Source: Micromonospora sp. Llam0 (GTDB taxonomy: Bacteria; Actinomycetota; Actinomycetes; Mycobacteriales; Micromonosporaceae). From it: 64,000 nucleotides of DNA. Position numbers and translations under genes: made by a program. Below, in pieces: positions 1 to 64,000 of the stretch (positions are counted from its first letter, which is position 1; every line of letters begins with the position of its first letter). Where the stretch lies: the NCBI RefSeq assembly GCF_003751085.1, contig NZ_RJJY01000002.1, positions 1,922,001-1,986,000 on the forward strand. Direction: 5' to 3'. The notes beneath the pieces are model-generated. The model was not told where the DNA came from, did not search any database, and saw only the letters and a list, made by a program, of their open reading frames with translations.

Positions 1-1
1 C

Positions 2-751
2 GTCGTCACCGTCACCGACCTGCGCGGCCGCACCGTGCACCGCAACTGGCGACCCGATGACGGCCCGACCTCGCCAACGCTGGTGCACACCGACCAGGCG
101 TCCGGCACCAGCGTGTGGCAGCTCCCCGAGCACTACCGGATCGGCTCCCTCGCCGCCGAGTTCGGCGTACAGCCCACCGACCTGACCGACATCGACGGCG
201 AACACGTCATCGACCAGCACCTGCGCAACGGGGTCAGCCAGATCCACCACGGCCGCGACCCGCTCGCCGCGTACCTCGCCGAAGCCGCCGCTGCCCACGA
301 TGGCGCCCGCATCATCGCCCGCGCCACCAACTGGCCCGGCCCTACCCTCGACCAGCTGGCCCGACTCGTCACCGGACTCGGTCTCGCCCTCGACGTCACC
401 GCCGTCAACCACCGCCACAGCACCGGCCGGCCGGAGCTGATGCAGGGCCACACCTGGTCGGTCCAGGTCGCCGACCCGGCCACCCCGCCGACCGTCGACC
501 CGGTCCCCACCAGCGCCGCCCTGCCCGAAGCTGTCGCCCTCTGCCACCGCTACCTCTACGGCGCGCTGCGCGCGACCATCCCTACCGACCCCGAAAAGCC
601 CATGTCCGTCCCCCGCCGGCCCGCGACCGCCGGCCCAGCACCCGACACCACCAGCTTCATCACCGAGGTACGCCACCAAGCCGCCAGCCACCCCGGCACC
701 CCCGCCACCGTCCGCATCCACCCCGACGGGACCCACACCACAAGCTGCTGA
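2..751 (+). CDS. Hypothetical protein, 5' end outside the window
   Basis: The reading frame is open from base 2 and ends at TGA 749-751, leaving 249 visible residues with no in-frame stop towards the left edge, so the true start lies outside. The protein is rich in Ala, Pro, Thr and His and I recognise no catalytic motif or membrane segment. The stretch ITEVRHQAASHPGTP near the end looks like an ordinary soluble domain tail. Base composition matches the neighbours. Function unknown. Coding status is inferred from strong third-position G/C bias and the long open frame. Confidence 0.55.
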   Translation, partial: VVTVTDLRGRTVHRNWRPDDGPTSPTLVHTDQASGTSVWQLPEHYRIGSLAAEFGVQPTDLTDIDGEHVIDQHLRNGVSQIHHGRDPLAAYLAEAAAAHDGARIIARATNWPGPTLDQLARLVTGLGLALDVTAVNHRHSTGRPELMQGHTWSVQVADPATPPTVDPVPTSAALPEAVALCHRYLYGALRATIPTDPEKPMSVPRRPATAGPAPDTTSFITEVRHQAASHPGTPATVRIHPDGTHTTSC

Positions 752-798
752 TCCCACCATTGGCCGTTCGGCGGTCCGGGTTCCGCATCACTGCGTTG

Positions 799-816
799 AT
801 CTGAACTACTTCAGAT
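799..816. promoter_or_regulatory. Perfect inverted repeat in the promoter of the RelE-like TA pair
   Basis: ATCTGAACTACTTCAGAT has two perfect 7-bp arms around CTAC. It overlaps the upstream side of a -10-like TACACT (816-821) that lies 6 bp before GTG 828, with a weak TTGATC at 796-801. This is the expected position for an autorepressor operator of a toxin-antitoxin operon. The repeat is seen; its binding protein is inferred. Confidence 0.55.
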
Positions 817-827
817 ACACTGAGAGG

Positions 828-1292
828 GTGAGTGTGCAGAGCTTTCCATACAGCGCTTTCCTCCGAGGCCCGTCGCACGTGCTGCCGTCGTTGGCGGATG
901 CCGACGTGATCCTGGAGCGCCGTGACGAGGAGAACCTCGTACTGATGCGGGCCGAGCGGTTCGACGCGGTGGCGGCCGGGCTGCGGATCGCGGCCCGGTC
1001 GCTGGCGCTGCTGGCCCGCCGGCAGCGCGATCTCGCCGAGGAGTTGCTGGCCGAGGAGCTGCCGTGGCTGACCTGGCTCCCGCCGGAGGAGCGTGTGGCC
1101 TGCGTACGGGAACTACTCGCCGATCTGGTCGCCGGTGCCGACACCGGGCTGTTGACGCCGTTTGCCCGCAACCTTGCCTCGTGGCGGTCCACGGCCGAGG
1201 CGTGGACCGACCCGGGCCTCGCCCGTGACCTGCAGGGCCCGTTCGACGGTGACGGCCCGGTGATCGACAAGCCGATGTCGGAGGCGGCGTGA
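828..1292 (+). CDS. Putative antitoxin partner of the downstream RelE-like toxin
   Basis: A 154-residue acidic, Leu/Arg-rich, mostly helical protein that overlaps the downstream RelE-like gene by 4 bp (GTGA), the usual antitoxin-toxin coupling. I do not recognise its own family; the early segment (ADADVILERRDEENLVL) resembles antitoxins that begin with a DNA-binding Phd-like fold, but this is weak. Two GTG starts are possible: 828, directly after a -10-like TACACT (leaderless), or 834, six bases after GAGAGG. A perfect palindrome lies in the promoter, which fits autoregulation. The TA role rests mainly on context. Confidence 0.6.
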   Translation: MSVQSFPYSAFLRGPSHVLPSLADADVILERRDEENLVLMRAERFDAVAAGLRIAARSLALLARRQRDLAEELLAEELPWLTWLPPEERVACVRELLADLVAGADTGLLTPFARNLASWRSTAEAWTDPGLARDLQGPFDGDGPVIDKPMSEAA

Positions 1293-1636
1293 CCGGCCGG
1301 GGTGAGCAGATCCTGCGGCCACGGCCCTGGCTGGTGCGGGCCGCTGACCGGCAGGCGTACCAGGGGTGGCAGCGGCTGCTGGCCATGGTGCCGGAGAACC
1401 TCGACCGGGCTTGGGTCGCGTTGACCAGCGATCCCCGGCACGTCGACCAGCGCCAGCATCCACTCAAAGGGGCGCTCGGCGTGGTCAAGGTCGGCGGCGC
1501 GGCGCTCGAACAGTGGCAGTACGAGGTCACCGGCGGTGGTCGGATCTGGTACGCGATCGACGACGAGCGTCGGACGCTCTGGATCACCCGGGCGGGCACC
1601 GGCCATCCCAAGCAGACCGATACCCGCCGCCGGTGA
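1289..1636 (+). CDS. RelE/ParE-family toxin-like protein
   Basis: The 115-residue protein has the RelE-fold signature: a helical first half (PENLDRAWVALTSDP), then a core reading LEQWQYEVTGGGRIWYAID and a final strand ITRAGTGHPKQTD. Known RelE members cleave mRNA on the ribosome and ParE members act on gyrase; the sequence alone does not tell which applies. The GTG start overlaps the upstream stop, so translation is coupled to the putative antitoxin. Length is typical of the family. The C-terminal basic tail (DTRRR) is common in RelE-type toxins. Confidence 0.65.
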   Translation: MTGRGEQILRPRPWLVRAADRQAYQGWQRLLAMVPENLDRAWVALTSDPRHVDQRQHPLKGALGVVKVGGAALEQWQYEVTGGGRIWYAIDDERRTLWITRAGTGHPKQTDTRRR

Positions 1637-1704
1637 CAGGTGCCCCGCGCCCAAGAGCCGGTACGGCGGCCGCCGCAGACCAGTCGAGGAGTTGACTTGA
1701 CTCT

Positions 1705-1732
1705 GCAGTCGTAGCGCAGTCAAAATGCAGTC
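1705..1732. promoter_or_regulatory. Three GCAGTC iterons, 11-bp period, abutting vapB start
   Basis: GCAGTC occurs at 1705-1710, 1716-1721 and 1727-1732, exactly 11 bp apart, the last copy touching ATG 1733. A TTGACT at 1692-1697 could be the -35. One helical turn between copies places all three on one DNA face, as expected for cooperative binding by a ribbon-helix-helix antitoxin or antitoxin-toxin complex. Copies and spacing are seen; the binding role is inferred. Confidence 0.6.
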
Positions 1733-2020
1733 ATGGCTGTGGTGCTCACGATCCGCGACGTGCCGGAGGAGGTGCGGGACCTGCTGGCTCAGCAGGCCCG
1801 CGAACGCGGCCAGTCGCTGCAGGCGTACCTGTTGGCCGTCCTCAACCGGCAGGCCGACTTCTGCCGCAACCGGCAGCTCCTCGCTGAGCTCAGCGACGAA
1901 CTCGACGGCGGCAGCGGCGGAGCCGGACCGACCGCATCTGACGCCGCCGACCTGCTCGCCCGTTCCCGCGCTGAACGGGATTTCCCGGACTCCGCGCCAT
2001 CCGGGCGGGACGTCGCATGA
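1733..2020 (+). CDS. vapB: Ribbon-helix-helix antitoxin, VapB/FitA type
   Basis: The N-terminus (VVLTIRDVPEEVRDLLAQQARERGQSLQ) is a classic FitA/VapB ribbon-helix-helix domain: a beta strand for DNA contact followed by two helices, in a 95-residue protein. The C-terminal half, rich in Gly, Asp and Glu, would wrap the toxin. The ATG overlaps nothing upstream and is preceded immediately by three GCAGTC direct repeats. The stop overlaps the start of the PIN toxin gene by 4 bp (ATGA). Role: neutralise the downstream VapC and repress the operon (known for the family, inferred here). Confidence 0.85.
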   Translation: MAVVLTIRDVPEEVRDLLAQQARERGQSLQAYLLAVLNRQADFCRNRQLLAELSDELDGGSGGAGPTASDAADLLARSRAERDFPDSAPSGRDVA

Positions 2021-2412
2021 TCGTCGTCGACGCCTCGGTCATCGCGAGCGTGCTCGTCTACAGCGACGACCGCGGCCGCAAGGCCCGCGCCGTCCTGGGC
2101 TGCGATCCCGAGTGGGCGGCACCGGAGCACTGGAAGGTCGAGGTCTTCTCCGTCATGCGAGGGCTCGCCCTCGGCGGAAAGATCACCAACGAGACGGCGG
2201 CGCGGGCGGTCGACCGGATCAGCCGCCTCGGCGTCGACACCGTCCCGATCGACGACCTGCTCACGCGAATGTGGCAGGTCAAGGCGAACATCAGCGCGTA
2301 CGACGCCCCCTACGTCGCCCTCGCGGAGCGCCGCGCACTGACGCTGGTGACCGCCGACGGCAAACTCGCCCGAGCGGCGAGCGCGTACTGCCGGGTCGAA
2401 CTCGTCGCGTAG
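2017..2412 (+). CDS. vapC: PIN-domain ribonuclease toxin, VapC family
   Basis: The 131-residue protein begins MIVVDASVIASVL, the PIN-domain opening with Asp5. The other acidic residues of the metal site are visible: Glu44 (WKVEVFSVMR), Asp99 (SAYDAPYVALAE) and Asp116 (LVTADGKLARAA). VapC toxins are Mg-dependent ribonucleases that usually cut tRNA or rRNA. The gene is translationally coupled to the ribbon-helix-helix antitoxin gene by an ATGA overlap. All catalytic positions are present, so the toxin should be active. Confidence 0.9.
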   Translation: MIVVDASVIASVLVYSDDRGRKARAVLGCDPEWAAPEHWKVEVFSVMRGLALGGKITNETAARAVDRISRLGVDTVPIDDLLTRMWQVKANISAYDAPYVALAERRALTLVTADGKLARAASAYCRVELVA

Positions 2413-2466
2413 CGGGACGCGGGTTCGGCGGCCTGATCTTCCGCCACGGCCAAGGTCTTCCGCCTA

Positions 2467-2480
2467 GGCAAGCGCTTTCC
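2467..2480. promoter_or_regulatory. LacI-type operator candidate before the GH88 gene
   Basis: The core AAGCGCTT (2470-2477) is a perfect palindrome with a central CG, flanked by GG and CC, giving 14 bp with one mismatched pair. It ends where a -10-like TATGCT (2481-2486) begins, 6 bp before ATG 2493. LacI-family sugar repressors of actinomycetes bind palindromes of this shape. No LacI gene lies in the window. Confidence 0.45.
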
Positions 2481-2492
2481 TATGCTGATCCG

Positions 2493-3920
2493 ATGATTCG
2501 GATCGACGACGCGCTGACCCCGGCCAGCCTGCAACCCAGGATCGACCGCCTCTGGGAAGCCTCCGCCCACAAGATCGACTCGATCGAGAAGACCTGCCCG
2601 CCCGGGTCGCCGTCGCCGGTCTTCACCGTCGATGGCCGGTACGCCGCCCGTGGCTGGACCGAATGGACCCAGGGCTTCCAGTACGGTTCGGCGCTGCTGC
2701 AGTTCGACGCCACCGGCGAGCAGCGGTTCCTGGACTCCGCCCGCGAGTTGACCGTCGCCGTGATGGCCAGCCACGTCAGCCACATCGGCGTGCACGACCA
2801 CGGCTTCAACAACGTCAGCACGTACGGCAACCTGTGGCGGCTGATGGCCGAGGGCCGGATCCCGCACGACCGCGCCGAGCGTGACTTCTACGAGCTGGCG
2901 CTCAAGTTGACCGGCGCGGTGCAGGCGGCCCGCTGGCGGGACACCGCCGACGGCAGCGGCTACATCTACTCGTTCAACGGGCCGCAGTCGCTGTTCGTCG
3001 ACACGATCCGCTCCTGCCGGGCGCTGGCCGTGTCCCACCTGCTCGGCCACGCACTGATGGGCGAGCAGGACGAGCGGATCTCGCTGCTCGGCCGGCTGAT
3101 CGAGCATGCCACCAACACCGCCCGGTACAACGTCTTCTACGGCGAGGGGCGGGACAGCTACGACATCCGGGGCCGCACCGCCCACGAGTCGATCTTCAAC
3201 GTCAACGACGGCCGGTTCCGCTGCCCGAGCACCCAGCAGGGTTACTCGCCGTTCACCACCTGGACGCGCGGGCTGGCCTGGGCGATGCTGGGCTTCCCGG
3301 AGCAGCTGGAATACCTGGCCGTGCTGCCGGACACCGACCTCGAACCGTACGGCGGGCGGGCCGAGGTGACCGCGATGATGCTGCGGGCCGCCACCGCCAC
3401 CTGCGATTTCTACCTCGAACATACGCCGACCGACGGCATCCCGTACTGGGACACCGGCGCACCCGGCCTGGCCGCCCTCGGCGACTACCTCGATCGGCCG
3501 GCGGACCCGTATAACGATCATGAGCCGGTCGATTCGTCGGCGGCCTGCATCGGCGCTCAGGGGCTGCTGCGACTCGGCCGCTACCTGACCGACGCCGGGC
3601 AGCCCGACGCCGGTCGGCGCTACTGGCAGGCCGGGCTGACGGTGGCCGGCACGCTGCTCGGCGAGCCGTACCTGAGCACCGACACCCGCCACCAGGGACT
3701 GATCCTGCACTCGATCTACCACCGACCCAACGGCTGGGACCACGTGCCGGCCGGCAGCCGGGTGCCCAACGGCGAGTCGAGCATGTGGGGCGACTACCAC
3801 GCCCGTGAGCTGGCGCTCTACCTGCAGCGGGTAGCGCGTGACGAGCCGTACTACACGTTCTTCGGCCCGGCCGGCACCGACAGCACCGACAGCGTGGGCA
3901 CCATCGGGGGCGGACGGTGA
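2493..3920 (+). CDS. GH88-family hydrolase, unsaturated glucuronyl hydrolase-like
   Basis: The 475-residue protein reads as an (alpha/alpha)6-barrel GH88 enzyme. [12 protein letters not shown] around Asp102 and LFVDTIRSC around Asp170 match the two catalytic Asp regions of unsaturated glucuronyl hydrolases, which remove 4,5-unsaturated uronic acid from oligosaccharides made by polysaccharide lyases. There is no signal peptide, so it acts in the cytoplasm on imported oligosaccharides. ATG 2493 is chosen because a -10-like TATGCT ends 6 bp upstream (leaderless) and the conserved sequence begins there. The stop overlaps the next GTG, coupling it to the SDR. A LacI-type operator lies at the promoter. 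The exact substrate is unknown. Confidence 0.82.
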
Positions 3921-4699
3921 CCGCCCCCGCGCGGGTCGCCATCGTCACCGGCGGTTCCCGGGGCATCGGGCGTGGGATCGTGCTGTCGCTGGCCGCCGCT
4001 GGCTACGACGTCGTGGTCAACTACGCCCGCAACGCCGACGCCGCCCGCCAGGTCGGCGAGCAGATCGAGGCGATGGGCCGCCGGGCGCTGCTGGTCGGCG
4101 CGGACGTGTCGGTCGCGGCCGACCGCCACCGGCTGGTCGATCAGACCGTGGCGACCTTCGGCCGGATCGACCTGCTGGTCAACAACGCCGGTGTGGCCCC
4201 GGACGTACGGGCGGACCTGCTCGACGCGACGGAGGAGTCCTTCGACCGGCTGATCGACATCAATCTGAAGGGTCCCTATTTCCTGACCCAGCTGGTCGGC
4301 CGGACGATGATCGGCCAGCTGGCCGACGGGGTGGTCGATGCTCCGAAGATCGTCATTGTCTCGTCGATCAGTGCCTACACGGCGAGCGTCAACCGGGGCG
4401 ACTACTGCGTGGCCAAGGCCGGCCTGGCGATGACCACCCAGTTGTACGCGGCCCGCCTGGCCGAACACGGCATCAACGTCTACGAAATCCGGCCCGGGAT
4501 TGTCGCCACCGACATGACCGGCCCAGTCCAGGCCAAGTACGACGAGCTGATCTTCAACCAGGGGCTCACGCCGATCCGCCGGTGGGGTCAGCCAGACGAC
4601 GTCGGGCGGGCCGTGGTGGCGGTCGCCACCGATCTGCTGCCGTTCAGCACCGGTCAGGTGATCGACGTCGACGGGGGCTTCCACCTGCGGACGCTGTAG
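3917..4699 (+). CDS. SDR-family oxidoreductase
   Basis: A 260-residue classical short-chain dehydrogenase/reductase. TGGSRGIG (11-18) binds the NAD(P) cofactor, NNAG (89-92) stabilises the fold, and Ser150, Tyr163 and Lys167 (YCVAK) form the active site. The C-terminal [12 protein letters not shown] is typical of the FabG-like branch. The GTG start overlaps the GH88 stop, so both are made together; a keto-uronate or ketosugar reduction step following glucuronyl release (compare KduD) is a reasonable inference, but annotation pipelines would also call such proteins 3-oxoacyl-ACP reductases. Confidence 0.85.
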
Positions 4700-4804
4700 C
4701 CAGCGGACGCTTCAGCCCGCCGGCACCCCTACGGGTGACCGATGGGTGGTCGACCAGGGCTGCGCCCGGAGGCGCCGACGTCGACCGGCCGGCAGGATTC
4801 GGGC

Positions 4805-5350
4805 ATGGACATCGCTCTGGTCGGCTGGGTGGCGTTGACCGGTGGCTGGCTCGCCGCCGCCGTAATCGCCGAATCGCTGCCGTCGGCGGGCAGCCCGGCG
4901 GCCCTGCGGCGCCGGGTCGGCTGGCTGACCGCGTTCGTGCTGGCCGGCCTGGGCGGGATCGCCGGGTTGATCGGTGGCGGGGCGGCCAGCGCCCAGGTGC
5001 TGCTGGTCGCCGTGCCGGCGGTGGCGGTCGCGGTAGTGACCCTGCCGCGCCTACGGCGGCTGTACGGCGGATCGGCGGCGTTCGTCACCGCGCCCGCCGC
5101 GCCGAGTCCGCCGGGGCTGCTGGCCCGCGCGGCGCACCCGTTGGTGGCGTTGCCGGTGCAGGTGACGACGGTGACGCTGGTGGCGGTGGCGGCGCGGTAC
5201 TTCGGTGGTGTGCCAGTGCTGGGGGTGGTGGCCGACGGGCTGGTGCTGACCGTGGCGGTGATCCTGCTGGTCGCGGTCGGGGTGCGGCATGCGCTGCGGC
5301 ACAGCGCGCTGGCTGAGCACGCCTTGGTCGGCCGGCTGCCGAGTAGCTGA
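4805..5350 (+). CDS. Small multi-pass membrane protein
   Basis: A 181-residue hydrophobic protein with about five membrane segments, for example WVALTGGWLAAAVIAES, FVLAGLGGIAGLIGGG, VLLVAVPAVAVAVVTL and a final pair around LVLTVAVILLVAVGVRHAL. The ATG at 4805 starts directly before the first segment; an upstream in-frame ATG at 4742 would add a charged, Pro-rich stretch that looks untranslated. The gene stands alone, convergent with the DUF397 gene and separated from it by a strong hairpin. Function unknown. Confidence 0.65.
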   Translation: MDIALVGWVALTGGWLAAAVIAESLPSAGSPAALRRRVGWLTAFVLAGLGGIAGLIGGGAASAQVLLVAVPAVAVAVVTLPRLRRLYGGSAAFVTAPAAPSPPGLLARAAHPLVALPVQVTTVTLVAVAARYFGGVPVLGVVADGLVLTVAVILLVAVGVRHALRHSALAEHALVGRLPSS

Positions 5351-5415
5351 GCTGGGCTGGTCCGGCGGCCGTTCCGGGGGGACGGTGAGGCTGGCGGGAC
5401 GGTCGAGGCCGGGCA

Positions 5416-5450
5416 CGGTTGAGCCCCGGGACGCACCCGGGGCTCAACCG
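5416..5450. terminator. Bidirectional hairpin terminator
   Basis: CGGTTGAGCCCCGGG (5416-5430) and its exact reverse complement (5436-5450) form a 15-bp perfect stem with a 5-nt ACGCA loop. It lies between the convergent ends of the membrane-protein gene (5350) and the DUF397 gene (5455). There is no long T run, as is common for actinomycete terminators. Confidence 0.85.
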
Positions 5451-5454
5451 TTGG

Positions 5455-5682
5455 TCAGTCCAGGTCGAATTCGCCGTCTCGGGCACCGCCGAGGAAGGCG
5501 TCCCACTCGTCGGAGGTGAAGATCAGGACCGGCCCGGTCGGGTTCTTCGAGTCGCGAACCGCGATGGCCTGGTCGACGAACGCGATCTCCACACAGTTGT
5601 CGCAGTTCGGCCCGCTGCGCGAGCTCTTTCGCCAGGCCGCACGGGTCAGGTCTACCCGAAGCCCCTTGACCTCGATGTCCAC
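5455..5682 (-). CDS. DUF397 domain protein
   Basis: A 75-residue protein with the DUF397 pattern: WRKSSRSGPNCDNCVEIA, then VAVRDSKNPTGPVLIFTSDEWDAFL. In actinomycetes such proteins act as small partners or antagonists of the XRE/DUF5753 regulator next door (the WhiJ-type arrangement). It overlaps the regulator's 3' end by 31 bp and follows it on the same strand, so the two are co-expressed. The partnership is family knowledge; which signal the pair senses cannot be seen. Confidence 0.88.
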   Translation of the reverse strand: MDIEVKGLRVDLTRAAWRKSSRSGPNCDNCVEIAFVDQAIAVRDSKNPTGPVLIFTSDEWDAFLGGARDGEFDLD

Positions 5683-6527
5683 AATGGCTCCTTTGCGCGT
5701 TTCGCGATCATGGCGACGGACTCCTCGGGAGTGAGCGCCGCCGCGCGTATGTGATCGAAGATAAATATGTATTTGCGTAGTTCTTCGGTCTTTTCCAGGA
5801 AGAGCCCACCGGTGGCGTTCTCCGCGTAGACCACGTCCGCGTCGCTGGGCTCCGGAAAGTCGAGGATGGCGAACGTCCCGTCCATCCCCGCGTGTGCCCC
5901 CACCTCGAACGGAAGGACCTGCAGGGTCACGTTCGGCAGATCCGCCGCCTCGACGAGGCGGTGCAGCTGAGCGCGCATCACCGCGTCGCCGCCGACCGGC
6001 CGACTCAACACAGCCTCATCGAGCACCGCCCATACATCGATCTGATCTTCCTGTGTCAGTAACGACTGACGCTTCAGTCGGACATGGACGCGGTGGGCAA
6101 CTTCTTCGTCGGTGATGTCGGGCCGGGCCGAGCGGATCATCGCCTGGGCGTAGTCGGCGGTCTGCAGCAGACCGGGGACCACCTGCTGCTCATACGCCCG
6201 GACCGACCGGGCCGCCGCCTCAAACCCGACGTACGCGCCGGTGAGTACCGTGGAGTACGGATGCCACCAGCCCTTCTGCCGAGCCTCCCGGGCGATCTGC
6301 ACCAGCTCCTCGGCCTCTTCGCCGGTCACGCCGTAGATCTCCAGCATGTCGCGGACGTCCCGGGGAGTCGCGGTGGTGTGCCCCGTCTCGATCCGGGAGA
6401 CCTTGGAGGCGGAGCACTCCAGTCGTTCGGCCACCGAATCGATCGTGACTTTCGCGGCTTCCCGCCGCCGGCGCAGTTCGGCGCCGAGACGGCGGCGACG
6501 GACGGTTGGGCTTCGGCGCTCGGTCAC
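5652..6527 (-). CDS. XRE-family regulator with DUF5753 domain
   Basis: A 291-residue protein. Residues 13-70 form the helix-turn-helix (LRRRREAAKVTIDSVAERLE, then SASKVSRIETG), and residues about 100-285 are the DUF5753 ligand/partner domain (VPGLLQTADYAQAMI, DVWAVLDEAVL, LQVLPFEVGAHAGMDG, YAENATGGLFLE). It forms a two-gene unit with the overlapping DUF397 gene. Such pairs tune development or antibiotic production in Streptomyces. A long, relatively AT-rich region upstream (6528-6790) should hold its promoter. Confidence 0.9.
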   Translation of the reverse strand: MTERRSPTVRRRRLGAELRRRREAAKVTIDSVAERLECSASKVSRIETGHTTATPRDVRDMLEIYGVTGEEAEELVQIAREARQKGWWHPYSTVLTGAYVGFEAAARSVRAYEQQVVPGLLQTADYAQAMIRSARPDITDEEVAHRVHVRLKRQSLLTQEDQIDVWAVLDEAVLSRPVGGDAVMRAQLHRLVEAADLPNVTLQVLPFEVGAHAGMDGTFAILDFPEPSDADVVYAENATGGLFLEKTEELRKYIFIFDHIRAAALTPEESVAMIAKRAKEPLWTSRSRGFG

Positions 6528-6975
6528 CGGTCACCTCCGGTCAGGGGTGTATGGGGCAGTCGGCCGGACCCCGCGCACGCGGTTGAGGGGCGACGGGGGT
6601 TACGTCGCGAGCGGTCGTGCGTGGACGGGGAGGAAGGCCGATGCGGAAGAAAGCCTGTTCAGTCTGCCGCCCGTACATGTAGGACTTCAAGCAGCAATCG
6701 ACCGAGCGATTTTCGCACTACGCCAAAACCACTTTGCAACTTGCATCAGCGGCGACAGTGGTGCACTCTTTGCGTAGGCCCAAGGTCACTCAGCGTTCAC
6801 CCAAGATCGTATCCGCCGCGGTTGCGCCGTACCGCGACGGTGTCTGCTGTCCGGACACCCACAACGCCGTGCCCGTCTGACCACCGGCTCCACCGGTGGA
6901 GCATCCGACAGTGCCCGGTGCGGATCCGCATGCCCGGCAGCAATCGGACAACGGCAGCTCGGAACAGGAGTAGCG
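6528..6975. other. Intergenic promoter region with palindromes
   Basis: This 448-bp divergent gap has no convincing gene. The part at 6700-6790 is locally AT-rich with repeated TTGC words and probably serves the XRE gene. Two perfect palindromes are present: TGTCCGGACA (6848-6857) and a 16-bp one at 6887-6902 nearer the plus-strand gene. Confidence 0.5.
6887..6902. promoter_or_regulatory. 16-bp perfect palindrome
   Basis: GCTCCACCGGTGGAGC is a perfect palindrome 73 bp before GTG 6976. It could be an operator or an RNA hairpin in the leader. No regulator can be assigned. Confidence 0.35.
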
Positions 6976-7263
6976 GTGCTACTACCCCGCTCAGGAGACG
7001 TCCTCCACGTGACCCGTGCGGCAAGCGTGCAGTTCCTCGAGCCGCTCCTATTCCGGGTTATCCGGGTCCACGACTGGCCGACCTACCAGGGTTGGGTCTG
7101 GCTGGACGGCTACGAACTCAACGCCAGCGGCGAGGCCGTCGACCGACGCTCCATTTTCGTCCAGATCGACGGACTACGCCAGCTCCGGGTGGTGGCCGAC
7201 CGGCCGGGTCGGGCAGCCGCCCGGCGGCCGGCTTCGGCGGTGATGTCGGCGCGGGCCAGCTGA
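6976..7263 (+). CDS. Conserved small actinobacterial protein, unknown function
   Basis: A 95-residue protein beginning MLLPRSGDVLHVTRAASVQF and containing FRVIRVHDWPTYQGWVWLDGYELN and RRSIFVQIDGLRQLRV. I recall near-identical small proteins across Micromonosporaceae and Streptomyces, all uncharacterised. The GTG at 6976 follows AGGAG (6966-6970) by 5 bp. The beta-rich pattern with several Trp suggests a compact single domain. The Ala/Arg-rich last 20 residues look unconserved. Confidence 0.7.
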   Translation: MLLPRSGDVLHVTRAASVQFLEPLLFRVIRVHDWPTYQGWVWLDGYELNASGEAVDRRSIFVQIDGLRQLRVVADRPGRAAARRPASAVMSARAS

Positions 7264-7270
7264 CCCCGGC

Positions 7271-8152
7271 TCAGTCCTCGTCTCCGTCGCCCGGCTCCCC
7301 GGTCGGCTCGGCCGCCCCGGTCGGGTCAGCCGGACCCGTCGGCTCGGTGTTGGTCGCGGCGATCACCAGCAGGATCTCGGTGCCGGGCGGCACCTCCGTC
7401 CCGGCCGGCGGGTCGGTCTCGAGCACCGTGCCGGCCGGCTGGTCCGAGCCGCGCTGTTCCAGCCGGTAGACCAGGTCGCGCTCGTCGAGCTCGGCACGGG
7501 CGTCCGCCAGCGGCAGCCCGGTCAGCGTCGGTACGACCACCAGCGGCGCCTCACTGGTCTGCTCCTCGGTCGGCTCCGGCTGCTCCTCGGTTGGCTCGGG
7601 CTGCTCCGTCTCCGGCTGCGAGGTCGGCACGGTCGCGGTCGGCGCCGCCGTCGGCGTCGGCCCGCCCGGATCCGTGGAGTCGTCCAGCGTGCTGGCCCAC
7701 CAGATCAACAGGCCGACCAACGCGACCAGCAGCAGCACCAGAACACCGATCAGGATCGGCAGCCACCACGGCCGGCCGCCGCCGGCCGTACCGCCCGGTC
7801 CCGGCCAGTCGCCGGTGCCGCCGCCACCCGCCGCCGGACGCACCGGTACCCCGGCCCGGCCGGACCACGCCGGCTCCCGGGCGCCACCGGCGGCGGAACC
7901 CGCCGGAAGGTCGGGCGCGGTCGAGCCCGGGTGCCCGCCCTGGTCGGCGACCGTCGCGCCGGGGTCGCCACCCGGCGGGCCGGGCCGACCGGGCGACTGG
8001 TCGGACCCACCGGTCGGCTCGCCGGCCTGGTCACCTGGCCCACCGGCCCTGGTCGCCCAGGGGTCGACCGGCCGGGGCAGCTGGCTGGTGTAGTCCCCGG
8101 CGTCACGCCCTGCCGAGCCGTCCTCCGCGGGATCCCTCGGTCTGTCGGCCAT
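7271..8152 (-). CDS. PASTA-domain single-pass membrane protein
   Basis: A 293-residue protein: a Pro/Gly-rich cytoplasmic N-terminus (1-128), one membrane helix at about 129-154 (WWLPILIGVLVLLLVALVGL), a Thr/Pro/Glu-rich linker with repeated EQPEPTEEQ, and one PASTA domain at about 205-268 (VVVPTLTGLPLADARAEL, VLETDPPAGTEVPPGTEI). PASTA domains bind peptidoglycan fragments or beta-lactams in PknB-type kinases; here the kinase domain is absent. ATG 8152 is chosen because GAGAGGA precedes it by 6-7 bp. Likely a wall-sensing or anchoring protein, but no partner is next to it. Confidence 0.8.
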   Translation of the reverse strand: MADRPRDPAEDGSAGRDAGDYTSQLPRPVDPWATRAGGPGDQAGEPTGGSDQSPGRPGPPGGDPGATVADQGGHPGSTAPDLPAGSAAGGAREPAWSGRAGVPVRPAAGGGGTGDWPGPGGTAGGGRPWWLPILIGVLVLLLVALVGLLIWWASTLDDSTDPGGPTPTAAPTATVPTSQPETEQPEPTEEQPEPTEEQTSEAPLVVVPTLTGLPLADARAELDERDLVYRLEQRGSDQPAGTVLETDPPAGTEVPPGTEILLVIAATNTEPTGPADPTGAAEPTGEPGDGDED

Positions 8153-8291
8153 GACTCGTCCTCTCAGTACCACCGGTACGTACCACCGGGCGTGACTTTC
8201 GGTAGGGCTCAAGATATCGACCCGGCCGCCGGACAGCGCGCCCCACGCCCACGAGTCGCCGGACTTCGCCACTACCGCTACAGTGCCCGGC

Positions 8292-9449
8292 ATGGCCGTA
8301 CGAGGCTGGGGAAGATCGGTCGCGACGGCGACCGGCATCGCTGCGGGCGCAGGTGCCGCGCAGCTTGGTCTGGGCTACGGCCTCGGCATAGTCGCCTGGT
8401 TACCGTCAGTCGACGGCGAAGGAGAGGCGTCCTGGGTCGCCAGCCTCGCCTGGGCGACGTGGATCACAGCGACCTCGGTGGTGATCGGTGCCGTCGTCGC
8501 GGACCGGCTCGCGCCGTCACGTCCCAACCCGGAACTGTCGGCCGGCGCCGATCCGGATCGAGCGCCGGAGAGCCTGCTCACCGCGAGCCTGTGGCGCCTC
8601 GCGCTGGCCGCAGCAGCCGCGATCGGCGGGATGCTCACGGTCGCCCTGATCGCCGTACCCGCGCGCAGCGCGACCCGGGCCGATACCTTCTCCCCGCAGA
8701 CCATCGCCGCCGGGTACGCGATGGTGGGCGCGGTCGTCGGACTGCTGATGGCGATCTGGGCGGTCGCCTCCCGGGCGGCGGCGACGAACGCCATCGCCAC
8801 CGTCGGCTGGCTATGGCTGCTGGCGGTGGTCGCCGTGATCGACTCGGTGATCTCCGGCACCGGGCTGACCAGCGCCCAACTCGGCGTCTGGCAGATCACC
8901 ACAGACAGCGAACAGTACTGGTTCCGCAACATCTACCTGCCCGGGGCGGCGCTGTCGCTGGGTTCGGCGTTCATCATCGGGGCGGTCTCCGCCTGGCCGG
9001 CCGCCCGCGACGCGCGTCGCCGGGTGGGTGCCGCGATCTCCGGCGGTGTCGGCCCGGTGCTGATCGCCGCCGCGTACTTCCTGGCCGCCCCCCGGCTGGT
9101 GGGACCGCGGGCGGAGCAGCTCTCGGCGCATCTGCTCGCCCCGTACGCGGTGATCGCCGGCCTGGCCGGGTCGGTGCTGGTCACCGCGATCGCGCAGCGG
9201 CTGGAGATGTCCCGCCGCCAGCCCGCCGCCACCGACCACGACGGCGCGTCTCCCACCGATGCCCCGGCTACCGGCGGGTCTGCCGGTGGCCGGGACGATG
9301 CCACCGGCTCCGGCTCCGCCGCTGAAGGCAGCGACGCGCCGGTGCCGGAGCAGCCGACCAGTGGCCAGGTGGCCGACGCGCCGGCCCGCGGCACGGCTTC
9401 GGTCACCGGCGCTGGCCGGCCCGCGCCAACCACCCCCGACGGCAACTGA
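8292..9449 (+). CDS. Multi-pass membrane protein, unknown function
   Basis: A 385-residue protein with about seven or eight membrane segments between residues 8 and 300 (for example ITATSVVIGAVVADRL, LALAAAAAIGGMLTVALIAV, GYAMVGAVVGLLMAIWAVA, WLWLLAVVAVIDSVISG, VGPVLIAAAYFLAAPRLV, YAVIAGLAGSVLVTAIA), then a disordered Ala/Gly/Pro/Asp tail of about 75 residues. ATG 8292 follows a -10-like TACAGT (8279-8284) by 7 bp, so the message may be leaderless; GTG 8283 overlaps that box and is less likely. It is divergent from the PASTA gene. No family recognised. Confidence 0.7.
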   Translation: MAVRGWGRSVATATGIAAGAGAAQLGLGYGLGIVAWLPSVDGEGEASWVASLAWATWITATSVVIGAVVADRLAPSRPNPELSAGADPDRAPESLLTASLWRLALAAAAAIGGMLTVALIAVPARSATRADTFSPQTIAAGYAMVGAVVGLLMAIWAVASRAAATNAIATVGWLWLLAVVAVIDSVISGTGLTSAQLGVWQITTDSEQYWFRNIYLPGAALSLGSAFIIGAVSAWPAARDARRRVGAAISGGVGPVLIAAAYFLAAPRLVGPRAEQLSAHLLAPYAVIAGLAGSVLVTAIAQRLEMSRRQPAATDHDGASPTDAPATGGSAGGRDDATGSGSAAEGSDAPVPEQPTSGQVADAPARGTASVTGAGRPAPTTPDGN

Positions 9450-9470
9450 ACGACGCGATTCAGACGCGAT

Positions 9471-10952
9471 TCAGTCGACCGGCCAGGTGTGCACCGGTTC
9501 GTTGCTGCGTTGCAGTTCGGCGTAGCGCTGCAGCATCTGGTGCAGCGCGTCGGGTCGGGCCAGGCCCTGCTCCCGCTCGGCCCGCCAGACCGACTCGGTC
9601 TGCCAGACCGCGCCGTTGCGCCTCAACCGGCAGCGTTGTTCGATGATGCCGAGCAGCCGGTCGCGCTGCTGTGCCGAGACGCCGAACCGGTCCAGACCGG
9701 CGTACGCCTTGGGCAGCAGGACGTCCAGCACCAGATCGGTGACCGGGATCTCGCCGAGCTGCGGCCAGTGCATGTGTGCGGCGATCCCACGCCGCGCCGC
9801 CTGGTGGAAGTTCTCCTCGGCCGCGCCGAAGCTCAGCTGGCTCCACACCGGGCGGTCCGCCTCGGCGAGCTCCCTGGCCAGGCCGAAGTAGAAGGCGGCG
9901 TTGGCGAGCATGTCGACGACGGTCGGCCCGGCGGGCAGCACCCGATTTTCCACCCGTAGGTGCGGTCGACCGTGCATGATGTCGTACACCGGCCGGTTCC
10001 ACCGGTAGACGGTGCCGTTGTGCAGCCGTAGCTCGCTGAGCTCGGGAACGCCGCCGGCCTGCAGCACCTCGACCGGATCCTCGTCGGCGCAGATCGGCAG
10101 CAACGGCGGAAAGTACCGGACATTCTCCTCGAACAGGTCGAAGATCGAGGTGATCCACCGTTCACCGAACCACACCCGGGGCCGTACGCCCTGCGCCTTC
10201 AGCTCGTCCGGCCGGGTGTCGGTGGCCTGCTCGAACAGCACGATGCGGGTCTCCGCCCAGAGCTGTTTGCTGTAGAAGTACGGTGCGTTGGCACCGAGCG
10301 CCACCTGGACCGCCGCGATGGCCTGGGACGCGTTCCAGTAGTTGGCGAAGTTGTCCGGGGAGACCTGCAGGTGGAACTGCACGCTGGTGCAGCCGGCCTC
10401 CGGGGCGATCGAGTCGGTGTACGCCTGCAGCCGCTCCACACCCCGGATGTCCAGCCGGATGTCCTCCCCACGGGCGGCGACGATCTGCTCGTTGAGCACC
10501 CGGTAGCGCCCGTTGGTGGAGATGTTGTTCAGCACCAGGTGCTGTGGGGTGAGGGTGGGCAGGATGCCGATCAGGATGATGGCCGCCTCGGCCTTCGCCG
10601 CCCGGTCACCGGCGCGAGCGAGGCTGGCCTGCAGGTCGGCTTCGTAGTCGGCGAACCCGTCGGCCTCGATCAGCCGAGGGCGCGCGTTGAGCTCCAGGTT
10701 GAACTGCCCCAGTTCGGTCTGGAAGGTGGGGTCAGCGAGGTTGGCCAGGATCTCCGCGTTGCGCATCGCCGGCTCCGCGTACGGATCCACCAGGTTCAGC
10801 TCGATCTCCAGCCCGGTCGTCGGCCGGTCGGCGTCGAACTTGAAGTCGTCGAGCATCAGCGCGAAGACGTCGAGGCAGCGGCGAACCTTTTGCCGGTAGC
10901 GTACGCGATCCTCCCGACTGAACGACGCGCGTGAACCGACATCCCTACCCAT
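9471..10952 (-). CDS. Glutamate-cysteine ligase family (GCS2) protein
   Basis: A 493-residue member of the GCS2 carboxylate-amine ligase family. The opening GLEIELNLVDPY carries the Glu pair that binds Mg-ATP, followed by TELGQFNLELNARP, HLVLNNISTNGRY, TSVQFHLQVSPDNFANYWN and GRPHLRVENRVLPAGPT. Related enzymes make gamma-glutamylcysteine (including EgtA of ergothioneine synthesis) or other gamma-glutamyl amides; the substrate here is open. ATG 10952 is preferred, as GGGGAGGG lies 4-5 bp upstream and conservation begins after it. No ergothioneine genes are adjacent. Confidence 0.82.
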   Translation of the reverse strand: MGRDVGSRASFSREDRVRYRQKVRRCLDVFALMLDDFKFDADRPTTGLEIELNLVDPYAEPAMRNAEILANLADPTFQTELGQFNLELNARPRLIEADGFADYEADLQASLARAGDRAAKAEAAIILIGILPTLTPQHLVLNNISTNGRYRVLNEQIVAARGEDIRLDIRGVERLQAYTDSIAPEAGCTSVQFHLQVSPDNFANYWNASQAIAAVQVALGANAPYFYSKQLWAETRIVLFEQATDTRPDELKAQGVRPRVWFGERWITSIFDLFEENVRYFPPLLPICADEDPVEVLQAGGVPELSELRLHNGTVYRWNRPVYDIMHGRPHLRVENRVLPAGPTVVDMLANAAFYFGLARELAEADRPVWSQLSFGAAEENFHQAARRGIAAHMHWPQLGEIPVTDLVLDVLLPKAYAGLDRFGVSAQQRDRLLGIIEQRCRLRRNGAVWQTESVWRAEREQGLARPDALHQMLQRYAELQRSNEPVHTWPVD

Positions 10953-11174
10953 AATGCCCTCCCCGGCGCGCCCCGAACGACCGCCGCCACGCTCGCTGGC
11001 CGAGCGGCGCGGCAGAACCGTTCCGACTGTGTGGTGATGCAACCCTGCTCGACCGCGGGCTGTCGCCGGCTCCCCCAGCCGGGACAGGCGTTGATCGCCC
11101 CAAAGTGAGCGGACCGAAGCGCTCGGTTTCACCTTTTCACATCCGACGGGCGTCTTCTACTGGGGTTACTACAG

Positions 11175-11219
11175 ACAGCGGCACCCCGGTCACCGACGAG
11201 GTGACCGGGGTGCCGCTGT
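11175..11219. terminator. Strong hairpin terminator after the YceI gene
   Basis: A 19-bp perfect stem, ACAGCGGCACCCCGGTCAC (11175-11193) with its reverse complement (11201-11219), and a 7-nt loop. It lies 26 bp past the stop of the minus-strand YceI gene. Confidence 0.88.
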
Positions 11220-11245
11220 GTCGCGCCGGGTACGGGCGCCGGGGC

Positions 11246-11821
11246 TCACCCCTGACGGATGGCCTCGCCCTCGATCTCGATCTTGATCTTCTTGCCGACC
11301 AGCACGCCGCCGGTCTCCAGGGCGACGTTCCAGGTCAGGCCGAACTCCTCGCGGTCGATCTCGGTGCTGGCGGTGAAGCCGAAGATGTCCTGGCCGAACG
11401 GACTGCGGCCGGCACCCTCGAACTCGACGGCGAGCTCCACCGGCCGGGTCACGTCCTTGATCGTCAGCTCACCGGCGAGCACGAACTCGTTGCCGCTGTG
11501 CGACGCGATCCCGGTGCTGCGAAACTCGATGGTGGTGAACTTCTCGACGTCGAGAAAGTCGCCGCCGCGCAGGTGGGCGTCCCGGTCGGCCTGCCCGGTG
11601 TTGATGCTGGTCGCCTGCAGCACCGCGGTGACCGACGACTGCAGCGGGTCCTCGGCGACGGTGATGGTGGCGGTGGCGTCGGTGAACTCACCACGGACCT
11701 TGCTGACCATCATGTGTCGGGCGACGAACCCGACCCGCCGGTGGGCCTGGTCGAGCTCGTAGGTGCCAGCGGTGGGGATGGTGATGCCGTTCCACTCGCG
11801 GGTGGTCTGGTCGGTGCTCAT
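11246..11821 (-). CDS. YceI-family lipocalin-like protein
   Basis: A 191-residue YceI protein with the family landmarks TYELDQAHRRVGFVARHMMVSKVRGEF at the start, HLRGGDFLDVEKFTTIEF in the middle, and the GELTIKDVTRPVEL strand. YceI proteins form an extended beta-barrel that binds polyisoprenoids or amide lipids. There is no signal peptide, so this member is cytoplasmic, as is usual in actinomycetes. It is divergent from a MarR gene that probably controls it, has a well-formed promoter (TTGACA, 17 bp, TCTATT), and ends at a strong terminator. Confidence 0.92.
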   Translation of the reverse strand: MSTDQTTREWNGITIPTAGTYELDQAHRRVGFVARHMMVSKVRGEFTDATATITVAEDPLQSSVTAVLQATSINTGQADRDAHLRGGDFLDVEKFTTIEFRSTGIASHSGNEFVLAGELTIKDVTRPVELAVEFEGAGRSPFGQDIFGFTASTEIDREEFGLTWNVALETGGVLVGKKIKIEIEGEAIRQG

Positions 11822-11875
11822 GGCTGCTGCCTCTCGCGGGACATCCGGTTGAACGGGAACATGTGCGACAGCAAC

Positions 11876-11904
11876 AATAGACTAGGCAATATTCCTCATG
11901 TCAA
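11876..11904 (-). promoter_or_regulatory. Promoter of the YceI gene
   Basis: On the minus strand TTGACA (11904-11899), a 17-bp spacer and TCTATT (11881-11876) form a near-consensus housekeeping promoter reading towards the YceI gene. The spacer contains GGCAATATTCC, a partly symmetrical AT-rich core that the divergent MarR protein could bind. Confidence 0.7.
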
Positions 11905-11911
11905 GTACTGC

Positions 11912-11917
11912 TACGAT
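11912..11917 (+). promoter_or_regulatory. -10 box of a leaderless MarR gene
   Basis: TACGAT ends 6 bp before GTG 11924, the spacing expected when transcription starts at the first base of the start codon. The box lies beside the YceI promoter, so one bound regulator could control both directions. Confidence 0.5.
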
Positions 11918-11923
11918 GGCCTG

Positions 11924-12415
11924 GTGACCGAGAACCTCGCCGACGATCACCGGATCACCGCGATCGGCCTCCTCTTCGAAGTCCACACCGGGCTCGCGGC
12001 CCGCTTCGCGGCGCAGTTCGAGGAGCACGGCCTGTCGACGGTCGAGTTCGAGGTGCTGATGCGGCTACGTCGTTCCGCAGGTCACCAGCTGCGGATGACC
12101 GACCTGGCCGCGCAGGCGGCGCTGTCCACCAGTGGCGCGACCCGGGTGGTCGACCGGATGGTGCGCGACGGGCTGGTCTGCCGGCGCGCCTGCCCGTCCG
12201 ACCGGCGCAGCTCGTACGCGGTGCTCACTCGGGCCGGTCAGCAACGCCTCGACGACACCCTCCCCGGTCACCTGCAGCTGATCGAGCAGTGGTTCACCGG
12301 TCAGTTCGAGCCTGCGGAGTTGACGACGCTACTCGACACCCTCCGGCGCCTTCGTGACGCGGTGCATCCGCAGGCGACCGCCGGCAGTGACGAAGCGACC
12401 GCGTCCGTCCGTTGA
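11924..12415 (+). CDS. MarR-family transcriptional regulator
   Basis: A 163-residue MarR protein. The winged helix runs from LSTVEFEVLMRLRRS through LRMTDLAAQAALSTSGATRVVDRMVRDGLV to the wing CPSDRRSSYAVLTRAGQQRL; helices at both ends form the dimer. GTG 11924 is preferred because a -10 box sits 6 bp upstream and there is no Shine-Dalgarno (leaderless). Divergent orientation to the YceI gene, which has its promoter in the shared 102-bp gap, suggests it represses YceI and itself in response to a small ligand. Confidence 0.9.
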   Translation: MTENLADDHRITAIGLLFEVHTGLAARFAAQFEEHGLSTVEFEVLMRLRRSAGHQLRMTDLAAQAALSTSGATRVVDRMVRDGLVCRRACPSDRRSSYAVLTRAGQQRLDDTLPGHLQLIEQWFTGQFEPAELTTLLDTLRRLRDAVHPQATAGSDEATASVR

Positions 12416-12665
12416 CCGACGCCGGCACCGGCAGAACGACCGGCAGAAAGCACCCTCGATCAACGACATAAGGCCCTGAAAGCCGCAAAGAGCTCGGATG
12501 GGCCGGATAGCGTACTGGCGACCGGGAACGTAACGGGGGGTGCGGCGCGAAGGCCAGGACCGTGGTCCAGGCCGGGGGGCGATTCCGCGCCAACCCGGGG
12601 GGCGTGTCGACGTCCGGCGGGTGGCCAGTCATTGGCCCCGCCGGACGTCCGCGTCCTGACCTGAT
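12416..12665. other. Convergent intergenic stretch, no gene seen
   Basis: The 250 bp between the convergent MarR and STAND genes hold no open frame with coding character on either strand. Short GC-rich inverted words occur but no strong terminator stem was found. Confidence 0.4.
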
Positions 12666-15323
12666 TCACTCCTGACCCACCGCTTCCCGTTCCCGGGGCA
12701 GCAAGGTGATCCCGGCACTGCGGCAGGCCGCCGCCAGCCGGTCCCGGGCCGCCGCCCGCGATGCCGTCGTCTCGGCGTGCACCACCAGCCCCACCATCGC
12801 CTCCACCGCGTCCCGCGGCTCCGGGCCGTTGCCCAGCGAACGGGCCGCCACGGCGTACCACTCCATCGCCAGCTCCCGTTCCCCGCGCCGCGCCGCGAGG
12901 GTCGCCTCGATCAACGCGCACCGGGGATCGTCGCCCGGCCCAGTGTGATCGGCATGGTGGACCGGCCGGTCCACCATCTCCACCGGCATCACCTGGCCAC
13001 GGAGCTCGGTCAGGGTGTCGGCCGCTTCCGCCAGGCGGCCGTCCTGGGCCAGCGCCAGCCCGACGATGCCCAACACCTGCCGCCGATGACTCGGATCACC
13101 GACGGCGGTCAACGCCGCCAACACCCGGCGTCCCAGGTCGGCTGCCCGCGCGTACCGGCCCTCCAGCCTGGCCACCTCGGCCAGGTTGGCCCGGGCCAGC
13201 AGCCGCAACCGGTCCTCGCCGGACCTGGCCGCGAGCCGGTCGACCGCAGCCAGCCGGCGCCGGGCGGCCCGGAGATCACCCGACCGGATCTCGTGCCGGG
13301 CCAACGCGTGCTGGGCGAGCGTCATCTCCCGGATCCGGCCGATCCGGCCGGCCAGGGCGAGCACCGCCTCGGAGTGCGCCCGCGCCTCGTCGAACCGACC
13401 GGCGGCCAGGCAGGCGGCGCTGAGCACGGTACGCGCGGCCAGCTCACCCGACGCCTCCCCGAGCTCGATGAACGTGGCCAGCGCCGACCGGACGGCCGGC
13501 AGTTCCTGCGGACCGGCGTCGTGCTCCAGCGCGAGCTGGGCCACGCCGATCTGGGCCCAGGCCCGGATCGCCGGGTCCGCGTCGGCCAACCGTGGGTCGT
13601 CGAGCAGCCGGCGCAGCCAACGCCGGCCGGCCACGTCGCGTCCCCGGAACCGCCACCACCGGGGCAGGCCGGCGGCCAGACGCAGGGCGGTGTGCGGATC
13701 GTCGTTGGCGGAATGGGCGAGCGCGGCCCACAGGTCACTGGCCACCTCGTCGAGCCGGCTGACGACGGTGACCAGCTTCGGCCCGGCCAGATCGACCGCT
13801 GACCGCTCGGCGAGCCGCGCGAACAGCACGGCGTGCCGACGCCGGATCGCCGACAGTTCGCCGTGTGCGGCGGCCCGCTCGGTGGCCAGGTCCCGCACCA
13901 CGTCGATCAGCCGGAACCGGTACGGACCCGCGCCCCGGGCGCCGAGCAGCCCCAACGACATGAGCCGGTCGAGGAACGGCACCGGATCGACCCGACCGTC
14001 CTGATCCGACTGGCCGATGTCGGACTGGCCGATGTCGAGTTGGCCAACATCCGGCTGGACCGGATCTTCGGCGAGCATCCCCTCGGCCAGCTCGACCGAC
14101 CAGCGGTTGCGGAACACCGAGAGCCGACGTACGCCACGCCGCTCGGCGGGCGTGAGCAGTGCGTAGCTGGCCGCGACCGCGTCGCGCAGGGTCACCGCCA
14201 CGGCTTCCCTGCTGGGTGGTGGCACGGCCAGGTCGAGCAGCCGGTCGCCGTACCGGTTGAAGATCTCGTTCAGGTCGAGCGCCCGCCCCCGGGCGGCAGC
14301 CAGCTCGATGGCCAGCGGCAGCCCGCCGAGCCGCCGGACGAGCCCGACCAGCGCGCCGACCTCCCCGGGGTGCACCGGCTCCCGGCGTACCTGCCGGAGC
14401 CGGGCCAGGAAGAGCCGCGCCGCCGGGTAGCCGGCCACCGTGGCCAGGTCGGTCTCGGTGTCGGCCGGCGGCACCTCCAGCGGCGTGACCGGCCAGACCC
14501 GTTCACCGGGGAGCCCGACCGGGTGCCGGCCGGTTGCCACCACCTGCAGCGACGGCGCGGTACGGGTCAGCCAGTGCAGCGCGTCGGCCATCGCCACCGG
14601 TGCCCGTTCCACCGCGTCCACCAGCAGCAGTGCCGGGCCGTCGGCGAGCCGGGCCGCCAGATCGTTGACCCGCCCGACGCCGAAGACGGTGGCGGTGGCG
14701 GTCAGTACGTCACTGACGGTCGAACCTTCGGTGACGACGATGCCACCGGTGCCGCCCGGGTACCGGTCGGTCACCTCGGCAGCGACCGCGAGCGCCAGGC
14801 TGGTCTTGCCGACGCCGGCCAGTCCGACCAGGCTGACCAGCCCTGCCCCGGCACCGGCGCTGGCACTGGATCCCGCAGTCAGCAGGCCGACGAGGTCGGC
14901 CACGTCGCAGTCGCGACCGATCAGTTCGCCGGGCAGCGGAACGCCCCGGCTACGGCCGGGCCCGACCAACGTCTCGACGTCGCCGGCGGCCTCACCGGGC
15001 GGCCCGGCCGGGAACGCCGTGGTGGCGAGTGCCGGGGTCAGCTGGCGAGGGATCACCGGACGAGGCTCGGCCGGCCGGCCCCGCGCCGCCGCGTGAAACT
15101 CGGCCCGGTCCTCTCCGGTCAGCCCGAGCGCGGCGACGAGCAGATCGACCGTGGTCCGCTGCGGGCGGGCCGTACGGGCCCGTTCCAGGTCCCGGACGGT
15201 GCGGACGCCGACCCCGGCCACCGCGGCGAGCTCCGCCTGGGTCAGGCCGACGGCCAGCCGTCGGCTGCGGAGTAGTTCGTCGAACCCGACCCTGCTCTGG
15301 TCAGGAGCATGATCCGGACTCAT
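12666..15323 (-). CDS. HTH-STAND ATPase regulator with TPR-like C-terminus
   Basis: An 885-residue regulator. Residues about 10-80 are an XRE-type helix-turn-helix (FDELLRSRRLAVGLTQAELA, GVGVRTVRDLERARTARPQR). A STAND/NB-ARC ATPase follows, with Walker A GLAGVGKTS near residue 170, a Walker-B-like segment ALLLVDAV, and GLPLAIELAAARGR. The C-terminal 400 residues are Ala/Leu/Arg-rich helical repeats of TPR type. Such proteins, related to AfsR/GutR-type switches, couple signal binding to transcription, often of nearby secondary metabolism. It contains a short tandem repeat, DIGQSDIGQSD, from three 15-bp units. No obvious target is adjacent. Confidence 0.85.
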   Translation of the reverse strand: MSPDHAPDQSRVGFDELLRSRRLAVGLTQAELAAVAGVGVRTVRDLERARTARPQRTTVDLLVAALGLTGEDRAEFHAAARGRPAEPRPVIPRQLTPALATTAFPAGPPGEAAGDVETLVGPGRSRGVPLPGELIGRDCDVADLVGLLTAGSSASAGAGAGLVSLVGLAGVGKTSLALAVAAEVTDRYPGGTGGIVVTEGSTVSDVLTATATVFGVGRVNDLAARLADGPALLLVDAVERAPVAMADALHWLTRTAPSLQVVATGRHPVGLPGERVWPVTPLEVPPADTETDLATVAGYPAARLFLARLRQVRREPVHPGEVGALVGLVRRLGGLPLAIELAAARGRALDLNEIFNRYGDRLLDLAVPPPSREAVAVTLRDAVAASYALLTPAERRGVRRLSVFRNRWSVELAEGMLAEDPVQPDVGQLDIGQSDIGQSDQDGRVDPVPFLDRLMSLGLLGARGAGPYRFRLIDVVRDLATERAAAHGELSAIRRRHAVLFARLAERSAVDLAGPKLVTVVSRLDEVASDLWAALAHSANDDPHTALRLAAGLPRWWRFRGRDVAGRRWLRRLLDDPRLADADPAIRAWAQIGVAQLALEHDAGPQELPAVRSALATFIELGEASGELAARTVLSAACLAAGRFDEARAHSEAVLALAGRIGRIREMTLAQHALARHEIRSGDLRAARRRLAAVDRLAARSGEDRLRLLARANLAEVARLEGRYARAADLGRRVLAALTAVGDPSHRRQVLGIVGLALAQDGRLAEAADTLTELRGQVMPVEMVDRPVHHADHTGPGDDPRCALIEATLAARRGERELAMEWYAVAARSLGNGPEPRDAVEAMVGLVVHAETTASRAAARDRLAAACRSAGITLLPREREAVGQE
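14008..14052. repeat. In-frame 15-bp tandem repeat inside the STAND gene
   Basis: Two identical units GACTGGCCGATGTCG (14008-14022, 14023-14037) and a third diverged unit (14038-14052). On the coding strand they give repeated pentapeptides of the type DIGQS. Multiples of 15 bp keep the frame, so copy number could vary without breaking the gene. Confidence 0.75.
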
Positions 15324-15449
15324 GGCAGGAGAGGGTACGCATTGCGGGGTGCCCGGGTCAGCTTTCCGTCAGGCTGACGACCCGAAAGGAACGGATTTCC
15401 GACACAACCGGGGAGGTGCGGCGCCGTCCGAGGCACCCTTACAAGATCA

Positions 15450-16607
15450 TCAAGCGTCGGCAAGTCCAAGATCACGAGCGATGATCATTCGCTGGATCTC
15501 CGAGGTGCCCTCGCCGATCTCCAGGATCTTCGCGTCGCGCCAGAAACGCGCGACCGGGAACTCGTTCATGAAGCCGTAGCCACCGTGGATCTGGGTCGCC
15601 TCCCGGGCGTTCTGCACGGCGCACTCGCTGGCGTGCAGCTTCGCCACCGCGGCCTGGCGTTTGAACTGGTCACCGGCGAGCATCCGGGCGGCCGCGTCGT
15701 AGTAGGCCAGCCGAGCGGTGTGCGCCCGTACCTCCATGTCCGCGATCTTGAATTGGATCGCCTGATACCCGCCGATGAGCTGGCCGAATGCGCGGCGCTG
15801 GCCCGCGTACCGGACGGACTCGTCGACACACCCCTGCGCGAGGCCGACCGCGAGGGCGGCGATCGCGATCCGCCCCTCGTCCAGGATCCGGAGGAATTGC
15901 GCGAACCCCCGACCGCGCTCACCCAGCAGATTCTCGGCCGGCACCCGACAATCGTCGAACGTCAACTCGTGCGTGTCCGAGGCGCACCAGCCGACCTTCG
16001 AGTAGCCGGGTGCGACGGTGAACCCCGGCGTCCCGGCCGGCACGATGATGGTGGACAGCTCCTTCGACCCGTCCGGTCTGGTCCCGGTCACCGCGGTGAC
16101 CGTCACCAGCGAGGTGATGTCGGTGCCCGAGTTGGTGATGAACGCCTTCGAACCGTTGATCACCCAGTGGTCGCCGTCGAGCACCGCCCGGGTGGCGGTC
16201 CCCCCGGCGTCGGAGCCGAACCCCGGCTCAGTCAACCCGAAACCGGCCAACGCCGCCCCGCTGACCAACTCCGGCAGCCACCGCTCGCGCTGCTCGGGGG
16301 TGCCGAACCGGTAGATCGGCATCGCGCCGAGCGACACTGCCGCCTCCAGCGTGATGGCCACACTGGAATCGACCCGGGCCAGCTCCTCCAGCACCAGGCA
16401 GAGGGCGAAGTAGTCGCCGCCCATCCCGCCGTACTCCTCCGGGAACGGCAGCCCGAACAACCCCATCTTGCCCATCTGGCGGACGATGTCGTACGGGAAG
16501 GCGTGCCGCTCGTAGTAGTCGCCGATCACCGGCGCGACCACCTCTTGGGCGAACTCGCGGACACTGTCGCGCAGCGCCTCCTGCTCGTCGGTCAGCCTGA
16601 AGTCCAT
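15450..16607 (-). CDS. Acyl-CoA dehydrogenase, isovaleryl-CoA type
   Basis: A 385-residue FAD-dependent acyl-CoA dehydrogenase. The signatures GFGLTEPGFGSDAGGTATRA and KAFITNSGTDITSLVTVTA bind FAD, QIHGGYGFMNEFPVARFWRD is the second family signature, and EIGEGTSEIQRMIIARDLG holds the C-terminal Glu region. It is the last gene of a set with carboxyltransferase, HMG-CoA lyase and biotin carboxylase, which points to isovaleryl-CoA dehydrogenation in leucine breakdown, although citronellyl- or geranyl-CoA routes use the same gene types. Gap to the upstream carboxyltransferase is 45 bp, so one transcript is likely. Confidence 0.88.
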   Translation of the reverse strand: MDFRLTDEQEALRDSVREFAQEVVAPVIGDYYERHAFPYDIVRQMGKMGLFGLPFPEEYGGMGGDYFALCLVLEELARVDSSVAITLEAAVSLGAMPIYRFGTPEQRERWLPELVSGAALAGFGLTEPGFGSDAGGTATRAVLDGDHWVINGSKAFITNSGTDITSLVTVTAVTGTRPDGSKELSTIIVPAGTPGFTVAPGYSKVGWCASDTHELTFDDCRVPAENLLGERGRGFAQFLRILDEGRIAIAALAVGLAQGCVDESVRYAGQRRAFGQLIGGYQAIQFKIADMEVRAHTARLAYYDAAARMLAGDQFKRQAAVAKLHASECAVQNAREATQIHGGYGFMNEFPVARFWRDAKILEIGEGTSEIQRMIIARDLGLADA

Positions 16608-16652
16608 GTCCAGGTCCTTTCTGGAGGTGCCGGGCGGTGCCGGGAGGTGCCG

Positions 16653-18185
16653 CTACACCGGGGTGACGCCGTGCCGGCGGCGCGAGAAGTGCCGGTCCCG
16701 ACCGACCGCCGCCGCGTACCGCCGGACCAGTTCGGCGCGCAACTGTTCGGGTCGGACGATGTCGTCGACGACGAGTTCACTGGCCAGCCGGGTGAGGTCG
16801 ATGTCGCGCTCGTACTCGGCACGGCGGGCGGCGACGAAGCCGGCCCGCTCCTCGGGGTCGTCGATCGCCGCGATCTTGTTGGCGTAGACCGCGTTGACCG
16901 CGGCCTCCGCACCCATCACCGCGATCTTCGCGGTGGGCAGGGCCAGCGTGGCGTCCGGCTCGAACCCGGGTCCGGCCATCGCGTACAGCCCGGCGCCGTA
17001 CGCCTTGCGGACCACGACGCAGATCTTGGGTACGGTGGCCTCCGAGATCGCGCTGATCATCTTCGCGCCGTGCCGGATGATGCCCTGTTTCTCCACGGCG
17101 CTGCCGACCATGAAGCCGGGCACGTCGGCCAGGAACAGCAGCGGTACGTTGAACGCGTCGCAGAGCTGCACGAACCGGGTCGCCTTGTCGGCGGAGTCGA
17201 CGAACAGCACCCCGCCCTTGAACATCGAGTTGTTGGCGACCACGCCGACCACCTGGCCGGCCAGCCGGCCGAAGCCGACGGTCAGCTCACGGGCCCACAG
17301 CGCCTGGATCTCCAGGAAGCTGCCCTCGTCAAGCAGTCCTTTGGCGAACCGGCGCATGTCGAACGCCTGCCGTTCGCTCGCCGGCACCAGGGCGGCCAGG
17401 TCGACCCCGGCCGGCGGGTCGCCCGCCGCCGTCGCCGGTGGCGGCTGCCGCCAGTTGGCCGGCAGGTAGGACAGGTAGCGGCGGACCACATCGAGCGCGT
17501 CGTCCTCGGACTTGCAGAGGAAGTGCCCGACGCCGGACTCGGCGCAGTGCACCCGGGCACCGCCCATCGCCTCCAGGGTGGTCTTCTCGCCGGTGACCAT
17601 CTCGACCATCCGGTCCGAGCCGAGGTACATGCTGGCGTTGCCCTCGACCATCGCCACCACGTCGCAGAACGCCGGAATGTAGGCGCCGCCGGCGGCCGAC
17701 GGCCCGAACAGCGCGCAGACCTGCGGGATCGCGCCGGAGGCCCGGACCTGGTTCCAGAAGATCTTGCCGGCGCCGCGCCGGCCGGGGAACAGGTCGACCT
17801 GGTCGGTGATCCGGGCCCCGGCGGAGTCCACCAGGTACACCATCGGCAGGCCGGCGTCGTACGCCCGCTCGATGATCCGGATGATCTTCTCGACGGTACG
17901 GGCACCCCACGAGCCGGCCTTGACCGTGGAGTCGTTGGCCATCAGGCAGACCTGGCGACCGTCGATGGTGGCGGTGCCGGTGATCACGCCGTCGGCGGGC
18001 AGCCCGTCGGCGAGGGCGTTGGCGTACCGGCCGTCCTCCACGAACGAGCCCGCGTCGACCAGCCGGTCGACCCGCTCCCGGGCGAACAGCTTGCCCCGGG
18101 CGGCGTTGGCCGCATGGTACTTCTCCGCGCCGCCGGCCCGGATCCGCTTGTCGAGCCGATCCAGCGCCTCACCGTCCAGTGTCAC
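16653..18185 (-). CDS. Acyl-CoA carboxylase carboxyltransferase (beta) subunit
   Basis: A 510-residue carboxyltransferase of the methylcrotonyl/propionyl/acetyl-CoA carboxylase family. N-terminal half: RGKLFARERVDRLVDAGSF, MVYLVDSAGARI, ALFGPSAAGGAYIPAFCD; C-terminal half: NNSMFKGGVLFVDSADKATRF, PLLFLADVPGFMVGSAVEK, KAYGAGLYAMAGPGFEPD. It transfers CO2 from biotin to an acyl-CoA, here probably 3-methylcrotonyl-CoA given HMG-CoA lyase next door. GTG 18185 is preferred (GAGGGGG 4 bp upstream); GTG 18200 would add five residues (MRGGG). A TetR-type operator lies 28 bp upstream. Confidence 0.88.
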   Translation of the reverse strand: MTLDGEALDRLDKRIRAGGAEKYHAANAARGKLFARERVDRLVDAGSFVEDGRYANALADGLPADGVITGTATIDGRQVCLMANDSTVKAGSWGARTVEKIIRIIERAYDAGLPMVYLVDSAGARITDQVDLFPGRRGAGKIFWNQVRASGAIPQVCALFGPSAAGGAYIPAFCDVVAMVEGNASMYLGSDRMVEMVTGEKTTLEAMGGARVHCAESGVGHFLCKSEDDALDVVRRYLSYLPANWRQPPPATAAGDPPAGVDLAALVPASERQAFDMRRFAKGLLDEGSFLEIQALWARELTVGFGRLAGQVVGVVANNSMFKGGVLFVDSADKATRFVQLCDAFNVPLLFLADVPGFMVGSAVEKQGIIRHGAKMISAISEATVPKICVVVRKAYGAGLYAMAGPGFEPDATLALPTAKIAVMGAEAAVNAVYANKIAAIDDPEERAGFVAARRAEYERDIDLTRLASELVVDDIVRPEQLRAELVRRYAAAVGRDRHFSRRRHGVTPV

Positions 18186-18212
18186 GCCGCCCCCTCGCAC
18201 CAGCCCGTACTA

Positions 18213-18222
18213 AACGATCGTT
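18213..18222. promoter_or_regulatory. TetR-type operator upstream of the carboxyltransferase gene
   Basis: AACGATCGTT is a perfect 10-bp palindrome in the 187-bp gap before the carboxyltransferase gene. Nearly the same core, AACGACCGTT, lies upstream of the tetR gene at 21462-21471, so the same repressor probably binds both. Confidence 0.6.
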
Positions 18223-18386
18223 AGGCTACCGCACGACGGTCACCCTCGCGACCCCGACACCAACCGAGCGTCGCCACCACGCACGGGTGACGGGACGGCG
18301 TCGATCCGATGCGCTCCAGCGGACCGGTGCCCGGCGTGTCACGTCGATGAGGCGCAATGGATCAACGAAGGCGAGACGTCGGCGGG

Positions 18387-19310
18387 TCAGCCGGTCGGGG
18401 TCAGCCGGGTACGGGGGCCGGCGCGCAGCACCCCGGACGGAAGCTGCCGGCCGACCAGTTCCTCGGCCAGCTCGGCGGCGACCAGCAGGGCATCCAGGTT
18501 GATCCCGGTCTCGACGCCCATGTCGTGCAGCATGTGCACCACCTCCTCGGTGGCCACGTTGCCGCTGGCCCCCGGCGCGTACGGGCAGCCGCCCAGCCCG
18601 CCGACGCTGGCGTCGAACTCGGTGACCCCCAGCTCCAGGGCGGCCAGCAGGTTCGCCAACGCCGTACCCCGGGTGTCGTGGAAATGCAGCAGCACCGGCA
18701 CCGCCGCCTGCCGGTCGCGCACCGCCGTGACCAGCTCGCGGACCCGACGCGGGGTGGCCATCCCGGTGGTGTCGCCGAACGCCACCCGGTCCGCGCCGTC
18801 GGCCACCACCCGGTCGACGATGTCAGCGACCCGGCGCGGGTCGACGTCCCCTCCGTACGGGCAGCCGAAGCTGGTCGCCACGATCACCTCGACGTGCGCC
18901 CCGGCGGCGTGCAGCACCGAAATCAGCTCGGCGATGTCGTCCAACGACTCGGCGGTGCCCCGGTTGACGTTGCGCCGGTTGTGCGTGTCGCTGGCCGACA
19001 CCACCACTTCGATCTCGGTGAAGCCGGCGTCGAGCGCCCGGCGGGCACCGCGCAGGTTCGGCACCAGCGCCGAGTAGCGCACCCCGGGCGCGCGGCGGGC
19101 CCGCCGCCACACCTCGTCGGCGTCGGCCATCTGCGGGATCGCCTTCGGATGGACGAACGAGACCGCCTCGATCCGGCGTACGCCGGTGCCGGACAGCGCG
19201 TCCAGCAGGCGGACCTTGCCCTCGGTCGGGATCGGCTGCTCGTTCTGCAGGCCGTCACGCGGCCCGACCTCGCGGATCGACACGGACTCGGGAAGGGGCG
19301 TCGCTGCCAT
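18387..19310 (-). CDS. Hydroxymethylglutaryl-CoA lyase
   Basis: A 307-residue TIM-barrel enzyme of the HMG-CoA lyase family. IREVGPRDGLQNE carries the metal-binding Asp and catalytic Arg, HFHDTRGTALANLL carries the metal-binding His pair, and GLGGCPYAPGASGNVATEEVV holds the conserved active-site Cys. It splits HMG-CoA into acetoacetate and acetyl-CoA, the last step of leucine catabolism. It lies between the biotin carboxylase and carboxyltransferase genes on the same strand. An intervening methylglutaconyl-CoA hydratase gene is not seen here. Confidence 0.92.
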   Translation of the reverse strand: MAATPLPESVSIREVGPRDGLQNEQPIPTEGKVRLLDALSGTGVRRIEAVSFVHPKAIPQMADADEVWRRARRAPGVRYSALVPNLRGARRALDAGFTEIEVVVSASDTHNRRNVNRGTAESLDDIAELISVLHAAGAHVEVIVATSFGCPYGGDVDPRRVADIVDRVVADGADRVAFGDTTGMATPRRVRELVTAVRDRQAAVPVLLHFHDTRGTALANLLAALELGVTEFDASVGGLGGCPYAPGASGNVATEEVVHMLHDMGVETGINLDALLVAAELAEELVGRQLPSGVLRAGPRTRLTPTG

Positions 19311-19423
19311 CCGTCCAGCATCGCGCGCCCGCGCCGTCCACTCAATGGGATCCGGTGAAGGTCACCGTCGCGTCGGCGCGCCGGACTGCGCCGGCGCGCG
19401 CCGTACCCCGTCGGTGCCGGTCC

Positions 19424-20773
19424 TCACCGCATCCGGCCGACGATGCCGGTGTCGTAGTCGCCGGAGACGAACTCCGGATGCTCCAGCAGCTCGGCGAAGA
19501 ACGGCAGGTTGCACTTCGGCCCGGCCACCTCGAAGGCGGCGACCGCGGCACGGGCCCGGGCGATCGCCTCGGCCCGGTCGGTGCCGGAGACGATCAGCTT
19601 GGCCATCAGCGAGTCGTAGAAAGGCGTCACGGTGGTGCCGGCGGCGTACCCGGAATCGACCCGGACCCCGTCGCCGGTCGGCTCCGACCAGGCGGTGATC
19701 GCGCCCGGTCCGGGCAGGAAGCGTTTCGGGTCCTCGGCGTTGATCCGCAGCTCGATCGCGTGCCCGCGCGGCGCCAGGGTATCCGGGTCGAACGTCGGTG
19801 CCAGACCAGCGGCCACCCGCAGCTGCTCCTCGACCAGGTCCACGCCGTAGACCAGCTCGGTCACCGGGTGCTCGACCTGCAGCCGGGTGTTCATCTCCAG
19901 GAAGAAGAACTCGCCGGTGGTCGGGTCGAGCAGGCACTCGACCGTGCCGGCGTTGCGGTAGCCGACCGCCTCCCCGGCCCGCACGGCGGCGGCGAGCAGC
20001 CCGGCCCGGATCTCGTCAATCACCGCTGGCGACGGCGACTCCTCGGCGAGTTTCTGGTTGCGCCGCTGCACCGAGCACTCCCGCTCACCGAGCGCGACGA
20101 CCCGGTCGGTGCCGTCGGCCGTACGCCAGCCGAGGATCTGCACCTCGACGTGGCGTACCCGGGGGAAGTAGCGCTCGATCAGCACGGACCCGTCGCCGAA
20201 CATCCGCGCGGCGAACGCCCGGACCTTGTCGTACGCGGTCCGCAGCGCGGCATCGTCGGCCGCGACGCCCATGCCCATCCCGCCGCCACCGGCGGCGGCC
20301 TTGACCATCACCGGGTAGCCGATGGTCGCGGCGGCGTCGAGTGCGGCCTCGACGGTCTCGGCGGGCTCGGTGCTGCCGGCGGCGACCGGGACCCCGGCGG
20401 CGGACATCAGGTTCCGTGCGTTGATCTTGTCGCCCATCGCCTCGATCGCGTCACCGTCCGGCCCGACCCAGATCAGCCCGGCGGACTCGACCGCGCGAGC
20501 GAACTCGGCGTTCTCCGACAGGAACCCGTAGCCGGGATGGACCGCCTGGGCGCCGCTGCTCTTGGCGGCGCCCAGGATCGCCTCGGTGTCGCGGTAGCTC
20601 TGCGCAGGGTTGGCCGGACCCACACAGATCGCCTGGTCGGCCTCGGTGACGAAGGGCATGCCGGCGTCGGCCTCGGAATGCACGGCGACGGTCCGGACCC
20701 CCAACCGTCGGGCGGTACGGATGATCCGCCGGGCGATCTCGCCACGGTTGGCCACCAGCAACGACTCGATCAT
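19424..20773 (-). CDS. Biotin carboxylase subunit without a biotin carrier domain
   Basis: A 449-residue ATP-grasp biotin carboxylase: N-domain IESLLVANRGEIARRIIRTARRLG, glycine-rich ATP loop VMVKAAAGGGGMGMG, GSVLIERYFPRVRHVEVQILG, ECSVQRRNQKLAEESPSP, EFFFLEMNTRLQVEHPVTE and ELRINAEDP. It ends soon after GDYDTGIVGRM, where methylcrotonyl-type alpha subunits usually continue another 200 residues to the biotinyl AMKM motif. No carrier domain follows in any frame before the next gene. The carrier must come from elsewhere. ATG 20773 is chosen at the conserved start. The 43-bp gap to tetR suggests co-transcription. Confidence 0.9.
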   Translation of the reverse strand: MIESLLVANRGEIARRIIRTARRLGVRTVAVHSEADAGMPFVTEADQAICVGPANPAQSYRDTEAILGAAKSSGAQAVHPGYGFLSENAEFARAVESAGLIWVGPDGDAIEAMGDKINARNLMSAAGVPVAAGSTEPAETVEAALDAAATIGYPVMVKAAAGGGGMGMGVAADDAALRTAYDKVRAFAARMFGDGSVLIERYFPRVRHVEVQILGWRTADGTDRVVALGERECSVQRRNQKLAEESPSPAVIDEIRAGLLAAAVRAGEAVGYRNAGTVECLLDPTTGEFFFLEMNTRLQVEHPVTELVYGVDLVEEQLRVAAGLAPTFDPDTLAPRGHAIELRINAEDPKRFLPGPGAITAWSEPTGDGVRVDSGYAAGTTVTPFYDSLMAKLIVSGTDRAEAIARARAAVAAFEVAGPKCNLPFFAELLEHPEFVSGDYDTGIVGRMR

Positions 20774-20816
20774 GCCTCTCCTCGCGGTCGTGACACCCGG
20801 TGCGACAGGGTTGCGG

Positions 20817-21428
20817 TCAGCCGTGCAGAGCGGCGAGGGTGGCGGCTCGCAGCAGGGTGGCCCGCCGTTCCCGGTCGACCTCACCGCCGAGGAAGGGAGT
20901 GGAGTTCATCAGGCCGAACGCGGCGTGCGCCAGCACCCGGGCCTCGGCCGCGTCGAGATCGTGGCGCAGCGCGGTGAGCACCGCCACCCACTCCTCGACG
21001 TAGAGCCGCTGCAGCCGCCGGATCCGCCGGCGCGGCTCCTCCGGCAGCCGGTCGAGCTCGTGCAGGTGCAGGGCGATGACCGCCGGGTTGGCCAGGGCGA
21101 ACTCGACGTGGAACTCGATCAGCGAGGCGAGCGCGGCGGTGGCGTCGCCGGGCCGCGCCGTGACCCGGGCGCGCCCGCCGTCGAGCAGCTCCTCGCTGAC
21201 CGGGATGAGCGCGGCGGCGAGCATCGCCTCCTTGCCGGCGAAGTGGTGGTAGAGAGCGGGACCGGTCACCCCGGCGGCGGCACCGATGTCGTCCATCGAC
21301 ACGCCGTGGTAGCCGCGGGCCGCGAAGAGCCCGACCGCGATCTGGAGAATCTCGTCGCGACGTGAGCGTCGCCGTGGCGCGCCCGGCTCCGCCCCGTCCG
21401 TCGTTGCCGCCTGCTGATCTACCGTCAC
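20817..21428 (-). CDS. TetR-family regulator of the acyl-CoA catabolic genes
   Basis: A 203-residue TetR protein with the helix-turn-helix RDEILQIAVGLFAARGYHGVSMDDIGAAAGVTGPALYHHFAGKEAML and a variable ligand domain. It is the first gene of the minus-strand catabolic set, 43 bp before the biotin carboxylase gene. The GTG start lies 32 bp from a palindrome (21460-21473) whose core recurs before the carboxyltransferase gene. Inference: it represses the set and is released by an acyl-CoA intermediate, as known for related TetR proteins. Confidence 0.88.
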   Translation of the reverse strand: MTVDQQAATTDGAEPGAPRRRSRRDEILQIAVGLFAARGYHGVSMDDIGAAAGVTGPALYHHFAGKEAMLAAALIPVSEELLDGGRARVTARPGDATAALASLIEFHVEFALANPAVIALHLHELDRLPEEPRRRIRRLQRLYVEEWVAVLTALRHDLDAAEARVLAHAAFGLMNSTPFLGGEVDRERRATLLRAATLAALHG

Positions 21429-21459
21429 CTGGCCAGCCTAACCGTGTGTCGACCCGAAT

Positions 21460-21473
21460 TGAACGACCGTTCA
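21460..21473. promoter_or_regulatory. TetR-type operator upstream of the tetR gene
   Basis: TGAACGACCGTTCA is a 14-bp inverted repeat with a single mismatched pair at the centre. Its core matches the perfect palindrome at 18213-18222 at nine of ten positions. Confidence 0.6.
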
Positions 21474-21631
21474 GTCACCGGAATGCCGCCGACTGATTCA
21501 CCGGTGTCCACGCTGACCCGACGCCCGCCGATCACCGTACCGTCACCGACGCCGGGGCTCATCCCCGGCGGAGCGTCACCGGAGCTCACCCCCGGCGGAA
21601 CCTCGCCAGGGTTCGTCCCCGACCGAGCCGG

Positions 21632-22201
21632 TCAGGTGCCGGCTGGGACCGCGAGCCCGTCGACGACCCGTGCGTTGGGCAGTACCCCCAGCGCCGGACC
21701 GGGAAGCACGATCTTGCTGCCCCGCACCCCGGAACCGATCACCACGTGCGGCACCGCCACCACCCGCGCGTCGACCAGGATGGGCCACTCCGGCGGCAGC
21801 CCGATCGGGGTGATCCCGCCGTACTCCATCCCGGTCGTCTGCACCGCGTCGGCCATCGGGGCGAAGCTCGCTTTACGGGCGTCGAGCAGCCGGCGGACCG
21901 TTCCGTTGACGTCCGCCCGGGTGGTGGCCAGCACCATGCAGGCGGCGTACCGGACGACACCGCCCCGCTTGCCGGCGATCACCACGCAGTTGGCCGACTC
22001 GTCGAGCGCGACCCCGTACGCGGCGCAGAAGGCGGCCGTGTCGGCGAGTTCGGGATCGATCGGCGCCACCGACACGTCATCCACGTCGACCGGCACCTCG
22101 GCCGACCACAGCTCGACGGCGGCGGCCACCGGCCCGGCCACCAGGTCGAGTCGGCTCCGGACCGGTTCGGTCTGCAGTTTCCCCAGCACGTCCGCCATCA
22201 T
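21632..22201 (-). CDS. YbaK/EbsC-family aminoacyl-tRNA deacylase
   Basis: A 189-residue YbaK-fold protein. CVVIAGKRGGVVRYAACMVLATTRADVNGTVRRLL holds the strand-helix core and the family Lys/Arg region, and GGITPIGLPPEWPILVD is the conserved Gly-Pro-rich loop. The family hydrolyses mischarged tRNA such as Cys- or Ala-tRNAPro. Two adjacent ATG codons (22201, 22198) are possible starts and no clear Shine-Dalgarno precedes them. It stands alone between the TetR gene and the divergent glycosyltransferase. Confidence 0.85.
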   Translation of the reverse strand: MMADVLGKLQTEPVRSRLDLVAGPVAAAVELWSAEVPVDVDDVSVAPIDPELADTAAFCAAYGVALDESANCVVIAGKRGGVVRYAACMVLATTRADVNGTVRRLLDARKASFAPMADAVQTTGMEYGGITPIGLPPEWPILVDARVVAVPHVVIGSGVRGSKIVLPGPALGVLPNARVVDGLAVPAGT

Positions 22202-22337
22202 GCACCCGGCGGCCGGCGAGCCGTGCCGAGGGGCACCGGCCACCCGGGCGCGGTAGATTGACCGCCGCCGCCACCGCGTACCCGGCCCGCCGCCGGGAGC
22301 GGCGCGGCACCGCCGGACAACCCGCCGAGAGGTGATC

Positions 22338-23918
22338 GTGGCTGCCCCGAGGGCGAGCGTCGTCGTACCCGTCTACAACACCGAGGCCTGGCTCGGCGCG
22401 GCCCTGGCGTCGATCGACCGTCAGCCGCGAAGGACCGAGATCGAGGTCGTCGTCATCGACGACGGCTCCACCGACTCGTCGAGCGAGATCGCCCGCGACT
22501 ACGCCCGGCGGGCGCCGGGGGTCCGCTACGTCCGGCAGGACAACGCCGGTCTCGGTGCCGCCCGCAACCATGGAGTACGCCTGGCCACCGGCAACTACCT
22601 GGGTTTCCTCGACTCCGACGACCTCTACCCCGACGGCGGGCTGGACCACCTGGTCGACATCGCCGAGCGGGCCGGTGCGCAGGTGGCGGTCGGCGACATG
22701 CACGGCTTCCCACCCCGGCCCAGCCCGCCCTGGCGGGCGGAGATCGTCGGCCCGGCCCGCACCATCGGCTCCGTCGCCGAGGCGCCGCTGCTGATCGGCA
22801 ACCCGTCGGCCTGCAACAAGGTGTTCGCCCGCGACCTGGTCAACCAGGTCGGGGCCGAGTTCACCGAGGGCAGCGCGTTCGAGGACGTCCTGTTCACCGT
22901 CCCGCTGCTGGTCCGCTCCCCGCTGACCGCGCTCAGCCCGCGACTGGTCTACCTCTACCGGCAGCGCGGCAACGGCTCGTCGATCATGGAAGGCCGGTTC
23001 CGGCCGGCGAAGATCATGCAGCATCTGAACATCATCGAACGGCTGGTCGCCGGCAGCTCCGACGTCGCACCCGAGGTGGCCGGGGCGGTCCGACGGTGGG
23101 TCGCGTACATGCAGCTGCACTACGCCGGGCGGGCCGCCGAGGTCCTCGACGACGGGCAGCTGGCCGATTTCACCCGCCGGATGGCGGCGCTGCTGGCCGA
23201 CGTACCGGCGCCGGTCGCCGCCGAGTTCAGCCGGAACCCGCACGCCGGGCTACGCGCGGTGGCCCTCTACGAGCAGGATCCGGACGGAGTACGCCAGCCC
23301 CGGCACTCCGGCCCGGTCCGGCTGTGCGGTGGACAGCTCTACCTCGACCATCCGCGCTGGGACCGGTACCGGGACCTGCTGCGGGTACCCGCGCCGACCG
23401 TCGGTGTGCACAGTGTCCGCCGCAGTGGCCCGGCCGGCGACGAGGTGGTCCGGTTGACCGGGTGGTGCGGCCTGCCCGGCCCCGGCGGCGCGCCCGGCGA
23501 CCAGCGGAACGACCTGGTGCTGGAGATCGGCGACACCCGGTTGCGGCTGCCGCTGACCGTGGCCGACGGCAGCGGCGGCCGGCTCCGTTGGCGGGTCGAC
23601 GTACCGCTGGCCACGCTGTCCCGGGGCCGGTACGCGCTGCGGGTCGTCGCCCGCGACGACGGCGCAGAGCTGGTGCTCCCGCCGACCCCGGGCGCGCCCG
23701 GCACCCGGGCGACGCTGACCGCCCGGGGCCGTGCCGTGTGGGTCGCACCCGGCCGCCGTGGGCTGCGTCTGGTGGTCTCGGACCCGCTGTTCACCGCCGC
23801 CGCGACGCCGGCCAGGTGGAGCCGGATGGCCCGCTACCAAGCCGGACGCGCGGCGCGGCGCGGGGTCCGGGTGGCCCGCCAGGGCCGCCAACGGCTGCGC
23901 AGACTGGCCGCCCGCTGA
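22338..23918 (+). CDS. Family-2 glycosyltransferase with C-terminal extension
   Basis: A 526-residue protein. Residues about 5-230 form a GT-A family-2 domain: SVVVPVYNTEAWLGAALASI, VVVIDDGSTDSSSEIA, NAGLGAARNHGVRLATG and the metal-binding FLDSDD. The last 200 residues, rich in Arg and beta strands, match no family I recognise and include a basic end. GTG 22338 is preferred over GTG 22332 since GAGAGG ends 5 bp before it. Two more GT2 genes follow at 24.9-28 kb; together they may build a teichoic acid-like or exopolysaccharide chain. The acceptor is unknown. Confidence 0.85.
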   Translation: MAAPRASVVVPVYNTEAWLGAALASIDRQPRRTEIEVVVIDDGSTDSSSEIARDYARRAPGVRYVRQDNAGLGAARNHGVRLATGNYLGFLDSDDLYPDGGLDHLVDIAERAGAQVAVGDMHGFPPRPSPPWRAEIVGPARTIGSVAEAPLLIGNPSACNKVFARDLVNQVGAEFTEGSAFEDVLFTVPLLVRSPLTALSPRLVYLYRQRGNGSSIMEGRFRPAKIMQHLNIIERLVAGSSDVAPEVAGAVRRWVAYMQLHYAGRAAEVLDDGQLADFTRRMAALLADVPAPVAAEFSRNPHAGLRAVALYEQDPDGVRQPRHSGPVRLCGGQLYLDHPRWDRYRDLLRVPAPTVGVHSVRRSGPAGDEVVRLTGWCGLPGPGGAPGDQRNDLVLEIGDTRLRLPLTVADGSGGRLRWRVDVPLATLSRGRYALRVVARDDGAELVLPPTPGAPGTRATLTARGRAVWVAPGRRGLRLVVSDPLFTAAATPARWSRMARYQAGRAARRGVRVARQGRQRLRRLAAR

Positions 23919-23970
23919 TGCTGTCTGGCCGCCCGTTGGCCGCCTGCTGATGCTGTCTGGCCGCCCGTTG
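23914..23970. repeat. Tandem duplication, 25-bp identical units, 32-bp period
   Basis: The 25-bp sequence starting GCTGATGCTGTCTGGCCGCC occurs at 23914-23938 and again at 23946-23970. It spans the stop of the glycosyltransferase gene and the gap to the convergent sigma-factor gene, so it looks like a recent local duplication. Confidence 0.8.
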
Positions 23971-23972
23971 CT

Positions 23973-24569
23973 TCAGGAGTCCTCGGCCAGCAGGTCGGCG
24001 CGGCTGTCGCCGAGCAGTTCCCGCAGCCGAGCCAGGGAACGCCGGCTCTGGGTCTTGACCACCGACACCGAGACGCCGAGCGTCTCTGCGACGGTCTCGA
24101 CGCTCTGGTCCTCCCAGTAGCGCAGCACCACGATCGCCCGGTCGCGGGGCGGCAGACAGCCAAGCGCGTCGATCATGGTGACCCGCAGATCGGGCCGCGC
24201 GGACCGGGCCGGATCCCCGTCCTCACGAGGGCTGGCGATCGGCAGCTCCCGCGCGCTGAGCCGGCGGCGGTGGTCGAGCACCACCCGTAACAGCACCTTG
24301 CGGCTGTACGCCTCCAGGTTGTCGAACCGGGACACCCGCTGCCACGCGGCGTACATCTTGGCCAGGGCCGTCTGGGTGAAATCCTGGGCCAGATGCCAGT
24401 CACGGCACATCAGGTAGGCGGTGCGGCGCAACCGTGGCGCAGCAGCCGAGGCGAACGCGACGAACTCCTCCTCCACCGCCCCGGCCGGGGCGCGGTCCAC
24501 CGCCCTCGACCCGTCCTTGGCCGTGGACGCGGAGACAGCCTGGTCGACGGCGGGTCGCGGTTTGCCCAC
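23973..24569 (-). CDS. SigE-family ECF RNA polymerase sigma factor
   Basis: A 198-residue sigma factor. Region 2 is EEEFVAFASAAAPRLRRTAYLMCRDWHLAQDFTQTALAKMYAAW; region 4 is LGCLPPRDRAIVVLRYWEDQSVETVAETLGVSVSVVKTQSRRSLARLREL. This is the actinobacterial SigE-type ECF group. GTG 24569 is preferred because GGGGGG precedes it by 6 bp; an in-frame ATG at 24635 would add 22 residues. No anti-sigma gene is adjacent; the next genes on either side are glycosyltransferases on the opposite strand, possible but unproven targets. Confidence 0.88.
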   Translation of the reverse strand: MGKPRPAVDQAVSASTAKDGSRAVDRAPAGAVEEEFVAFASAAAPRLRRTAYLMCRDWHLAQDFTQTALAKMYAAWQRVSRFDNLEAYSRKVLLRVVLDHRRRLSARELPIASPREDGDPARSARPDLRVTMIDALGCLPPRDRAIVVLRYWEDQSVETVAETLGVSVSVVKTQSRRSLARLRELLGDSRADLLAEDS

Positions 24570-24861
24570 CACATACCCCCCGGGCAGGATCACCTCAGCC
24601 GCGCCGTACACACTGCACTCCCATGCCTGGGCCACCCTCCCCGGTGTGGACCTGCCGTTGTCCGACCCCTGCTGACATAGACGTCGTGTGTGCGACGATC
24701 GGTGACATGGGCGGGAAAGTCCCGGACGTTCGCCAACTGGTCATCAGCTGTTAGCCTTTCGACAGGGCCCCCTTCCCCTACCCGACGGATGATGTCGGAC
24801 CGACGGTTGACCCCCGCCGCCGGACCGACGCACCGACGTACGTGGAAGGCGCGCTGCACGG

Positions 24862-26013
24862 ATGGCACTGCTGAGCTTGATCATCCCGGTGTTCCGGGTC
24901 GAGAAGTACCTCGCAGCGTGCCTCGACTCGGTCCTGACGCAGCATCGGGCGGACGTGGAGATCGTGGCGGTGGACGACGCCTCCGATGACGGGTCCAGCG
25001 CCATTCTGGCCAGCTACGCACAGCGACACCCCGAGATCACCGTGGTCACCCTGGACCGAAACAGCGGGCTGGGTGCCGCCCGCAACGCGGGTATCGCCCA
25101 CGCCAGCGGTCGCTACGTATGGTGTGTGGACAGCGACGACTGGTTGCCGGACGGCTCGCTGGCCGCGGTCGCCGACCGGCTCGACCGCACCGACCCGGAC
25201 ATGTTGATCACCGGATACTCCCGGGTCTATCCCGACGGCCGGGCGGAAGAACATCCGGTCACCGGCATCGCGCCGGGCCGCCAACTTCCGGAGGTCTTCC
25301 GCTTCGCCGACGAGCCAGGGCTACTCGACGTGCTGTGGATCGCCTGCAACAAGATCATCAAGCGGGACCGGCTGGTCGACACCGGGATCACCTTCCGATC
25401 CGGCTGGTACGAAGACGTCTCGTTCGTAATCCCGCTGCTGGTCGCCGTGGACCGGATCGCCGTGCTGGATCGCGACTGCTACGCGTACCGGCAGCATCAC
25501 GACGGCGCGATCACCCGGACGGTCAGCGACCGGCACTTCGAGGTCTTCGACCAGTGGCAGCGGGTCTTCACCTACCTCGACGCCCACCCCGGCCGGGCCG
25601 CCGCCCTGCGCCCGTTGATCTTCGGTCGGATGATCTGGCACTGCCTGCAGGTGCTCGGGCACCCGCACCGGGTCCCCAGGTCCCACCGGCGGCGCTACTT
25701 CCGGCGCGCCTACGAGCTCTACCACCGGCATAGGCCGGTCGGCGGGTACCCGGTGCCGGGCAACGGCAACGAGACGGTCAAGCATCGCCTCGTCGCGGCG
25801 AACGCCTATTCTCTCTATCAGACGTTGATGGCCGTCTGGTCACTGCGCAAGCGGTTGCCCAACCGGGCCGGCCGGGCAACCGGCCCCGCTGGAGCCAGTG
25901 GGCGGCCGGTCGCTGCCGGTCGGACACCGCCGCCAGCGGCGGCACCGCCCGGCACCGTACCCGCCCGGGGTGGTGCGGTCGACGACGAAGCCGAGGAGGG
26001 GGCGATCAGGTGA
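24862..26013 (+). CDS. Family-2 glycosyltransferase
   Basis: A 383-residue GT-A glycosyltransferase: LLSLIIPVFRVEKYLAACLDSV, VEIVAVDDASDDGSSAILASYA, NSGLGAARNAGIAHASG, and CVDSDDWLPDGSL as the metal site. YEDVSFVIPLLVAVDRIAV and YAYRQHHDGAIT mark the acceptor side, as in CDP-glycerol or teichoic acid-type GT2 enzymes. The C-terminal 50 residues are disordered, rich in Pro/Ala/Gly. No strong Shine-Dalgarno lies near ATG 24862. The stop overlaps the next GTG by 4 bp, so the two glycosyltransferases are co-translated. Confidence 0.87.
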   Translation: MALLSLIIPVFRVEKYLAACLDSVLTQHRADVEIVAVDDASDDGSSAILASYAQRHPEITVVTLDRNSGLGAARNAGIAHASGRYVWCVDSDDWLPDGSLAAVADRLDRTDPDMLITGYSRVYPDGRAEEHPVTGIAPGRQLPEVFRFADEPGLLDVLWIACNKIIKRDRLVDTGITFRSGWYEDVSFVIPLLVAVDRIAVLDRDCYAYRQHHDGAITRTVSDRHFEVFDQWQRVFTYLDAHPGRAAALRPLIFGRMIWHCLQVLGHPHRVPRSHRRRYFRRAYELYHRHRPVGGYPVPGNGNETVKHRLVAANAYSLYQTLMAVWSLRKRLPNRAGRATGPAGASGRPVAAGRTPPPAAAPPGTVPARGGAVDDEAEEGAIR

Positions 26014-27971
26014 GGCGCGACGCCGGCTCCGACGCCTCCGCGCCGGCCGGCAGCCGGGTCACCTGGCGCCTCACCGGGCTACCGGCGCCCCACCCCGCCG
26101 AACGGCTCGGCCGCGCGGTGGGGTTGCGGGTGCTGCGGCTACCTGGCACCCGTCGGGCATTGGTGATCGCCGGCACCGTGGACCGGCTACGCGACCTGCC
26201 CCACCACCCGTCGGCCGGTCAGCCGGTACGCGCCGCCACCGTGGTCGTCGTCTGGTGGCGGTACCCGGGGCTCGGCTGGTCCGGCAACGTCGGCACGTTG
26301 CCGCAGCTGCGCCGGCACCGGGTCGGGCTGCCCAGGCTGCGCCGAGGCGCGGCCACCGTCCGGCTGGCGCTCGCCGCCCCGGTGCCGCTTCGGTCGGCGG
26401 TACGGGCGGCGCTGCGCGCGTTGGACGGGTCTCGGCCGATGCCGTCCCCCGGCACCGCCGAGGTCACCGCCCTCGGTGCCCCGCCGGCATACCTGCCGGC
26501 GGGGGCGACCGTACTGACCGCCGGAACGCTGCCGGAGCGCGACGAGATCCGCGCCCACGACCTGGTGCTGGACGGCCGGGATGCCGCCGGCCCGCAGGGC
26601 GGGCGCGACGCGGCGTACGGTGTCCGGTTGGCCGGCACCGGGCACGCGGTCACCACGCCCGCTGGCGAGCGGCTCGTGCTGATCGACGCCGAGCGGATCA
26701 ATCCGCGTGGCCGGCTGGCGGCCGCGTACCGGCCGGAGGCGGCAGAGATCTCCCTGGAGTTCGCCCGCGGCGACCGGCCCCGGGCCAGGTTCCGCGGACC
26801 GGCCAGCGGGTCGACCCGATACGGGTCGCTGACCGGCCCCGGGCTGGACGCGGCGGCGCTGGCCGCGCTGCGGCAGGTCCGCGCGGTGCGCTGTCGGCTG
26901 GTGCCCGGTGAACATCCCGAGCAGACCGCCGGGCTGCTGGTGCAGCTCGCCGCGACCGGTGTGCTCGTGCACGCCCCGGTCCTGCCGCCGGCCGTGGCCG
27001 ACCTGCTCGACCCGCAGCTACGCATGCTCGTCACCAGACCGCTGCCCGGATCAGCCGGATCAGCCAGGTCGGACGGGCCGGACGGGCCGGACGGGCCGTT
27101 GGCTGTCGAGGCGCGCAGCGTACGGCAGCGCCGGGCCGCGATGCGCGGCCACGCCGTAGCGCTGCGGCTGCCCGGCCTCGTCGGCGGCGGGCTGCCGGCA
27201 CTCGGCCAACCGCCGTCGGTCAGCGCTGTTCTGATCACCCGGCGGCCGGAGCTGGTCACCCCCGCGCTGGCCGCGATCATCGCGCAGACCTACCCGGAGA
27301 TGGAGATCATCCTGGGCCTGCACGGCATCGAGTTGCCGGAGTCGGCCCGCCGGGCGTTGTCCGACGCGGGCCGCCCGTTCGAGGTGCTGCACCTGCCGGA
27401 GTCGGTCGACTTCGGCGCCGGGCTCGCAGCGGCCACCCGACGCGCCCGCGGCACCCTGATCACCAAGTTCGACGACGACGACAGCTACGGCGTCGAACAC
27501 GTCTGGGACCTGATGCTGGCCCGGCACTACTCCGGGGCCACCCTGGTCGGCAAGGGTGCCGAGTTCGTCCACCTGGACGATCAGGGCGTCACCCTCCGCC
27601 GACGGTCCGGCATCCCGGAGGCGTACGGCGGAGTGGTCGCCGGTGGCACGATGCTGCTCGCCAAGAGCGATCTGGAGGCGGTCGGCGGCTGGCGCCCGGT
27701 GCCCCGCTCGGTCGACCTCGGGCTGATCGAGCGGCTCCGGGCGGAGGGCGCCACCATCTACCGCACCCATCCGCTCGGTTACCTCTACCATCGGCGGCCC
27801 ACCGGGCACACCTGGGATCCGGGCGAGGCGTACTTCGTGGACAGCGCGTACTCCCGCTGGGCCGGCGTCCCGCCGGAGGTGATGGGTGACGAGGTCACAC
27901 CACCATCGACGGCAGCGGCCAGCGGCGCAGCCGGTGCGGCAACCAGACCAGCCGGTCACCCACCTTCGTGA
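26010..27971 (+). CDS. Two-part protein with C-terminal family-2 glycosyltransferase domain
   Basis: A 653-residue protein. The first 400 residues are Arg/Ala-rich and match nothing I recognise. The C-terminal part is a degenerate GT-A domain: VSAVLITRRPELVTPALAAIIAQTYPEMEIILGLHG, then TLITKFDDDDSYGVEHVWDL with the metal-binding Asp cluster, and GGVVAGGTMLLAKSDLEAVGGWR. It is coupled to the upstream GT2 gene by a GTGA overlap. Its 3' end runs 77 bp into the convergent DUF5825 gene. It carries a short Gly-Pro-Asp repeat (DGPDGPDGP). Likely a glycan polymer enzyme. Confidence 0.8.
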   Translation: MRRDAGSDASAPAGSRVTWRLTGLPAPHPAERLGRAVGLRVLRLPGTRRALVIAGTVDRLRDLPHHPSAGQPVRAATVVVVWWRYPGLGWSGNVGTLPQLRRHRVGLPRLRRGAATVRLALAAPVPLRSAVRAALRALDGSRPMPSPGTAEVTALGAPPAYLPAGATVLTAGTLPERDEIRAHDLVLDGRDAAGPQGGRDAAYGVRLAGTGHAVTTPAGERLVLIDAERINPRGRLAAAYRPEAAEISLEFARGDRPRARFRGPASGSTRYGSLTGPGLDAAALAALRQVRAVRCRLVPGEHPEQTAGLLVQLAATGVLVHAPVLPPAVADLLDPQLRMLVTRPLPGSAGSARSDGPDGPDGPLAVEARSVRQRRAAMRGHAVALRLPGLVGGGLPALGQPPSVSAVLITRRPELVTPALAAIIAQTYPEMEIILGLHGIELPESARRALSDAGRPFEVLHLPESVDFGAGLAAATRRARGTLITKFDDDDSYGVEHVWDLMLARHYSGATLVGKGAEFVHLDDQGVTLRRRSGIPEAYGGVVAGGTMLLAKSDLEAVGGWRPVPRSVDLGLIERLRAEGATIYRTHPLGYLYHRRPTGHTWDPGEAYFVDSAYSRWAGVPPEVMGDEVTPPSTAAASGAAGAATRPAGHPPS

Positions 27972-28653
27972 CCAGCCCTTCTTCGCCGAACTCGCGGGCG
28001 ATGTCCAGGTCGACAGTGGTCATCTCGGCACCGTCGAGCAGTTGCTCCAGCACCGCCAGGTACGCCGGGTCGTCGATGGTGAGCAGGTTGAGCCGACCGG
28101 CCCGCCGGTCCCGGACCTGGACGAACCCGGGGCCACGCCGGTAGGTGCACTTGTCGAAGTAGAACGCGTCCCGCCAGGCGGCAGCCGCCACCGTCCCCGG
28201 ATCGGAATCAGGGTCGGAGCCGGCGGCATCAACGGAGCCGGCAGATCCAACGGAACCCGCCCTGCCAACGGAACCCGCCGCGCCGGCGATCTCGACCGTC
28301 GCTGGCGGACGCAGATGCCCGTACACCCGCCACAGGTCGCCGTCGCCGCCCGGCAGCCGTATCGACCAGTCCACCTCGATGGCGTAGCTGGTCAGTTCGC
28401 GGACCAGGACGAGCCGGCGGACCGCGTCGGCCGCCGCCACCGAGTCGGCGGCGGTGAGATCGACGGTGCCGGGCAGCGCCACCTTGCGTACCCCTCGGTC
28501 CAGCCAGTCCGCGACGGTGTCGGCGGCGGACCCGGTGAACTCGACCGTGCCCAGGTCGATGCCGGGAATGTCGGCGACCGCCGGATCGTGGTCCCGGTGC
28601 AGCCGGACCACGACCGGCCCGGTCGGCGGTGCCTCGATGTCGGTGCTGATCAA
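27895..28653 (-). CDS. DUF5825 protein of the RiPP cluster
   Basis: A 252-residue protein that I recognise as DUF5825, a family seen beside peptide-maturing radical SAM methyltransferases in actinomycetes; its job is unknown. Visible features: VVVRLHRDHDPAVADIPGIDLG at the start, RLVLVRELTSYAIEVDWSIRLP in the middle, a low-complexity Gly/Ser/Ala insert (AGSVGRAGSVGSAGSVDAAG) at about 132-155, and FYFDKCTYRRGPGFVQVRDRR. The C-terminal half may bind substrate. It begins 13 bp after the radical SAM stop on the same strand and overlaps the convergent glycosyltransferase gene by 77 bp. A scaffold or accessory role in methylation is inferred from position. Confidence 0.75.
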   Translation of the reverse strand: MISTDIEAPPTGPVVVRLHRDHDPAVADIPGIDLGTVEFTGSAADTVADWLDRGVRKVALPGTVDLTAADSVAAADAVRRLVLVRELTSYAIEVDWSIRLPGGDGDLWRVYGHLRPPATVEIAGAAGSVGRAGSVGSAGSVDAAGSDPDSDPGTVAAAAWRDAFYFDKCTYRRGPGFVQVRDRRAGRLNLLTIDDPAYLAVLEQLLDGAEMTTVDLDIAREFGEEGLVTKVGDRLVWLPHRLRRWPLPSMVV

Positions 28654-28666
28654 CGCGGTGCTCCTG

Positions 28667-30619
28667 TCAGACGGCGGTGAGCGCGGGCTCGGGCGTGGGG
28701 TGCCCGGCGGACGTGGCCGGGTCCGCCGACGCGGCTTCCGCCTGCGCGGCGGCCCGCTCCTGGTGCAGGTGGTCGATGCGGAGCAGGTCCTGGTTCATCG
28801 CCTGCGGGGCGATCTGGATGAACTGATCGGCGTCGCTGAACAGCAGGCCCAGGTCGCTCCAGCGGGCGAGCAGTGTGGCCACCGCCTCCTCCGACGCGGA
28901 GATCCGCCGGGCCAGTGAGGCGACGCTGTGCGGCTGGTCCAGCTGCCGGAAGGCGGCGATCTCGGTCGGATCCGTCAACCGCAGCACATGCCAGTCGAAC
29001 TGCCGCCGCTCGCTGACCAGCACGATCTCGGTGCCGAGGTCGTGGTGGGTCAACCGGCTGCGGGCATACTCGTGCTGCCAGCCGGTGACGGCCCGGTCGA
29101 GCGTCTCGGCGAGATCCTCGTCGATGCCCTGGGTCGGGGTGTCGAAGATGTACGCCAGGTCCATCAGCTCCGACTCGGGCAGGTCGTAGATGAGCCGGTA
29201 CTGGGCGGCCGGCCGCAGGTCGGTGAAGCCGAGTTCCGGCTTGACGAAGTACGGGCTGAACCGTTCGATGGCGATCCGGGTGCTGCCGTCGGGTGGGCAG
29301 AGGTGGTGCAGGGCCGGCATCTGGTCGATGATCGACTGGTAGTCGGCGTCGGTCTCGCCGGGGAAGCCGTACAGGTAGTTCCAGGCGATGGTGATGCCGC
29401 TGGTCTCCGCGTCGCGCAGCATCCGCACGTTGAGGCAGCCGGTCACCCCCTTGTCCATGATCTTCAGCACCCGGCTGTTCAGGTTCTCGATGCCCGGCTG
29501 GACGCTGACCAGGCCGGCGTCGGCCAGCGCCTGCACCTGCGGGCCGCGCATGTTCGACTTGATCTCGTACTGCAGCCGCAGGTCGTAGTCGGATTCGGCC
29601 AGCCGGGGCAGCAGCGAGTTGACGTAGCTCATGTCGAGGATGTTGTCGACGACGAACATGTCCAGCACCTGGTGGCGCTCGACCAGCCCGATGATCTCGT
29701 CGTAGAACCGGCCGGGATGCTTGCTGCGGAACTGCATGAACGACCCGTTGAGCCCGCAGAAGGTGCAGTGGTGCTTCTCGCCCCACCAGCAGCCGCGGGC
29801 ACCTTCCACCACCAGTCGGGGCTCGACCCAGTGGTTCGCCTTGGAGGCGGCCAGCCGCTCGAAGTAGCCGGTGTAGTCCGGGCTGACGATCTGCGCCGGC
29901 GGCAGTGGTGCGGTGCTCATCGGGTTGGCCACGTGCCGGCCGTCCGGGGTGGCCCAGCACAGGCCCTCGATGCTGGAGAAGTCGGCATGGCTGTCCGCCG
30001 GTGCGGCCTCCAGCGCGGCGAGCAGCTGGGGGAACGCCGCTTCGCCTTCGCCGCGTACCACGAAGTCGATGAAGGAGAAGTTGCGGTGCAGCGCCGCGCC
30101 CTGCTCGCCGTCGCAGTTCGCCCCGCCGAGGGCGGTGCGGATCCGGGGGTCGAGTTTCTTGACCGCCCGGGCGGTCGCCAGCGCTGCGGTGTTCTGCTGG
30201 AACGTCGAGGTGAATCCGACGAGGTCGGGTGCCCGGTCGACGATGCGGGCGGCGATCTCGTCGATGAACTCCGGCGCGGACCGGTGCAGGTCCACGTTGC
30301 GGCTCAGGTCCCGCTCGGACATCTGGCCCTGCACCCGGCTGCTGAACTCGCTGACCCGCCACTCAGGGTCATCGTAGAGGGCGGAGGAGAAGACCCAGTC
30401 ACCGCAGCCGGAGAAGTAGGTGAACAGCGAATAGTAGTAGTAGTCACCAAGGCCGAACTCGCGCCGGTCGACCACCCAGTCGACGAAATCGAGGTTGGCG
30501 TGCATCACCTCGACCTCGGCGTCCGGCATCTTCTGGCGGACGCTGTTGGTGAGGATGCCCAGTGCCAGCGACGGGACATCGATCGATGACCACGGCATGT
30601 TGACCAGCAGGATCCGCAT
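28667..30619 (-). CDS. B12-type radical SAM C-methyltransferase, RiPP maturation protein 1 family
   Basis: A 650-residue enzyme. Residues 1-200 resemble a cobalamin-binding domain (MRILLVNMPWSSIDVPSLAL, DLVGFTSTFQQN, ALGGANCDGEQGAAL). The radical SAM cluster motif lies in GARGCWWGEKHHCTFCGLNG, with Cys277, Cys285 and Cys288 (C-x7-C-x2-C, the spacing of this family rather than the usual C-x3-C). Further segments: MFVVDNILDMSYVN, YEIKSNM, VSVQPGIENLNSRVLKIMDKG, WNYLYGFPGETDADY. The family methylates unactivated carbons of ribosomal peptides, as in bottromycin. The C-terminal 100 residues look like a wHTH-type domain. ATG 30619 follows GGAAGGG by 4 bp. Upstream lies the precursor peptide gene. 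Confidence 0.92.
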   Translation of the reverse strand: MRILLVNMPWSSIDVPSLALGILTNSVRQKMPDAEVEVMHANLDFVDWVVDRREFGLGDYYYYSLFTYFSGCGDWVFSSALYDDPEWRVSEFSSRVQGQMSERDLSRNVDLHRSAPEFIDEIAARIVDRAPDLVGFTSTFQQNTAALATARAVKKLDPRIRTALGGANCDGEQGAALHRNFSFIDFVVRGEGEAAFPQLLAALEAAPADSHADFSSIEGLCWATPDGRHVANPMSTAPLPPAQIVSPDYTGYFERLAASKANHWVEPRLVVEGARGCWWGEKHHCTFCGLNGSFMQFRSKHPGRFYDEIIGLVERHQVLDMFVVDNILDMSYVNSLLPRLAESDYDLRLQYEIKSNMRGPQVQALADAGLVSVQPGIENLNSRVLKIMDKGVTGCLNVRMLRDAETSGITIAWNYLYGFPGETDADYQSIIDQMPALHHLCPPDGSTRIAIERFSPYFVKPELGFTDLRPAAQYRLIYDLPESELMDLAYIFDTPTQGIDEDLAETLDRAVTGWQHEYARSRLTHHDLGTEIVLVSERRQFDWHVLRLTDPTEIAAFRQLDQPHSVASLARRISASEEAVATLLARWSDLGLLFSDADQFIQIAPQAMNQDLLRIDHLHQERAAAQAEAASADPATSAGHPTPEPALTAV

Positions 30620-30696
30620 GTGCCCTTCCCTTCTATGCGAGCCACGACCGACGAACCCGGTCAGCGCGGATGTCGGAGGTGGACAAGAATTGCCGG

Positions 30697-30789
30697 TAGA
30701 ACGGAGGCGGTCGGGACCGTTGGGATGAAGGCGGTCAGCACCGACCGGTGGGATGGTGACGGTCTGCGACGATGGGATGGAGGCGGTCA
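30697..30789. repeat. Four degenerate 17-bp repeats between precursor and radical SAM genes
   Basis: Copies on the plus strand at 30697-30713, 30721-30737, 30749-30765 and 30773-30789. The last and the second are TGGGATGGAGGCGGTCA and TGGGATGAAGGCGGTCA. Spacing is 24, 28 and 24 bp. They lie in the untranslated 222 bp between the two genes. Role unknown: protein or RNA-binding sites, or spacer expansion. Confidence 0.65.
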
Positions 30790-30803
30790 GGCGATGCCGG
30801 CCA

Positions 30804-30818
30804 GGGCGCGACCCGCCC
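30804..30818 (-). terminator. Short GC hairpin after the precursor gene, possible attenuator
   Basis: On the transcript GGGCG and CGCCC pair around a GGTCG loop, 23 bases past the precursor stop. The stem is only 5 bp, so it may at most reduce read-through from the precursor into the radical SAM gene. RiPP operons often make more precursor than enzyme by such elements. Confidence 0.3.
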
Positions 30819-30841
30819 GCCTCCACCCCGTACGACCCAGA

Positions 30842-30943
30842 TCAGAACTTGATCTTGACCGATACCGTGACCGTGATGTTCGCGCTGCGAAGCTGGTCGC
30901 GGTTGCCGTTGATCGGGTCGTTCTCGACAACGTTCTTCCGCAT
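30842..30943 (-). CDS. RiPP precursor peptide (33 residues)
   Basis: A short gene between the S9 peptidase and the radical SAM methyltransferase genes. It starts at ATG 30943, eight bases after a perfect AGGAGG, and stops at TGA 30844-30842. The leader half is polar and charged (MRKNVVENDP) with a single Pro at residue 10; the C-terminal half is ANITVTVSVKIKF, in which Val/Ile/Phe alternate strictly with Thr/Ser/Lys and the peptide ends on Phe. Beta-branched Val and Ile, and Phe, are the residues methylated by the bottromycin enzymes of the same radical SAM class. There is no Cys, so lanthionine or thioether rings are excluded. Position, start signal and tail make it the likely substrate; direct proof is lacking. 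Confidence 0.85.
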   Translation of the reverse strand: MRKNVVENDPINGNRDQLRSANITVTVSVKIKF

Positions 30944-30951
30944 GCCGTTCA

Positions 30952-30957
30952 CCTCCT
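30952..30957 (-). promoter_or_regulatory. Perfect Shine-Dalgarno of the precursor gene
   Basis: On the minus strand AGGAGG lies 8 bases before ATG 30943. It is the strongest ribosome site in the cluster and decides the start of this very short gene. Confidence 0.85.
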
Positions 30958-30998
30958 CTCCCGATCGGACCGAACCTGCCAACGTGCGGGGAACAGGG

Positions 30999-32861
30999 TC
31001 AGGCCACTGGCCGCGCCATGGCGAGCGCGACCGCCGTACCCTCCTCCTGCACGCCGTCGAAGTGCCGCTGCATGAACAGCAGCACGGTCTGCATCAGCGA
31101 CAGATGGCTGCGGGCGTCGAAGTCGTCGTGCCCGGCCCGGCGGCGGACCAGCTGATGCGGAACGCGGCGGGCGGCCAGCAGACCGGCGTACCGCTCCACC
31201 GGGGCCGGCGGGCAACGCACGTCGTCGCTGGAGACGGCGAGCAGCACCGGCGCGGTCACCTGGTCGACGTAGCTGGCCGGCGACGACCGGGCGTACGTTT
31301 CGGGAACCTGGTCCGGGGTGCCGCCGAACAGCATCACGTCGAGCGCCTGGACCGCCGGGGACGCCGCATGGAACGCGGCGGCGTAGTCGGCGATCGGGCT
31401 GATCGCCACCCCGAGACGCCACAGCTGGGGCTGCACACCGAGGGCGAGCAGGGTCAGGTAGCCACCCCACGAGGTGCCCCACAGGGCGACCCGTCCCGCC
31501 TCGATCAGCCCTTCGGTCACCAGATGCTCGCGGACCGCCGCCAGATCGGCGACCTGGGTCAGCCCGACGCCGGAGCTGAAGTCGTTACGCCAGGCGGAGC
31601 CGTAGCCGCTGGACCCCCGGTAGTTGACCCGCACCACCGCGCAGCCGGTGCTGGTCAGAATCTCCACCAGCGGGTCGTACGCGTCCCGTGCGTGCTGCGA
31701 CGGTCCGCCGTGGACCAGGAACACGGCGGGACGGGTACGCCGGTCGTCGTTCGGTGTCGTCAGCAGCACGTGGATCGGCCCGCCCGGCCCCGGCACCCAC
31801 AGCTCCTGCCGCTGGTAATCGTCGACCGTGGCGGACGCCGCCGGGTCCGGGCCGCCGCTGTCCGGCAGCCGGACGTCGCGGCCCGACCGCAGCTGCGGCG
31901 GGGTGAGCGAGTCGGTCCAGATGTAGACGACGTCGCCGTCCGGCCAGACCGCCGCGTCCAGCACGCTGCCCGGCGGGTTCGGCAGCACCGCGCTGGCCCG
32001 CACCGTCAGGTCGGCCTCGTGCAGGATGGTATGGGCGTGCCGGTCCTGACGGATCAGGATCCGCCGGCCGTCCGGGTACCAGCTCGCGGTGATCTCGGTG
32101 TCGAACCAGCACCAGCTGTGCGGCTGCAGACCGTCGGCCCGGGTCCAGGTCGCCGGGAAGTACCGGTCGTCCTGCTCCAGCACGAGCAGCAGCCGGGGTT
32201 CACCGCCGCTGGGGGCGAAGCCGAGCGCCCAGACCCGCCGATCCGGCCGGCCGGGCACCACCCCGACGCTGGCCCCGTCGCGGCCGACCACGGTCACGGC
32301 GTCGGCGTCGGCCGGGTCGGTGCCGACCGCAGCCAGCTCACCGGTCGGATCCAGGTCGACCAGGTACGCGTACCCGGCGGTCCGGGTGAGCTCGGTGATC
32401 CGCCCGTGCGGGTCGCGCCGGTGCAGGGTCAGGCCGTCGTCGTCGGCGAGCCCGACCAGGGCGGTGCCGTCGTCGGCCATCGCGATCCCGGCGTGCCGCG
32501 CCGGCGGCACCCCGGGCAGCGCCGGAGCCGAGACCGACCCCGAGGCTGAGGCGGACCCTCCGGTAGCCGAAGCCGGTGGCTCGGCCTGGTCGGTGGTGCC
32601 GGTCGGAAAGTCGCGGGTACGCCAGACACCCACCCCGGCGAGGTCGTCGTCGAACCACCACACCGTCTCGCCGTCCGGGTCCAACGCGGCCCGGATCGTT
32701 CCGGTCGCCCGGTCGGTGAGCTGGGTGACCGTGTCCGTTCGGCGGTCCCAGGCCAGGATCTGGCATCGGCCGTCGGCGTCGCCGACGTAGACCACCCGGT
32801 GCGGCGCGTGCTCGGCGACCACCGGAAGCGCCGGATAGAACAGTCGGTATTCACGGCTCAT
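30999..32861 (-). CDS. S9-family (prolyl oligopeptidase-like) peptidase of the RiPP cluster
   Basis: A 620-residue cytoplasmic S9 peptidase. The N-terminal 370 residues are a beta-propeller of blades such as RFCQILAWDRRTDTVTQ-like segments; the C-terminal alpha/beta hydrolase has the nucleophile Ser464 in LWGTSWGGYLTLLAL, an Asp in AVSSDDVRCPP (546/547) and His578 in RAGHDDF. ATG 32861 overlaps the MFS stop by 4 bp; the frame extends further upstream only as an antisense-like shadow inside the MFS gene. S9 enzymes serve as leader peptidases in some lanthipeptide clusters; Pro10 of the precursor is a possible cut site. The precursor gene begins 55 bp after its stop. Confidence 0.88.
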   Translation of the reverse strand: MSREYRLFYPALPVVAEHAPHRVVYVGDADGRCQILAWDRRTDTVTQLTDRATGTIRAALDPDGETVWWFDDDLAGVGVWRTRDFPTGTTDQAEPPASATGGSASASGSVSAPALPGVPPARHAGIAMADDGTALVGLADDDGLTLHRRDPHGRITELTRTAGYAYLVDLDPTGELAAVGTDPADADAVTVVGRDGASVGVVPGRPDRRVWALGFAPSGGEPRLLLVLEQDDRYFPATWTRADGLQPHSWCWFDTEITASWYPDGRRILIRQDRHAHTILHEADLTVRASAVLPNPPGSVLDAAVWPDGDVVYIWTDSLTPPQLRSGRDVRLPDSGGPDPAASATVDDYQRQELWVPGPGGPIHVLLTTPNDDRRTRPAVFLVHGGPSQHARDAYDPLVEILTSTGCAVVRVNYRGSSGYGSAWRNDFSSGVGLTQVADLAAVREHLVTEGLIEAGRVALWGTSWGGYLTLLALGVQPQLWRLGVAISPIADYAAAFHAASPAVQALDVMLFGGTPDQVPETYARSSPASYVDQVTAPVLLAVSSDDVRCPPAPVERYAGLLAARRVPHQLVRRRAGHDDFDARSHLSLMQTVLLFMQRHFDGVQEEGTAVALAMARPVA

Positions 32862-34189
32862 CGGCGTGCCTCCTCTGCCACGGGTTCGGTCGGCGTCGCC
32901 TCGGACTCCGTCGCTGTCGCGCCGGGTTCGGTCGTCATCGCGTCGTCTGGTGGGTCTTCCGCCCCGGCGCGCAGTTGGCGCAGGTTGACGGTGGTGTAGA
33001 CGGCCAGCCCGGCCAGTGCGGCGGCGAAAATCAACGCGACGGCGGTCGGGCTGTACCAGGCGACGAGCAGGCCGGCGAGCAGCGGCGCCGGGGTCTGCAG
33101 CACCTCGCCGGCGGTGCCCATCACGGTGCCGACCCGGCCCTGCAGCTCGTCCGGCGTCAACGCGATGACCCGCGACTGGAAGATGACCCCGAGCAACGGG
33201 CTGAGCAGGAAGACCAGGCCGAAGAGCAGGCCGTACGTCCAGGTCTGCCGGGCCTGCGACATGGCCGCGACCAAGGCGACCATCGCCCAGGAGGCCACGA
33301 CGATCACGGTCATCGGCCGGACCCGGCTGAACACGGCGGGAGCCAGCAGCGCGCCGGTCAACCCGCCGACGCTGGCCACCGTCAGCACCAGGCCGATCGA
33401 CGCTGCGGCCGCGCCCTGCTGCCCGGCGGTCAGAATCGCGTAGTAGATGAGCGCGCCGAAGGTAAAATTGATCCCGGCGGCCCAGATGGTCACGAATCGT
33501 AGAAACGGCTGCCGCCACACGAAGCGCAGGCCGTCCCGCAGATCGGTGAGGAACGACGTGCGTTCGGCACGGTCCGGGGTGAGATCGGTGCGGATCGCGC
33601 TGACCAGGAAAGCGGACACCACATATGACACGGCGTCCACCAGGAATGGCACCCACCGGCCTATCTGGTAGAGCGCGCCGCCGAAAACCGGACCGACGAT
33701 CTGTACGGCGTGATTGCGCGCCTCCAGCCGGGACAGCGCCTTCTTGTCGTCGGCCGGCAGCACCCGACGAATCGAGCCCGCGCCGGCCGCCTCGTAGCCG
33801 CTCTGGGCGAGCCCTTCGACGAAGGCGGCGGCAGCGAGCACCACCAGGGTCGCCGTACCGCTGGCGACCGAAACGAAGAGCACCGCCATCGTGGCGGCGG
33901 CCAGCAGCAGTGACGCCACCATCATCCGCTTACGGGGCAACCGATCGGCCAGTACGCCGGCCGCCGGCGCGGCGACGAGTCGACCGGCCAAGGCCAGCGC
34001 GCCCACCAGACCGGCGGCGGCCGGTGACCCGGTTATCGCGAGGGTGACCAGCGGAAAGACGATTCCGGAGGTCTGCGACCCGAGCTGATCGACGGCTCCG
34101 GCTATCCAGTACAGCCGGAAATCCCTCTTACGGTTTCCATCAGTCGGCGTTGAATCAGCGGTTGAGGCAGCGGTCATCACTTCGGCCAC
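32858..34189 (-). CDS. MFS transporter, probable RiPP exporter
   Basis: A 443-residue major facilitator protein with about twelve membrane helices. GVLADRLPRKRMMVASLLLA is the MFS loop 2-3 motif, and QLGSQTSGIVFPLVTLAITGSP the first helix, as in the MFS_3/enterobactin-exporter-like branch. The last 45 residues form a Thr/Glu/Pro-rich cytoplasmic tail. It is the first gene of the minus-strand RiPP set and overlaps the peptidase start (ATGA). Role inferred from position: export of, or immunity to, the finished peptide. ATG 34177, four residues in, is an alternative start. Confidence 0.87.
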   Translation of the reverse strand: MAEVMTAASTADSTPTDGNRKRDFRLYWIAGAVDQLGSQTSGIVFPLVTLAITGSPAAAGLVGALALAGRLVAAPAAGVLADRLPRKRMMVASLLLAAATMAVLFVSVASGTATLVVLAAAAFVEGLAQSGYEAAGAGSIRRVLPADDKKALSRLEARNHAVQIVGPVFGGALYQIGRWVPFLVDAVSYVVSAFLVSAIRTDLTPDRAERTSFLTDLRDGLRFVWRQPFLRFVTIWAAGINFTFGALIYYAILTAGQQGAAAASIGLVLTVASVGGLTGALLAPAVFSRVRPMTVIVVASWAMVALVAAMSQARQTWTYGLLFGLVFLLSPLLGVIFQSRVIALTPDELQGRVGTVMGTAGEVLQTPAPLLAGLLVAWYSPTAVALIFAAALAGLAVYTTVNLRQLRAGAEDPPDDAMTTEPGATATESEATPTEPVAEEARR

Positions 34190-34582
34190 ATCGTCGACAT
34201 GAACGTCCCAAGGGGTGGTTGATTGAGACTGTCTTGGCGGGCGTAACTCAGGTGAAATAAATCAACCTACCGGCCCCTGACCGGGCCACGGACAGAAGGC
34301 TAACAGCGCCCCAACCAGAGCGCAAGCATGTCAATACTTCAAGTTAGCCCAGGAGCAACCAGCGGCTCGTTCAATCCGAACTTGAGGATAATCGTCCCGC
34401 AAATGAATCTATGCCCACAGGCCGAATTATTACCGCCCTACCCGGGCGTAACAACGACTCGTTGTCATCTTTGCTGTTAAGTAGGCGATGTCAGCCGCAA
34501 ACCCGGCATCGGCCCTGTTGTCGCGACAAGATCGACAAGGGTGGCTGGCGGCCGCCCGGGAGGGCGGTGTCAGCTCAGCGGC
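34190..34582. other. AT-rich leader of the RiPP operon, no gene seen
   Basis: These 393 bp are clearly lower in G+C than the neighbours and hold no coding frame. A TTGACA on the minus strand (34334-34329) and an odd palindrome, ACAACGACTCGTTGT (34451-34465), are candidates for promoter and operator. I see no matching -10 at 17 bp, so the start site is open. Confidence 0.45.
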
Positions 34583-35077
34583 TCAGCTCGGCTGCGTCGG
34601 GTAGGTCGACAGCGCCGCCGACCGGGTGGCCAGCATCGGCCGGAGCGCGCCGGCCAGCAACTCGACGTCGGTGGCGGTGAGCCGAAGCAGCGGGCGGCGC
34701 AGATAGATGCTCCACGCATGCGGCTTCGGGAACGCCGCCAACTGGTGCACCAACGGCTGCAACTCCGCCCCGCCCGGGTACGGCACCACACCGTCGACGT
34801 CCAAGGTGCAGCCGGAGACGAACCGCATCCCGGCAATCTCGACCGGCTCGTCGAAGGCGCGAACCGCGCTGGTGGCGGTCGCCGTACCGATCACCCGGCC
34901 CCGGTCACGGGTCGGGTTGTGCCAGGCGCCCCGGGTCGCGTACAGCAGCAGCCGGTCCCCGGCGGCCAGGGCGGCCACCTCGGCCCGCGGGGTCGCCGGG
35001 AATGCCATCCGCTGCTGCTCCAGCACCCAGCGGATCGCCGCCCGCTCACCGAGGACCACCAGGTACGCCGCGTTCAC
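34583..35077 (-). CDS. EVE/PUA-like domain protein
   Basis: A 164-residue protein starting AAYLVVLGERAAIRWVLEQQRMAF, followed by VAALAAGDRLLLYATRGAWHN and RDRGRVIGTATATSAV, then FVSGCTLDVDGVVPYPGGAELQPLV. The pattern of a short strand-helix followed by 'GDRLLLY...RGRVIG' matches EVE/PUA-type nucleic-acid or modified-base binding folds; this is my reading and not certain. GTG 35077 is chosen because conservation begins there and a -10-like TAGAGT lies 7 bp upstream (leaderless). It precedes the RiPP operon on the same strand but is 393 bp away. Confidence 0.6.
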   Translation of the reverse strand: MNAAYLVVLGERAAIRWVLEQQRMAFPATPRAEVAALAAGDRLLLYATRGAWHNPTRDRGRVIGTATATSAVRAFDEPVEIAGMRFVSGCTLDVDGVVPYPGGAELQPLVHQLAAFPKPHAWSIYLRRPLLRLTATDVELLAGALRPMLATRSAALSTYPTQPS

Positions 35078-35396
35078 GCCGCTGACTCTATCGACCCGCG
35101 TACCGGGCGTCGGCCCAGCGTCATCCCGGCACCTGATCAGATGTCGGTCTCCAACGAGCGAGCCAGCGAGCCAGATGACCTCGACTTCGGCTTGTACGTC
35201 CACCTGCCGGTGTCTTTGGCCGGCGAGGATCGCCGCTGGCCCCATCGGTGACCGCCAATGATCCACTGCGCTTCATCGACTCGACACGCCGACGACTCGT
35301 CAGAAGACGCGCATCCGATCAGGAGGCCCCCAACCTTGCAAGAGTTGCAAGGATTGAAAGCCTTGCTACGGTTCTACACCGGCCCGGAGGGGCGTC
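35078..35396. other. Divergent intergenic region
   Basis: The 319-bp gap carries the promoters of the EVE-like and EEP genes. A 36-codon open frame at 35141-35251 (+) has no Shine-Dalgarno and no recognisable sequence, so I do not call it. The main feature is the palindrome at 35334-35352. Confidence 0.45.
35334..35352. promoter_or_regulatory. Inverted repeat upstream of the EEP gene
   Basis: CCTTGCAAGAGTTGCAAGG has perfect 8-bp arms and a 3-bp centre. A further CCTTGC follows at 35361-35366. It lies 45 bp before GTG 35397, next to a weak promoter (TTGAAA, 35355-35360). Confidence 0.5.
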
Positions 35397-36200
35397 GTGC
35401 TGCGGATCGTGAGTGTGAACGTCTGGGGTGGAGCGCTCGCCGACGAGTTGCTGCCCTGGCTGGCTGGGTGCGGGGCGGACGTCCGCTGTCTGCAGGAGGT
35501 GACCCGGACGCCGGGCCTGACCGGGTGGACCCGGTTCGACGACGGCGACCGTACCCTGCCGCAGCGCGCGAACCTGTTCGACGATGTCCGCGCCGTACTG
35601 CCCCGCCACCAGGCATTCTTCCTGACCAGTGACTCCGGGCCGGTGACCGACGGGACGGGTGAGCGCCATCGACAGGACTTCGGCGTGGCGACGATGACCG
35701 CCGAGTGGCTGCCCGTCGTCGGTGTCGACTCGGCCTTCGTGCACGGCACCTTCGTCGAGCACGCCGAGTGGACGGTTGGCGACCGTCCCCGGGTGGCGCT
35801 CGCCGTCGGCGTCGTCGGCCGTACCGCCGGTCGGCGGGTATGGGTGGTGCAGGTGCACGGTCTGCGTGACCCGGCGGGCAAGGCGGACACCCCAGCCCGC
35901 CAGGCCCAGGCAGCACGGCTGGCCGAACTGGTCCAGCGGGTACGCGACCCGGATGATCTCGTGGTGGTGTGCGGCGATTTCAACCTGCTGCCCGACAGCG
36001 CAACGTTCGACGTACTGGGTGGCATCGGGCTGACTGACCTGGTCGGCACGGTCGACACCCGTACGTCGCATTATCCGAAGCCGGTCCGGCACGCGAGCTA
36101 TCTGCTCGTCTCCGACGTCGCCGCCGTCGAACGGTTCGAAATCGTGCGTCAGCCGGAAGTCTCCGACCACTGCGCCCTGCTCCTCGACCTGCGGGCCTGA
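35397..36200 (+). CDS. Endonuclease/exonuclease/phosphatase family protein
   Basis: A 267-residue EEP-fold protein. LRIVSVNVWGG gives the first metal-site Asn, ADVRCLQEVTR the catalytic Glu, VVQVHGLRDPAG the next His region, VVVCGDFNLLPDS the Asp-x-Asn motif, and EVSDHCALLLDL the terminal Asp-His pair. All active-site positions are present. The substrate, DNA, phosphoinositide-like or sphingolipid, cannot be told. GTG 35397 follows GGAGGGG by 5 bp. There is no signal peptide, so it is cytoplasmic. A palindromic operator lies just upstream. Confidence 0.85.
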   Translation: MLRIVSVNVWGGALADELLPWLAGCGADVRCLQEVTRTPGLTGWTRFDDGDRTLPQRANLFDDVRAVLPRHQAFFLTSDSGPVTDGTGERHRQDFGVATMTAEWLPVVGVDSAFVHGTFVEHAEWTVGDRPRVALAVGVVGRTAGRRVWVVQVHGLRDPAGKADTPARQAQAARLAELVQRVRDPDDLVVVCGDFNLLPDSATFDVLGGIGLTDLVGTVDTRTSHYPKPVRHASYLLVSDVAAVERFEIVRQPEVSDHCALLLDLRA

Positions 36201-36264
36201 CCTCGTCGGACGCAGGCCGTTCCCGCCCCGGTATGACCGCCCTGACGGCGGGTACTCCTCAGTC

Positions 36265-36996
36265 ATGGTAGGCACCTCGAATACCCTGTCGCGGTCCCGC
36301 GCCGTGGTGGCGAGGTCGGGTCGCAGCAAAGCAGTCGTGCGGCCGGCTGGGTATGCCGATCTGGCGGCGACGGCCCGTACGCATGTGGAGTTCCTGCCGG
36401 TCGGGCTGTTTCCGTCGCTCGGGGCAGGCTTCGTTCGTCGCTGGCACCGCACCTACCTCGACCCCCGGCACGGCGTCGGCTACGTGGTCACCGACCGGAC
36501 GACATCCGACGACGACGTTGTCGGATTCCTGCTGGGCACCACCGACCAGGCCGCCCACATGGCGACGCTGTTCGCCGATCGGCGGGCGCTGGCCTCACTG
36601 TCAGCCTCCGGTGCTGGTACGTTGATCCGCCGCCCACGACTGGCTCGTCAGCTGGCTTCCCGCGCTCTGCCGTGGGCACGGCAGATCGCGCAGCGCCGGT
36701 CCGGCCAGCCAGCCCCAGCGGATGGGCCGGGCGAGAATCCGCAGGTCGCGGTGATGGTCGCAGTGGCGGTGCAACCGCAGTGGCGGGGCAGCGGAATCGG
36801 GGCGGAACTCGTCCGCCGGTTCGTCGAGGATGCCCGGCGCGCCGGAGCAGCGGAGGCCGAGCTGGTCACCCCGGTCGGGTCGGCCGGGGCGACGGGCTTC
36901 TATGAAAGGCTCGGCTGGGAGCTCGGACCGTGCTGGCATACCCGCGACGGTGACCAGCTTCAGGCGTACCGTCAGCGCCTCGGTGCCGGCAACTGA
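36265..36996 (+). CDS. GNAT-family N-acetyltransferase
   Basis: A 243-residue acetyltransferase. The acetyl-CoA binding region is VAVMVAVAVQPQWRGSGIGAELVRRF (about 160-190; the loop reads QWRGSGIG), followed by AELVTPVGSAGATGFYERLGWEL. The N-terminal 35 residues are basic and probably not part of the fold. A 45-residue insert rich in Ala, Arg and Ser (about 105-150) separates the two halves. The gene follows the EEP gene by 64 bp on the same strand. Substrate unknown. Confidence 0.85.
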   Translation: MVGTSNTLSRSRAVVARSGRSKAVVRPAGYADLAATARTHVEFLPVGLFPSLGAGFVRRWHRTYLDPRHGVGYVVTDRTTSDDDVVGFLLGTTDQAAHMATLFADRRALASLSASGAGTLIRRPRLARQLASRALPWARQIAQRRSGQPAPADGPGENPQVAVMVAVAVQPQWRGSGIGAELVRRFVEDARRAGAAEAELVTPVGSAGATGFYERLGWELGPCWHTRDGDQLQAYRQRLGAGN

Positions 36997-37057
36997 TCAG
37001 CCGCCGGCCGGTTGCCAGGCGGTCAGCAGGTCAGCGGGCTGGTAGAGCACGTCGAGC

Positions 37058-37093
37058 CTACGGCAGGACGCGCCGGTATTGCACCTGCCGTAG
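37058..37093. promoter_or_regulatory. Inverted repeat upstream of the large MerR gene
   Basis: CTACGGCAGG (37058-37067) and CCTGCCGTAG (37084-37093) are perfect 10-bp arms around 16 bp. A third CTACGGCA occurs at 37117-37124. All lie within 85 bp before ATG 37143 and may be the operator of the MerR protein itself. Confidence 0.55.
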
Positions 37094-37142
37094 CGGCATG
37101 TGCTGTGGTGGAGGCACTACGGCACGAAAGGCTCTGTCTGCG

Positions 37143-37982
37143 ATGTTTCCCTCCCTCACGCCTCCCCGCCAGGTCAAGATCGGTGACGCGGCCGCGTTCG
37201 CCGGGACCACCCCGCGCGCCATCCGCCACTACCACGAGATCGGCCTGTTGCCCGAGCCCGAGCGAGGCGTGGACGGCCGCCGCTACGGCTACGAGGACAT
37301 GATCCGCATCCTGTGGATCCGCAAGATGGCAGGGGCCGGCGTCAGCCTGGACGACATACGGGCCGCCTTCGACGAGTCCTGGCGCATCGAGGAGATCCTG
37401 AGCAGGCTGGAGGAGACCTTGGCGGCACAGGAGGCCGAGATCAAACGTCAGCGTGCGGCGGTCCAGCGCATGCAGGCAGTGGGCAGCCCGCTGGGGCTGC
37501 TCTCCGAACTGGTCACGGACCGGCTCAGCCATCTGCCGCCGGGCGTGCTGCGAGCGTCGGACCTGGAAGCCCTGCTGGTCACGGAGCGGATATTCGGGCC
37601 GCTGGGCGCCGCCATCCAGGCCAGTGTGTTCATCGTGCTGGCCACGCACCCTGAGCTGCGGGCCGAGCAGGACCGTCTCGACGCGGCTGAGGCCGCCCTC
37701 GACGACGGCGTCGAGCCCGATGACCCGCGTGTCGAAGAGCTCGCCGTACAGCGATGCGCCCAACAGTTGGCCCTGGACCGGGCCATCGAGGCAGCAGGGC
37801 TGGACAAGGCCGAGGAGGAGCTCTTTGAGACCGACGACGCCGACCTGAAAGGGGAGGAGAACAGGCAGATGAGCGCTTTCGAAGCGGCCACCAAAATGCC
37901 CTACGGATTCTCTCCGGCTCGGACGCGCTGCATGGAACTCGCGGGACAACTCCTCGCCCAGGCCTACTCCGCACACAGCTGA
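37143..37982 (+). CDS. Large MerR-family regulator
   Basis: A 279-residue MerR protein. The winged helix is VKIGDAAAFAGTTPRAIRHYHEIGLLPEPERGVDGRRYGYEDMIRIL and the dimer helix AQEAEIKRQRAAVQRM. The remaining 170 residues are a helical effector domain of unknown ligand, longer than in classical metal sensors, with no Cys cluster that would suggest metal sensing. ATG 37143 is chosen just ahead of the conserved start. A set of CTACGGCA repeats lies upstream, pointing to autoregulation. Confidence 0.87.
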   Translation: MFPSLTPPRQVKIGDAAAFAGTTPRAIRHYHEIGLLPEPERGVDGRRYGYEDMIRILWIRKMAGAGVSLDDIRAAFDESWRIEEILSRLEETLAAQEAEIKRQRAAVQRMQAVGSPLGLLSELVTDRLSHLPPGVLRASDLEALLVTERIFGPLGAAIQASVFIVLATHPELRAEQDRLDAAEAALDDGVEPDDPRVEELAVQRCAQQLALDRAIEAAGLDKAEEELFETDDADLKGEENRQMSAFEAATKMPYGFSPARTRCMELAGQLLAQAYSAHS

Positions 37983-38033
37983 CCACCTGCGCCGGGCACC
38001 GGTTCGTGGCCCGGCAGCCGGTCACGTCCCTCG

Positions 38034-38813
38034 TCACCGGCTGCGCTCGGCCGCCTTGGCGAAGTACGCGCCGGTGATGCGGGAGGTTGTCCGGGTGGGC
38101 AGGACGCGCTGGAAGAGGAAGGTCTGGGTGGTGTAGAGCCAGCCGTCGACCACGGCCGCCGACCGGCCGGCCAACGCGGCCATGACGGTGTCGGCCACCT
38201 GTTCGGGCTGTCGCTTTCCCCGGAAGTGGCCGGGGTTCATCGGTGTCTCGGTCGCCCCCGGACTCACTGCCACCACCCGCACCCCACTTCCCCGCGTCTC
38301 GGCCCACAGCGCCTGGGTGAAGGAGAGCACGAAGGCCTTCGAGGCCGCGTACCCCGCGTTGTTGGGCGCGGGGGAGTACGCGGCGGTGCTGGCGATGTTC
38401 ACGATCGCGCCACTTTTGCGGGCGAGCATGCCGGGCAGGAACAACGCGGTGATCTCCGCGACCGCTCCCGCGTTCAGGTCGACCAGCGTGCGGATCCTGC
38501 CGGGATCGGTGCCCGCGACCGGCCCCGGCAGGGCGATACCGGCGTTGTTGACCAGCACGTCGATCGTGACTCCGGCTTCTCCGAGCCGTCCGGCGAGGTC
38601 GCCAGGCGCGCCCGGCAGCGACAGGTCCATCGATACGGTACGCACGTCGACACCGTACGAGGCCCGTATCTGCCCTGCCGTGTCGTCCAGCCGCTCCTGG
38701 TCACGCGCGACCAGGACCAGGTTGATGCCTTCCCTGGCCAGCCGTGCGGCGATGGCCGCCCCGATCCCGGCACCGGCCCCGGTGACCAGCGCGGTGGTCT
38801 TGTGTTCGCTCAT
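38034..38813 (-). CDS. SDR-family oxidoreductase, controlled by divergent MerR
   Basis: A 259-residue classical SDR: TALVTGAGAGIGAAIAARLAREG for cofactor binding, DVLVNNAGIALPG, IVNIASTAAYSPAPNNAGYAASKAFVLSF with the Ser and Tyr-x3-Lys of the active site, and VVAVSPGATETPMNPG. The C-terminal region (WLYTTQTFLFQRVLPTRTTSRI) resembles DltE/YqjQ-type SDRs. ATG 38813 lies 58 bp from the start of the divergent MerR gene, and the shared gap holds a MerR-type promoter, so this gene is the likely regulated target. Substrate unknown. Confidence 0.88.
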   Translation of the reverse strand: MSEHKTTALVTGAGAGIGAAIAARLAREGINLVLVARDQERLDDTAGQIRASYGVDVRTVSMDLSLPGAPGDLAGRLGEAGVTIDVLVNNAGIALPGPVAGTDPGRIRTLVDLNAGAVAEITALFLPGMLARKSGAIVNIASTAAYSPAPNNAGYAASKAFVLSFTQALWAETRGSGVRVVAVSPGATETPMNPGHFRGKRQPEQVADTVMAALAGRSAAVVDGWLYTTQTFLFQRVLPTRTTSRITGAYFAKAAERSR

Positions 38814-38830
38814 GCAGACGACGGTAAACT

Positions 38831-38860
38831 TTGACGCTGACGTGAATGTCAAGCTCGGAT
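38831..38860 (+). promoter_or_regulatory. MerR-type promoter with stretched spacer
   Basis: TTGACG (38831-38836), an 18-bp spacer and TCGGAT (38855-38860) read towards the MerR gene. TTGAC and GTCAA (38848-38852) form an inverted repeat inside it; on the other strand TTGACA (38852-38847) can drive the SDR gene. Overlapping divergent promoters with a repeat between the boxes are typical for MerR control. Confidence 0.6.
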
Positions 38861-38871
38861 GGGGGTCCCGC

Positions 38872-39264
38872 ATGCGTATCGGCGAACTCGCCAAGGTCAC
38901 CGGCGTGAGCACCCGGGCACTGCGCTACTACGAGGAGCGGGGTCTGCTGCCCGCCGCGCGGCTCGGCAACGGATATCGGGAGTACGACGAGCAGGCGGTG
39001 CCCCGGGTCGCCTTCATCCAGGACCTCTACCGCGCCGGGCTACCGTCGGAGGTGATCCGGGAGATCATCCCCTGCACGGGCGGCGAGCAGCCGACGGGCG
39101 ACTGCTCCGGGCTGGTCGACCGGGTCCGACAGGTCCGTGACCGGCTGGCCCACCAGGAACAGCTGATCGCGCAGCGACGCCAGATGTTGGAAAGCTACCT
39201 CTCCGGCGCCGCAGCTCCGGCCGCCATGACTCGACGGGCGCCGCAGGTCCCGATCGCGTCGTGA
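38872..39264 (+). CDS. MerR-family regulator
   Basis: A 130-residue MerR protein: MRIGELAKVTGVSTRALRYYEERGLLPAARLGNGYREYDEQAV is the winged helix, then FIQDLYRAGLPSEVIREIIPC and the dimer helix RDRLAHQEQLIAQRRQML. Two Cys (IIPCTGG and GDCSG) lie in the loop between the domains, a possible redox or metal site. It is divergent from the SDR gene and probably activates it. The last 70 bp overlap the convergent gene at 39195. Confidence 0.9.
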   Translation: MRIGELAKVTGVSTRALRYYEERGLLPAARLGNGYREYDEQAVPRVAFIQDLYRAGLPSEVIREIIPCTGGEQPTGDCSGLVDRVRQVRDRLAHQEQLIAQRRQMLESYLSGAAAPAAMTRRAPQVPIAS

Positions 39265-39533
39265 TCGTTGGCGGCGATCCATTCGTCGATCTCGGCCCGG
39301 TGGTCGGCGTAGTAGCGCAGCGCGACGTCGACGCTGTGCCGGGTCAGCCCGGTGCTGGCCATCATCTCGGTAACCAGCTCGTCGCCGTCCAGCTCCGGGG
39401 ATGCGGCCTTGATGGCGTGTCGCGCGGCGATGACCTCCCACACGTCGGGGCCGCCGGCCAGCGCCGCCCGCTGCCCGGCCGGCCCGTCGCGCAGCAGGAT
39501 GCCGGGGTACGTCGCGCCGTCGTACAAGCTCAT
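39195..39533 (-). CDS. Conserved hypothetical protein, last gene of a DivIVA-type operon
   Basis: A 112-residue protein beginning MSLYDGATYPGILLRDGPAG and continuing PDVWEVIAARHAI, ELVTEMMASTGLTRHSVDVALRYYADHRAEIDEWIA. The second half looks like a helix-turn-helix domain of the type that reads 'protein family of DUF433/UPF0175 size', but I cannot name it. ATG 39533 lies 5 bp beyond the stop of the Cys-protein gene upstream, so the three minus-strand genes form one operon. Its end overlaps the convergent MerR gene by 70 bp. Confidence 0.65.
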   Translation of the reverse strand: MSLYDGATYPGILLRDGPAGQRAALAGGPDVWEVIAARHAIKAASPELDGDELVTEMMASTGLTRHSVDVALRYYADHRAEIDEWIAANDHDAIGTCGARRVMAAGAAAPER

Positions 39534-39538
39534 GGGAG

Positions 39539-39778
39539 CTACTCCTCCCCGTCGAGAAGAGGAAGTGCGGGTCCGTCGTCGGTGACTCCGTCGGGCTGCC
39601 GGCCGGCGGCGGCGAGCCGCTCGTACGCCCAGCGCCAGTCGTCGCAGCGGCTCCGCAGGCAGGACACGCAGACCTTGAGCGTTGGCGAGTCGGTGTGGGC
39701 GACCAGCATGTCCCGGTAGACGGCGACGAGGTCCTCGCGGACCGGCACCGCCTCCCCGACGGACGGCCCGCTGCTCAC
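39539..39778 (-). CDS. Small Cys-motif protein, unknown function
   Basis: A 79-residue protein whose centre is LKVCVSCLRSRCDDWRWAYERLAAAG, with a C-x2-C-x3-C cluster that could bind zinc or form a redox site. GTG 39778 overlaps the stop of the DivIVA-type gene by 4 bp. The first 25 residues (SVGEAVPVREDLVAVYRDML) look helical. No known family recognised. It is the middle gene of a three-gene minus-strand operon. Confidence 0.6.
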   Translation of the reverse strand: MSSGPSVGEAVPVREDLVAVYRDMLVAHTDSPTLKVCVSCLRSRCDDWRWAYERLAAAGRQPDGVTDDGPALPLLDGEE

Positions 39779-40137
39779 CGCGCACCCGCGTAGTAGTGGT
39801 GCTGGCCGTTGACCTGACGCTGCGGGTCGAACCGGGCCTCGAACTGCTCGGTCTGCCATTCGCGCAGCGCGTTACGCACCCGGTCCGCCTCGCCCCAGGC
39901 CATCCGCAGCTCACGGCGCAGCTCGTCGACCTCGTCGGCGACCCGTTCCAGGTAGCCGTACACCTCGTCGGGGTCGAGCCCGCCGCGCCAGCGGCGCGGC
40001 AGGAACCGCATGGCGCGCACCGCCGGCCCGGTCAGCCGCGATCGCCGTACGCCGTTGCGCCCGCTGTTGCTCCGGTAGTCGCCGCCGGTCACGGCCGCCA
40101 ACCGGTGCCGTACGGTCGCCGCGTTGCGCCTGAACAC
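39775..40137 (-). CDS. DivIVA-domain-like small protein
   Basis: A 120-residue protein. MRFLPRRWRGGLDPDEVYGYLERVADEVDELRREL matches the start of DivIVA-domain proteins (the 'GLDPDEV...FL..V' pattern) followed by a coiled coil through ADRVRNALREWQTEQF. DivIVA proteins mark curved membrane at poles and septa; this one is short and has an Arg-rich N-terminus. GTG 40137 follows AAGGAGG by 6 bp. It is the first gene of a three-gene operon divergent from the XRE-TPR regulator. Confidence 0.7.
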   Translation of the reverse strand: MFRRNAATVRHRLAAVTGGDYRSNSGRNGVRRSRLTGPAVRAMRFLPRRWRGGLDPDEVYGYLERVADEVDELRRELRMAWGEADRVRNALREWQTEQFEARFDPQRQVNGQHHYYAGAR

Positions 40138-40504
40138 GTTGTGCCTCCTTGGGGGGAGAGAATCGTGGAGAGGCGCCGGGGCGGGCGGGATCACGCCAAC
40201 CGAGTTTGCAGACCTGGGAGCCGCGTTGCCGGGCACCCGCCCCGGGCCGTGCCATCACAATGCCCTTCGTACACGGCCGGAGAACAGCGCATGTTTGGTA
40301 CACGCTGCGCCGGACCGTGATGCACGTTTGTAGCGGCACCAGCGCCGAACTGCACTACCTTGTTTTCCTCGGTATCGAGCCGTGGAACTTCCACGAAATC
40401 CACAACGCCAGAAGGTTATCCACAGCCCGTTGCATTGATCTTGTTCTTCTGTGTGTACTACGTGCACCGTGGACATAGATCCGACGCGACGGGAGGGCGT
40501 CCAG
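40138..40504. other. Divergent AT-rich promoter region
   Basis: The 367-bp gap has lower G+C than its surroundings and no coding frame. It contains the palindrome at 40381-40395 and a perfect DnaA-box word TTATCCACA (40416-40424), single and probably accidental. Confidence 0.45.
40381..40395. promoter_or_regulatory. Palindrome upstream of the XRE-TPR gene
   Basis: CGTGGAACTTCCACG has perfect 7-bp arms around one base. It lies about 110 bp before GTG 40505. XRE regulators bind palindromes of this size, so it may be the operator of the adjacent gene. Confidence 0.45.
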
Positions 40505-41785
40505 GTGACGACACGGCGACACCGGTTCATCCAACACCGCAAGGCCGTCGGTTTCACTCAAGAGGGGCTGGCTGCGCACCTGTACATCGACCGCACCACC
40601 GTCGCGCGATGGGAGCGCGGCGAGACAGACCCACACCCAGCGGTACGCGCGCGACTCGCCGAGGCCCTTGACCTGCCAATTGATCAGCTCGACGCGCTGC
40701 TCAGCGCCGAGCCGACGAATCTCGCTCTGGACAGCACCGATTCCGGCGGTACGGTGGCATTTGGGGATACCGATGGAGGTGATCTTGTGAACCGCCGTAC
40801 TTTCGCGATCAACACTGCTCTCGCCGGCCTCGGCATCGCCACACCGCTGCGCGACTGGATCACATCGCCGCAGGTGCCGCAGCACCTCGGCATGGAGCAC
40901 ATGCAGCAGGTCTCCGAGACGATCCTGGCCTTCCGGCGTGCCGACGCGGCGGTCGGCGGCGACAGCCTGTGCGACGTCGCCATCGCCATGTACCGTCGCC
41001 TGACCCGCTGGGAGCGTGAGGCAAGCTACAGCCGCCAGGTCGGCGAAGCCCTGCAGGACCGCCTCGGCGATCTGGAAGCGCAAACCGGCTGGCTCGCCCT
41101 CGACGCCGAGCGCCACGACGAGTCGCGCCACTACCTCCACGCAGCTTTCGTCCGTGCCCGGCTCCGCGACGATCCTCGACTTGAGGTGTGTGCGCTCCAG
41201 CAGCTCTCGATGCTCCTCCGCGAGACGGACCCGCAGGAGGCTTCGCGGTACGCCGAGGCCGCTCAGCGAATTGCCGCACCATGGGCCACCCCGCGCTTGA
41301 AGACCCTGCTGCACCTGCGCTCCGCCCTCGCCCACGCCCAGGCCGGCGACGTTTCCGGGTTCGGACGGGAGTTGGTGAACTCCAAAATCCAGTTCGACCG
41401 TGGTCTGCACGACGATGATCCGGTCTACATCGGATTCGTCACCATCCACGAGGTCAATGCCGCCGAAGGGCTCTCCCACCTGGCGCTCGACCGCCCCGAC
41501 CGGGCCGCAGCCAGCTTCATCGGCCGGCTCGAACACCCCGATCCGGTCTTCAAACGGAACGAGTACCTGGGAAAGCTCAACATGGCTACGGCCCTGAACC
41601 AGCAGGGCGACCATGCGGGATCCGGCTCGATCGCGCTCAACGTTCTGCCCGCTGTCGCGTCGCTCAAATCTCGACGTACCCGGAAGCGTCTGGCAACCCT
41701 GCGAGCCGACCTCGGGCGGACGGCTCCCCACGTGCCGGCAGCTCGTGACTTCATCGAGGCGTACGACGCCGCCAAGGTCGCCTGA
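40505..41785 (+). CDS. XRE-family regulator with TPR-like C-terminus
   Basis: A 426-residue protein. Residues 5-60 are an XRE helix-turn-helix (RFIQHRKAVGFTQEGLAAHL, IDRTTVARWERGETDPHPAV). The rest is all-helical, with TPR-like repeats (ALQDRLGDLEAQTGWLALDAERHDESRHYLHAAFVRARLRDD and similar). This is the actinobacterial 'HTH plus TPR' group that may sense peptides. GTG 40505 follows GGAGGG by 7 bp; GTG 40451 would add 18 residues without homology. HicA starts only 6 bp after its stop, so this regulator and HicAB may be one transcript. Confidence 0.85.
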   Translation: MTTRRHRFIQHRKAVGFTQEGLAAHLYIDRTTVARWERGETDPHPAVRARLAEALDLPIDQLDALLSAEPTNLALDSTDSGGTVAFGDTDGGDLVNRRTFAINTALAGLGIATPLRDWITSPQVPQHLGMEHMQQVSETILAFRRADAAVGGDSLCDVAIAMYRRLTRWEREASYSRQVGEALQDRLGDLEAQTGWLALDAERHDESRHYLHAAFVRARLRDDPRLEVCALQQLSMLLRETDPQEASRYAEAAQRIAAPWATPRLKTLLHLRSALAHAQAGDVSGFGRELVNSKIQFDRGLHDDDPVYIGFVTIHEVNAAEGLSHLALDRPDRAAASFIGRLEHPDPVFKRNEYLGKLNMATALNQQGDHAGSGSIALNVLPAVASLKSRRTRKRLATLRADLGRTAPHVPAARDFIEAYDAAKVA

Positions 41786-41791
41786 CGATCC

Positions 41792-42031
41792 ATGGGAAGT
41801 GAATGGCCTTCGCTTAAGGCGCGTGCATTGCTGCGGATCTTGATCAACCTTGGATACGAAGTCCAACGACAGACGGGCTCGCACCGCCGCCTCGTTTGTG
41901 ATCGTCGCCCCCCGATAACGTTCGCCTTCCACGACAGATCAACCGTGTCTCCGCGGGCTGTTAGAGTCATCCTGGTACAGCAGGCAGGGCTGTCACTGGA
42001 CGAGGCGAGAGAGGTGTTGAAGGATGCCTGA
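41792..42031 (+). CDS. hicA: HicA-family mRNA interferase toxin
   Basis: A 79-residue HicA protein with the double-stranded-RNA-binding-like fold: LKARALLRILINLGYEVQRQTGSHRRLVCD, where His31 in GSHRR is the catalytic residue, and ITFAFHDRSTVSPRAVRVILVQQAGLSLDEAREVL. HicA cleaves mRNA and tmRNA. Its 3' end overlaps hicB by 8 bp, the usual toxin-first order. Catalytic His is present, so activity is expected. Confidence 0.9.
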   Translation: MGSEWPSLKARALLRILINLGYEVQRQTGSHRRLVCDRRPPITFAFHDRSTVSPRAVRVILVQQAGLSLDEAREVLKDA

Positions 42032-42629
42032 GACCGTTCTCGACCTGATTGTGGTTTCTCCACAGACCGACGAGGAAGACTGGGCCATCTACAGCCCTCA
42101 GATCCCCGGGCTGGCGGGCGGTCGCGACAGTTTTCTACAACTTCGCGAGGATCTACCCGAAATCCTCCGCTTTGCCGGAGTCGATTTGCCTGCGCACCTC
42201 CGGATCCACGTTGAGGAGATCTACGAATCAACCGATACCGACTACGTCATTCGAGTGGCTCAGGATCCTTGTCACAAGGACCGTGCGGCGACTGCCAACC
42301 GTCTCCGGGCAGCACTGACGGATGAGCGGCAGCGGTACGACCTCCTTAGCTCGCCCCGCACCCGAACGGGCGAAGTTCTTTTCATCAGCGCGGTCGCTTC
42401 CGACACGCTCGGCGAGCTGGCGGCGCAACTCCACCCCTCCGGGGACGCTGCGGTAATTGTCTGCAGCGTGGCAGACAATTTCATCTGGACCTTCCACTTC
42501 ACCAACAGCGAAGAACTCGACGAAGACGCGCGTTCTCTCGTCGATCTGGGAATCTCGGAGAGCACGACCATCGGCGAGATCATGGGGCAGCGGACCAACA
42601 GCCACCCGCTGGCGGTTCTCGCGGCCTAG
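42024..42629 (+). CDS. hicB: HicB-like antitoxin with long C-terminal domain
   Basis: A 201-residue protein. The first 70 residues form the degenerate RNase H-like HicB fold: VLDLIVVSPQTDEEDWAIYSPQIPGLAGGRDSFLQLREDLPEIL. Ordinary HicB proteins end near residue 130 with a DNA-binding ribbon-helix-helix or HTH. Here residues 80-201 are different: TADERQRYDLLSSPRT-like and VADNFIWTFHFTNSEELDEDARSLVDL segments, with no visible DNA-binding motif. It overlaps hicA by 8 bp. The first half supports the antitoxin role; the second half is of unknown function. Confidence 0.75.
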   Translation: MPETVLDLIVVSPQTDEEDWAIYSPQIPGLAGGRDSFLQLREDLPEILRFAGVDLPAHLRIHVEEIYESTDTDYVIRVAQDPCHKDRAATANRLRAALTDERQRYDLLSSPRTRTGEVLFISAVASDTLGELAAQLHPSGDAAVIVCSVADNFIWTFHFTNSEELDEDARSLVDLGISESTTIGEIMGQRTNSHPLAVLAA

Positions 42630-42664
42630 CCCACTAGAGACTGGACTCGAAGGAAGGCGACTTG

Positions 42665-43201
42665 ATGGCGGTCGACGGTCTCAAGCTCGACGTCTACGAC
42701 GCCGACCAGGCGAAGGCAATCCTTGAAGAGCTGGTCGCCGTCTACGTCGAGATCTACGACGAGCCGGCCGACGCGTTCCACGGCGAGGACCGCTACCGCC
42801 GGCAGATCAACGGGCACATGACGCTGCCCGGCTGGAAGCTCGTCACCGGCACAGTCGGCAACGAACTCGTCGGCTACGCGTACGGCTTCCCGCTGTCGTC
42901 GGACCGCTGGTGGGCCGGGCTGCTCACGCCCGTACCGGACGGCTTCACCGAGGAGGACGGGCAGCGCACCTTCGCGATCAGCGAACTCATGGTCCGCGAA
43001 TCCTGGCGGCGACAGGGCATCGCCCGCGCGCTGCACGACGCCTTGCTCGGCAACCGCGCCGAGTCCCGAGCCACCCTGCTTGCCGACCCGAAGAACGCCC
43101 CGGCGCAGGCCGCGTACGCCTCCTGGGGCTGGCGCACCGTCGCCCAGCTTCGCCCCAACTGGGAGAACTCCCCCACCTACGACGTCCTCATCCGCCCGTA
43201 G
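42665..43201 (+). CDS. GNAT-family N-acetyltransferase
   Basis: A 178-residue acetyltransferase with FAISELMVRESWRRQGIARALHDALL as the acetyl-CoA loop (R-x2-G-I-A) and ATLLADPKNAPAQAAYASWGWRTV behind it. A GAAGGAAGG Shine-Dalgarno precedes ATG 42665 by 6 bp. It lies between two toxin-antitoxin pairs; some GNAT proteins are toxins (TacT type), but this one has an ordinary length, lacks the paired ribbon-helix-helix antitoxin and reads more like a small-molecule acetyltransferase. Confidence 0.85.
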   Translation: MAVDGLKLDVYDADQAKAILEELVAVYVEIYDEPADAFHGEDRYRRQINGHMTLPGWKLVTGTVGNELVGYAYGFPLSSDRWWAGLLTPVPDGFTEEDGQRTFAISELMVRESWRRQGIARALHDALLGNRAESRATLLADPKNAPAQAAYASWGWRTVAQLRPNWENSPTYDVLIRP

Positions 43202-43321
43202 CCCATCGAGGTGACGCCCACGCACCCTAAAACGGACGCGTGAGGTATCTCAGCGTCACCTCGACAAAGGTGCGAACCGGCTGCGGGCACGGATGGCACT
43301 TGGATGTCGTATGATTTTCCT

Positions 43322-43525
43322 ATGGTTACCACAGTCAACCTGCCGGACGATCTGCACGCGCAGCTCAAGCAGATCGCTGAGACCGAGCACCGGTCGGCCA
43401 ACGCCACCATCGTCGTCGCGATCGAGGAGTACGTCGCGAGGCACAGCAAGCGGTCCAAGGTGCGTGGGTTGGCCGCAGATGTGGCCGAGCGCCACCGTGA
43501 GCTGCTCGACCGACTGGCCCAGTGA
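43322..43525 (+). CDS. Ribbon-helix-helix antitoxin of a Fic/Doc pair
   Basis: A 67-residue protein beginning MVTTVNLPDDLHAQLKQIAETEHRSANATIVVAIEEYV, an Arc/MetJ-type ribbon-helix-helix. A -10-like TATGAT (43310-43315) lies 6 bp before ATG 43322, so the mRNA is probably leaderless. The stop overlaps the Doc gene by 4 bp. It should neutralise and co-repress the downstream toxin (inferred from the arrangement). Confidence 0.85.
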   Translation: MVTTVNLPDDLHAQLKQIAETEHRSANATIVVAIEEYVARHSKRSKVRGLAADVAERHRELLDRLAQ

Positions 43526-43920
43526 CCGTCTATCTCGACGTCGAAGACCTGCTGGAGATCGGCTCGATCGTCTTCGGTACGCCAGCCAAGGTCCGCGACT
43601 ACGGGCTGCTCGCCTCCGCCGCCGCCCGACCGAGCACGATCGTCTTCGGGCAGGAGGCCTACCCCGACCTCGCGGGCAAAGCGGCCAGCCTGCTGCACTC
43701 GATCTGCGGCAACCACGCACTCGTCGACGGCAACAAACGCCTTGCCTGGGCCGCCGCGCTGGTCTTCATCAACATCAACACCGGTGCGACGATCCCGGAC
43801 GTCGACGTCGACCGCGCTGAGGCGTTCATGCTCGCAGTCGCCGACGGCAGCCTGCACGAGGTCGACGCGATCGCAGCGGAGCTGCGACGGCTCGGGGTCC
43901 TCGATGAACTCAGCTCGTGA
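43522..43920 (+). CDS. doc: Fic/Doc-family toxin
   Basis: A 132-residue Doc-type protein. The active loop HALVDGNKR (65-73) matches the Fic motif with His, Asp, Asn, Lys and Arg in place; Doc toxins use it to phosphorylate EF-Tu and Fic proteins to AMPylate targets. The first helix segment LEIGSIVFGTPAKVRDYGLLASAAARP is typical of Doc. It is coupled to the ribbon-helix-helix antitoxin by a GTGA overlap. Its last 11 bp overlap the convergent trypsin-NACHT-WD40 gene. Confidence 0.87.
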   Translation: MTVYLDVEDLLEIGSIVFGTPAKVRDYGLLASAAARPSTIVFGQEAYPDLAGKAASLLHSICGNHALVDGNKRLAWAAALVFININTGATIPDVDVDRAEAFMLAVADGSLHEVDAIAAELRRLGVLDELSS

Positions 43921-46900
43921 TCGTGAGCGCCAGCAGGCCCTGGTCCAGCCCGATCAGTAGCGTGTCGTCGACAGTGCAGCAGGCCAGCGCTGGATGGAGC
44001 ACGGGGATCGTGCGTACCGCGCGAGCGGTCGGTGGGTCCCAGACCCGGACGGTGCGGTCGTGGCTGGTCGAGGCGAGCAGGTCACGCCCACCCACCCGGA
44101 CCAGGCTCAGCCCGGTCACCGGCCCCGTGTGCCCGGTCAGCCAGTGGATCGGCTGCCCCCGCTCGGCGTCCCACAACCGGATCGTGTGGTCCGCGCTGGC
44201 CGATGCCAGCGCCGGACGGTCGGCGACCACGAGCCCGCAGAGTGCGTTCACCGCGTCCTGATGCCCCTGCTGCGTCCAGAGCTGCGTGCCGTCGGTGTCC
44301 CAGAGCATGATGGTGCCGCTCTTGTCTGCGGAGGCGAGCAGCTCGCCGGCAGGCCCGGCGACCGTGGCCAGCGTCGTCACCCAGGCCAGGGTCACGTGCC
44401 CGAGTAACACCCCGCGCACGTCGCCCGAGTACGGACGCCACAGCCGGACAGTCTGGTCGTCGCCGGCAGAGGCCACCAACAGCTCCGCGTCGTGCTGCAC
44501 CGGGCAGACGGCGGCGACGCGCTCGTAGTGGCCGTTCATCTCCCCCTGTAGTGTCCCGTCCCGCGCGTCCCACAGCTTGACGGCTCGATCATCGCCAGCG
44601 GTCAGGATGCGCGGTTCCTCCTCGTCGGGTACGACACACAGCGCATTGACCGGGCCGTCCGACGCCCGGAACTCGCGCAGTTGGGCACCGGTGACCGCAT
44701 CCCAGATCCGTACCTGCCCGTCCAATCCGGCGGATGCGACCAGCCGGCCCTCGGCGCCCGGCACCGGGCACACTGCGGTCACCGCCCCGATCCGGTCGCG
44801 CTCGGCGACCGCCCCAGGCGGTCCGCCGCCCGGGTCCCACAGCCGAACGGTGCCGTCGTCGCCGGCGGTGGCGAGCATCCGGTTCTTCGCCGTCGGCAGC
44901 TCGCAGACCGCTCGGATCCAGCTGGCATGCCCACGCAAGCTCGGTCGGGGAATCCAGGTCTGCTGCGGGGCGCCGGTCGGCACCTCCCACATCCGGATCA
45001 GCCCGTCCTCACCGGTCGTTACCAGCAGGCAGCCATCATTGGTGTCAACTGTGCACAGATCAGTCAGCGGACCCCCGGTTTGCAGGACCTGGACGCATGC
45101 CCCGGTCAGTGGATCCCAGATCCGCACTGTGCCGTCGTAGCCGGCCGAGGCGAGCAGCGTACGGCCGGGGGTACGAACGGCGTACAGGGTGTTGACCCAG
45201 CCGAGGTGGCCGGTGAGGACGCCGATCGGTTCGCCGGTTGCCGGGTCCCACAGCCGCACCGTGCCGTCGTAGCCGGTGGAGGCGAGCAACTGTCGGTCCC
45301 CGACGGGCACGTGGGTCACCGCCGTCACCCAACCGGTGTGACTGCTCAGCACATGGCATGGTCTGCCGGTGGCCGGATCCCACAACCGCACCGTCCGGTC
45401 GTCACCGGCGGAGGCGAGCAGGTCGCCGTCGGGCATTGGGATCGCGCAGATGTTGCGTACCCAGTCGCCGTGGCCACGCAGTTCGTGCCGGCGGTGCCCG
45501 GCACGTGGATCCCACAGTCCGATGGTGCCGTCGTGACTCGCCGTGGCGAGCAGCACCTCGCCTGTAGCGAGACGCACCGCGCACACCCCGTGGATCGTGT
45601 CGTCGTGGCCGGTGAAGGTCTGCTCGGCCTGGTTGGTCAGCGGGTCCCAGAGCCGCACAGTGCCGTCGTCGCCGGCCGAGGCGAGCAGCCGACGCCCGTC
45701 GATGACGATCGCCGCGACGTCGTAGACGGCCTGCGAGTGTCCGTCGAGGATGCTGCGTTCCTGCCGGGGCGGGGTGTGCGCCCAGCCTGCCCGGTACGGG
45801 GCGGCCGCCGCCGTGATCCCGTTGTCCAGGCCATCGAGCCGGTCGACGACGGAGAACAACGCGGCCCGCTCAGCCGGCGCGGCTGCCACCGCCAGCGGGG
45901 TCCGTTGCAGGAGCCGGGCGCGGGCAACCGCGAGCGGCGTCTGGGCCGCGTCCGCCACCGTGAGTAACCGGTCCAGGTGGGCATGCAGCAGATAGTCGTT
46001 GTCGGTGAGTAGGTCGTCGACGGCGCCGGCGCGGGACGCGTGCTGCGGTAGCGACCGCAGCAGGTAGTCGGGAGCCGTGGCCCATCCGGTGGCTCGCGCG
46101 GCGGCGGTCCAGCTCGCGAGCAGCCGGGCGTGGTCGTCACGCCGCGCCGCCTGCGCGTCCCGATCGGCCAGCAGCGCGTCGTTGAGCGCCTGGTGGAACA
46201 GCCGGTACACGGGCTGAGCGCCGCCGCCGGTCTCGACGAGGAAGTTCGCCGCCGAGGTTCGCGCGAAGTCGGCGAGTTCCGGTTCGGTGACCGCCCCGCC
46301 GAGGGCTTCGATCGCGGTCTGCCACAACGGCAGCGGCAGTCCTGGCGTCTCGGCGTACGCCAGGGCGGTCAACGCCAGCCGGGCCGATGTCCGGCCGGCG
46401 GTCGGCAGCCCGGCCAGGTAGGTGTCCAGGGCGTGCGCCACGGTAGCGGTGAACGACACCTCGTCCGGGTCGATCGCGATGTTGTCGCGCAGTGCGTGAG
46501 CGCGGGCGACCAGGCCAGCGACCAGAAAGTTTCCCTTGGCGAGAGCGGCGATGCGGCGGGCGAGCGGCGCGGCGACGGCCGGATCGGCGTACGGGTTTCC
46601 TGGTCGTTCGGCGCCGATCAGTTGCAGCGTCGCCTGGGCGTAGTCGGCCAGGTCGGATTCGGCGAAGTACTCGGGCGCGTCCAGGTCGACGAGTTCCGCG
46701 TTACCGCCGAAGCGGCTGATCAGGTCACCGTGGTCGTCAGAACGCCGGGTGCCGATCACGATCCGCAGACCCCGAGGGCCACAGTCACGGGCCAGGGGCA
46801 TCAGGATGTCGTCGATGACCATGCGCGCCTGCGCCGGGTCGGTCGCCTCGTCGAGGGCGTCGAGGACCAGGGTGAACCTGGTCCGCCGGTGGTTCAGCTG

Positions 46901-47974
46901 ATCGCGCACCGCAGGCATCAGATCAGCCGGTACGCCGGGCAGCTCGACGGCGACGGCACGGGCGATCTCGGCGGCGACTTCGAGGGCTGTCTTGCCCTTG
47001 ACATGCACCGCGCAGGAGACCGCACCGACCGGAGCTCGGACGGCCACGTCGGTGTCGGCCAGCTCCCCGCTGATCTGCTGGTCGGCGGTGGTGACGATCC
47101 GCCCGAGTACGGCCGACTTGCCGACCCCCGGCGACCCGGTGACGATCAACGGCCGGCTGACCGGTTCGGCGCTGTCGATCCAGTCGACGATGCGGTGCAG
47201 AGCGGCGGCCCGGCCGCGGAACCGCGCGCCGCCTTCGGTGTCGACCGCGACCCCACGCGCCCTGGGCAGCCAGTGCCGGCCAGCCTCGCCGTCGGTGGCC
47301 AGGGCCCATCCCCAGGCGGCGAGGGCGGCGTCGTCCGCGTCGGCGGCCCGCCAGGCGGACAAGGTCGCCAGCTTCATGTCCGGTAGTTGCTGGTCGGCGT
47401 AGTGCAGGGTCACGGCCTGACCGCCGCCCTGGGCATCGGCGGTGACGACGACGCCGACCACCGCCTGGTACTCGGATGACCAGACCGCACCGCCGCTGAA
47501 CCCTTTGCTCAGCTGGGTGGCCGGCGAGGTGTGGATCATGACGCGGCCCCACCCACCGGGCTGGCCGACACTACCTTCGGCATGGCAGCCGCCGACCACG
47601 TACGTCGGGAATCCGTACGTCCAGTATGGAGTTCCAGCCAGTGGCTTGGCGGGCAGACAACGAAGTCGGGCCGGAGTCACCGAGGCCGGCACCGGCTCCA
47701 CGAGTTCAAGCATTACCAGGTCGACCTTGGCGTCCCGCATCCCGTCGTGCGGGCAGCCGCCGATCCGGCGGCGGTCGAACCAGGTGACCTTCTCGGCCAG
47801 TGGAAACGAGATCCAGAGGTCGTCGTGCAGCTGCCCGTCGTTGCCGAACACGACATGGTGGCAGGTCAGCACCAGGTTGCTCTCCACAACGATGCCGGTG
47901 CCGACGGGGGTGTCCTGTTGCTGCCCGCGGTGCAGGGCGACCAGCCAGGAGCAGTCGTCGGGTCCTGCGGTCAC
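43910..47974 (-). CDS. Trypsin-like protease/NACHT-type STAND ATPase/WD40 fusion (NLR-like)
   Basis: A 1354-residue cytoplasmic protein in three parts. Residues 1-210: trypsin-like peptidase with His40 (LTCHHVV), Asp85 (KVDLVML) and Ser160 (KGFSGGAVW), all intact. Residues about 250-700: STAND/NACHT ATPase with Walker A GSPGVGKS (280-287) and Walker B LVLDALDE (369-376). From about 740: about 14 WD40 repeats, each with a DGTVRLWD-type end, enough for two seven-blade propellers. This is the layout of bacterial NLR-like conflict proteins: propellers sense, NACHT oligomerises, protease acts. A small trypsin-co-occurring partner gene precedes it by 17 bp. The target is unknown. Confidence 0.9.
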   Translation of the reverse strand: MTAGPDDCSWLVALHRGQQQDTPVGTGIVVESNLVLTCHHVVFGNDGQLHDDLWISFPLAEKVTWFDRRRIGGCPHDGMRDAKVDLVMLELVEPVPASVTPARLRCLPAKPLAGTPYWTYGFPTYVVGGCHAEGSVGQPGGWGRVMIHTSPATQLSKGFSGGAVWSSEYQAVVGVVVTADAQGGGQAVTLHYADQQLPDMKLATLSAWRAADADDAALAAWGWALATDGEAGRHWLPRARGVAVDTEGGARFRGRAAALHRIVDWIDSAEPVSRPLIVTGSPGVGKSAVLGRIVTTADQQISGELADTDVAVRAPVGAVSCAVHVKGKTALEVAAEIARAVAVELPGVPADLMPAVRDQLNHRRTRFTLVLDALDEATDPAQARMVIDDILMPLARDCGPRGLRIVIGTRRSDDHGDLISRFGGNAELVDLDAPEYFAESDLADYAQATLQLIGAERPGNPYADPAVAAPLARRIAALAKGNFLVAGLVARAHALRDNIAIDPDEVSFTATVAHALDTYLAGLPTAGRTSARLALTALAYAETPGLPLPLWQTAIEALGGAVTEPELADFARTSAANFLVETGGGAQPVYRLFHQALNDALLADRDAQAARRDDHARLLASWTAAARATGWATAPDYLLRSLPQHASRAGAVDDLLTDNDYLLHAHLDRLLTVADAAQTPLAVARARLLQRTPLAVAAAPAERAALFSVVDRLDGLDNGITAAAAPYRAGWAHTPPRQERSILDGHSQAVYDVAAIVIDGRRLLASAGDDGTVRLWDPLTNQAEQTFTGHDDTIHGVCAVRLATGEVLLATASHDGTIGLWDPRAGHRRHELRGHGDWVRNICAIPMPDGDLLASAGDDRTVRLWDPATGRPCHVLSSHTGWVTAVTHVPVGDRQLLASTGYDGTVRLWDPATGEPIGVLTGHLGWVNTLYAVRTPGRTLLASAGYDGTVRIWDPLTGACVQVLQTGGPLTDLCTVDTNDGCLLVTTGEDGLIRMWEVPTGAPQQTWIPRPSLRGHASWIRAVCELPTAKNRMLATAGDDGTVRLWDPGGGPPGAVAERDRIGAVTAVCPVPGAEGRLVASAGLDGQVRIWDAVTGAQLREFRASDGPVNALCVVPDEEEPRILTAGDDRAVKLWDARDGTLQGEMNGHYERVAAVCPVQHDAELLVASAGDDQTVRLWRPYSGDVRGVLLGHVTLAWVTTLATVAGPAGELLASADKSGTIMLWDTDGTQLWTQQGHQDAVNALCGLVVADRPALASASADHTIRLWDAERGQPIHWLTGHTGPVTGLSLVRVGGRDLLASTSHDRTVRVWDPPTARAVRTIPVLHPALACCTVDDTLLIGLDQGLLALTITS

Positions 47975-47991
47975 CAGCCGCTCCGTCCCGG

Positions 47992-48321
47992 TCAGCGCCG
48001 CATCGTGGTGCCGGCGTCCGGCGCCCCACCCGGATACCAGCCGAGGGTGACCTCGAAATTTCCTTCAGCCGCCGCCTTGGCGACCACCCAGTTGGCCGTT
48101 CCGGTCGCCTTGATGCCGAACTTCACCTCGACGGCATCCGGGGAGACAGCCTTGACCTGGTCCAACAACACACTGGCGGCGGCGATGGCAGGAGCAGCGG
48201 ACTCCCGTACCCAGCCAACGACGTCGCCGACCCCGGCCGGCTGAAAACCAACCGGCGGATCGATCTCGACCATCGCTACCGTCTTGTCGTCGACCTGGTA
48301 GCGGACCACTTCGGACTGCAC
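47992..48321 (-). CDS. Trypsin-co-occurring (Trypco1 / CU044_2847-type) small protein
   Basis: A 109-residue protein: VVRYQVDDKTVAMVEIDPPVG, then AGVGDVVGWVRESAAPAIAAASVLLDQVKAVSPDAVEVKFGIKATGTANWVVAKAAAEGNFEVTLGW. The 'EVEVxFGIKxTxxxNxVVAKAxxEGNFxVTLxW' type end matches a family known to sit beside trypsin-like STAND proteins in actinobacterial conflict systems. GTG 48321 follows GGAGG by 6 bp. It is the first gene of a two-gene operon with the trypsin-NACHT-WD40 gene and may be the protease's substrate or regulator (inferred). Confidence 0.8.
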   Translation of the reverse strand: MQSEVVRYQVDDKTVAMVEIDPPVGFQPAGVGDVVGWVRESAAPAIAAASVLLDQVKAVSPDAVEVKFGIKATGTANWVVAKAAAEGNFEVTLGWYPGGAPDAGTTMRR

Positions 48322-48697
48322 CGCACACCTCCGCTGCCCGACAGAAACGGGCATAAGACCGCAGCCCGCGCTTTGCGGACCGCCACCCGGGTTGCACCGA
48401 CCAGCCATGCTGCCTCTCACCGACGAGATTTGGCAACGGTTCTATTCATGATCACCTTCCGACCCCTGCGAACAGGTGTTTCAGGCGACCTCCTGCCCTG
48501 CGACATTGAAGATCCACTCATAGCGGAGTGTCAGCTATCTGCACCGTACGGACGAACCTTGCGCCGATCCGGCGGTATCGGCAGAATCGGCCAGTGCCCA
48601 GGCCACCCCCGGCCCGGCACCTCATCTTCCCGGCCACCCCGAGCTATTGATCATCGCCATGTCGATGCGACCGCTCACGCCCCTTGAGGAGCACCGC
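48322..48697. other. Divergent promoter region between the two conflict operons
   Basis: The 376-bp gap has no credible gene. It is a little richer in A+T than the flanks around 48430-48560. I see no perfect repeat longer than 7 bp, so no operator is called. Confidence 0.45.
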
Positions 48698-49390
48698 ATG
48701 TCGGAGAAGGAACTCACCCTCGTCGAGCGGTGCGTACTCATCAACCTGATGGTCAAGGCCGCTCCGCTGCAGCAGAGCTACCTGATCAACGTCGCGGGCG
48801 TCACCGGGCTCAAGGCGACCCATCGCCGCACCCTGGAAACCCTTGGGCTGATCGAGGTGACGGAGAAGCCGATCACCCTGCACCTGACCGACAACGGGTG
48901 GCAGGCAGCCAAGGCGGAGTTGAGCAAGGACGAGCCACCGAAGGGTGCCGGCACCGCCGGTGCGACGCTCTACACGGTGCTCGACTTCGTTCGTCGGCTG
49001 ATCGACCACTCGGGCGTGCCCGCCGACGACCTGTTCCGGATGCAGTTCAAGCCCAACGAGATCGCTTCCACCATCGACCCGGCAGAGCCGGCCGCGACGA
49101 CGGCCAACGGCAGCGGAGCGAGCCAGGTCGACGTGGCCACGCGGATCCGGCGGGCGTACCAGGAGCTGATCGACCAGCCCGGCGACTACGTCATGCTGGC
49201 CGCGCTGCGGGCCGCGCTCGCCGATCTGTCTCGCGACGATCTCGACGCCGCGCTGATCAAGCTCAACCAGGACCCCGACGTGCAGATCGTGCCGGAATCC
49301 AACCAGAAGGTACTCAGAACGCAGGAGCGCGACGCCGCCGTCAGCATCGGCAATCAGCTCCGGCATCTGATTTCGATCTCGCCCTCATGA
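48698..49390 (+). CDS. Winged-helix protein, partner of the dual-ATPase protein
   Basis: A 230-residue protein. Residues 1-75 look like a winged helix (ELTLVERCVLINLMVKAAPL, SYLINVAGVTGLKATHRRTLETLGLIEVTEKPITLHLTDNGW). The C-terminal third (DVATRIRRAYQELIDQPGDYVMLAALRAALADLSRDDLDAALIKLNQDPDVQIVPESNQKVL) looks like a second wHTH. ATG 48698 follows GAGGAGC by 6-7 bp. The stop overlaps the next start (ATGA), so its product and the dual ATPase are made together, probably as one complex. No enzyme motif is visible. Confidence 0.7.
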   Translation: MSEKELTLVERCVLINLMVKAAPLQQSYLINVAGVTGLKATHRRTLETLGLIEVTEKPITLHLTDNGWQAAKAELSKDEPPKGAGTAGATLYTVLDFVRRLIDHSGVPADDLFRMQFKPNEIASTIDPAEPAATTANGSGASQVDVATRIRRAYQELIDQPGDYVMLAALRAALADLSRDDLDAALIKLNQDPDVQIVPESNQKVLRTQERDAAVSIGNQLRHLISISPS

Positions 49391-52300
49391 CCGGTCCCAC
49401 CGGGATGACCGATGAGCAGCGGCGGGCGCTGGCCGCACTACGATTCAACTGGGCACCGACCCCGGACGATGTCTGGAAGCCGATCCCGTTCCACGTCGAA
49501 GGACTGCATCACCAGATCATCGAAATGGTGATGGAGGGCGTCGCCGAGGCGGATCACAGCGTCGACTCCAGCCCGGTGGGTCTGGCGATCCTGGGGCAAC
49601 GCGGCACCGGCAAGACGCACCTGCTCGGCGCGGTGCGTCAACGGGTACAGACCGCCGGTGGCTTCTTCTTTCTTGTCAAGCTCCTGGAGGCCAGCGCGTT
49701 CTGGCGGAGCACCTCGCTGTCCCTGCTGGAGGATTTCGTCCGACCGGCACCGGACGGGACCTCTCAGCTGCGCACCTTCCTGCGCAGACTGGCCGACGAG
49801 GTCGACGCGCCGCGGGCCGTCCGTCGGTCGATCACCGGCGACACCGAGCTGACCCGGCACGCCCTCGATGCCCTCGTGGACCAGGTACGCAAGACCAATC
49901 GCCAGATCGGCACCGAATGCCAGGACACTGCTCGGGCACTGGTGCTGTACGCCAGCGACGACGGCACGGCCCAGGACCTCGGCCACGATTTCCTGTCATC
50001 CAGCGACGAGGAAAGCCCGGGAGCGCTGGCCGCCTGGGGCATCCGACGTAGCAAGCGAGCACCGCAGGAAATCGTCCGCGACGCGTCCCGGCTGCTCGCC
50101 CTGGTCGGGCCTACCGTGATCGCGCTCGACCAGATCGACCTGATGGTCGCGCAGTCGGTCAAGTCCACCAGTCGCGAGGTACGCGGCGAGGTCGACTGGC
50201 AGACATCATTGCTGCTTGAGCAGATCGCCAGCGGGCTGATGTCGCTCCGGGAGAACACCCGCCGCTCATTGTCGATCGTCGCCTGCCTGCCACAGACCTG
50301 GCAGAGCATCAAGGTGCAGGCCACCGACACCGTGCAGGACCGGTTCCGGGAGGCGGTGCGGCTCAAGGAGATCCCGTCGCCGGAGATCGGCCGCGAGCTG
50401 GTGGAGAAGCGGTTCGGCCTGGTCTTCGACGAGCTGGGCTTCACCCCGCCGTACCCGACGTGGCCGATCCACCCGTCAGCCTTCACTGAGGTCGTCCAGT
50501 TCACGCCGCGCGAACTGCTCCGTCGGATCGACACCCACGTGCGCTCCTGCCTGGGCGACGGGCAAGTGCGCGAGCTCACCCACCTGCTGCATGCGCAATC
50601 CGGAAACAACGGCCCGGCCACGAGGTCCGATGCCGTTCCCACACCCGATCGGTCCGACAAGTCCGAGGTGCAGGAGGACACGCAGCCGGTGCCGGCCGAG
50701 TCCGACGAGCTCGCCAAGATCGACATCAGCTACGCCGAGTTGATCGAGTCAGCCGAGACCGTAAGCGCGGTGCAGCAGTCCAGCGAGGACCTGAGGGTGC
50801 CGGCGCTGCTACAGGCCGGGTTGACCGCGTGGATCGCCGCCCAGGGCGGATCGGCCGATGAGTTCAGCCTCGACCCGCTGCCGTTCAGCGGCAAGCCGGC
50901 CCTGCACGCCCGGTTGCGGCGGACGCTCGACGACGAGACCGAGGACGAAGAGCACTGGTCGTTCCGGGCCGTCTGCGCCCCGCACCACATCGCGGCGCTC
51001 AACCGGATCCGCAACGCCATGACCACCGCCGGGTTGACCGAAGGGGTCACCAAGCGGCGACTCTTCCTGCTCCGCAGCGCGGGCTGGTCCGCCGGTGCGC
51101 GTACGCGTGAACTGCTCGACGCGTTCACCAGAGCTGGCGGGCGGACGCTTCCCTTCCCCACAGCGGACATCAGGCGCCTTGCCGCGCTGGAACGGCTGAT
51201 CCAGCAGTACGGGTTGGAACGGCTGCGGCCATGGTTCGCCACCCGGCAGCCGGCCTCCGCTATCGCTGCCCTGCGCGACGCGCTCGATGGCGGTGCCGAC
51301 GCCGGCAGGGACAGCGATGCTGACAGTCACGACACGACGGCACCAACCGAGCCCGATCCGGCCATGCAACCGGTCGGCCCGCCGGTGCGCGCGGTCGGCC
51401 GGGCCTCCGTATCGGTGATGCCGGCGGCCAGCGAGAACTCGTCCGCTGGTCGAGGTGGACCCTCCGAGCAGCCGGTGGCGCTGCCAGCGCCTGAGCAGGC
51501 TCAGGTGCTGGCCGGGATAGACCCGTACGAGTTGGTGGTCGGTTCCGTCGCCGGACGGCCGGACCCGGTCCGGATGGGTCTGGAGTCACTTCGCCGGCAC
51601 ACGGTGATCTTCGCGGGCTCGGGATCCGGGAAGACAGTGCTGATCCGCCGGCTTGTCGAGGAGTGCGCACTGCGTGGCGTGTCCGCGATCGTGCTGGACC
51701 CGAACAACGATCTCGCCCGACTCGGCGATGCCTGGCCGGAGCAGCCGACCGGCTGGGGCCCTGCGGATCCGGATCGAGCTGCTGCCTACTTGGCCGGTAC
51801 CGACGTGGTCGTCTGGACGCCGGGGCGTCGTGCCGGCCGCCCGCTGAGTTTTCGACCGCTGCCGAACTTCCGTGACGTGCTCGACGATCCCGACGGGTTC
51901 CGCGCCGCCGTGGACTCAGCCGTCGCCACGCTCGCACCACATGCCCGGGTAGACGGCGGTACCGACAAGGCGAGGCTCGGACGAGCCGTGCTGCGCGAGG
52001 CGCTGACCGGGTACGCCCGAACCGGCGGCAGCGACCTGCGGGAGTTCACCGATCTGTTGAACGAACTGCCGGACGGGGTCAGCCAGCTCGACAGCGCACC
52101 GAAGCTCGCAGCAGGCATGGCACAACTACTGAAGGCCGCGTTGATCGACGATCCGCTGTTCGGCGGTGACGGCACTCCTGTCGATCCGAGCACCTTGCTC
52201 ACGCCGCCGCCGGGACGACGTGCACGCGTCTCGGTGATCAGCTTCGTCGGACTGCCGCACGACCAGCAGCGGCAGAGCTTCGTCAACCAGTTGCAGCTCG

Positions 52301-52755
52301 CCCTGTTCACCTGGATCAAGCGAAATCCGGCCGGCGACCGGCCACTCGGTGGGCTGTTGGTGATGGACGAGGCCCAGACCCTCGCACCGTCCGGCTCAGT
52401 CACCGCCTGCACCCAGAGCACCCTCGCGTTGACGTCGCAGGCCCGCAAGTACGGACTCGGCCTGGTTTTCGCGACCCAGGCCCCGAAGGCGTTGCACAAT
52501 CAGATCCCCGGCAACGCTGCCACTCAGTTCTTCGGCCTGTTGACGGCACCGGTGCAGATCGAGGCGGCCCGCGACGTCGCACGGGCCAAGGGCGCCGACA
52601 TCGCTGACGTCGGCAGGATGCGCACCGGACAGTTCTACGCGGCGGTGGAGGGCGCGCGGTTCGTCAAGCTCCAGGCACCGATGTGCCTGAGCCACCACCC
52701 ACGCAGCCCGCTGACAACTGAGGAGGTCGTTCAACGAGCCGCTGTCCGCGAATGA
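49387..52755 (+). CDS. Dual P-loop ATPase: AAA module plus HerA/FtsK-like motor
   Basis: A 1122-residue protein with two P-loop modules. N-terminal: Walker A LGQRGTGKTHLL (70-77 core) and Walker B VIALDQIDLM (Asp248, Asp251), followed by RSLSIVACLPQTWQSI, much like AAA/BrxC-type STAND-related ATPases. C-terminal: Walker A FAGSGSGKTVLI (744-750), Walker B LLVMDEAQTLAP (Asp994, Glu995) and KYGLGLVFATQAPKALHNQIPGNAATQFFG, the HerA/VirB4-type motor that pumps nucleic acid. The middle 300 residues are unknown. It is coupled to a winged-helix gene and divergent from an NLR-like operon. A nuclease partner is not seen. Role in genome defence or DNA processing is inferred. Confidence 0.88.
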   Translation: MTGPTGMTDEQRRALAALRFNWAPTPDDVWKPIPFHVEGLHHQIIEMVMEGVAEADHSVDSSPVGLAILGQRGTGKTHLLGAVRQRVQTAGGFFFLVKLLEASAFWRSTSLSLLEDFVRPAPDGTSQLRTFLRRLADEVDAPRAVRRSITGDTELTRHALDALVDQVRKTNRQIGTECQDTARALVLYASDDGTAQDLGHDFLSSSDEESPGALAAWGIRRSKRAPQEIVRDASRLLALVGPTVIALDQIDLMVAQSVKSTSREVRGEVDWQTSLLLEQIASGLMSLRENTRRSLSIVACLPQTWQSIKVQATDTVQDRFREAVRLKEIPSPEIGRELVEKRFGLVFDELGFTPPYPTWPIHPSAFTEVVQFTPRELLRRIDTHVRSCLGDGQVRELTHLLHAQSGNNGPATRSDAVPTPDRSDKSEVQEDTQPVPAESDELAKIDISYAELIESAETVSAVQQSSEDLRVPALLQAGLTAWIAAQGGSADEFSLDPLPFSGKPALHARLRRTLDDETEDEEHWSFRAVCAPHHIAALNRIRNAMTTAGLTEGVTKRRLFLLRSAGWSAGARTRELLDAFTRAGGRTLPFPTADIRRLAALERLIQQYGLERLRPWFATRQPASAIAALRDALDGGADAGRDSDADSHDTTAPTEPDPAMQPVGPPVRAVGRASVSVMPAASENSSAGRGGPSEQPVALPAPEQAQVLAGIDPYELVVGSVAGRPDPVRMGLESLRRHTVIFAGSGSGKTVLIRRLVEECALRGVSAIVLDPNNDLARLGDAWPEQPTGWGPADPDRAAAYLAGTDVVVWTPGRRAGRPLSFRPLPNFRDVLDDPDGFRAAVDSAVATLAPHARVDGGTDKARLGRAVLREALTGYARTGGSDLREFTDLLNELPDGVSQLDSAPKLAAGMAQLLKAALIDDPLFGGDGTPVDPSTLLTPPPGRRARVSVISFVGLPHDQQRQSFVNQLQLALFTWIKRNPAGDRPLGGLLVMDEAQTLAPSGSVTACTQSTLALTSQARKYGLGLVFATQAPKALHNQIPGNAATQFFGLLTAPVQIEAARDVARAKGADIADVGRMRTGQFYAAVEGARFVKLQAPMCLSHHPRSPLTTEEVVQRAAVRE

Positions 52756-52890
52756 CCGTCTGTTCGCGGCGCGAGACACGCCACGCCAATCAGCGAATTG
52801 ACAGCGTCCAGCCCGCCGGGAGCGGGGGTAGCCCCGGCCATATCGGCCGAGGCCACCTTTGTTCGGGACGGATCAGTTGGACGGGTCGGA

Positions 52891-53898
52891 TCAGGCCGGA
52901 GAGAGGCCTTCGGCGTAGTCGTACAGGCTCTTGATGTCGTTGTCGAAGTACGGGCCGTCGAATTGACCGTTGCCCGGGTTGTCACCGTGGCTGACCACGC
53001 TGTTGATGTACCCGTAGCCGGTCGAGTCGTTGTATTCCTGCAGCCAGGGTCCGCCGCTGGAACCGTACGTCATGTTGCAGTACATCCGGATCTGCTGGCC
53101 ACCGGCGTTCCACGTGGTGCCCTGGCAGAAGTACTGGCTCTCGCCGCCGCCCAGGTTGGACGGGTAGCCGAGGGCGGTGACCGAGACGCTGTAGCCGTAG
53201 TTCCAGCGCAGTCCGTGGCCGCCGACCGTCTCGACGACCTTCAGGCCGTAGGAGCCGCCGTTGTTCATGATGGCGATGCCCATGTCCTCGGCGAAGCTGC
53301 TGCTGTTCACCCAGGCGGTACGGGCGGTGAGGCTGTACGCCACGAAGGTGCCGTACGGCCGCGAGCCGTTGCGGTACCGCGGGACAAACTGCCAGTTGCT
53401 GTACCACTGCCCACCGGAGCCCTGGTGCACGCAGTGACCGGCGGTCACCACCAGTCGACGCTTGCCGCTGGCGACGGTGCTCGCCGAGCAGGAAGCCCGG
53501 CTGCCGGTGGGGGTGGTGAAGTAGACCTTGCCGACGGCCTGCGACTCGTTGAGCAGCATCCCGACATCGCCGCCGGTGTCGATGCTCGGGGCGACCGGCG
53601 CCACCGCGCCCGCCGGCCCGTTGGGCTTGGCGACCCGCTCCGTCGACTCGGTGCCCTTCGCCGACCTTGCGAAGGTCAGGTCAACGGCCGACGCCATCCG
53701 CTCCTCGGTCCAGTAGTCGGTGACCTCCTTCGCGATCTTCGCGTTGGTGATCGCCCGGCCGTCGAGGGTGCGGGCGACGGCACTCGTGTTGCCGTCCGAC
53801 TTGAACGGCGCCGACTCCGCCTGGGCGGCCGGCGCGCCGGTCACCACCAGCGCGAGTGCCAGGCCGGCCATCGCCGACCAGCGCAGTGTGGATTTCAA
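52891..53898 (-). CDS. Secreted trypsin-like (S1) serine protease
   Basis: A 335-residue secreted enzyme. The signal peptide is MKSTLRWSAMAGLALALVVTG, ending near AQAES. Residues to about 110 form a propeptide. The triad is visible: His in VVTAGHCVH, Asp in FAEDMGIAIM, Ser in MTYGSSGGPWLQEY. SRASCSASTVAS and CNMTYGSSGG give disulfide Cys. It resembles the V8/glutamyl endopeptidase-like S1 group of actinomycetes. It has no partner gene nearby and is unrelated to the cytoplasmic trypsin domain at 47.9 kb. Confidence 0.9.
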   Translation of the reverse strand: MKSTLRWSAMAGLALALVVTGAPAAQAESAPFKSDGNTSAVARTLDGRAITNAKIAKEVTDYWTEERMASAVDLTFARSAKGTESTERVAKPNGPAGAVAPVAPSIDTGGDVGMLLNESQAVGKVYFTTPTGSRASCSASTVASGKRRLVVTAGHCVHQGSGGQWYSNWQFVPRYRNGSRPYGTFVAYSLTARTAWVNSSSFAEDMGIAIMNNGGSYGLKVVETVGGHGLRWNYGYSVSVTALGYPSNLGGGESQYFCQGTTWNAGGQQIRMYCNMTYGSSGGPWLQEYNDSTGYGYINSVVSHGDNPGNGQFDGPYFDNDIKSLYDYAEGLSPA

Positions 53899-54325
53899 GA
53901 GACCCTCCCTTGTCTTGGTACCCCATCTGGGCGCTAGCAGCGTATGGGCATATCTCTATTGATCACAACGGAAGAAAAGAGACTGATCACGGACACTCGC
54001 GAAACCTGCCGCTTGAACTGCATGGATGGCCATCAGAATCATTGGATCCAAATCTCCCGAACCGCTTCGACGCCACGAGAGCGGGAAATACCACGGAGGA
54101 GAAGGGATTTCATGTCGCGTTTATCCCAAAGCATCGCGAAATACGTCCGAAATACAAGCCATGTGAGTTTCCGGACGCAGCGACGAACATTTGTGGCAGG
54201 AGTCCGACGGCATGTTTCAGAACTGACCGGTAGCAGTCAGAAAAGAGCCTGTCGACAACGGAAGGCACGAACGAACCTGGCCGACCTGGTCGGCCTGGCC
54301 GATCTAGCTAGCTGATCTGGTCGAT
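53899..54325. other. AT-rich intergenic region, no gene seen
   Basis: The 427-bp gap is clearly richer in A+T than the window, most at 53940-54200. Open frames here lack a start signal and third-position bias. At 54276-54345 short CTGGTC/GATCTGG units repeat imperfectly. It holds the protease promoter and could be a remnant of imported DNA. Confidence 0.4.
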
Positions 54326-54794
54326 CTAGTTGATCTGGTCAACCGGGCGGTCCGGGGCGACCGGGCCGAGCACGACGGTGCCATCCGGCTCGACCCGCCA
54401 GCCCGGGTTGCAAGCGACCTCCCAGACCGTGCCGTTCGGGTCGGCGAAGTGCCCGTGGTAACCGCCGAAGTCGGCCCGCTGGCCCGGTTTGAGGACCGTC
54501 CCGCCGGCCGCCCGCGCCTCGGCGAGCACCCGGTCGACGTCGTCCGGCGTCGGCACGTTGTGCGCCAGCGTGAACCCGCCCGGCCGGGTCACCACCGCCG
54601 CAGCCGGGTCGATGTCGCGACCGAAGGCGTCCGCGTCGAACAGGCCGAGCATCAGGCCCGGCCCGATCTGAAAGAAGATGATCTCGCCCGGGTACGTCGA
54701 GCGTCGGACGCCAGCCCAGCCCGTCGCGGTAGAAGCGCCGTGCGGCGGCCAGGTCGGCGGTGGCCACGGTGACGAAGTGAACCTGCTGCCGCAC
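54326..54794 (-). pseudogene. VOC/glyoxalase-fold protein, apparent +1 frameshift
   Basis: The N-terminal part reads from GTG 54794 (GGGGAGG 6 bp upstream): QQVHFVTVATADLAAARRFYRDGLGWRPTLDVPG. The frame then breaks at CCCGGG 54687-54692, and the natural continuation EIIFFQIGPGLMLGLFDADAF, then FTLAHNVPTPDDVDRVLAEARAAGG, GHFADPNGTVWEVACNPGW lies one frame away. Removing one base restores a 155-residue VOC protein with no other fault. Such proteins bind metal and small molecules, for example as antibiotic-binding or dioxygenase-like folds. Either an inactivated gene or a sequencing error in a C/G run. Confidence 0.8.
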
Positions 54795-54828
54795 CTGCTG
54801 CCTCCCCGCTTCGACGAACCGGTCCCGA

Positions 54829-55593
54829 TCACCGACCAGACTGCCACGGGTGGGCGAGCTGTTGCACGGCGGCGAGCTGGGCGTTCGCCTCCCCGATGAG
54901 TTCCGACGCCTCCGCCGTTGCCGCCGCCTGGCCCTCCTCGTCGTCGGCAAACCGGCGCTGCGCGTCACCCATCACGTCGTGCACCAACTGGACCGCCCGG
55001 TCCACGTGCCCGACCGCCAGGTACAGCCGGGCCAGGAACAGCACCTCGAAGGTGATCTGCGGATCCTGCCAGCCCGGATGGCGACGGGCCCGCAGCAGCA
55101 GCTGCTTCTCGATCGCCTCGAAGCCCAGACCCCGCTGAGCCAGCCGCTCGGCACGGCGGGCCAGTACCCGCAGGTCGTGCTCGACGTCGCGGGGTGCCGT
55201 CCCGGCCGCGACGAGGACGAGCAACGCCCCGAACAGCGCGACGTAGACGCCGACACCCGGGCCGATGTCCAAGCGGGCACCGTCCGGTCCGGCGACATCG
55301 CCGATCTCGGCGTGGTTCAGCATTGCCCAGGCGAGGGCCAGCACGCCCGCCCCGGCCAGCAGGGCCACGAACGCGTCCCCGCCGGAGAGTCCGGCCCGCG
55401 AACCCAGCGCCGACCCGCCAGCGGCGGTCTCCACCGCGCCGTAGGTGACCGCGCTGGCGTCCGGACCGGCGACCCAGGGCAGCACCGACCCGAGCACCAG
55501 CAGCAGTCCACCGCCGGCCGCTGATCCGGCGGTGAGCAGCCCGCGCAACGGTAGGCGTACCCGGTTGACAAGATTCAGTACGGCGCTCGTCAT
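54829..55593 (-). CDS. Membrane protein with helical cytoplasmic tail
   Basis: A 254-residue protein: membrane segments GGGLLLVLGSVLPWVAG, FVALLAGAGVLALAWAML and GVYVALFGALLVLVAAG, then a long helical region (VLARRAERLAQRGLGFEAIEKQLLLRARRHPGWQDPQITFEVLFLARLYLAVGHVDRAVQLV) with TPR-like character. ATG 55593 overlaps the stop of the preceding gene (ATGA) once a one-base frameshift in that gene is corrected. Without correction the two read as one 355-codon frame. Function unknown. Confidence 0.7.
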   Translation of the reverse strand: MTSAVLNLVNRVRLPLRGLLTAGSAAGGGLLLVLGSVLPWVAGPDASAVTYGAVETAAGGSALGSRAGLSGGDAFVALLAGAGVLALAWAMLNHAEIGDVAGPDGARLDIGPGVGVYVALFGALLVLVAAGTAPRDVEHDLRVLARRAERLAQRGLGFEAIEKQLLLRARRHPGWQDPQITFEVLFLARLYLAVGHVDRAVQLVHDVMGDAQRRFADDEEGQAAATAEASELIGEANAQLAAVQQLAHPWQSGR

Positions 55594-55887
55594 GACGGCA
55601 GCCGGACAAGGTCGGCGGTGGCGGTCACCTCGGTGACGTAGCAGACCACCGGCACCAGCAGGACCGCCGCCCCACAGCCAGCCGATGCCGACCCCGCTGG
55701 CCGGGCCGGCACCCAGCCGGCGCGTGCCGCTGGACCGTTGTCGCTCCTCCAGCCGCCGTGCATCTTCATGCCGCTGGCGTTCCTGCTCGCGCCGGTACGT
55801 CTCCTGCTCAGCACCGGCCCGCCCACCCCACCGGGCGCTGCTGAGCTCGGACTCACTCAACGCCTGAAGCGGCTTGTCCGGATCCAT
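55590..55887 (-). pseudogene. Small membrane protein, apparent +1 frameshift
   Basis: The frame from ATG 55887 reads DPDKPLQALSESELSSARWGGRAG, a charged coil RREQERQRHEDARRLEERQ and then GIGWLWG. Taking one C out of the CCCC run at 55670-55673 continues it as AAVLLVPVVCYVTEVTATADL, a membrane segment, and ends at TGA 55590-55592, making 98 residues. As given, the frame instead runs on into the next gene, which would be a spurious fusion. Sequence error or real mutation cannot be told apart here. Confidence 0.65.
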
Positions 55888-55935
55888 CGACGTCACCCCC
55901 TACCGGTCTGGTCACTCACGGTCACGGCCTCACGG

Positions 55936-57194
55936 TCACGGTCGGGCTGCCCGGCTGGTCGCCCGCTGCCGGAGGATCAGGGTTACGAGGCAGACCAGCA
56001 GTCCGGCAGCCGGGCCGACCAACCCTGCGGCGGCGGCCCGACCATCCGGCTCGGGCGGCAGCGGGCCGACGGCGAACCCGGCGACGCCGTCACCGGCGTA
56101 CCGCTCGACGTCGGCCAGCGCCACCCGGTACTCGCCCGGGGCGAGCGCCACCTCGCCGACACTCCAGCCGAGCAGCTGCGCCGACCCGGTCGTCACCCGG
56201 TGGTCGTAACCGTAGGCCGGCCCGACCAGCACCGGATCGCCGTCGGCCGTCGCCACCTCTACGTCGATCGCCCGCCGCCAGGGCGGCGTCTGCTCGGCGA
56301 TCATGGGCTGCTCGGCGAGCCGCTGGCCGGTGATGGTCAGCCGGTAGATCTGGTCCTGGCCGGTAGCCAGCAGGGTCGCCTCGTCGATCCAGCAGGCCAA
56401 CTCGTAGCCAGGCGACTCGAACTTGGGCGCATCGGCGATCTGGTACGGGTCGCCGATCTGCGCACCGGCCCCGGCCAGTACGTACTTGGCGCCGACGGTC
56501 CCATCAGGGGTGACCACCAGCACCTTGCCGTCCTCGTAGGTGGGCACCGGCACGTCCGAGTCGGGGAGGTAGAACGGCTGGCCGACGACAGCGCGGGGCA
56601 TCTTCGCCTGGATCTGCTCCTCGTGGCGACGGTCCTCACCGTCCAGCCCGACCGACATCAGTCGGGTCGCCCGGTTCTGGTACTGCCAGTACCAGAGCCG
56701 CCCGGTGCCGTGGTGTACGGCCGGCTGGGACTGCACGGCCTTGTCCGGTACGGACTCGCCGTAGCCGGACAGGTCGGTGAAGGATCCGTCCAGTGCGTGC
56801 AGCCCGACCCGGGTTTCGAAGCCGATCGGCTCGGCGCGCTCCTTGCGGACCACCACCAGCTGCCGGTAGTCGGGGGTGAAGTCCTCCTGCCGCAGCAGGC
56901 TGCTCAGCACGTCCTGGACAGGATGGTCGGCGTACACCTTGGGGGTGAACCGCCAGTTCTCGGTCACCGCGCCGTCGATGGTGACGCTGTAGACGACGAT
57001 CTCCTCATCGGTCAAGGTCTGGGCGAACACCGCGCCGGGGGCGAGGGTGCTGCGAGCGACCGCCGCGCCGCCTTCGGCGCGGCCTGACCTTCGTCGTCGG
57101 CCGGGTCGCTGCCACAGCCGGCGAGCAGACCGAGCGCGGCCACGGCGAGTACGGCAGCCGACCGGCATCGGATCGCAGTCCTGGGTGGATTCAT
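55936..57194 (-). pseudogene. Lipoprotein with apparent -1 frameshift
   Basis: From ATG 57194 the start reads as a lipoprotein signal: NPPRTAIRCRSAAVLAVAALGLLAGCGS, with the lipobox LAGC. The body, starting STLAPGAVFAQTLTDEEIVVYSV and continuing through propeller-like segments (RLWYWQYQNRATRLMSVGLDG, PTYEDGKVLVVTPDGTVGAKYVL), to a membrane helix LVGPAAGLLVCLVTLILR, lies in another frame. The break falls in the GC repeat CGCCGCGCCGCC at 57061-57072; one added base would restore 419 residues. A surface-exposed binding protein is likely, but function is unknown. Confidence 0.75.
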
Positions 57195-57458
57195 CGGCGC
57201 CCCCATCAGCAGACCCGCGATCCACGTGCCTGGCCGGCAGGGCTCTCGTTCACCAGGTCCAGAGCGGCGGTGGGTTCCGGGTCGCTTACGCATAAGTCAT
57301 CCGTTTGGTCAATCGCTTGGTCGGCTGGGTGCAGGAGGGCCGGCCAGCTCGATCCAGCGCCGGCAGACTCCGGGCCACCGTGGTTCGGCACCGCTCAACC
57401 ACAGAGCCGACAATGGTCCGGAGCCGGTCCACCCACCGGCAGAAGGAGAGTCGGGAAG

Positions 57459-58835
57459 ATGGCGTTGCTGAGCCTCACGCGACTGGCCGGCCGCTCGGCG
57501 GCGGTCACCGTCGGCGACCAGTCGATGTCCGGCGACGACCTGCTTGAAGCCGCGACCGCCGTCGCCGGGCAGGTCGCCGGCGCCGGCACCGTCGCGGTCG
57601 ACGCCACCGCCAGCCTCGACACGGTCGTCGCGCTCACCGGTTGCCTGCTGGCCGGCACCACACTGGTCCCCGTACCGCCGGACGCCGGCCCGGTCGAACG
57701 CGGCCACATCCTGCGCGACTCCGGCGCCCAGCTCCTGCTCGGTCCCGACCCGACGTTGCCGGCCGGAGGCGGCATTGACCGGGGCGGGCCAGGCCAGCAT
57801 CCGGCCGTCGGGCCCGACACCCCCGCGCTGATCCTCTACACCAGCGGCACCACCGGCGCGCCCAAGGGCGTGCCGGTGACCAGCGCCAACATCGCCGCCG
57901 ACCTCGACGCCCTCGCCGAGGCCTGGGCGTGGACACCGGACGACACCCTGGTCCACGGCCTGCCGCTGTTCCACGTACACGGTCTGGTGCTCGGTGTCAT
58001 CGGCGCGCTGCGCGTCGGCTGCCGGCTGGTGCACACCGGCCGGCCCACCCCTGAGGCGTACGCCGCCGCTGGTGGCACGCTCTACTTCGGCGTACCGACG
58101 ATCTGGTCCCGGATCTGCGCCGACCGGCCCTCCGCCCGGGCGTTGCGCGCCGCCCGGCTCCTCGTCTCCGGTTCGGCGGCCCTGCCCGCCCCGGTCTTCC
58201 ACACCTTGGCCGAGCTCACCGGTCAGGCGCCGGTCGAGCGGTACGGGATGACCGAAACCTTGATCACGGTGAGCAGTCGCGCCGACGGCGAGCGGCGACC
58301 CGGCTGGGTAGGTACGCCGCTCGCCGGCGTACACACCCGGCTGGCCGGTGAGGCCGGCGAGCAGTTGCCGGCGGACGGCGAAACCATCGGCGAACTGCAG
58401 GTTCGCGGCCCGATGGTGTTCGACGGCTACCTCGGCGCCGCCGGGCGCGGCGACTTCACCCCGGACGGCTGGTTCCGCACCGGCGACGTAGCGACGATCG
58501 ACCAGGCCGGCTGGCACCGAATCGTCGGCCGCGCCTCGACCGATCTGATCAAGAGCGGTGGCTACCGGATCGGTGCCGGCGAGGTGGAGAACGTGCTGCT
58601 GACCCATCCGGCGGTACGCGAGGCGGCGGTCGTCGGCGCACCCGACGCCGACCTCGGGCAACGGGTCGTCGCGTACGTTGTGGCCGAGGGCGTGTCCCCG
58701 CAGTCGCTGATCGACTTCGTGGCCACCGAACTCTCCGCCCACAAGCGGCCACGTGACGTGCGCATCGTGGACGCACTGCCGCGCAACGCGATGGGTAAGG
58801 TACAGAAGAAGCTACTGCACGACGACCGCCGGTGA
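57459..58835 (+). CDS. Acyl-CoA synthetase, ANL superfamily (malonyl-CoA synthetase-like)
   Basis: A 458-residue adenylate-forming enzyme: ALILYTSGTTGAPKGVPVT (P-loop), GLPLFHVHGLVLGVIGAL, LVSGSAALPAPVFHTLAE, VERYGMTETLITVSSR, FRTGDVATIDQAGWHRIVGR, STDLIKSGGYRIGAGEVENVL and the catalytic Lys in PRNAMGKVQKK. Length and the GLPLFHVHGL segment fit the MatB-like branch, which activates malonate or methylmalonate with CoA. ATG 57459 follows AGGAGAG by 8 bp; a longer frame to 57270 is not supported. A hairpin terminator follows at 58864. Confidence 0.85.
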   Translation: MALLSLTRLAGRSAAVTVGDQSMSGDDLLEAATAVAGQVAGAGTVAVDATASLDTVVALTGCLLAGTTLVPVPPDAGPVERGHILRDSGAQLLLGPDPTLPAGGGIDRGGPGQHPAVGPDTPALILYTSGTTGAPKGVPVTSANIAADLDALAEAWAWTPDDTLVHGLPLFHVHGLVLGVIGALRVGCRLVHTGRPTPEAYAAAGGTLYFGVPTIWSRICADRPSARALRAARLLVSGSAALPAPVFHTLAELTGQAPVERYGMTETLITVSSRADGERRPGWVGTPLAGVHTRLAGEAGEQLPADGETIGELQVRGPMVFDGYLGAAGRGDFTPDGWFRTGDVATIDQAGWHRIVGRASTDLIKSGGYRIGAGEVENVLLTHPAVREAAVVGAPDADLGQRVVAYVVAEGVSPQSLIDFVATELSAHKRPRDVRIVDALPRNAMGKVQKKLLHDDRR

Positions 58836-58863
58836 CATCCGACCACTACCGACAGTCACCACA

Positions 58864-58891
58864 TCGACATCAGCCGAACGGCTGATGTCGA
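58864..58891. terminator. Terminator hairpin after the acyl-CoA synthetase gene
   Basis: TCGACATCAGCC and its reverse complement form a 12-bp perfect stem with a GAAC loop, 28 bp past the stop codon at 58835. Confidence 0.88.
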
Positions 58892-59103
58892 GCGTTCAAG
58901 GTCGGTGCCATAAGTTTTCTTTACTTGCGGCTCAAGAAATCATCATTTCTGGCGCTGAAGTTGATTCTTGATTGAACCGCTCCCTAACGTGTGCGTATGG
59001 CCCGGGGCGACCAGTCGTCCGCTCCCGGTGAACCCCGCCGGCACCGTCGTGCCCGAGCCTAATACCGACATCCCAGTACGGTGAGCATTCGGAAGGTGTG
59101 CAC

Positions 59104-60360
59104 ATGGGACAACCGGCTCACAGACGCGCCGCCAGACCCGCGAAGGGCGGACGGGCGCGCCGCGCCGTCATCGCGGTCGCGACCCTGTCCGCCTTCGGGG
59201 TCCTGATCGCCGTCAGCCAGATCTCCAGTGCTGGAACGGATCGCAAGGCCAGCGAGCAGGTCAACGGACTCGAGGTGCTCGGCACCGGCTGCGACGACAG
59301 CTCATTGGAGCCGCACGACGGTTTCCAGGTGGGCAGTCGCTGCGTCTCGACGGCGTTCGGCGAGGTCGGTGCGGCAGAGCAGAACCCGACGCTGCTGATC
59401 ACCGAGTCGCCGGAATCGGTCGGCATCGGCGAACCGTTCCAACTGCGAGTCAGCACCCGCAATCTGGTCCGGGACCGCTTCCTGCCGGCGGCTCAGGGCG
59501 GGTACTACGTGGAGTCCGCGCTGCTGACCGGAGACGGGCTGACCCGCGGTCACTTCCACACCGCCTGCCGGATGCTGACCAGCACCACCGAGGCGCTCGA
59601 TCCGGAGCCGGTGCCGGCGTTCTTCGTCGCGACCGAGGACGGTGGCGGCGGTGCCGAGCCGGATGTGGTCACCATCCAGGTGCCCGGGCTGCCCCAGGAG
59701 GGGATCGCCCAGTGCGCATCGTGGGCCGGCGATGGATCGCACCGGATCCCGATGATGCAGCGGGCCAACCAGACCCCGGCGATCGACGCCGTCCGTATCG
59801 AGGTGCGAGCCGGCGGAGCTGAGGAACCGCCGGCCGAAGAGCCGCCCGCTGAGGAACCACCAGCCGACGAACCACCGGCAGAGGAACCACCGGCCGAAGA
59901 GCCGCCCGCGGAAGAACCGCCGGCAGAGGAACCACCGGCCGAAGAGCCGCCCGCGGAAGAACCGCCCGCTGAGGAACCACCAGCCGACGAACCACCGGCT
60001 GAGGAGACACCGGCGCCGGCCAGCCCCGAGGCGGAGGTCACCGACGATCCGGCACCGCCTGCGCAGGACGCCGAGCCCACGCCGGAGCCGACCGAGACCG
60101 CTGCCGAAGAGGAAAAGGAAGCCGACCCGACCGCAGAACCGAGCGCGGACCCGAGCCCGACTGCCGCCGCCGGTGGAATCAATGCACCAGCCGTGGACAA
60201 CCTGGCAAACGAAGCGGATGCTGACGAGTCAGCCAGTCCGCTGGCACTGACCGGCGCGAACACCATGAACTTCCTGGTCGTCGGCCTGGTGCTGATCGTC
60301 GGCGGAGTGATCCTCGTCCACCTGACCCAACGTCGCCGCTACCCGAACCGGGATCACTGA
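59104..60360 (+). CDS. Surface protein with PPAEE repeats and LPXTG-like sorting signal
   Basis: A 418-residue exported protein. The N-terminus (RRAVIAVATLSAFGVLIAVS) is a signal peptide after a basic stretch. Residues about 45-235 form a folded domain, with Cys pairs and FQLRVSTRNLVRDRFLP. Then 12 PPAEE or PPADE units form a rod that would span the wall. The end is a sorting signal: LALTGA, then the membrane helix FLVVGLVLIVGGVILVHL and the RRR tail. The first residue of the usual LPxTG/LAxTG motif differs slightly, a class E-type sortase motif. ATG 59104 follows GGAAGG by 7 bp. No sortase gene is nearby. Confidence 0.8.
   Translation: MGQPAHRRAARPAKGGRARRAVIAVATLSAFGVLIAVSQISSAGTDRKASEQVNGLEVLGTGCDDSSLEPHDGFQVGSRCVSTAFGEVGAAEQNPTLLITESPESVGIGEPFQLRVSTRNLVRDRFLPAAQGGYYVESALLTGDGLTRGHFHTACRMLTSTTEALDPEPVPAFFVATEDGGGGAEPDVVTIQVPGLPQEGIAQCASWAGDGSHRIPMMQRANQTPAIDAVRIEVRAGGAEEPPAEEPPAEEPPADEPPAEEPPAEEPPAEEPPAEEPPAEEPPAEEPPAEEPPADEPPAEETPAPASPEAEVTDDPAPPAQDAEPTPEPTETAAEEEKEADPTAEPSADPSPTAAAGGINAPAVDNLANEADADESASPLALTGANTMNFLVVGLVLIVGGVILVHLTQRRRYPNRDH
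59814..60005 (+). repeat. 12-unit PPAEE-encoding repeat
   Basis: Fifteen-base units encode 12 tandem PPAEE or PPADE pentapeptides. Larger blocks also repeat: a 45-bp block starting near 59878 recurs near 59923. Such arrays change length easily between strains. Confidence 0.85.
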
Positions 60361-60380
60361 CCGCGACACCTCCGTACCGC

Positions 60381-60424
60381 ACAGCTGTGCCCACCGCGCT
60401 CAACCGCGCGGTGGGCACAGCTGT
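60381..60424. terminator. Strong hairpin terminator after the surface protein gene
   Basis: A 19-bp perfect stem, ACAGCTGTGCCCACCGCGC (60381-60399) with its reverse complement (60406-60424), and a TCAACC loop. It starts 21 bp past the stop of the surface protein gene, between it and the minus-strand remnant. Confidence 0.9.
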
Positions 60425-60455
60425 CCTGCCCAAGACTGTCGCCGGGCCGCACGGC

Positions 60456-60817
60456 TCAGGCGCTGAGCTGGACAGTCAACTGGTAGTCGTCGATCAGTCC
60501 GGTCAGTACGTTCGCCGCTGCCTGGTCAACCACCTGCCAGACCACGGACACCACGTGGTTCCCCGGGCCCACCCGCCGGCAGGCCTGGGTAGCGTTGGAC
60601 TGCCCGATGTCCGTGGTGAACATCAGATCGTTGTCCGGCGGCATCGGAGCACCGTCCAGCAGAGGCACCGCCGCGCCGGGCAACGGCACCGGATTGGCGG
60701 TCTCCGCGACGGGATACCGGAGTGTCGTTCAGGCGGACCAGGCTCGCGATCTGAGCACCCCGTTACCGGCCGCCGGACCATCGCCGGCGGCCGCGTAGGC
60801 TGCGTCCACCTCCACCT
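60456..60817 (-). pseudogene. Gene remnant: 5' end lost at the IS end, internal stop
   Basis: A minus-strand frame starts at the edge of the TnpB element (VKVEVDAAYAAAGDG) and reads PAAGNGVLRSRAWSA, then hits TGA at 60731-60729, and continues in the same frame as TTLRYPVAETANPVPLPGAAVP through MPPDNDLMFTTDIGQSNATQACRRV to LTGLIDDYQLTVQLSA. Coding character on both sides of the stop, in one frame and with no start codon ahead, shows a decayed gene whose front was cut off by the insertion. GTG 60689 could still start a 77-residue fragment. Original function unknown. Confidence 0.7.
60799..60816 (-). other. Predicted guide segment of the TnpB element
   Basis: By the family rule that the guide is the flank just past the element's right end, the guide would be GGTGGAGGTGGACGCAGC, reading into the gene remnant. 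The boundary is inferred from the canonical end GTCAA and may be off by a few bases. Confidence 0.4.
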
Positions 60818-60960
60818 TGACTTCCTCCCCGCCCTAAGGGACGGGGATTCCCTGGGTCGCCCCAGGGGGTTCCTGTTTCACCGACGACCGCCCTGTCCGA
60901 GAGGAGGACTCCCGGTGAGGTCTTACACCGCCTCCACAGGCAATCACGGAGAGCCCCTCC
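60817..60960 (-). ncRNA. Predicted omega/reRNA scaffold of TnpB
   Basis: TnpB guide RNAs are made from the 3' end of tnpB and the right end. Here that region folds into CCCTGGG/CCCAGGG (60850-60867, TCGC loop) and the CCCCGTCCCTTAGGGCGGGG hairpin (60827-60846), followed by GAAGTCAA. The start of the RNA is not visible, so the left limit is approximate. Confidence 0.45.
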
Positions 60961-62045
60961 GCGAGAATGTTGCGGGCCGCGTTCACGTCCCGGTCATGGG
61001 CCTGCCCGCACCGGCAGGTCCACGACCGGACCGCCAACGGCATCCGCTCGGCCAGTACGCCACACGCGGAGCACAGTCGGGTCGACGGGAACCAGCGGTC
61101 CACGACCACCAGATCGCGGCCGTACCAGTCGGTCTTGTAGGTCAGCATGCTGCGGAACTGCCGCCAGGCCGCATCCGAGACGGCGCGGGCCAGACTGTGG
61201 TTGGCCATCATGGTGCGGACGGTCAGGTCCTCGATCACGATCGTTTGGGTTTCACGAACGAGCCGAGTGGTCAACTTGTGCAGGTGATCGCGGCGGCGGT
61301 CGGCGATCCGGGCATGAACCCGGGCCACCGTCAGGCGGGCCTTGGCCCGGTTCGCCGAACCTTTGGCCTTGCGTGCGAGGTTCCGCTGGGCACGGGCCAG
61401 CCGATCGCGGTCGCGGCGTTCGTGCTTCGGGTTGGGGATCTTCTCCCCGGTGGACAGGGTGAACAGGCTGTCGAGGCCGGCGTCGACCCCCACCACGGCG
61501 GTGGTGGCCGGGGCCGGTTCGATCCGGTCGTCGCAGAGCAGGGAGACGAACCAGCGGCCCGCCGGGTCCTGCGACACGGTCACCGTCGACGGCGCCGCAC
61601 CCTCCGGCAACGGTCGGGACCAGACGATGTCCAACGGTTCGGACATCTTCGCCAGGGTCAGCCGGCCGTCGCGCCACCGGAACGCGCTGGCGGTGTACTC
61701 CGCCGACCGACGCGACCGCTTCCTCGACTTGAACGTCGGATACCGGGCCCGTTTCGCCCAGAAGTTGGTGAACGCGGTCTGCAGGTGCCGCAGCGCCTGC
61801 TGCAGAGGGACGCAGGAGACGTCGTTGAGGAACGCGAGGTCGTCGGTCTTCTTCCACGCGGTGAGCATCGCCGACGTCGCGTTGTAGGTGACCCGTTCCC
61901 GGCGTTGGGTCCACGCCTCGGTGCGGGCGGCCAGCGCCTTGTTGTAGACCAGCCGGACACAGCCGAACGTCCGGGCGAGCTCGGCGGCCTGCCCGGGGGT
62001 GGGGTAGAAGCGGTACCTGAACGCCCGCTTCACGGTCCTGGACAC
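60834..62045 (-). CDS. tnpB: TnpB RNA-guided nuclease (IS605 OrfB)
   Basis: A 403-residue TnpB. Start: KRAFRYRFYPTPGQAAELARTFGCVRLVYNKAL, the helix-turn-helix family signature. RuvC site residues are intact: Asp188 (VVGVDAGLDSLF), Glu272 (IVIEDLTV) and Asp353 (HDRDVNAARNI). The zinc finger has Cys325, Cys328, Cys344 and Cys346 (CSAC and CRC). TnpB proteins cut DNA as directed by the RNA from the right end and thereby keep the element in place. GTG 62045 is chosen; GTG 62033 is possible. The last 30 residues overlap the RNA hairpins. Confidence 0.93.
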   Translation of the reverse strand: MSRTVKRAFRYRFYPTPGQAAELARTFGCVRLVYNKALAARTEAWTQRRERVTYNATSAMLTAWKKTDDLAFLNDVSCVPLQQALRHLQTAFTNFWAKRARYPTFKSRKRSRRSAEYTASAFRWRDGRLTLAKMSEPLDIVWSRPLPEGAAPSTVTVSQDPAGRWFVSLLCDDRIEPAPATTAVVGVDAGLDSLFTLSTGEKIPNPKHERRDRDRLARAQRNLARKAKGSANRAKARLTVARVHARIADRRRDHLHKLTTRLVRETQTIVIEDLTVRTMMANHSLARAVSDAAWRQFRSMLTYKTDWYGRDLVVVDRWFPSTRLCSACGVLAERMPLAVRSWTCRCGQAHDRDVNAARNILAEGLSVIACGGGVRPHRESSSRTGRSSVKQEPPGATQGIPVP

Positions 62046-62099
62046 AGTCCACAGTCTAGCGATTCGGTCGTGAGCCGTGGGGTGGCGTGTGGGGTGGAC

Positions 62100-62126
62100 G
62101 CCGATCCGCCTTGGCGGCGGATCGGC
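62100..62126. repeat. Perfect 11-bp inverted repeat, candidate IS left end
   Basis: GCCGATCCGCC (62100-62110) and GGCGGATCGGC (62116-62126) form a stem with a TTGGC loop, 55 bp before tnpB. It may be the subterminal hairpin of the left end or a terminator for rightward transcription. Confidence 0.5.
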
Positions 62127-62271
62127 TTTCCCTGCCCTGCTCCGCAGGAGTTCCGTTTCCTCCCCGGCCGCAACGCCGGAGTATCCACGGAAGGACTCTG
62201 ATGACGCCACCGTGACGCAGCTCCGCACCATGGTCACACCCGAGCGGAGATCCGATCACGAGGAGCGCAAC

Positions 62272-63222
62272 ATGATCAGCAGGGTGTGGCGGCGGCGGAT
62301 GGCCGTCCTGTCGGCCACGGCAGTCACGCTGACCGGTACGACGCTGACCGGCGGGACGCTGACCGGCGGAACCGGGAGCCCGGCGGCAGCGGCCCGGCCG
62401 GGCGAGCTGCCGGTCCTGGCCGTACTCACCAGCGACCACGACCGCAGCAGGGTCAAGACCGTCACCGCGCACTGCCCTGACCCGGGGCAGTCGGTCTACG
62501 GAGCGGGTGCCCGGATCATCGGCGGCGCTGGTGGCGTCGTACTCACCGCGATGGCCCCCGACCAGACGCTGTCGTCGGTCACCGTCGCGGCCGCCGCTCG
62601 GACCGGTCACGACAGTGCCTGGTCGGTGTCCGCGTACGCCGTCTGCGACGTCTCGTCCGAGCCGCCGGAGCGTACGGCGGCGACCGCCGTCGACAGCGCC
62701 ACCGCCACCGCCACCTGCCCCGACCGGACGCAGGTTACCGGTACCGGTTTCCGGGTTGACGCCGACGTAGACCTGTCGTACGTCGACGAGGTGGCACCCG
62801 ACCGGGATCTGCGCCGAGTCCGGGTACACGCCGGCGGCAGTACGCCGACCCGGGTCGTCGCGTACGCGATCTGCAAACGCCCGACCGCAGTCGACGGCTC
62901 GCTCGGCACCCGACTGACCGCGACGACCGCGACCGACGGCGCCTGGCCGAAGACGGCCATCGTCGACGCCTCCGGCACCGACCAGCGGGTGTACGGCGTC
63001 GGCGCGTCGGTCCGAGGCCAGGGCGTGCTGTTCCTCACCGCGCTCGTCCCCGACCCGCTGCGGAACCTGGCCGGTGCGCGGGCCGACCGGGGCACCGGTC
63101 CGGCCGGAGCGGGGCCGCTGCGGCACGACCTGGACGGCAGGCACAGCGACGGTGTGCTCGGTGACGATGCGGAGGGCGAGCTGACCGGCTACGGCATCCT
63201 GCTCCATCCCACCTTTCACTGA
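62272..63222 (+). CDS. Secreted protein, unknown function
   Basis: A 316-residue exported protein. Signal peptide: SRVWRRRMAVLSATAVTLTG, continuing through TLTGGTLTGGT, a threefold 15-bp repeat, to about Ala43. The body has three similar beta-rich units, each ending in a phrase such as SAYAVCDV or VAYAICKRP and each with paired Cys (VTAHCPDPGQSVYGAGARI, ATCPDRTQVTGTGFRV), so it is an internal repeat of disulfide domains. ATG 62272 follows GAGGAG by 7 bp. No catalytic motif is seen. Confidence 0.75.
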   Translation: MISRVWRRRMAVLSATAVTLTGTTLTGGTLTGGTGSPAAAARPGELPVLAVLTSDHDRSRVKTVTAHCPDPGQSVYGAGARIIGGAGGVVLTAMAPDQTLSSVTVAAAARTGHDSAWSVSAYAVCDVSSEPPERTAATAVDSATATATCPDRTQVTGTGFRVDADVDLSYVDEVAPDRDLRRVRVHAGGSTPTRVVAYAICKRPTAVDGSLGTRLTATTATDGAWPKTAIVDASGTDQRVYGVGASVRGQGVLFLTALVPDPLRNLAGARADRGTGPAGAGPLRHDLDGRHSDGVLGDDAEGELTGYGILLHPTFH

Positions 63223-63257
63223 GTCTGTCCCACATTCCACTGCGTCCGTGCCACGTT

Positions 63258-64000
63258 TCACCGAGCGACGCGGGGCTGCGGCCGGGCCGGCACCAGCAGG
63301 GTCCGGTCCGGTGGCCGCACCCCGATCGCCCGCATCGCCTCGGCGTACCGGTCGAAGGCACGGCGGGCCTCGCCGTGCTGACCCGCCGCGACCAGGGCGC
63401 GGACCAGCGCGCAGTGGGCCGGCTCGTCATACGGTCCCGCTCCAGCACCCGCAGCAGGTAGCCGGTCGCGGCGGCCGGTCCGGCGACGGTCCGACTCGTC
63501 CGGGCCAGCATGCGCAGCAGACTCAGGTACGCCGCCCGCACCTCCTCCCGCAACGGACGGGACCAGTCGTCGTATGGTTCGTCCTCGAAAACGTCCGCGC
63601 GGTACTCCCGGTCGGCGGCGAGGAACATCGCCCGCGCCTGCGCCGTCATCCCCCGCTCCAGGAGCCGGCGGCCGTGGCCCACCTGTGCCAGGAAGTCCTC
63701 CACGTCGACCCGCACGGCCGTCAGGTCCAAGGCGATGCTGCCCTGATCGGCGACGATGAACCGGTCGGAACCGAAGTCCTTCGCCGGGTCGAGGACGGCA
63801 CGGACGATGGACAGCAGCACCGACAGCCGGTGTCCGGTGCGTTCCGGGTCGTCCGCCGGCCACAGCAGCTCGCTCAACTCGCTGCGGGGTACCGGCCGGC
63901 CGCGTCTCGCGACCAGGATCCGAAGCAGGTCCCGGGCCTTGCGGGACTGCCACCGCGAAACCGGCACGGGTCGTCCGGAGAGCCGGACCTCGAACCGGCC
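63258..64000 (-). pseudogene. SARP/BTAD transcriptional regulator, frameshifted and cut by the window edge
   Basis: The frame enters from the right edge as RFEVRLSGRPVPVSRWQSRKARDLLRIL, the OmpR-like DNA-binding start of a SARP, and continues through SELLWPADDPERTGHRLSVLLSIVRAVLDP, DVEDFLAQVGHGRRLL and the BTAD helices ending YLLRVLERD. Near 63433-63435 the frame changes; the natural end PYDEPAHCALVRALVAAGQHGEARRAFDRYAEAMRAIGV is one frame away. One added C would repair it. SARPs activate antibiotic pathways; the target is outside the window. Start lies beyond position 64000. Confidence 0.75.

Follow-up and report, generated by a model that had tools for sequence, protein, structure and literature searches.

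An operon of five genes encoding an MFS protein, an S9 peptidase, a small precursor peptide, a B12-dependent radical SAM (rSAM) enzyme and a DUF5825 protein was identified in Micromonospora sp. Llam0, in a stretch of 64,000 nucleotides (contig NZ_RJJY01000002.1, positions 1,922,001 to 1,986,000) that is referred to below as the window. This operon is likely to be of the clavusporin type of RiPP, in which the leader would be bound by DUF5825, the core C-methylated, the leader cut off near an arginine by the S9 peptidase, and a surfactant exported by the MFS protein. The genes, their order, a conserved leader, intact catalytic motifs and homology to clavusporin-type enzymes are the features on which this assignment is built. 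The locus is judged to belong to a kind of RiPP described recently, within which it forms a divergent branch whose precursors lack a follower.

Table 1. Genes of the operon (coordinates counted from the first nucleotide of the window).
Feature	Coordinates	Strand	Evidence
MFS gene (candidate exporter)	32858-34189	minus	PF07690 111 bits, 6e-32; PF05977 3e-19; same place in relatives
S9 peptidase (acylaminoacyl-peptidase-like) gene (candidate leader peptidase)	30999-32861	minus	PF00326 120 bits
Putative precursor ORF MRKNVVENDPINGNRDQLRSANITVTVSVKIKF, 33 aa	30842-30943	minus	Conserved position and leader in relatives
B12-dependent radical SAM enzyme gene	28667-30619	minus	PF02310, PF04055, TIGR03975 617 bits (cut-off 282)
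DUF5825 gene	27895-28653	minus	PF19142 206 bits, 5e-61; 13 bp downstream of radical SAM stop

The layout described in the earlier note was exact throughout: the five genes are co-directional on the minus strand, the MFS and S9 genes share an ATGA (4-bp overlap), 55 bp separate the peptidase stop from the small ORF, and the gap before the DUF5825 gene is 13 bp. Its family labels for the MFS, S9, radical SAM (CX7CX2C) and DUF5825 proteins agree with the profile searches, and the CX7CX2C motif of the radical SAM enzyme reads CWWGEKHHCTFC. The MFS gene starts with GTG, with an alternative in-frame ATG possible at 34177, and its product is the candidate exporter of the mature peptide. The small ORF is preceded by the ribosome-binding site AGGAGGTGA; residues 1-19 of its product form the predicted leader, and the core would span about residues 20-22 to 33. 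The gap between the precursor and rSAM genes holds a 24-bp imperfect tandem repeat in 3.5 copies (30703-30790). A plus-strand ORF with a glycosyltransferase match (26010-27971) is convergent with the operon, and its last 77 bp are shared with the 3' end of the DUF5825 gene. Elsewhere in the window, a large minus-strand WD40-repeat protein is encoded beside a large plus-strand HerA/DUF87 AAA protein (43910-47974 and 48730-52755).

The operon was compared within a set of 99 loci, comprising the window, two other clusters of the same genome, five plasmid loci, 11 loci from genomes of the family and 80 named loci. The named loci are the best 80 of at least 547 confirmed in a scan of a genome collection, selected for how closely they match the rSAM alignment. 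With a search pattern that included the (N/D)P leader motif, precursors were called at 89 of the 99 loci (91 ORFs, with 73 distinct sequences among them); distinct precursors were counted because several of the named loci are near-identical. The calls were edited by adding L096 and L103 by eye, removing one spurious L137 ORF, shortening one L023 start and trimming two-residue MT/MP starts. The ten loci without a called precursor are L005, L024, L071, L094, L107, L127, L133, L138, L144 and L145, among which L094 and L107 are contig ends and L071 and L133 have 10 and 103 unknown bases upstream, respectively.

The small ORF gave no family match in profile searches against Pfam and NCBIfam. Proteusins of the polytheonamide type are recognized by a long nitrile-hydratase-like leader, which this 33-aa precursor did not match in the same searches. 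The lack of a conserved small ORF would, according to the earlier note, have refuted its reading, and the outcome favours the ORF: 72 of the 80 named loci (the best 80 of at least 547) have a related one ahead of the rSAM gene, two of the 72 having been picked by eye. Within the same best 80 of at least 547, DUF5825 follows the rSAM gene in 79, and all five genes occur in the same order (MFS-S9-precursor-rSAM-DUF5825) and on the same strand in 63. The window precursor lies directly before the rSAM gene and fits the leader M(Q/R/E)K..(V/I)..(N/D)P, of which (N/D)P was part of the search pattern. Its first 19 residues are identical in eight other loci (L025-L030, L066 and L067), and five other genomes of the genus (L025-L028 and L030) keep the leader MRKNVVENDPINGNRDQLRS, four of them with a core that differs from that of the window. 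This conservation identifies the ORF as a real precursor gene. Codons 1-20 are also identical in DNA between the window and L027, L028 and L030, although about 25% of the synonymous sites of their rSAM genes differ from those of the window. This is not claimed as synonymous constraint on the leader, since equally silent stretches of 19 codons also occur in rSAM (8 to 29 out of about 630) and codon bias is probably strong; the dN/dS of the precursor ORF is uninformative because the ORF is so short.

The distinct precursors fall into the MQK/MEKD type (54, from Streptomyces and Streptantibioticus), the MRK type (11, including the window), type II KRRS (6) and others (2), and P10 is present in all 73. 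A proline after residue 10 occurs in 52 of the 54 MQK/MEKD-type and in none of the 11 MRK-type precursors, and the counts for an acidic tail (follower) are the same (52/54 vs 0/11). The window precursor accordingly lacks both Streptomyces-type traits, a proline after the junction Arg and an acidic follower, neither of which is known to be required. Hydrophobic and other residues alternate perfectly over the last 12 positions (11/11 steps) in nine of the 11 distinct MRK-type precursors, the exceptions being L068 (9/11 steps, with an Ala) and L137 (3/11). The alternation of the window core, which ends in KIKF at the stop codon, was reached by 39 of 20,000 shuffles. Net charge after the Arg is +2 in the genus of the window and in genome G037, and +1 to -1 in other MRK-type precursors. 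Two precursor variants (..ALVTVGVSVSF and ..TVISVMVVVSF) precede one rSAM gene in L023 (7566-7652 and 7833-7928), where an S9 match is absent nearby. Upstream of the rSAM gene in L151, a small ORF with five YK(I/V) units lies beside the DUF5825/rSAM pair and is a possible multi-core precursor.

Clavusporins are reportedly hydrophobic surfactant peptides that aid Streptomyces development. They were described by Zhang, Li, Overton and Seyedsayamdost (2025, Nat Chem Biol 21:1069, doi 10.1038/s41589-025-01882-8). According to passages in two citing papers, the B12-rSAM/DUF5825 pair characterised in clavusporin biosynthesis C-methylates amino acids (PMC12257519), and removal of the clavusporin leader is assigned to the S9 enzyme MpcP (PMC12951456). 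The earlier note knew of no characterised product from this gene combination; going by these passages, clavusporins are made by a homologous B12-rSAM/DUF5825 pair together with MpcP, so the claimed novelty fails. Its other contention, that precursor, maturase, peptidase and exporter serve a single pathway, is well supported by the conserved gene order and by the published clavusporin system.

A syntenic operon with the same gene order and a small homologous ORF, MQKDVIHNDPLAGDEENRKPSVGITITVPFRNAEDADED, is carried on plasmid pSCL4 of Streptomyces clavuligerus, which from the name is presumably the clavusporin producer; the Streptomyces MQK-type precursors are presumably the clavusporin precursors. 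Identities between the window and pSCL4 proteins are 61% for rSAM, 43% for S9, 37% for MFS and 36% for DUF5825. Among the Streptomyces loci examined, that of S. clavuligerus and most others have the same MFS-S9-precursor-rSAM-DUF5825 order as the window and a leader of the same M(Q/R)K..(V/I)..NDP-like form; the clavusporin system shares with the window the B12-rSAM/DUF5825 pair and an S9 enzyme, there the leader peptidase MpcP. Unlike Streptomyces-type precursors, that of the window has no acidic follower, and proline is absent both from its leader/core junction and from its core; its core runs to the stop in KIKF with a charge of +2, and its enzymes lie on a separate branch. No paper on an MRK-type precursor was among those found on DUF5825, clavusporins and related RiPP enzymes, and the clavusporin paper itself may cover this type.

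A second clavusporin-like cluster, of type II, occurs in the same genome (C1; L004, 4529-11904) and contains genes for S9, a precursor MKRRSVRHDPI..., rSAM, DUF5825, a P450 and MFS. It resembles the window operon in its S9-precursor-rSAM-DUF5825 order and in protein identity (rSAM 57-58%, S9 40-42%, DUF5825 37%), and differs in its core, the extra cytochrome P450 and the position of the MFS gene at the other end, after DUF5825. A third rSAM/DUF5825 cluster (C1; L005, 5832-10666) contains a 27-aa ORF, MTIKKVTIKTPAHGTCKYLVPTRKAEK, and a P450; its upstream ORF (5832-6764) has no Pfam family match. Small ORFs like MTIKKVTIKTPAHGTCKYLVPTRKAEK were also seen in L154, L156, L157 (two copies), L158 and L160.

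In a quick rSAM tree with long branches, the window falls within an MRK set (11 rows, SH-aLRT 97), to which four named Micromonospora also belong and which lies outside a 73-row Streptomyces group (SH-aLRT 100). Two Pseudonocardiaceae rows and one of S. xylophagus are also MRK-type and branch apart, so the MRK label needs two changes on this tree. By its position in the tree, the window is a member of a separate Micromonosporaceae branch. Counting its own genome, DUF5825 was found in 25 of 150 genomes of the family (24 over the cut-off) and in 16 of 394 genomes of the class (15 over), and in none of 14 control genomes. The window-type S9 peptidase (at least 73% identity) is present in seven of the 150 family genomes including its own. 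Six of these belong to the genus of the window, for which seven members are listed. The seventh member, G114 (L165), has kept both flanks and DUF5825 remnants: about 230 bp separate its matches to window positions 24832-28087 and 36215-37022, with the remnants at the joint, and no match to the MFS, S9 or rSAM protein was found in its 11-kb stretch. G114 looks like a natural loss (deletion) of the operon. In G037 (L029, 2593-3824), the MFS match is split over two frames near query residue 205, a possible frameshift or sequencing error.

The radical SAM enzyme is a candidate C-methyltransferase, TIGR03975 being described by NCBIfam as a C-methyltransferase family. Other chemistry, for example a C-C cross-link as in the biphenomycin-like pbs cluster, is very improbable: the B12-rSAM enzyme of the pbs pathway does cross-link ortho-tyrosines according to PMC12257519, but the window core has a single aromatic residue, its enzyme is well inside TIGR03975, and the same text attributes methylation to the homologous rSAM enzyme paired with DUF5825. 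That text also places DUF5825/B12-rSAM pairs next to MNIO enzymes in YHxYxY biphenomycin-like clusters, which share this pair with the window and differ from it in having an MNIO. L144 looks like such a cluster, with the MNIO family PF05114 and a further radical SAM protein; an S9 peptidase was not found at that locus. The predicted C-terminal winged-helix domain of DUF5825 resembles, and may be, a RiPP recognition element (PqqD-like). No solved relative of DUF5825 was found by sequence (best E 0.86), and Foldseek gave no match under 0.001. For a possible origin of DUF5825 from a shortened copy of the C-terminal half of the rSAM enzyme, profile comparison gave low probabilities (1 to 10%); the two scored 27 (P 0.012), both reversed scored 31, and the best decoy reached 24.1. 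Inside the DUF5825 gene, an 18-bp tandem repeat (28215-28254) encodes a Gly/Ser/Ala-rich insert of low confidence (pLDDT <50, residues 128-142).

The S9 triad (S464, D547 and H578) is intact and is conserved in 80/80 classified sequences, and D508 is invariant in 81/81. Its counterpart in E. coli oligopeptidase B, by profile comparison, is E576, the determinant of specificity for basic residues (basic-S1); acylaminoacyl peptidase, the nearest solved relative, has Ile at this position. Arg is present at leader positions 17-20 in all 85 loci, among the 99, that have both S9 and a called precursor, and in none of the four with a precursor and without S9 (L023, L076, L120 and L123), one L023 precursor having Arg at 15. 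The association (Fisher p 4e-7 for loci, 9e-7 for distinct precursors) is treated as a lead because it is post hoc, comes down to two changes that arose independently (sign test p 0.5), and was obtained in a scan that also gave weaker signals for Thr and Asp. More distant DUF5825 loci were kept out of this comparison since their small ORFs are of other types, and no obvious replacement peptidase was seen by eye among the long ORFs of L023, L076 and L120. The Arg at 17-20 in S9-bearing loci suggests an Arg-directed cleavage, from which a cut at or near Arg19 is predicted. Alternatively, the Arg may occupy P3, with the cut two residues on, after Pro, Val, Ala or Ser, which likewise yields a product of 12-14 residues. 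A cut after Pro10 in N-D-P would give a 23-residue product; S9 prolyl oligopeptidases generally cut after Pro, and Pro10 is the sole proline of the precursor and universal in 73/73 distinct precursors, and this cut is nonetheless held to be improbable.

With release near the Arg as the preferred reading, the MRKxV(V/I)xNDP leader of the 33-aa precursor would be bound, probably by the winged-helix part of DUF5825, which would hand the precursor to the B12 radical SAM enzyme for methylation of unactivated core carbons, likely those of Val, Ile and Thr. The S9 peptidase would cut at Arg19, or no more than about two residues away from it, and release an amphipathic beta-strand of 12-14 residues, about NITVTVSVKIKF, and the MFS pump would export the surface-active peptide. 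Computed masses of the candidate products are M 1505.8817 for SANITVTVSVKIKF, M 1418.8497 for ANITVTVSVKIKF and M 1347.8126 for NITVTVSVKIKF, with a methylation step of 14.01565.

The same maturation could instead yield an antimicrobial that acts on membranes, or a signal, in place of a developmental surfactant. The cationic (+2), amphipathic window core, unlike Streptomyces-type cores such as GITITVPF, would suit such a product, and an MFS exporter in the operon suits self-protection as well as export. This role is nevertheless considered unlikely: the closest characterised system is a surfactant, going by the title of the clavusporin paper (doi 10.1038/s41589-025-01882-8), and charge ranges from +1 to -1 among other MRK-type cores, most of which alternate in the same way, so that it is not charge that is conserved. 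A surfactant remains the preferred product.

It is conceivable, and put forward tentatively, that the window represents a Micromonosporaceae-centred clavusporin branch whose peptide is a follower-free, cationic, perfectly amphipathic beta-strand, multiply C-methylated and released by an Arg-directed S9 cut. Micromonosporaceae-type bacteria generally form no aerial hyphae, and the role of such a peptide would therefore differ from that reported for clavusporins in development. The window locus moves from an unknown cluster to a named class of RiPP. If the peptide is confirmed, the same methylating pair would act not only on the Streptomyces cores but also on a cationic amphipathic strand, which would be useful for engineering stable beta-strand surfactants.
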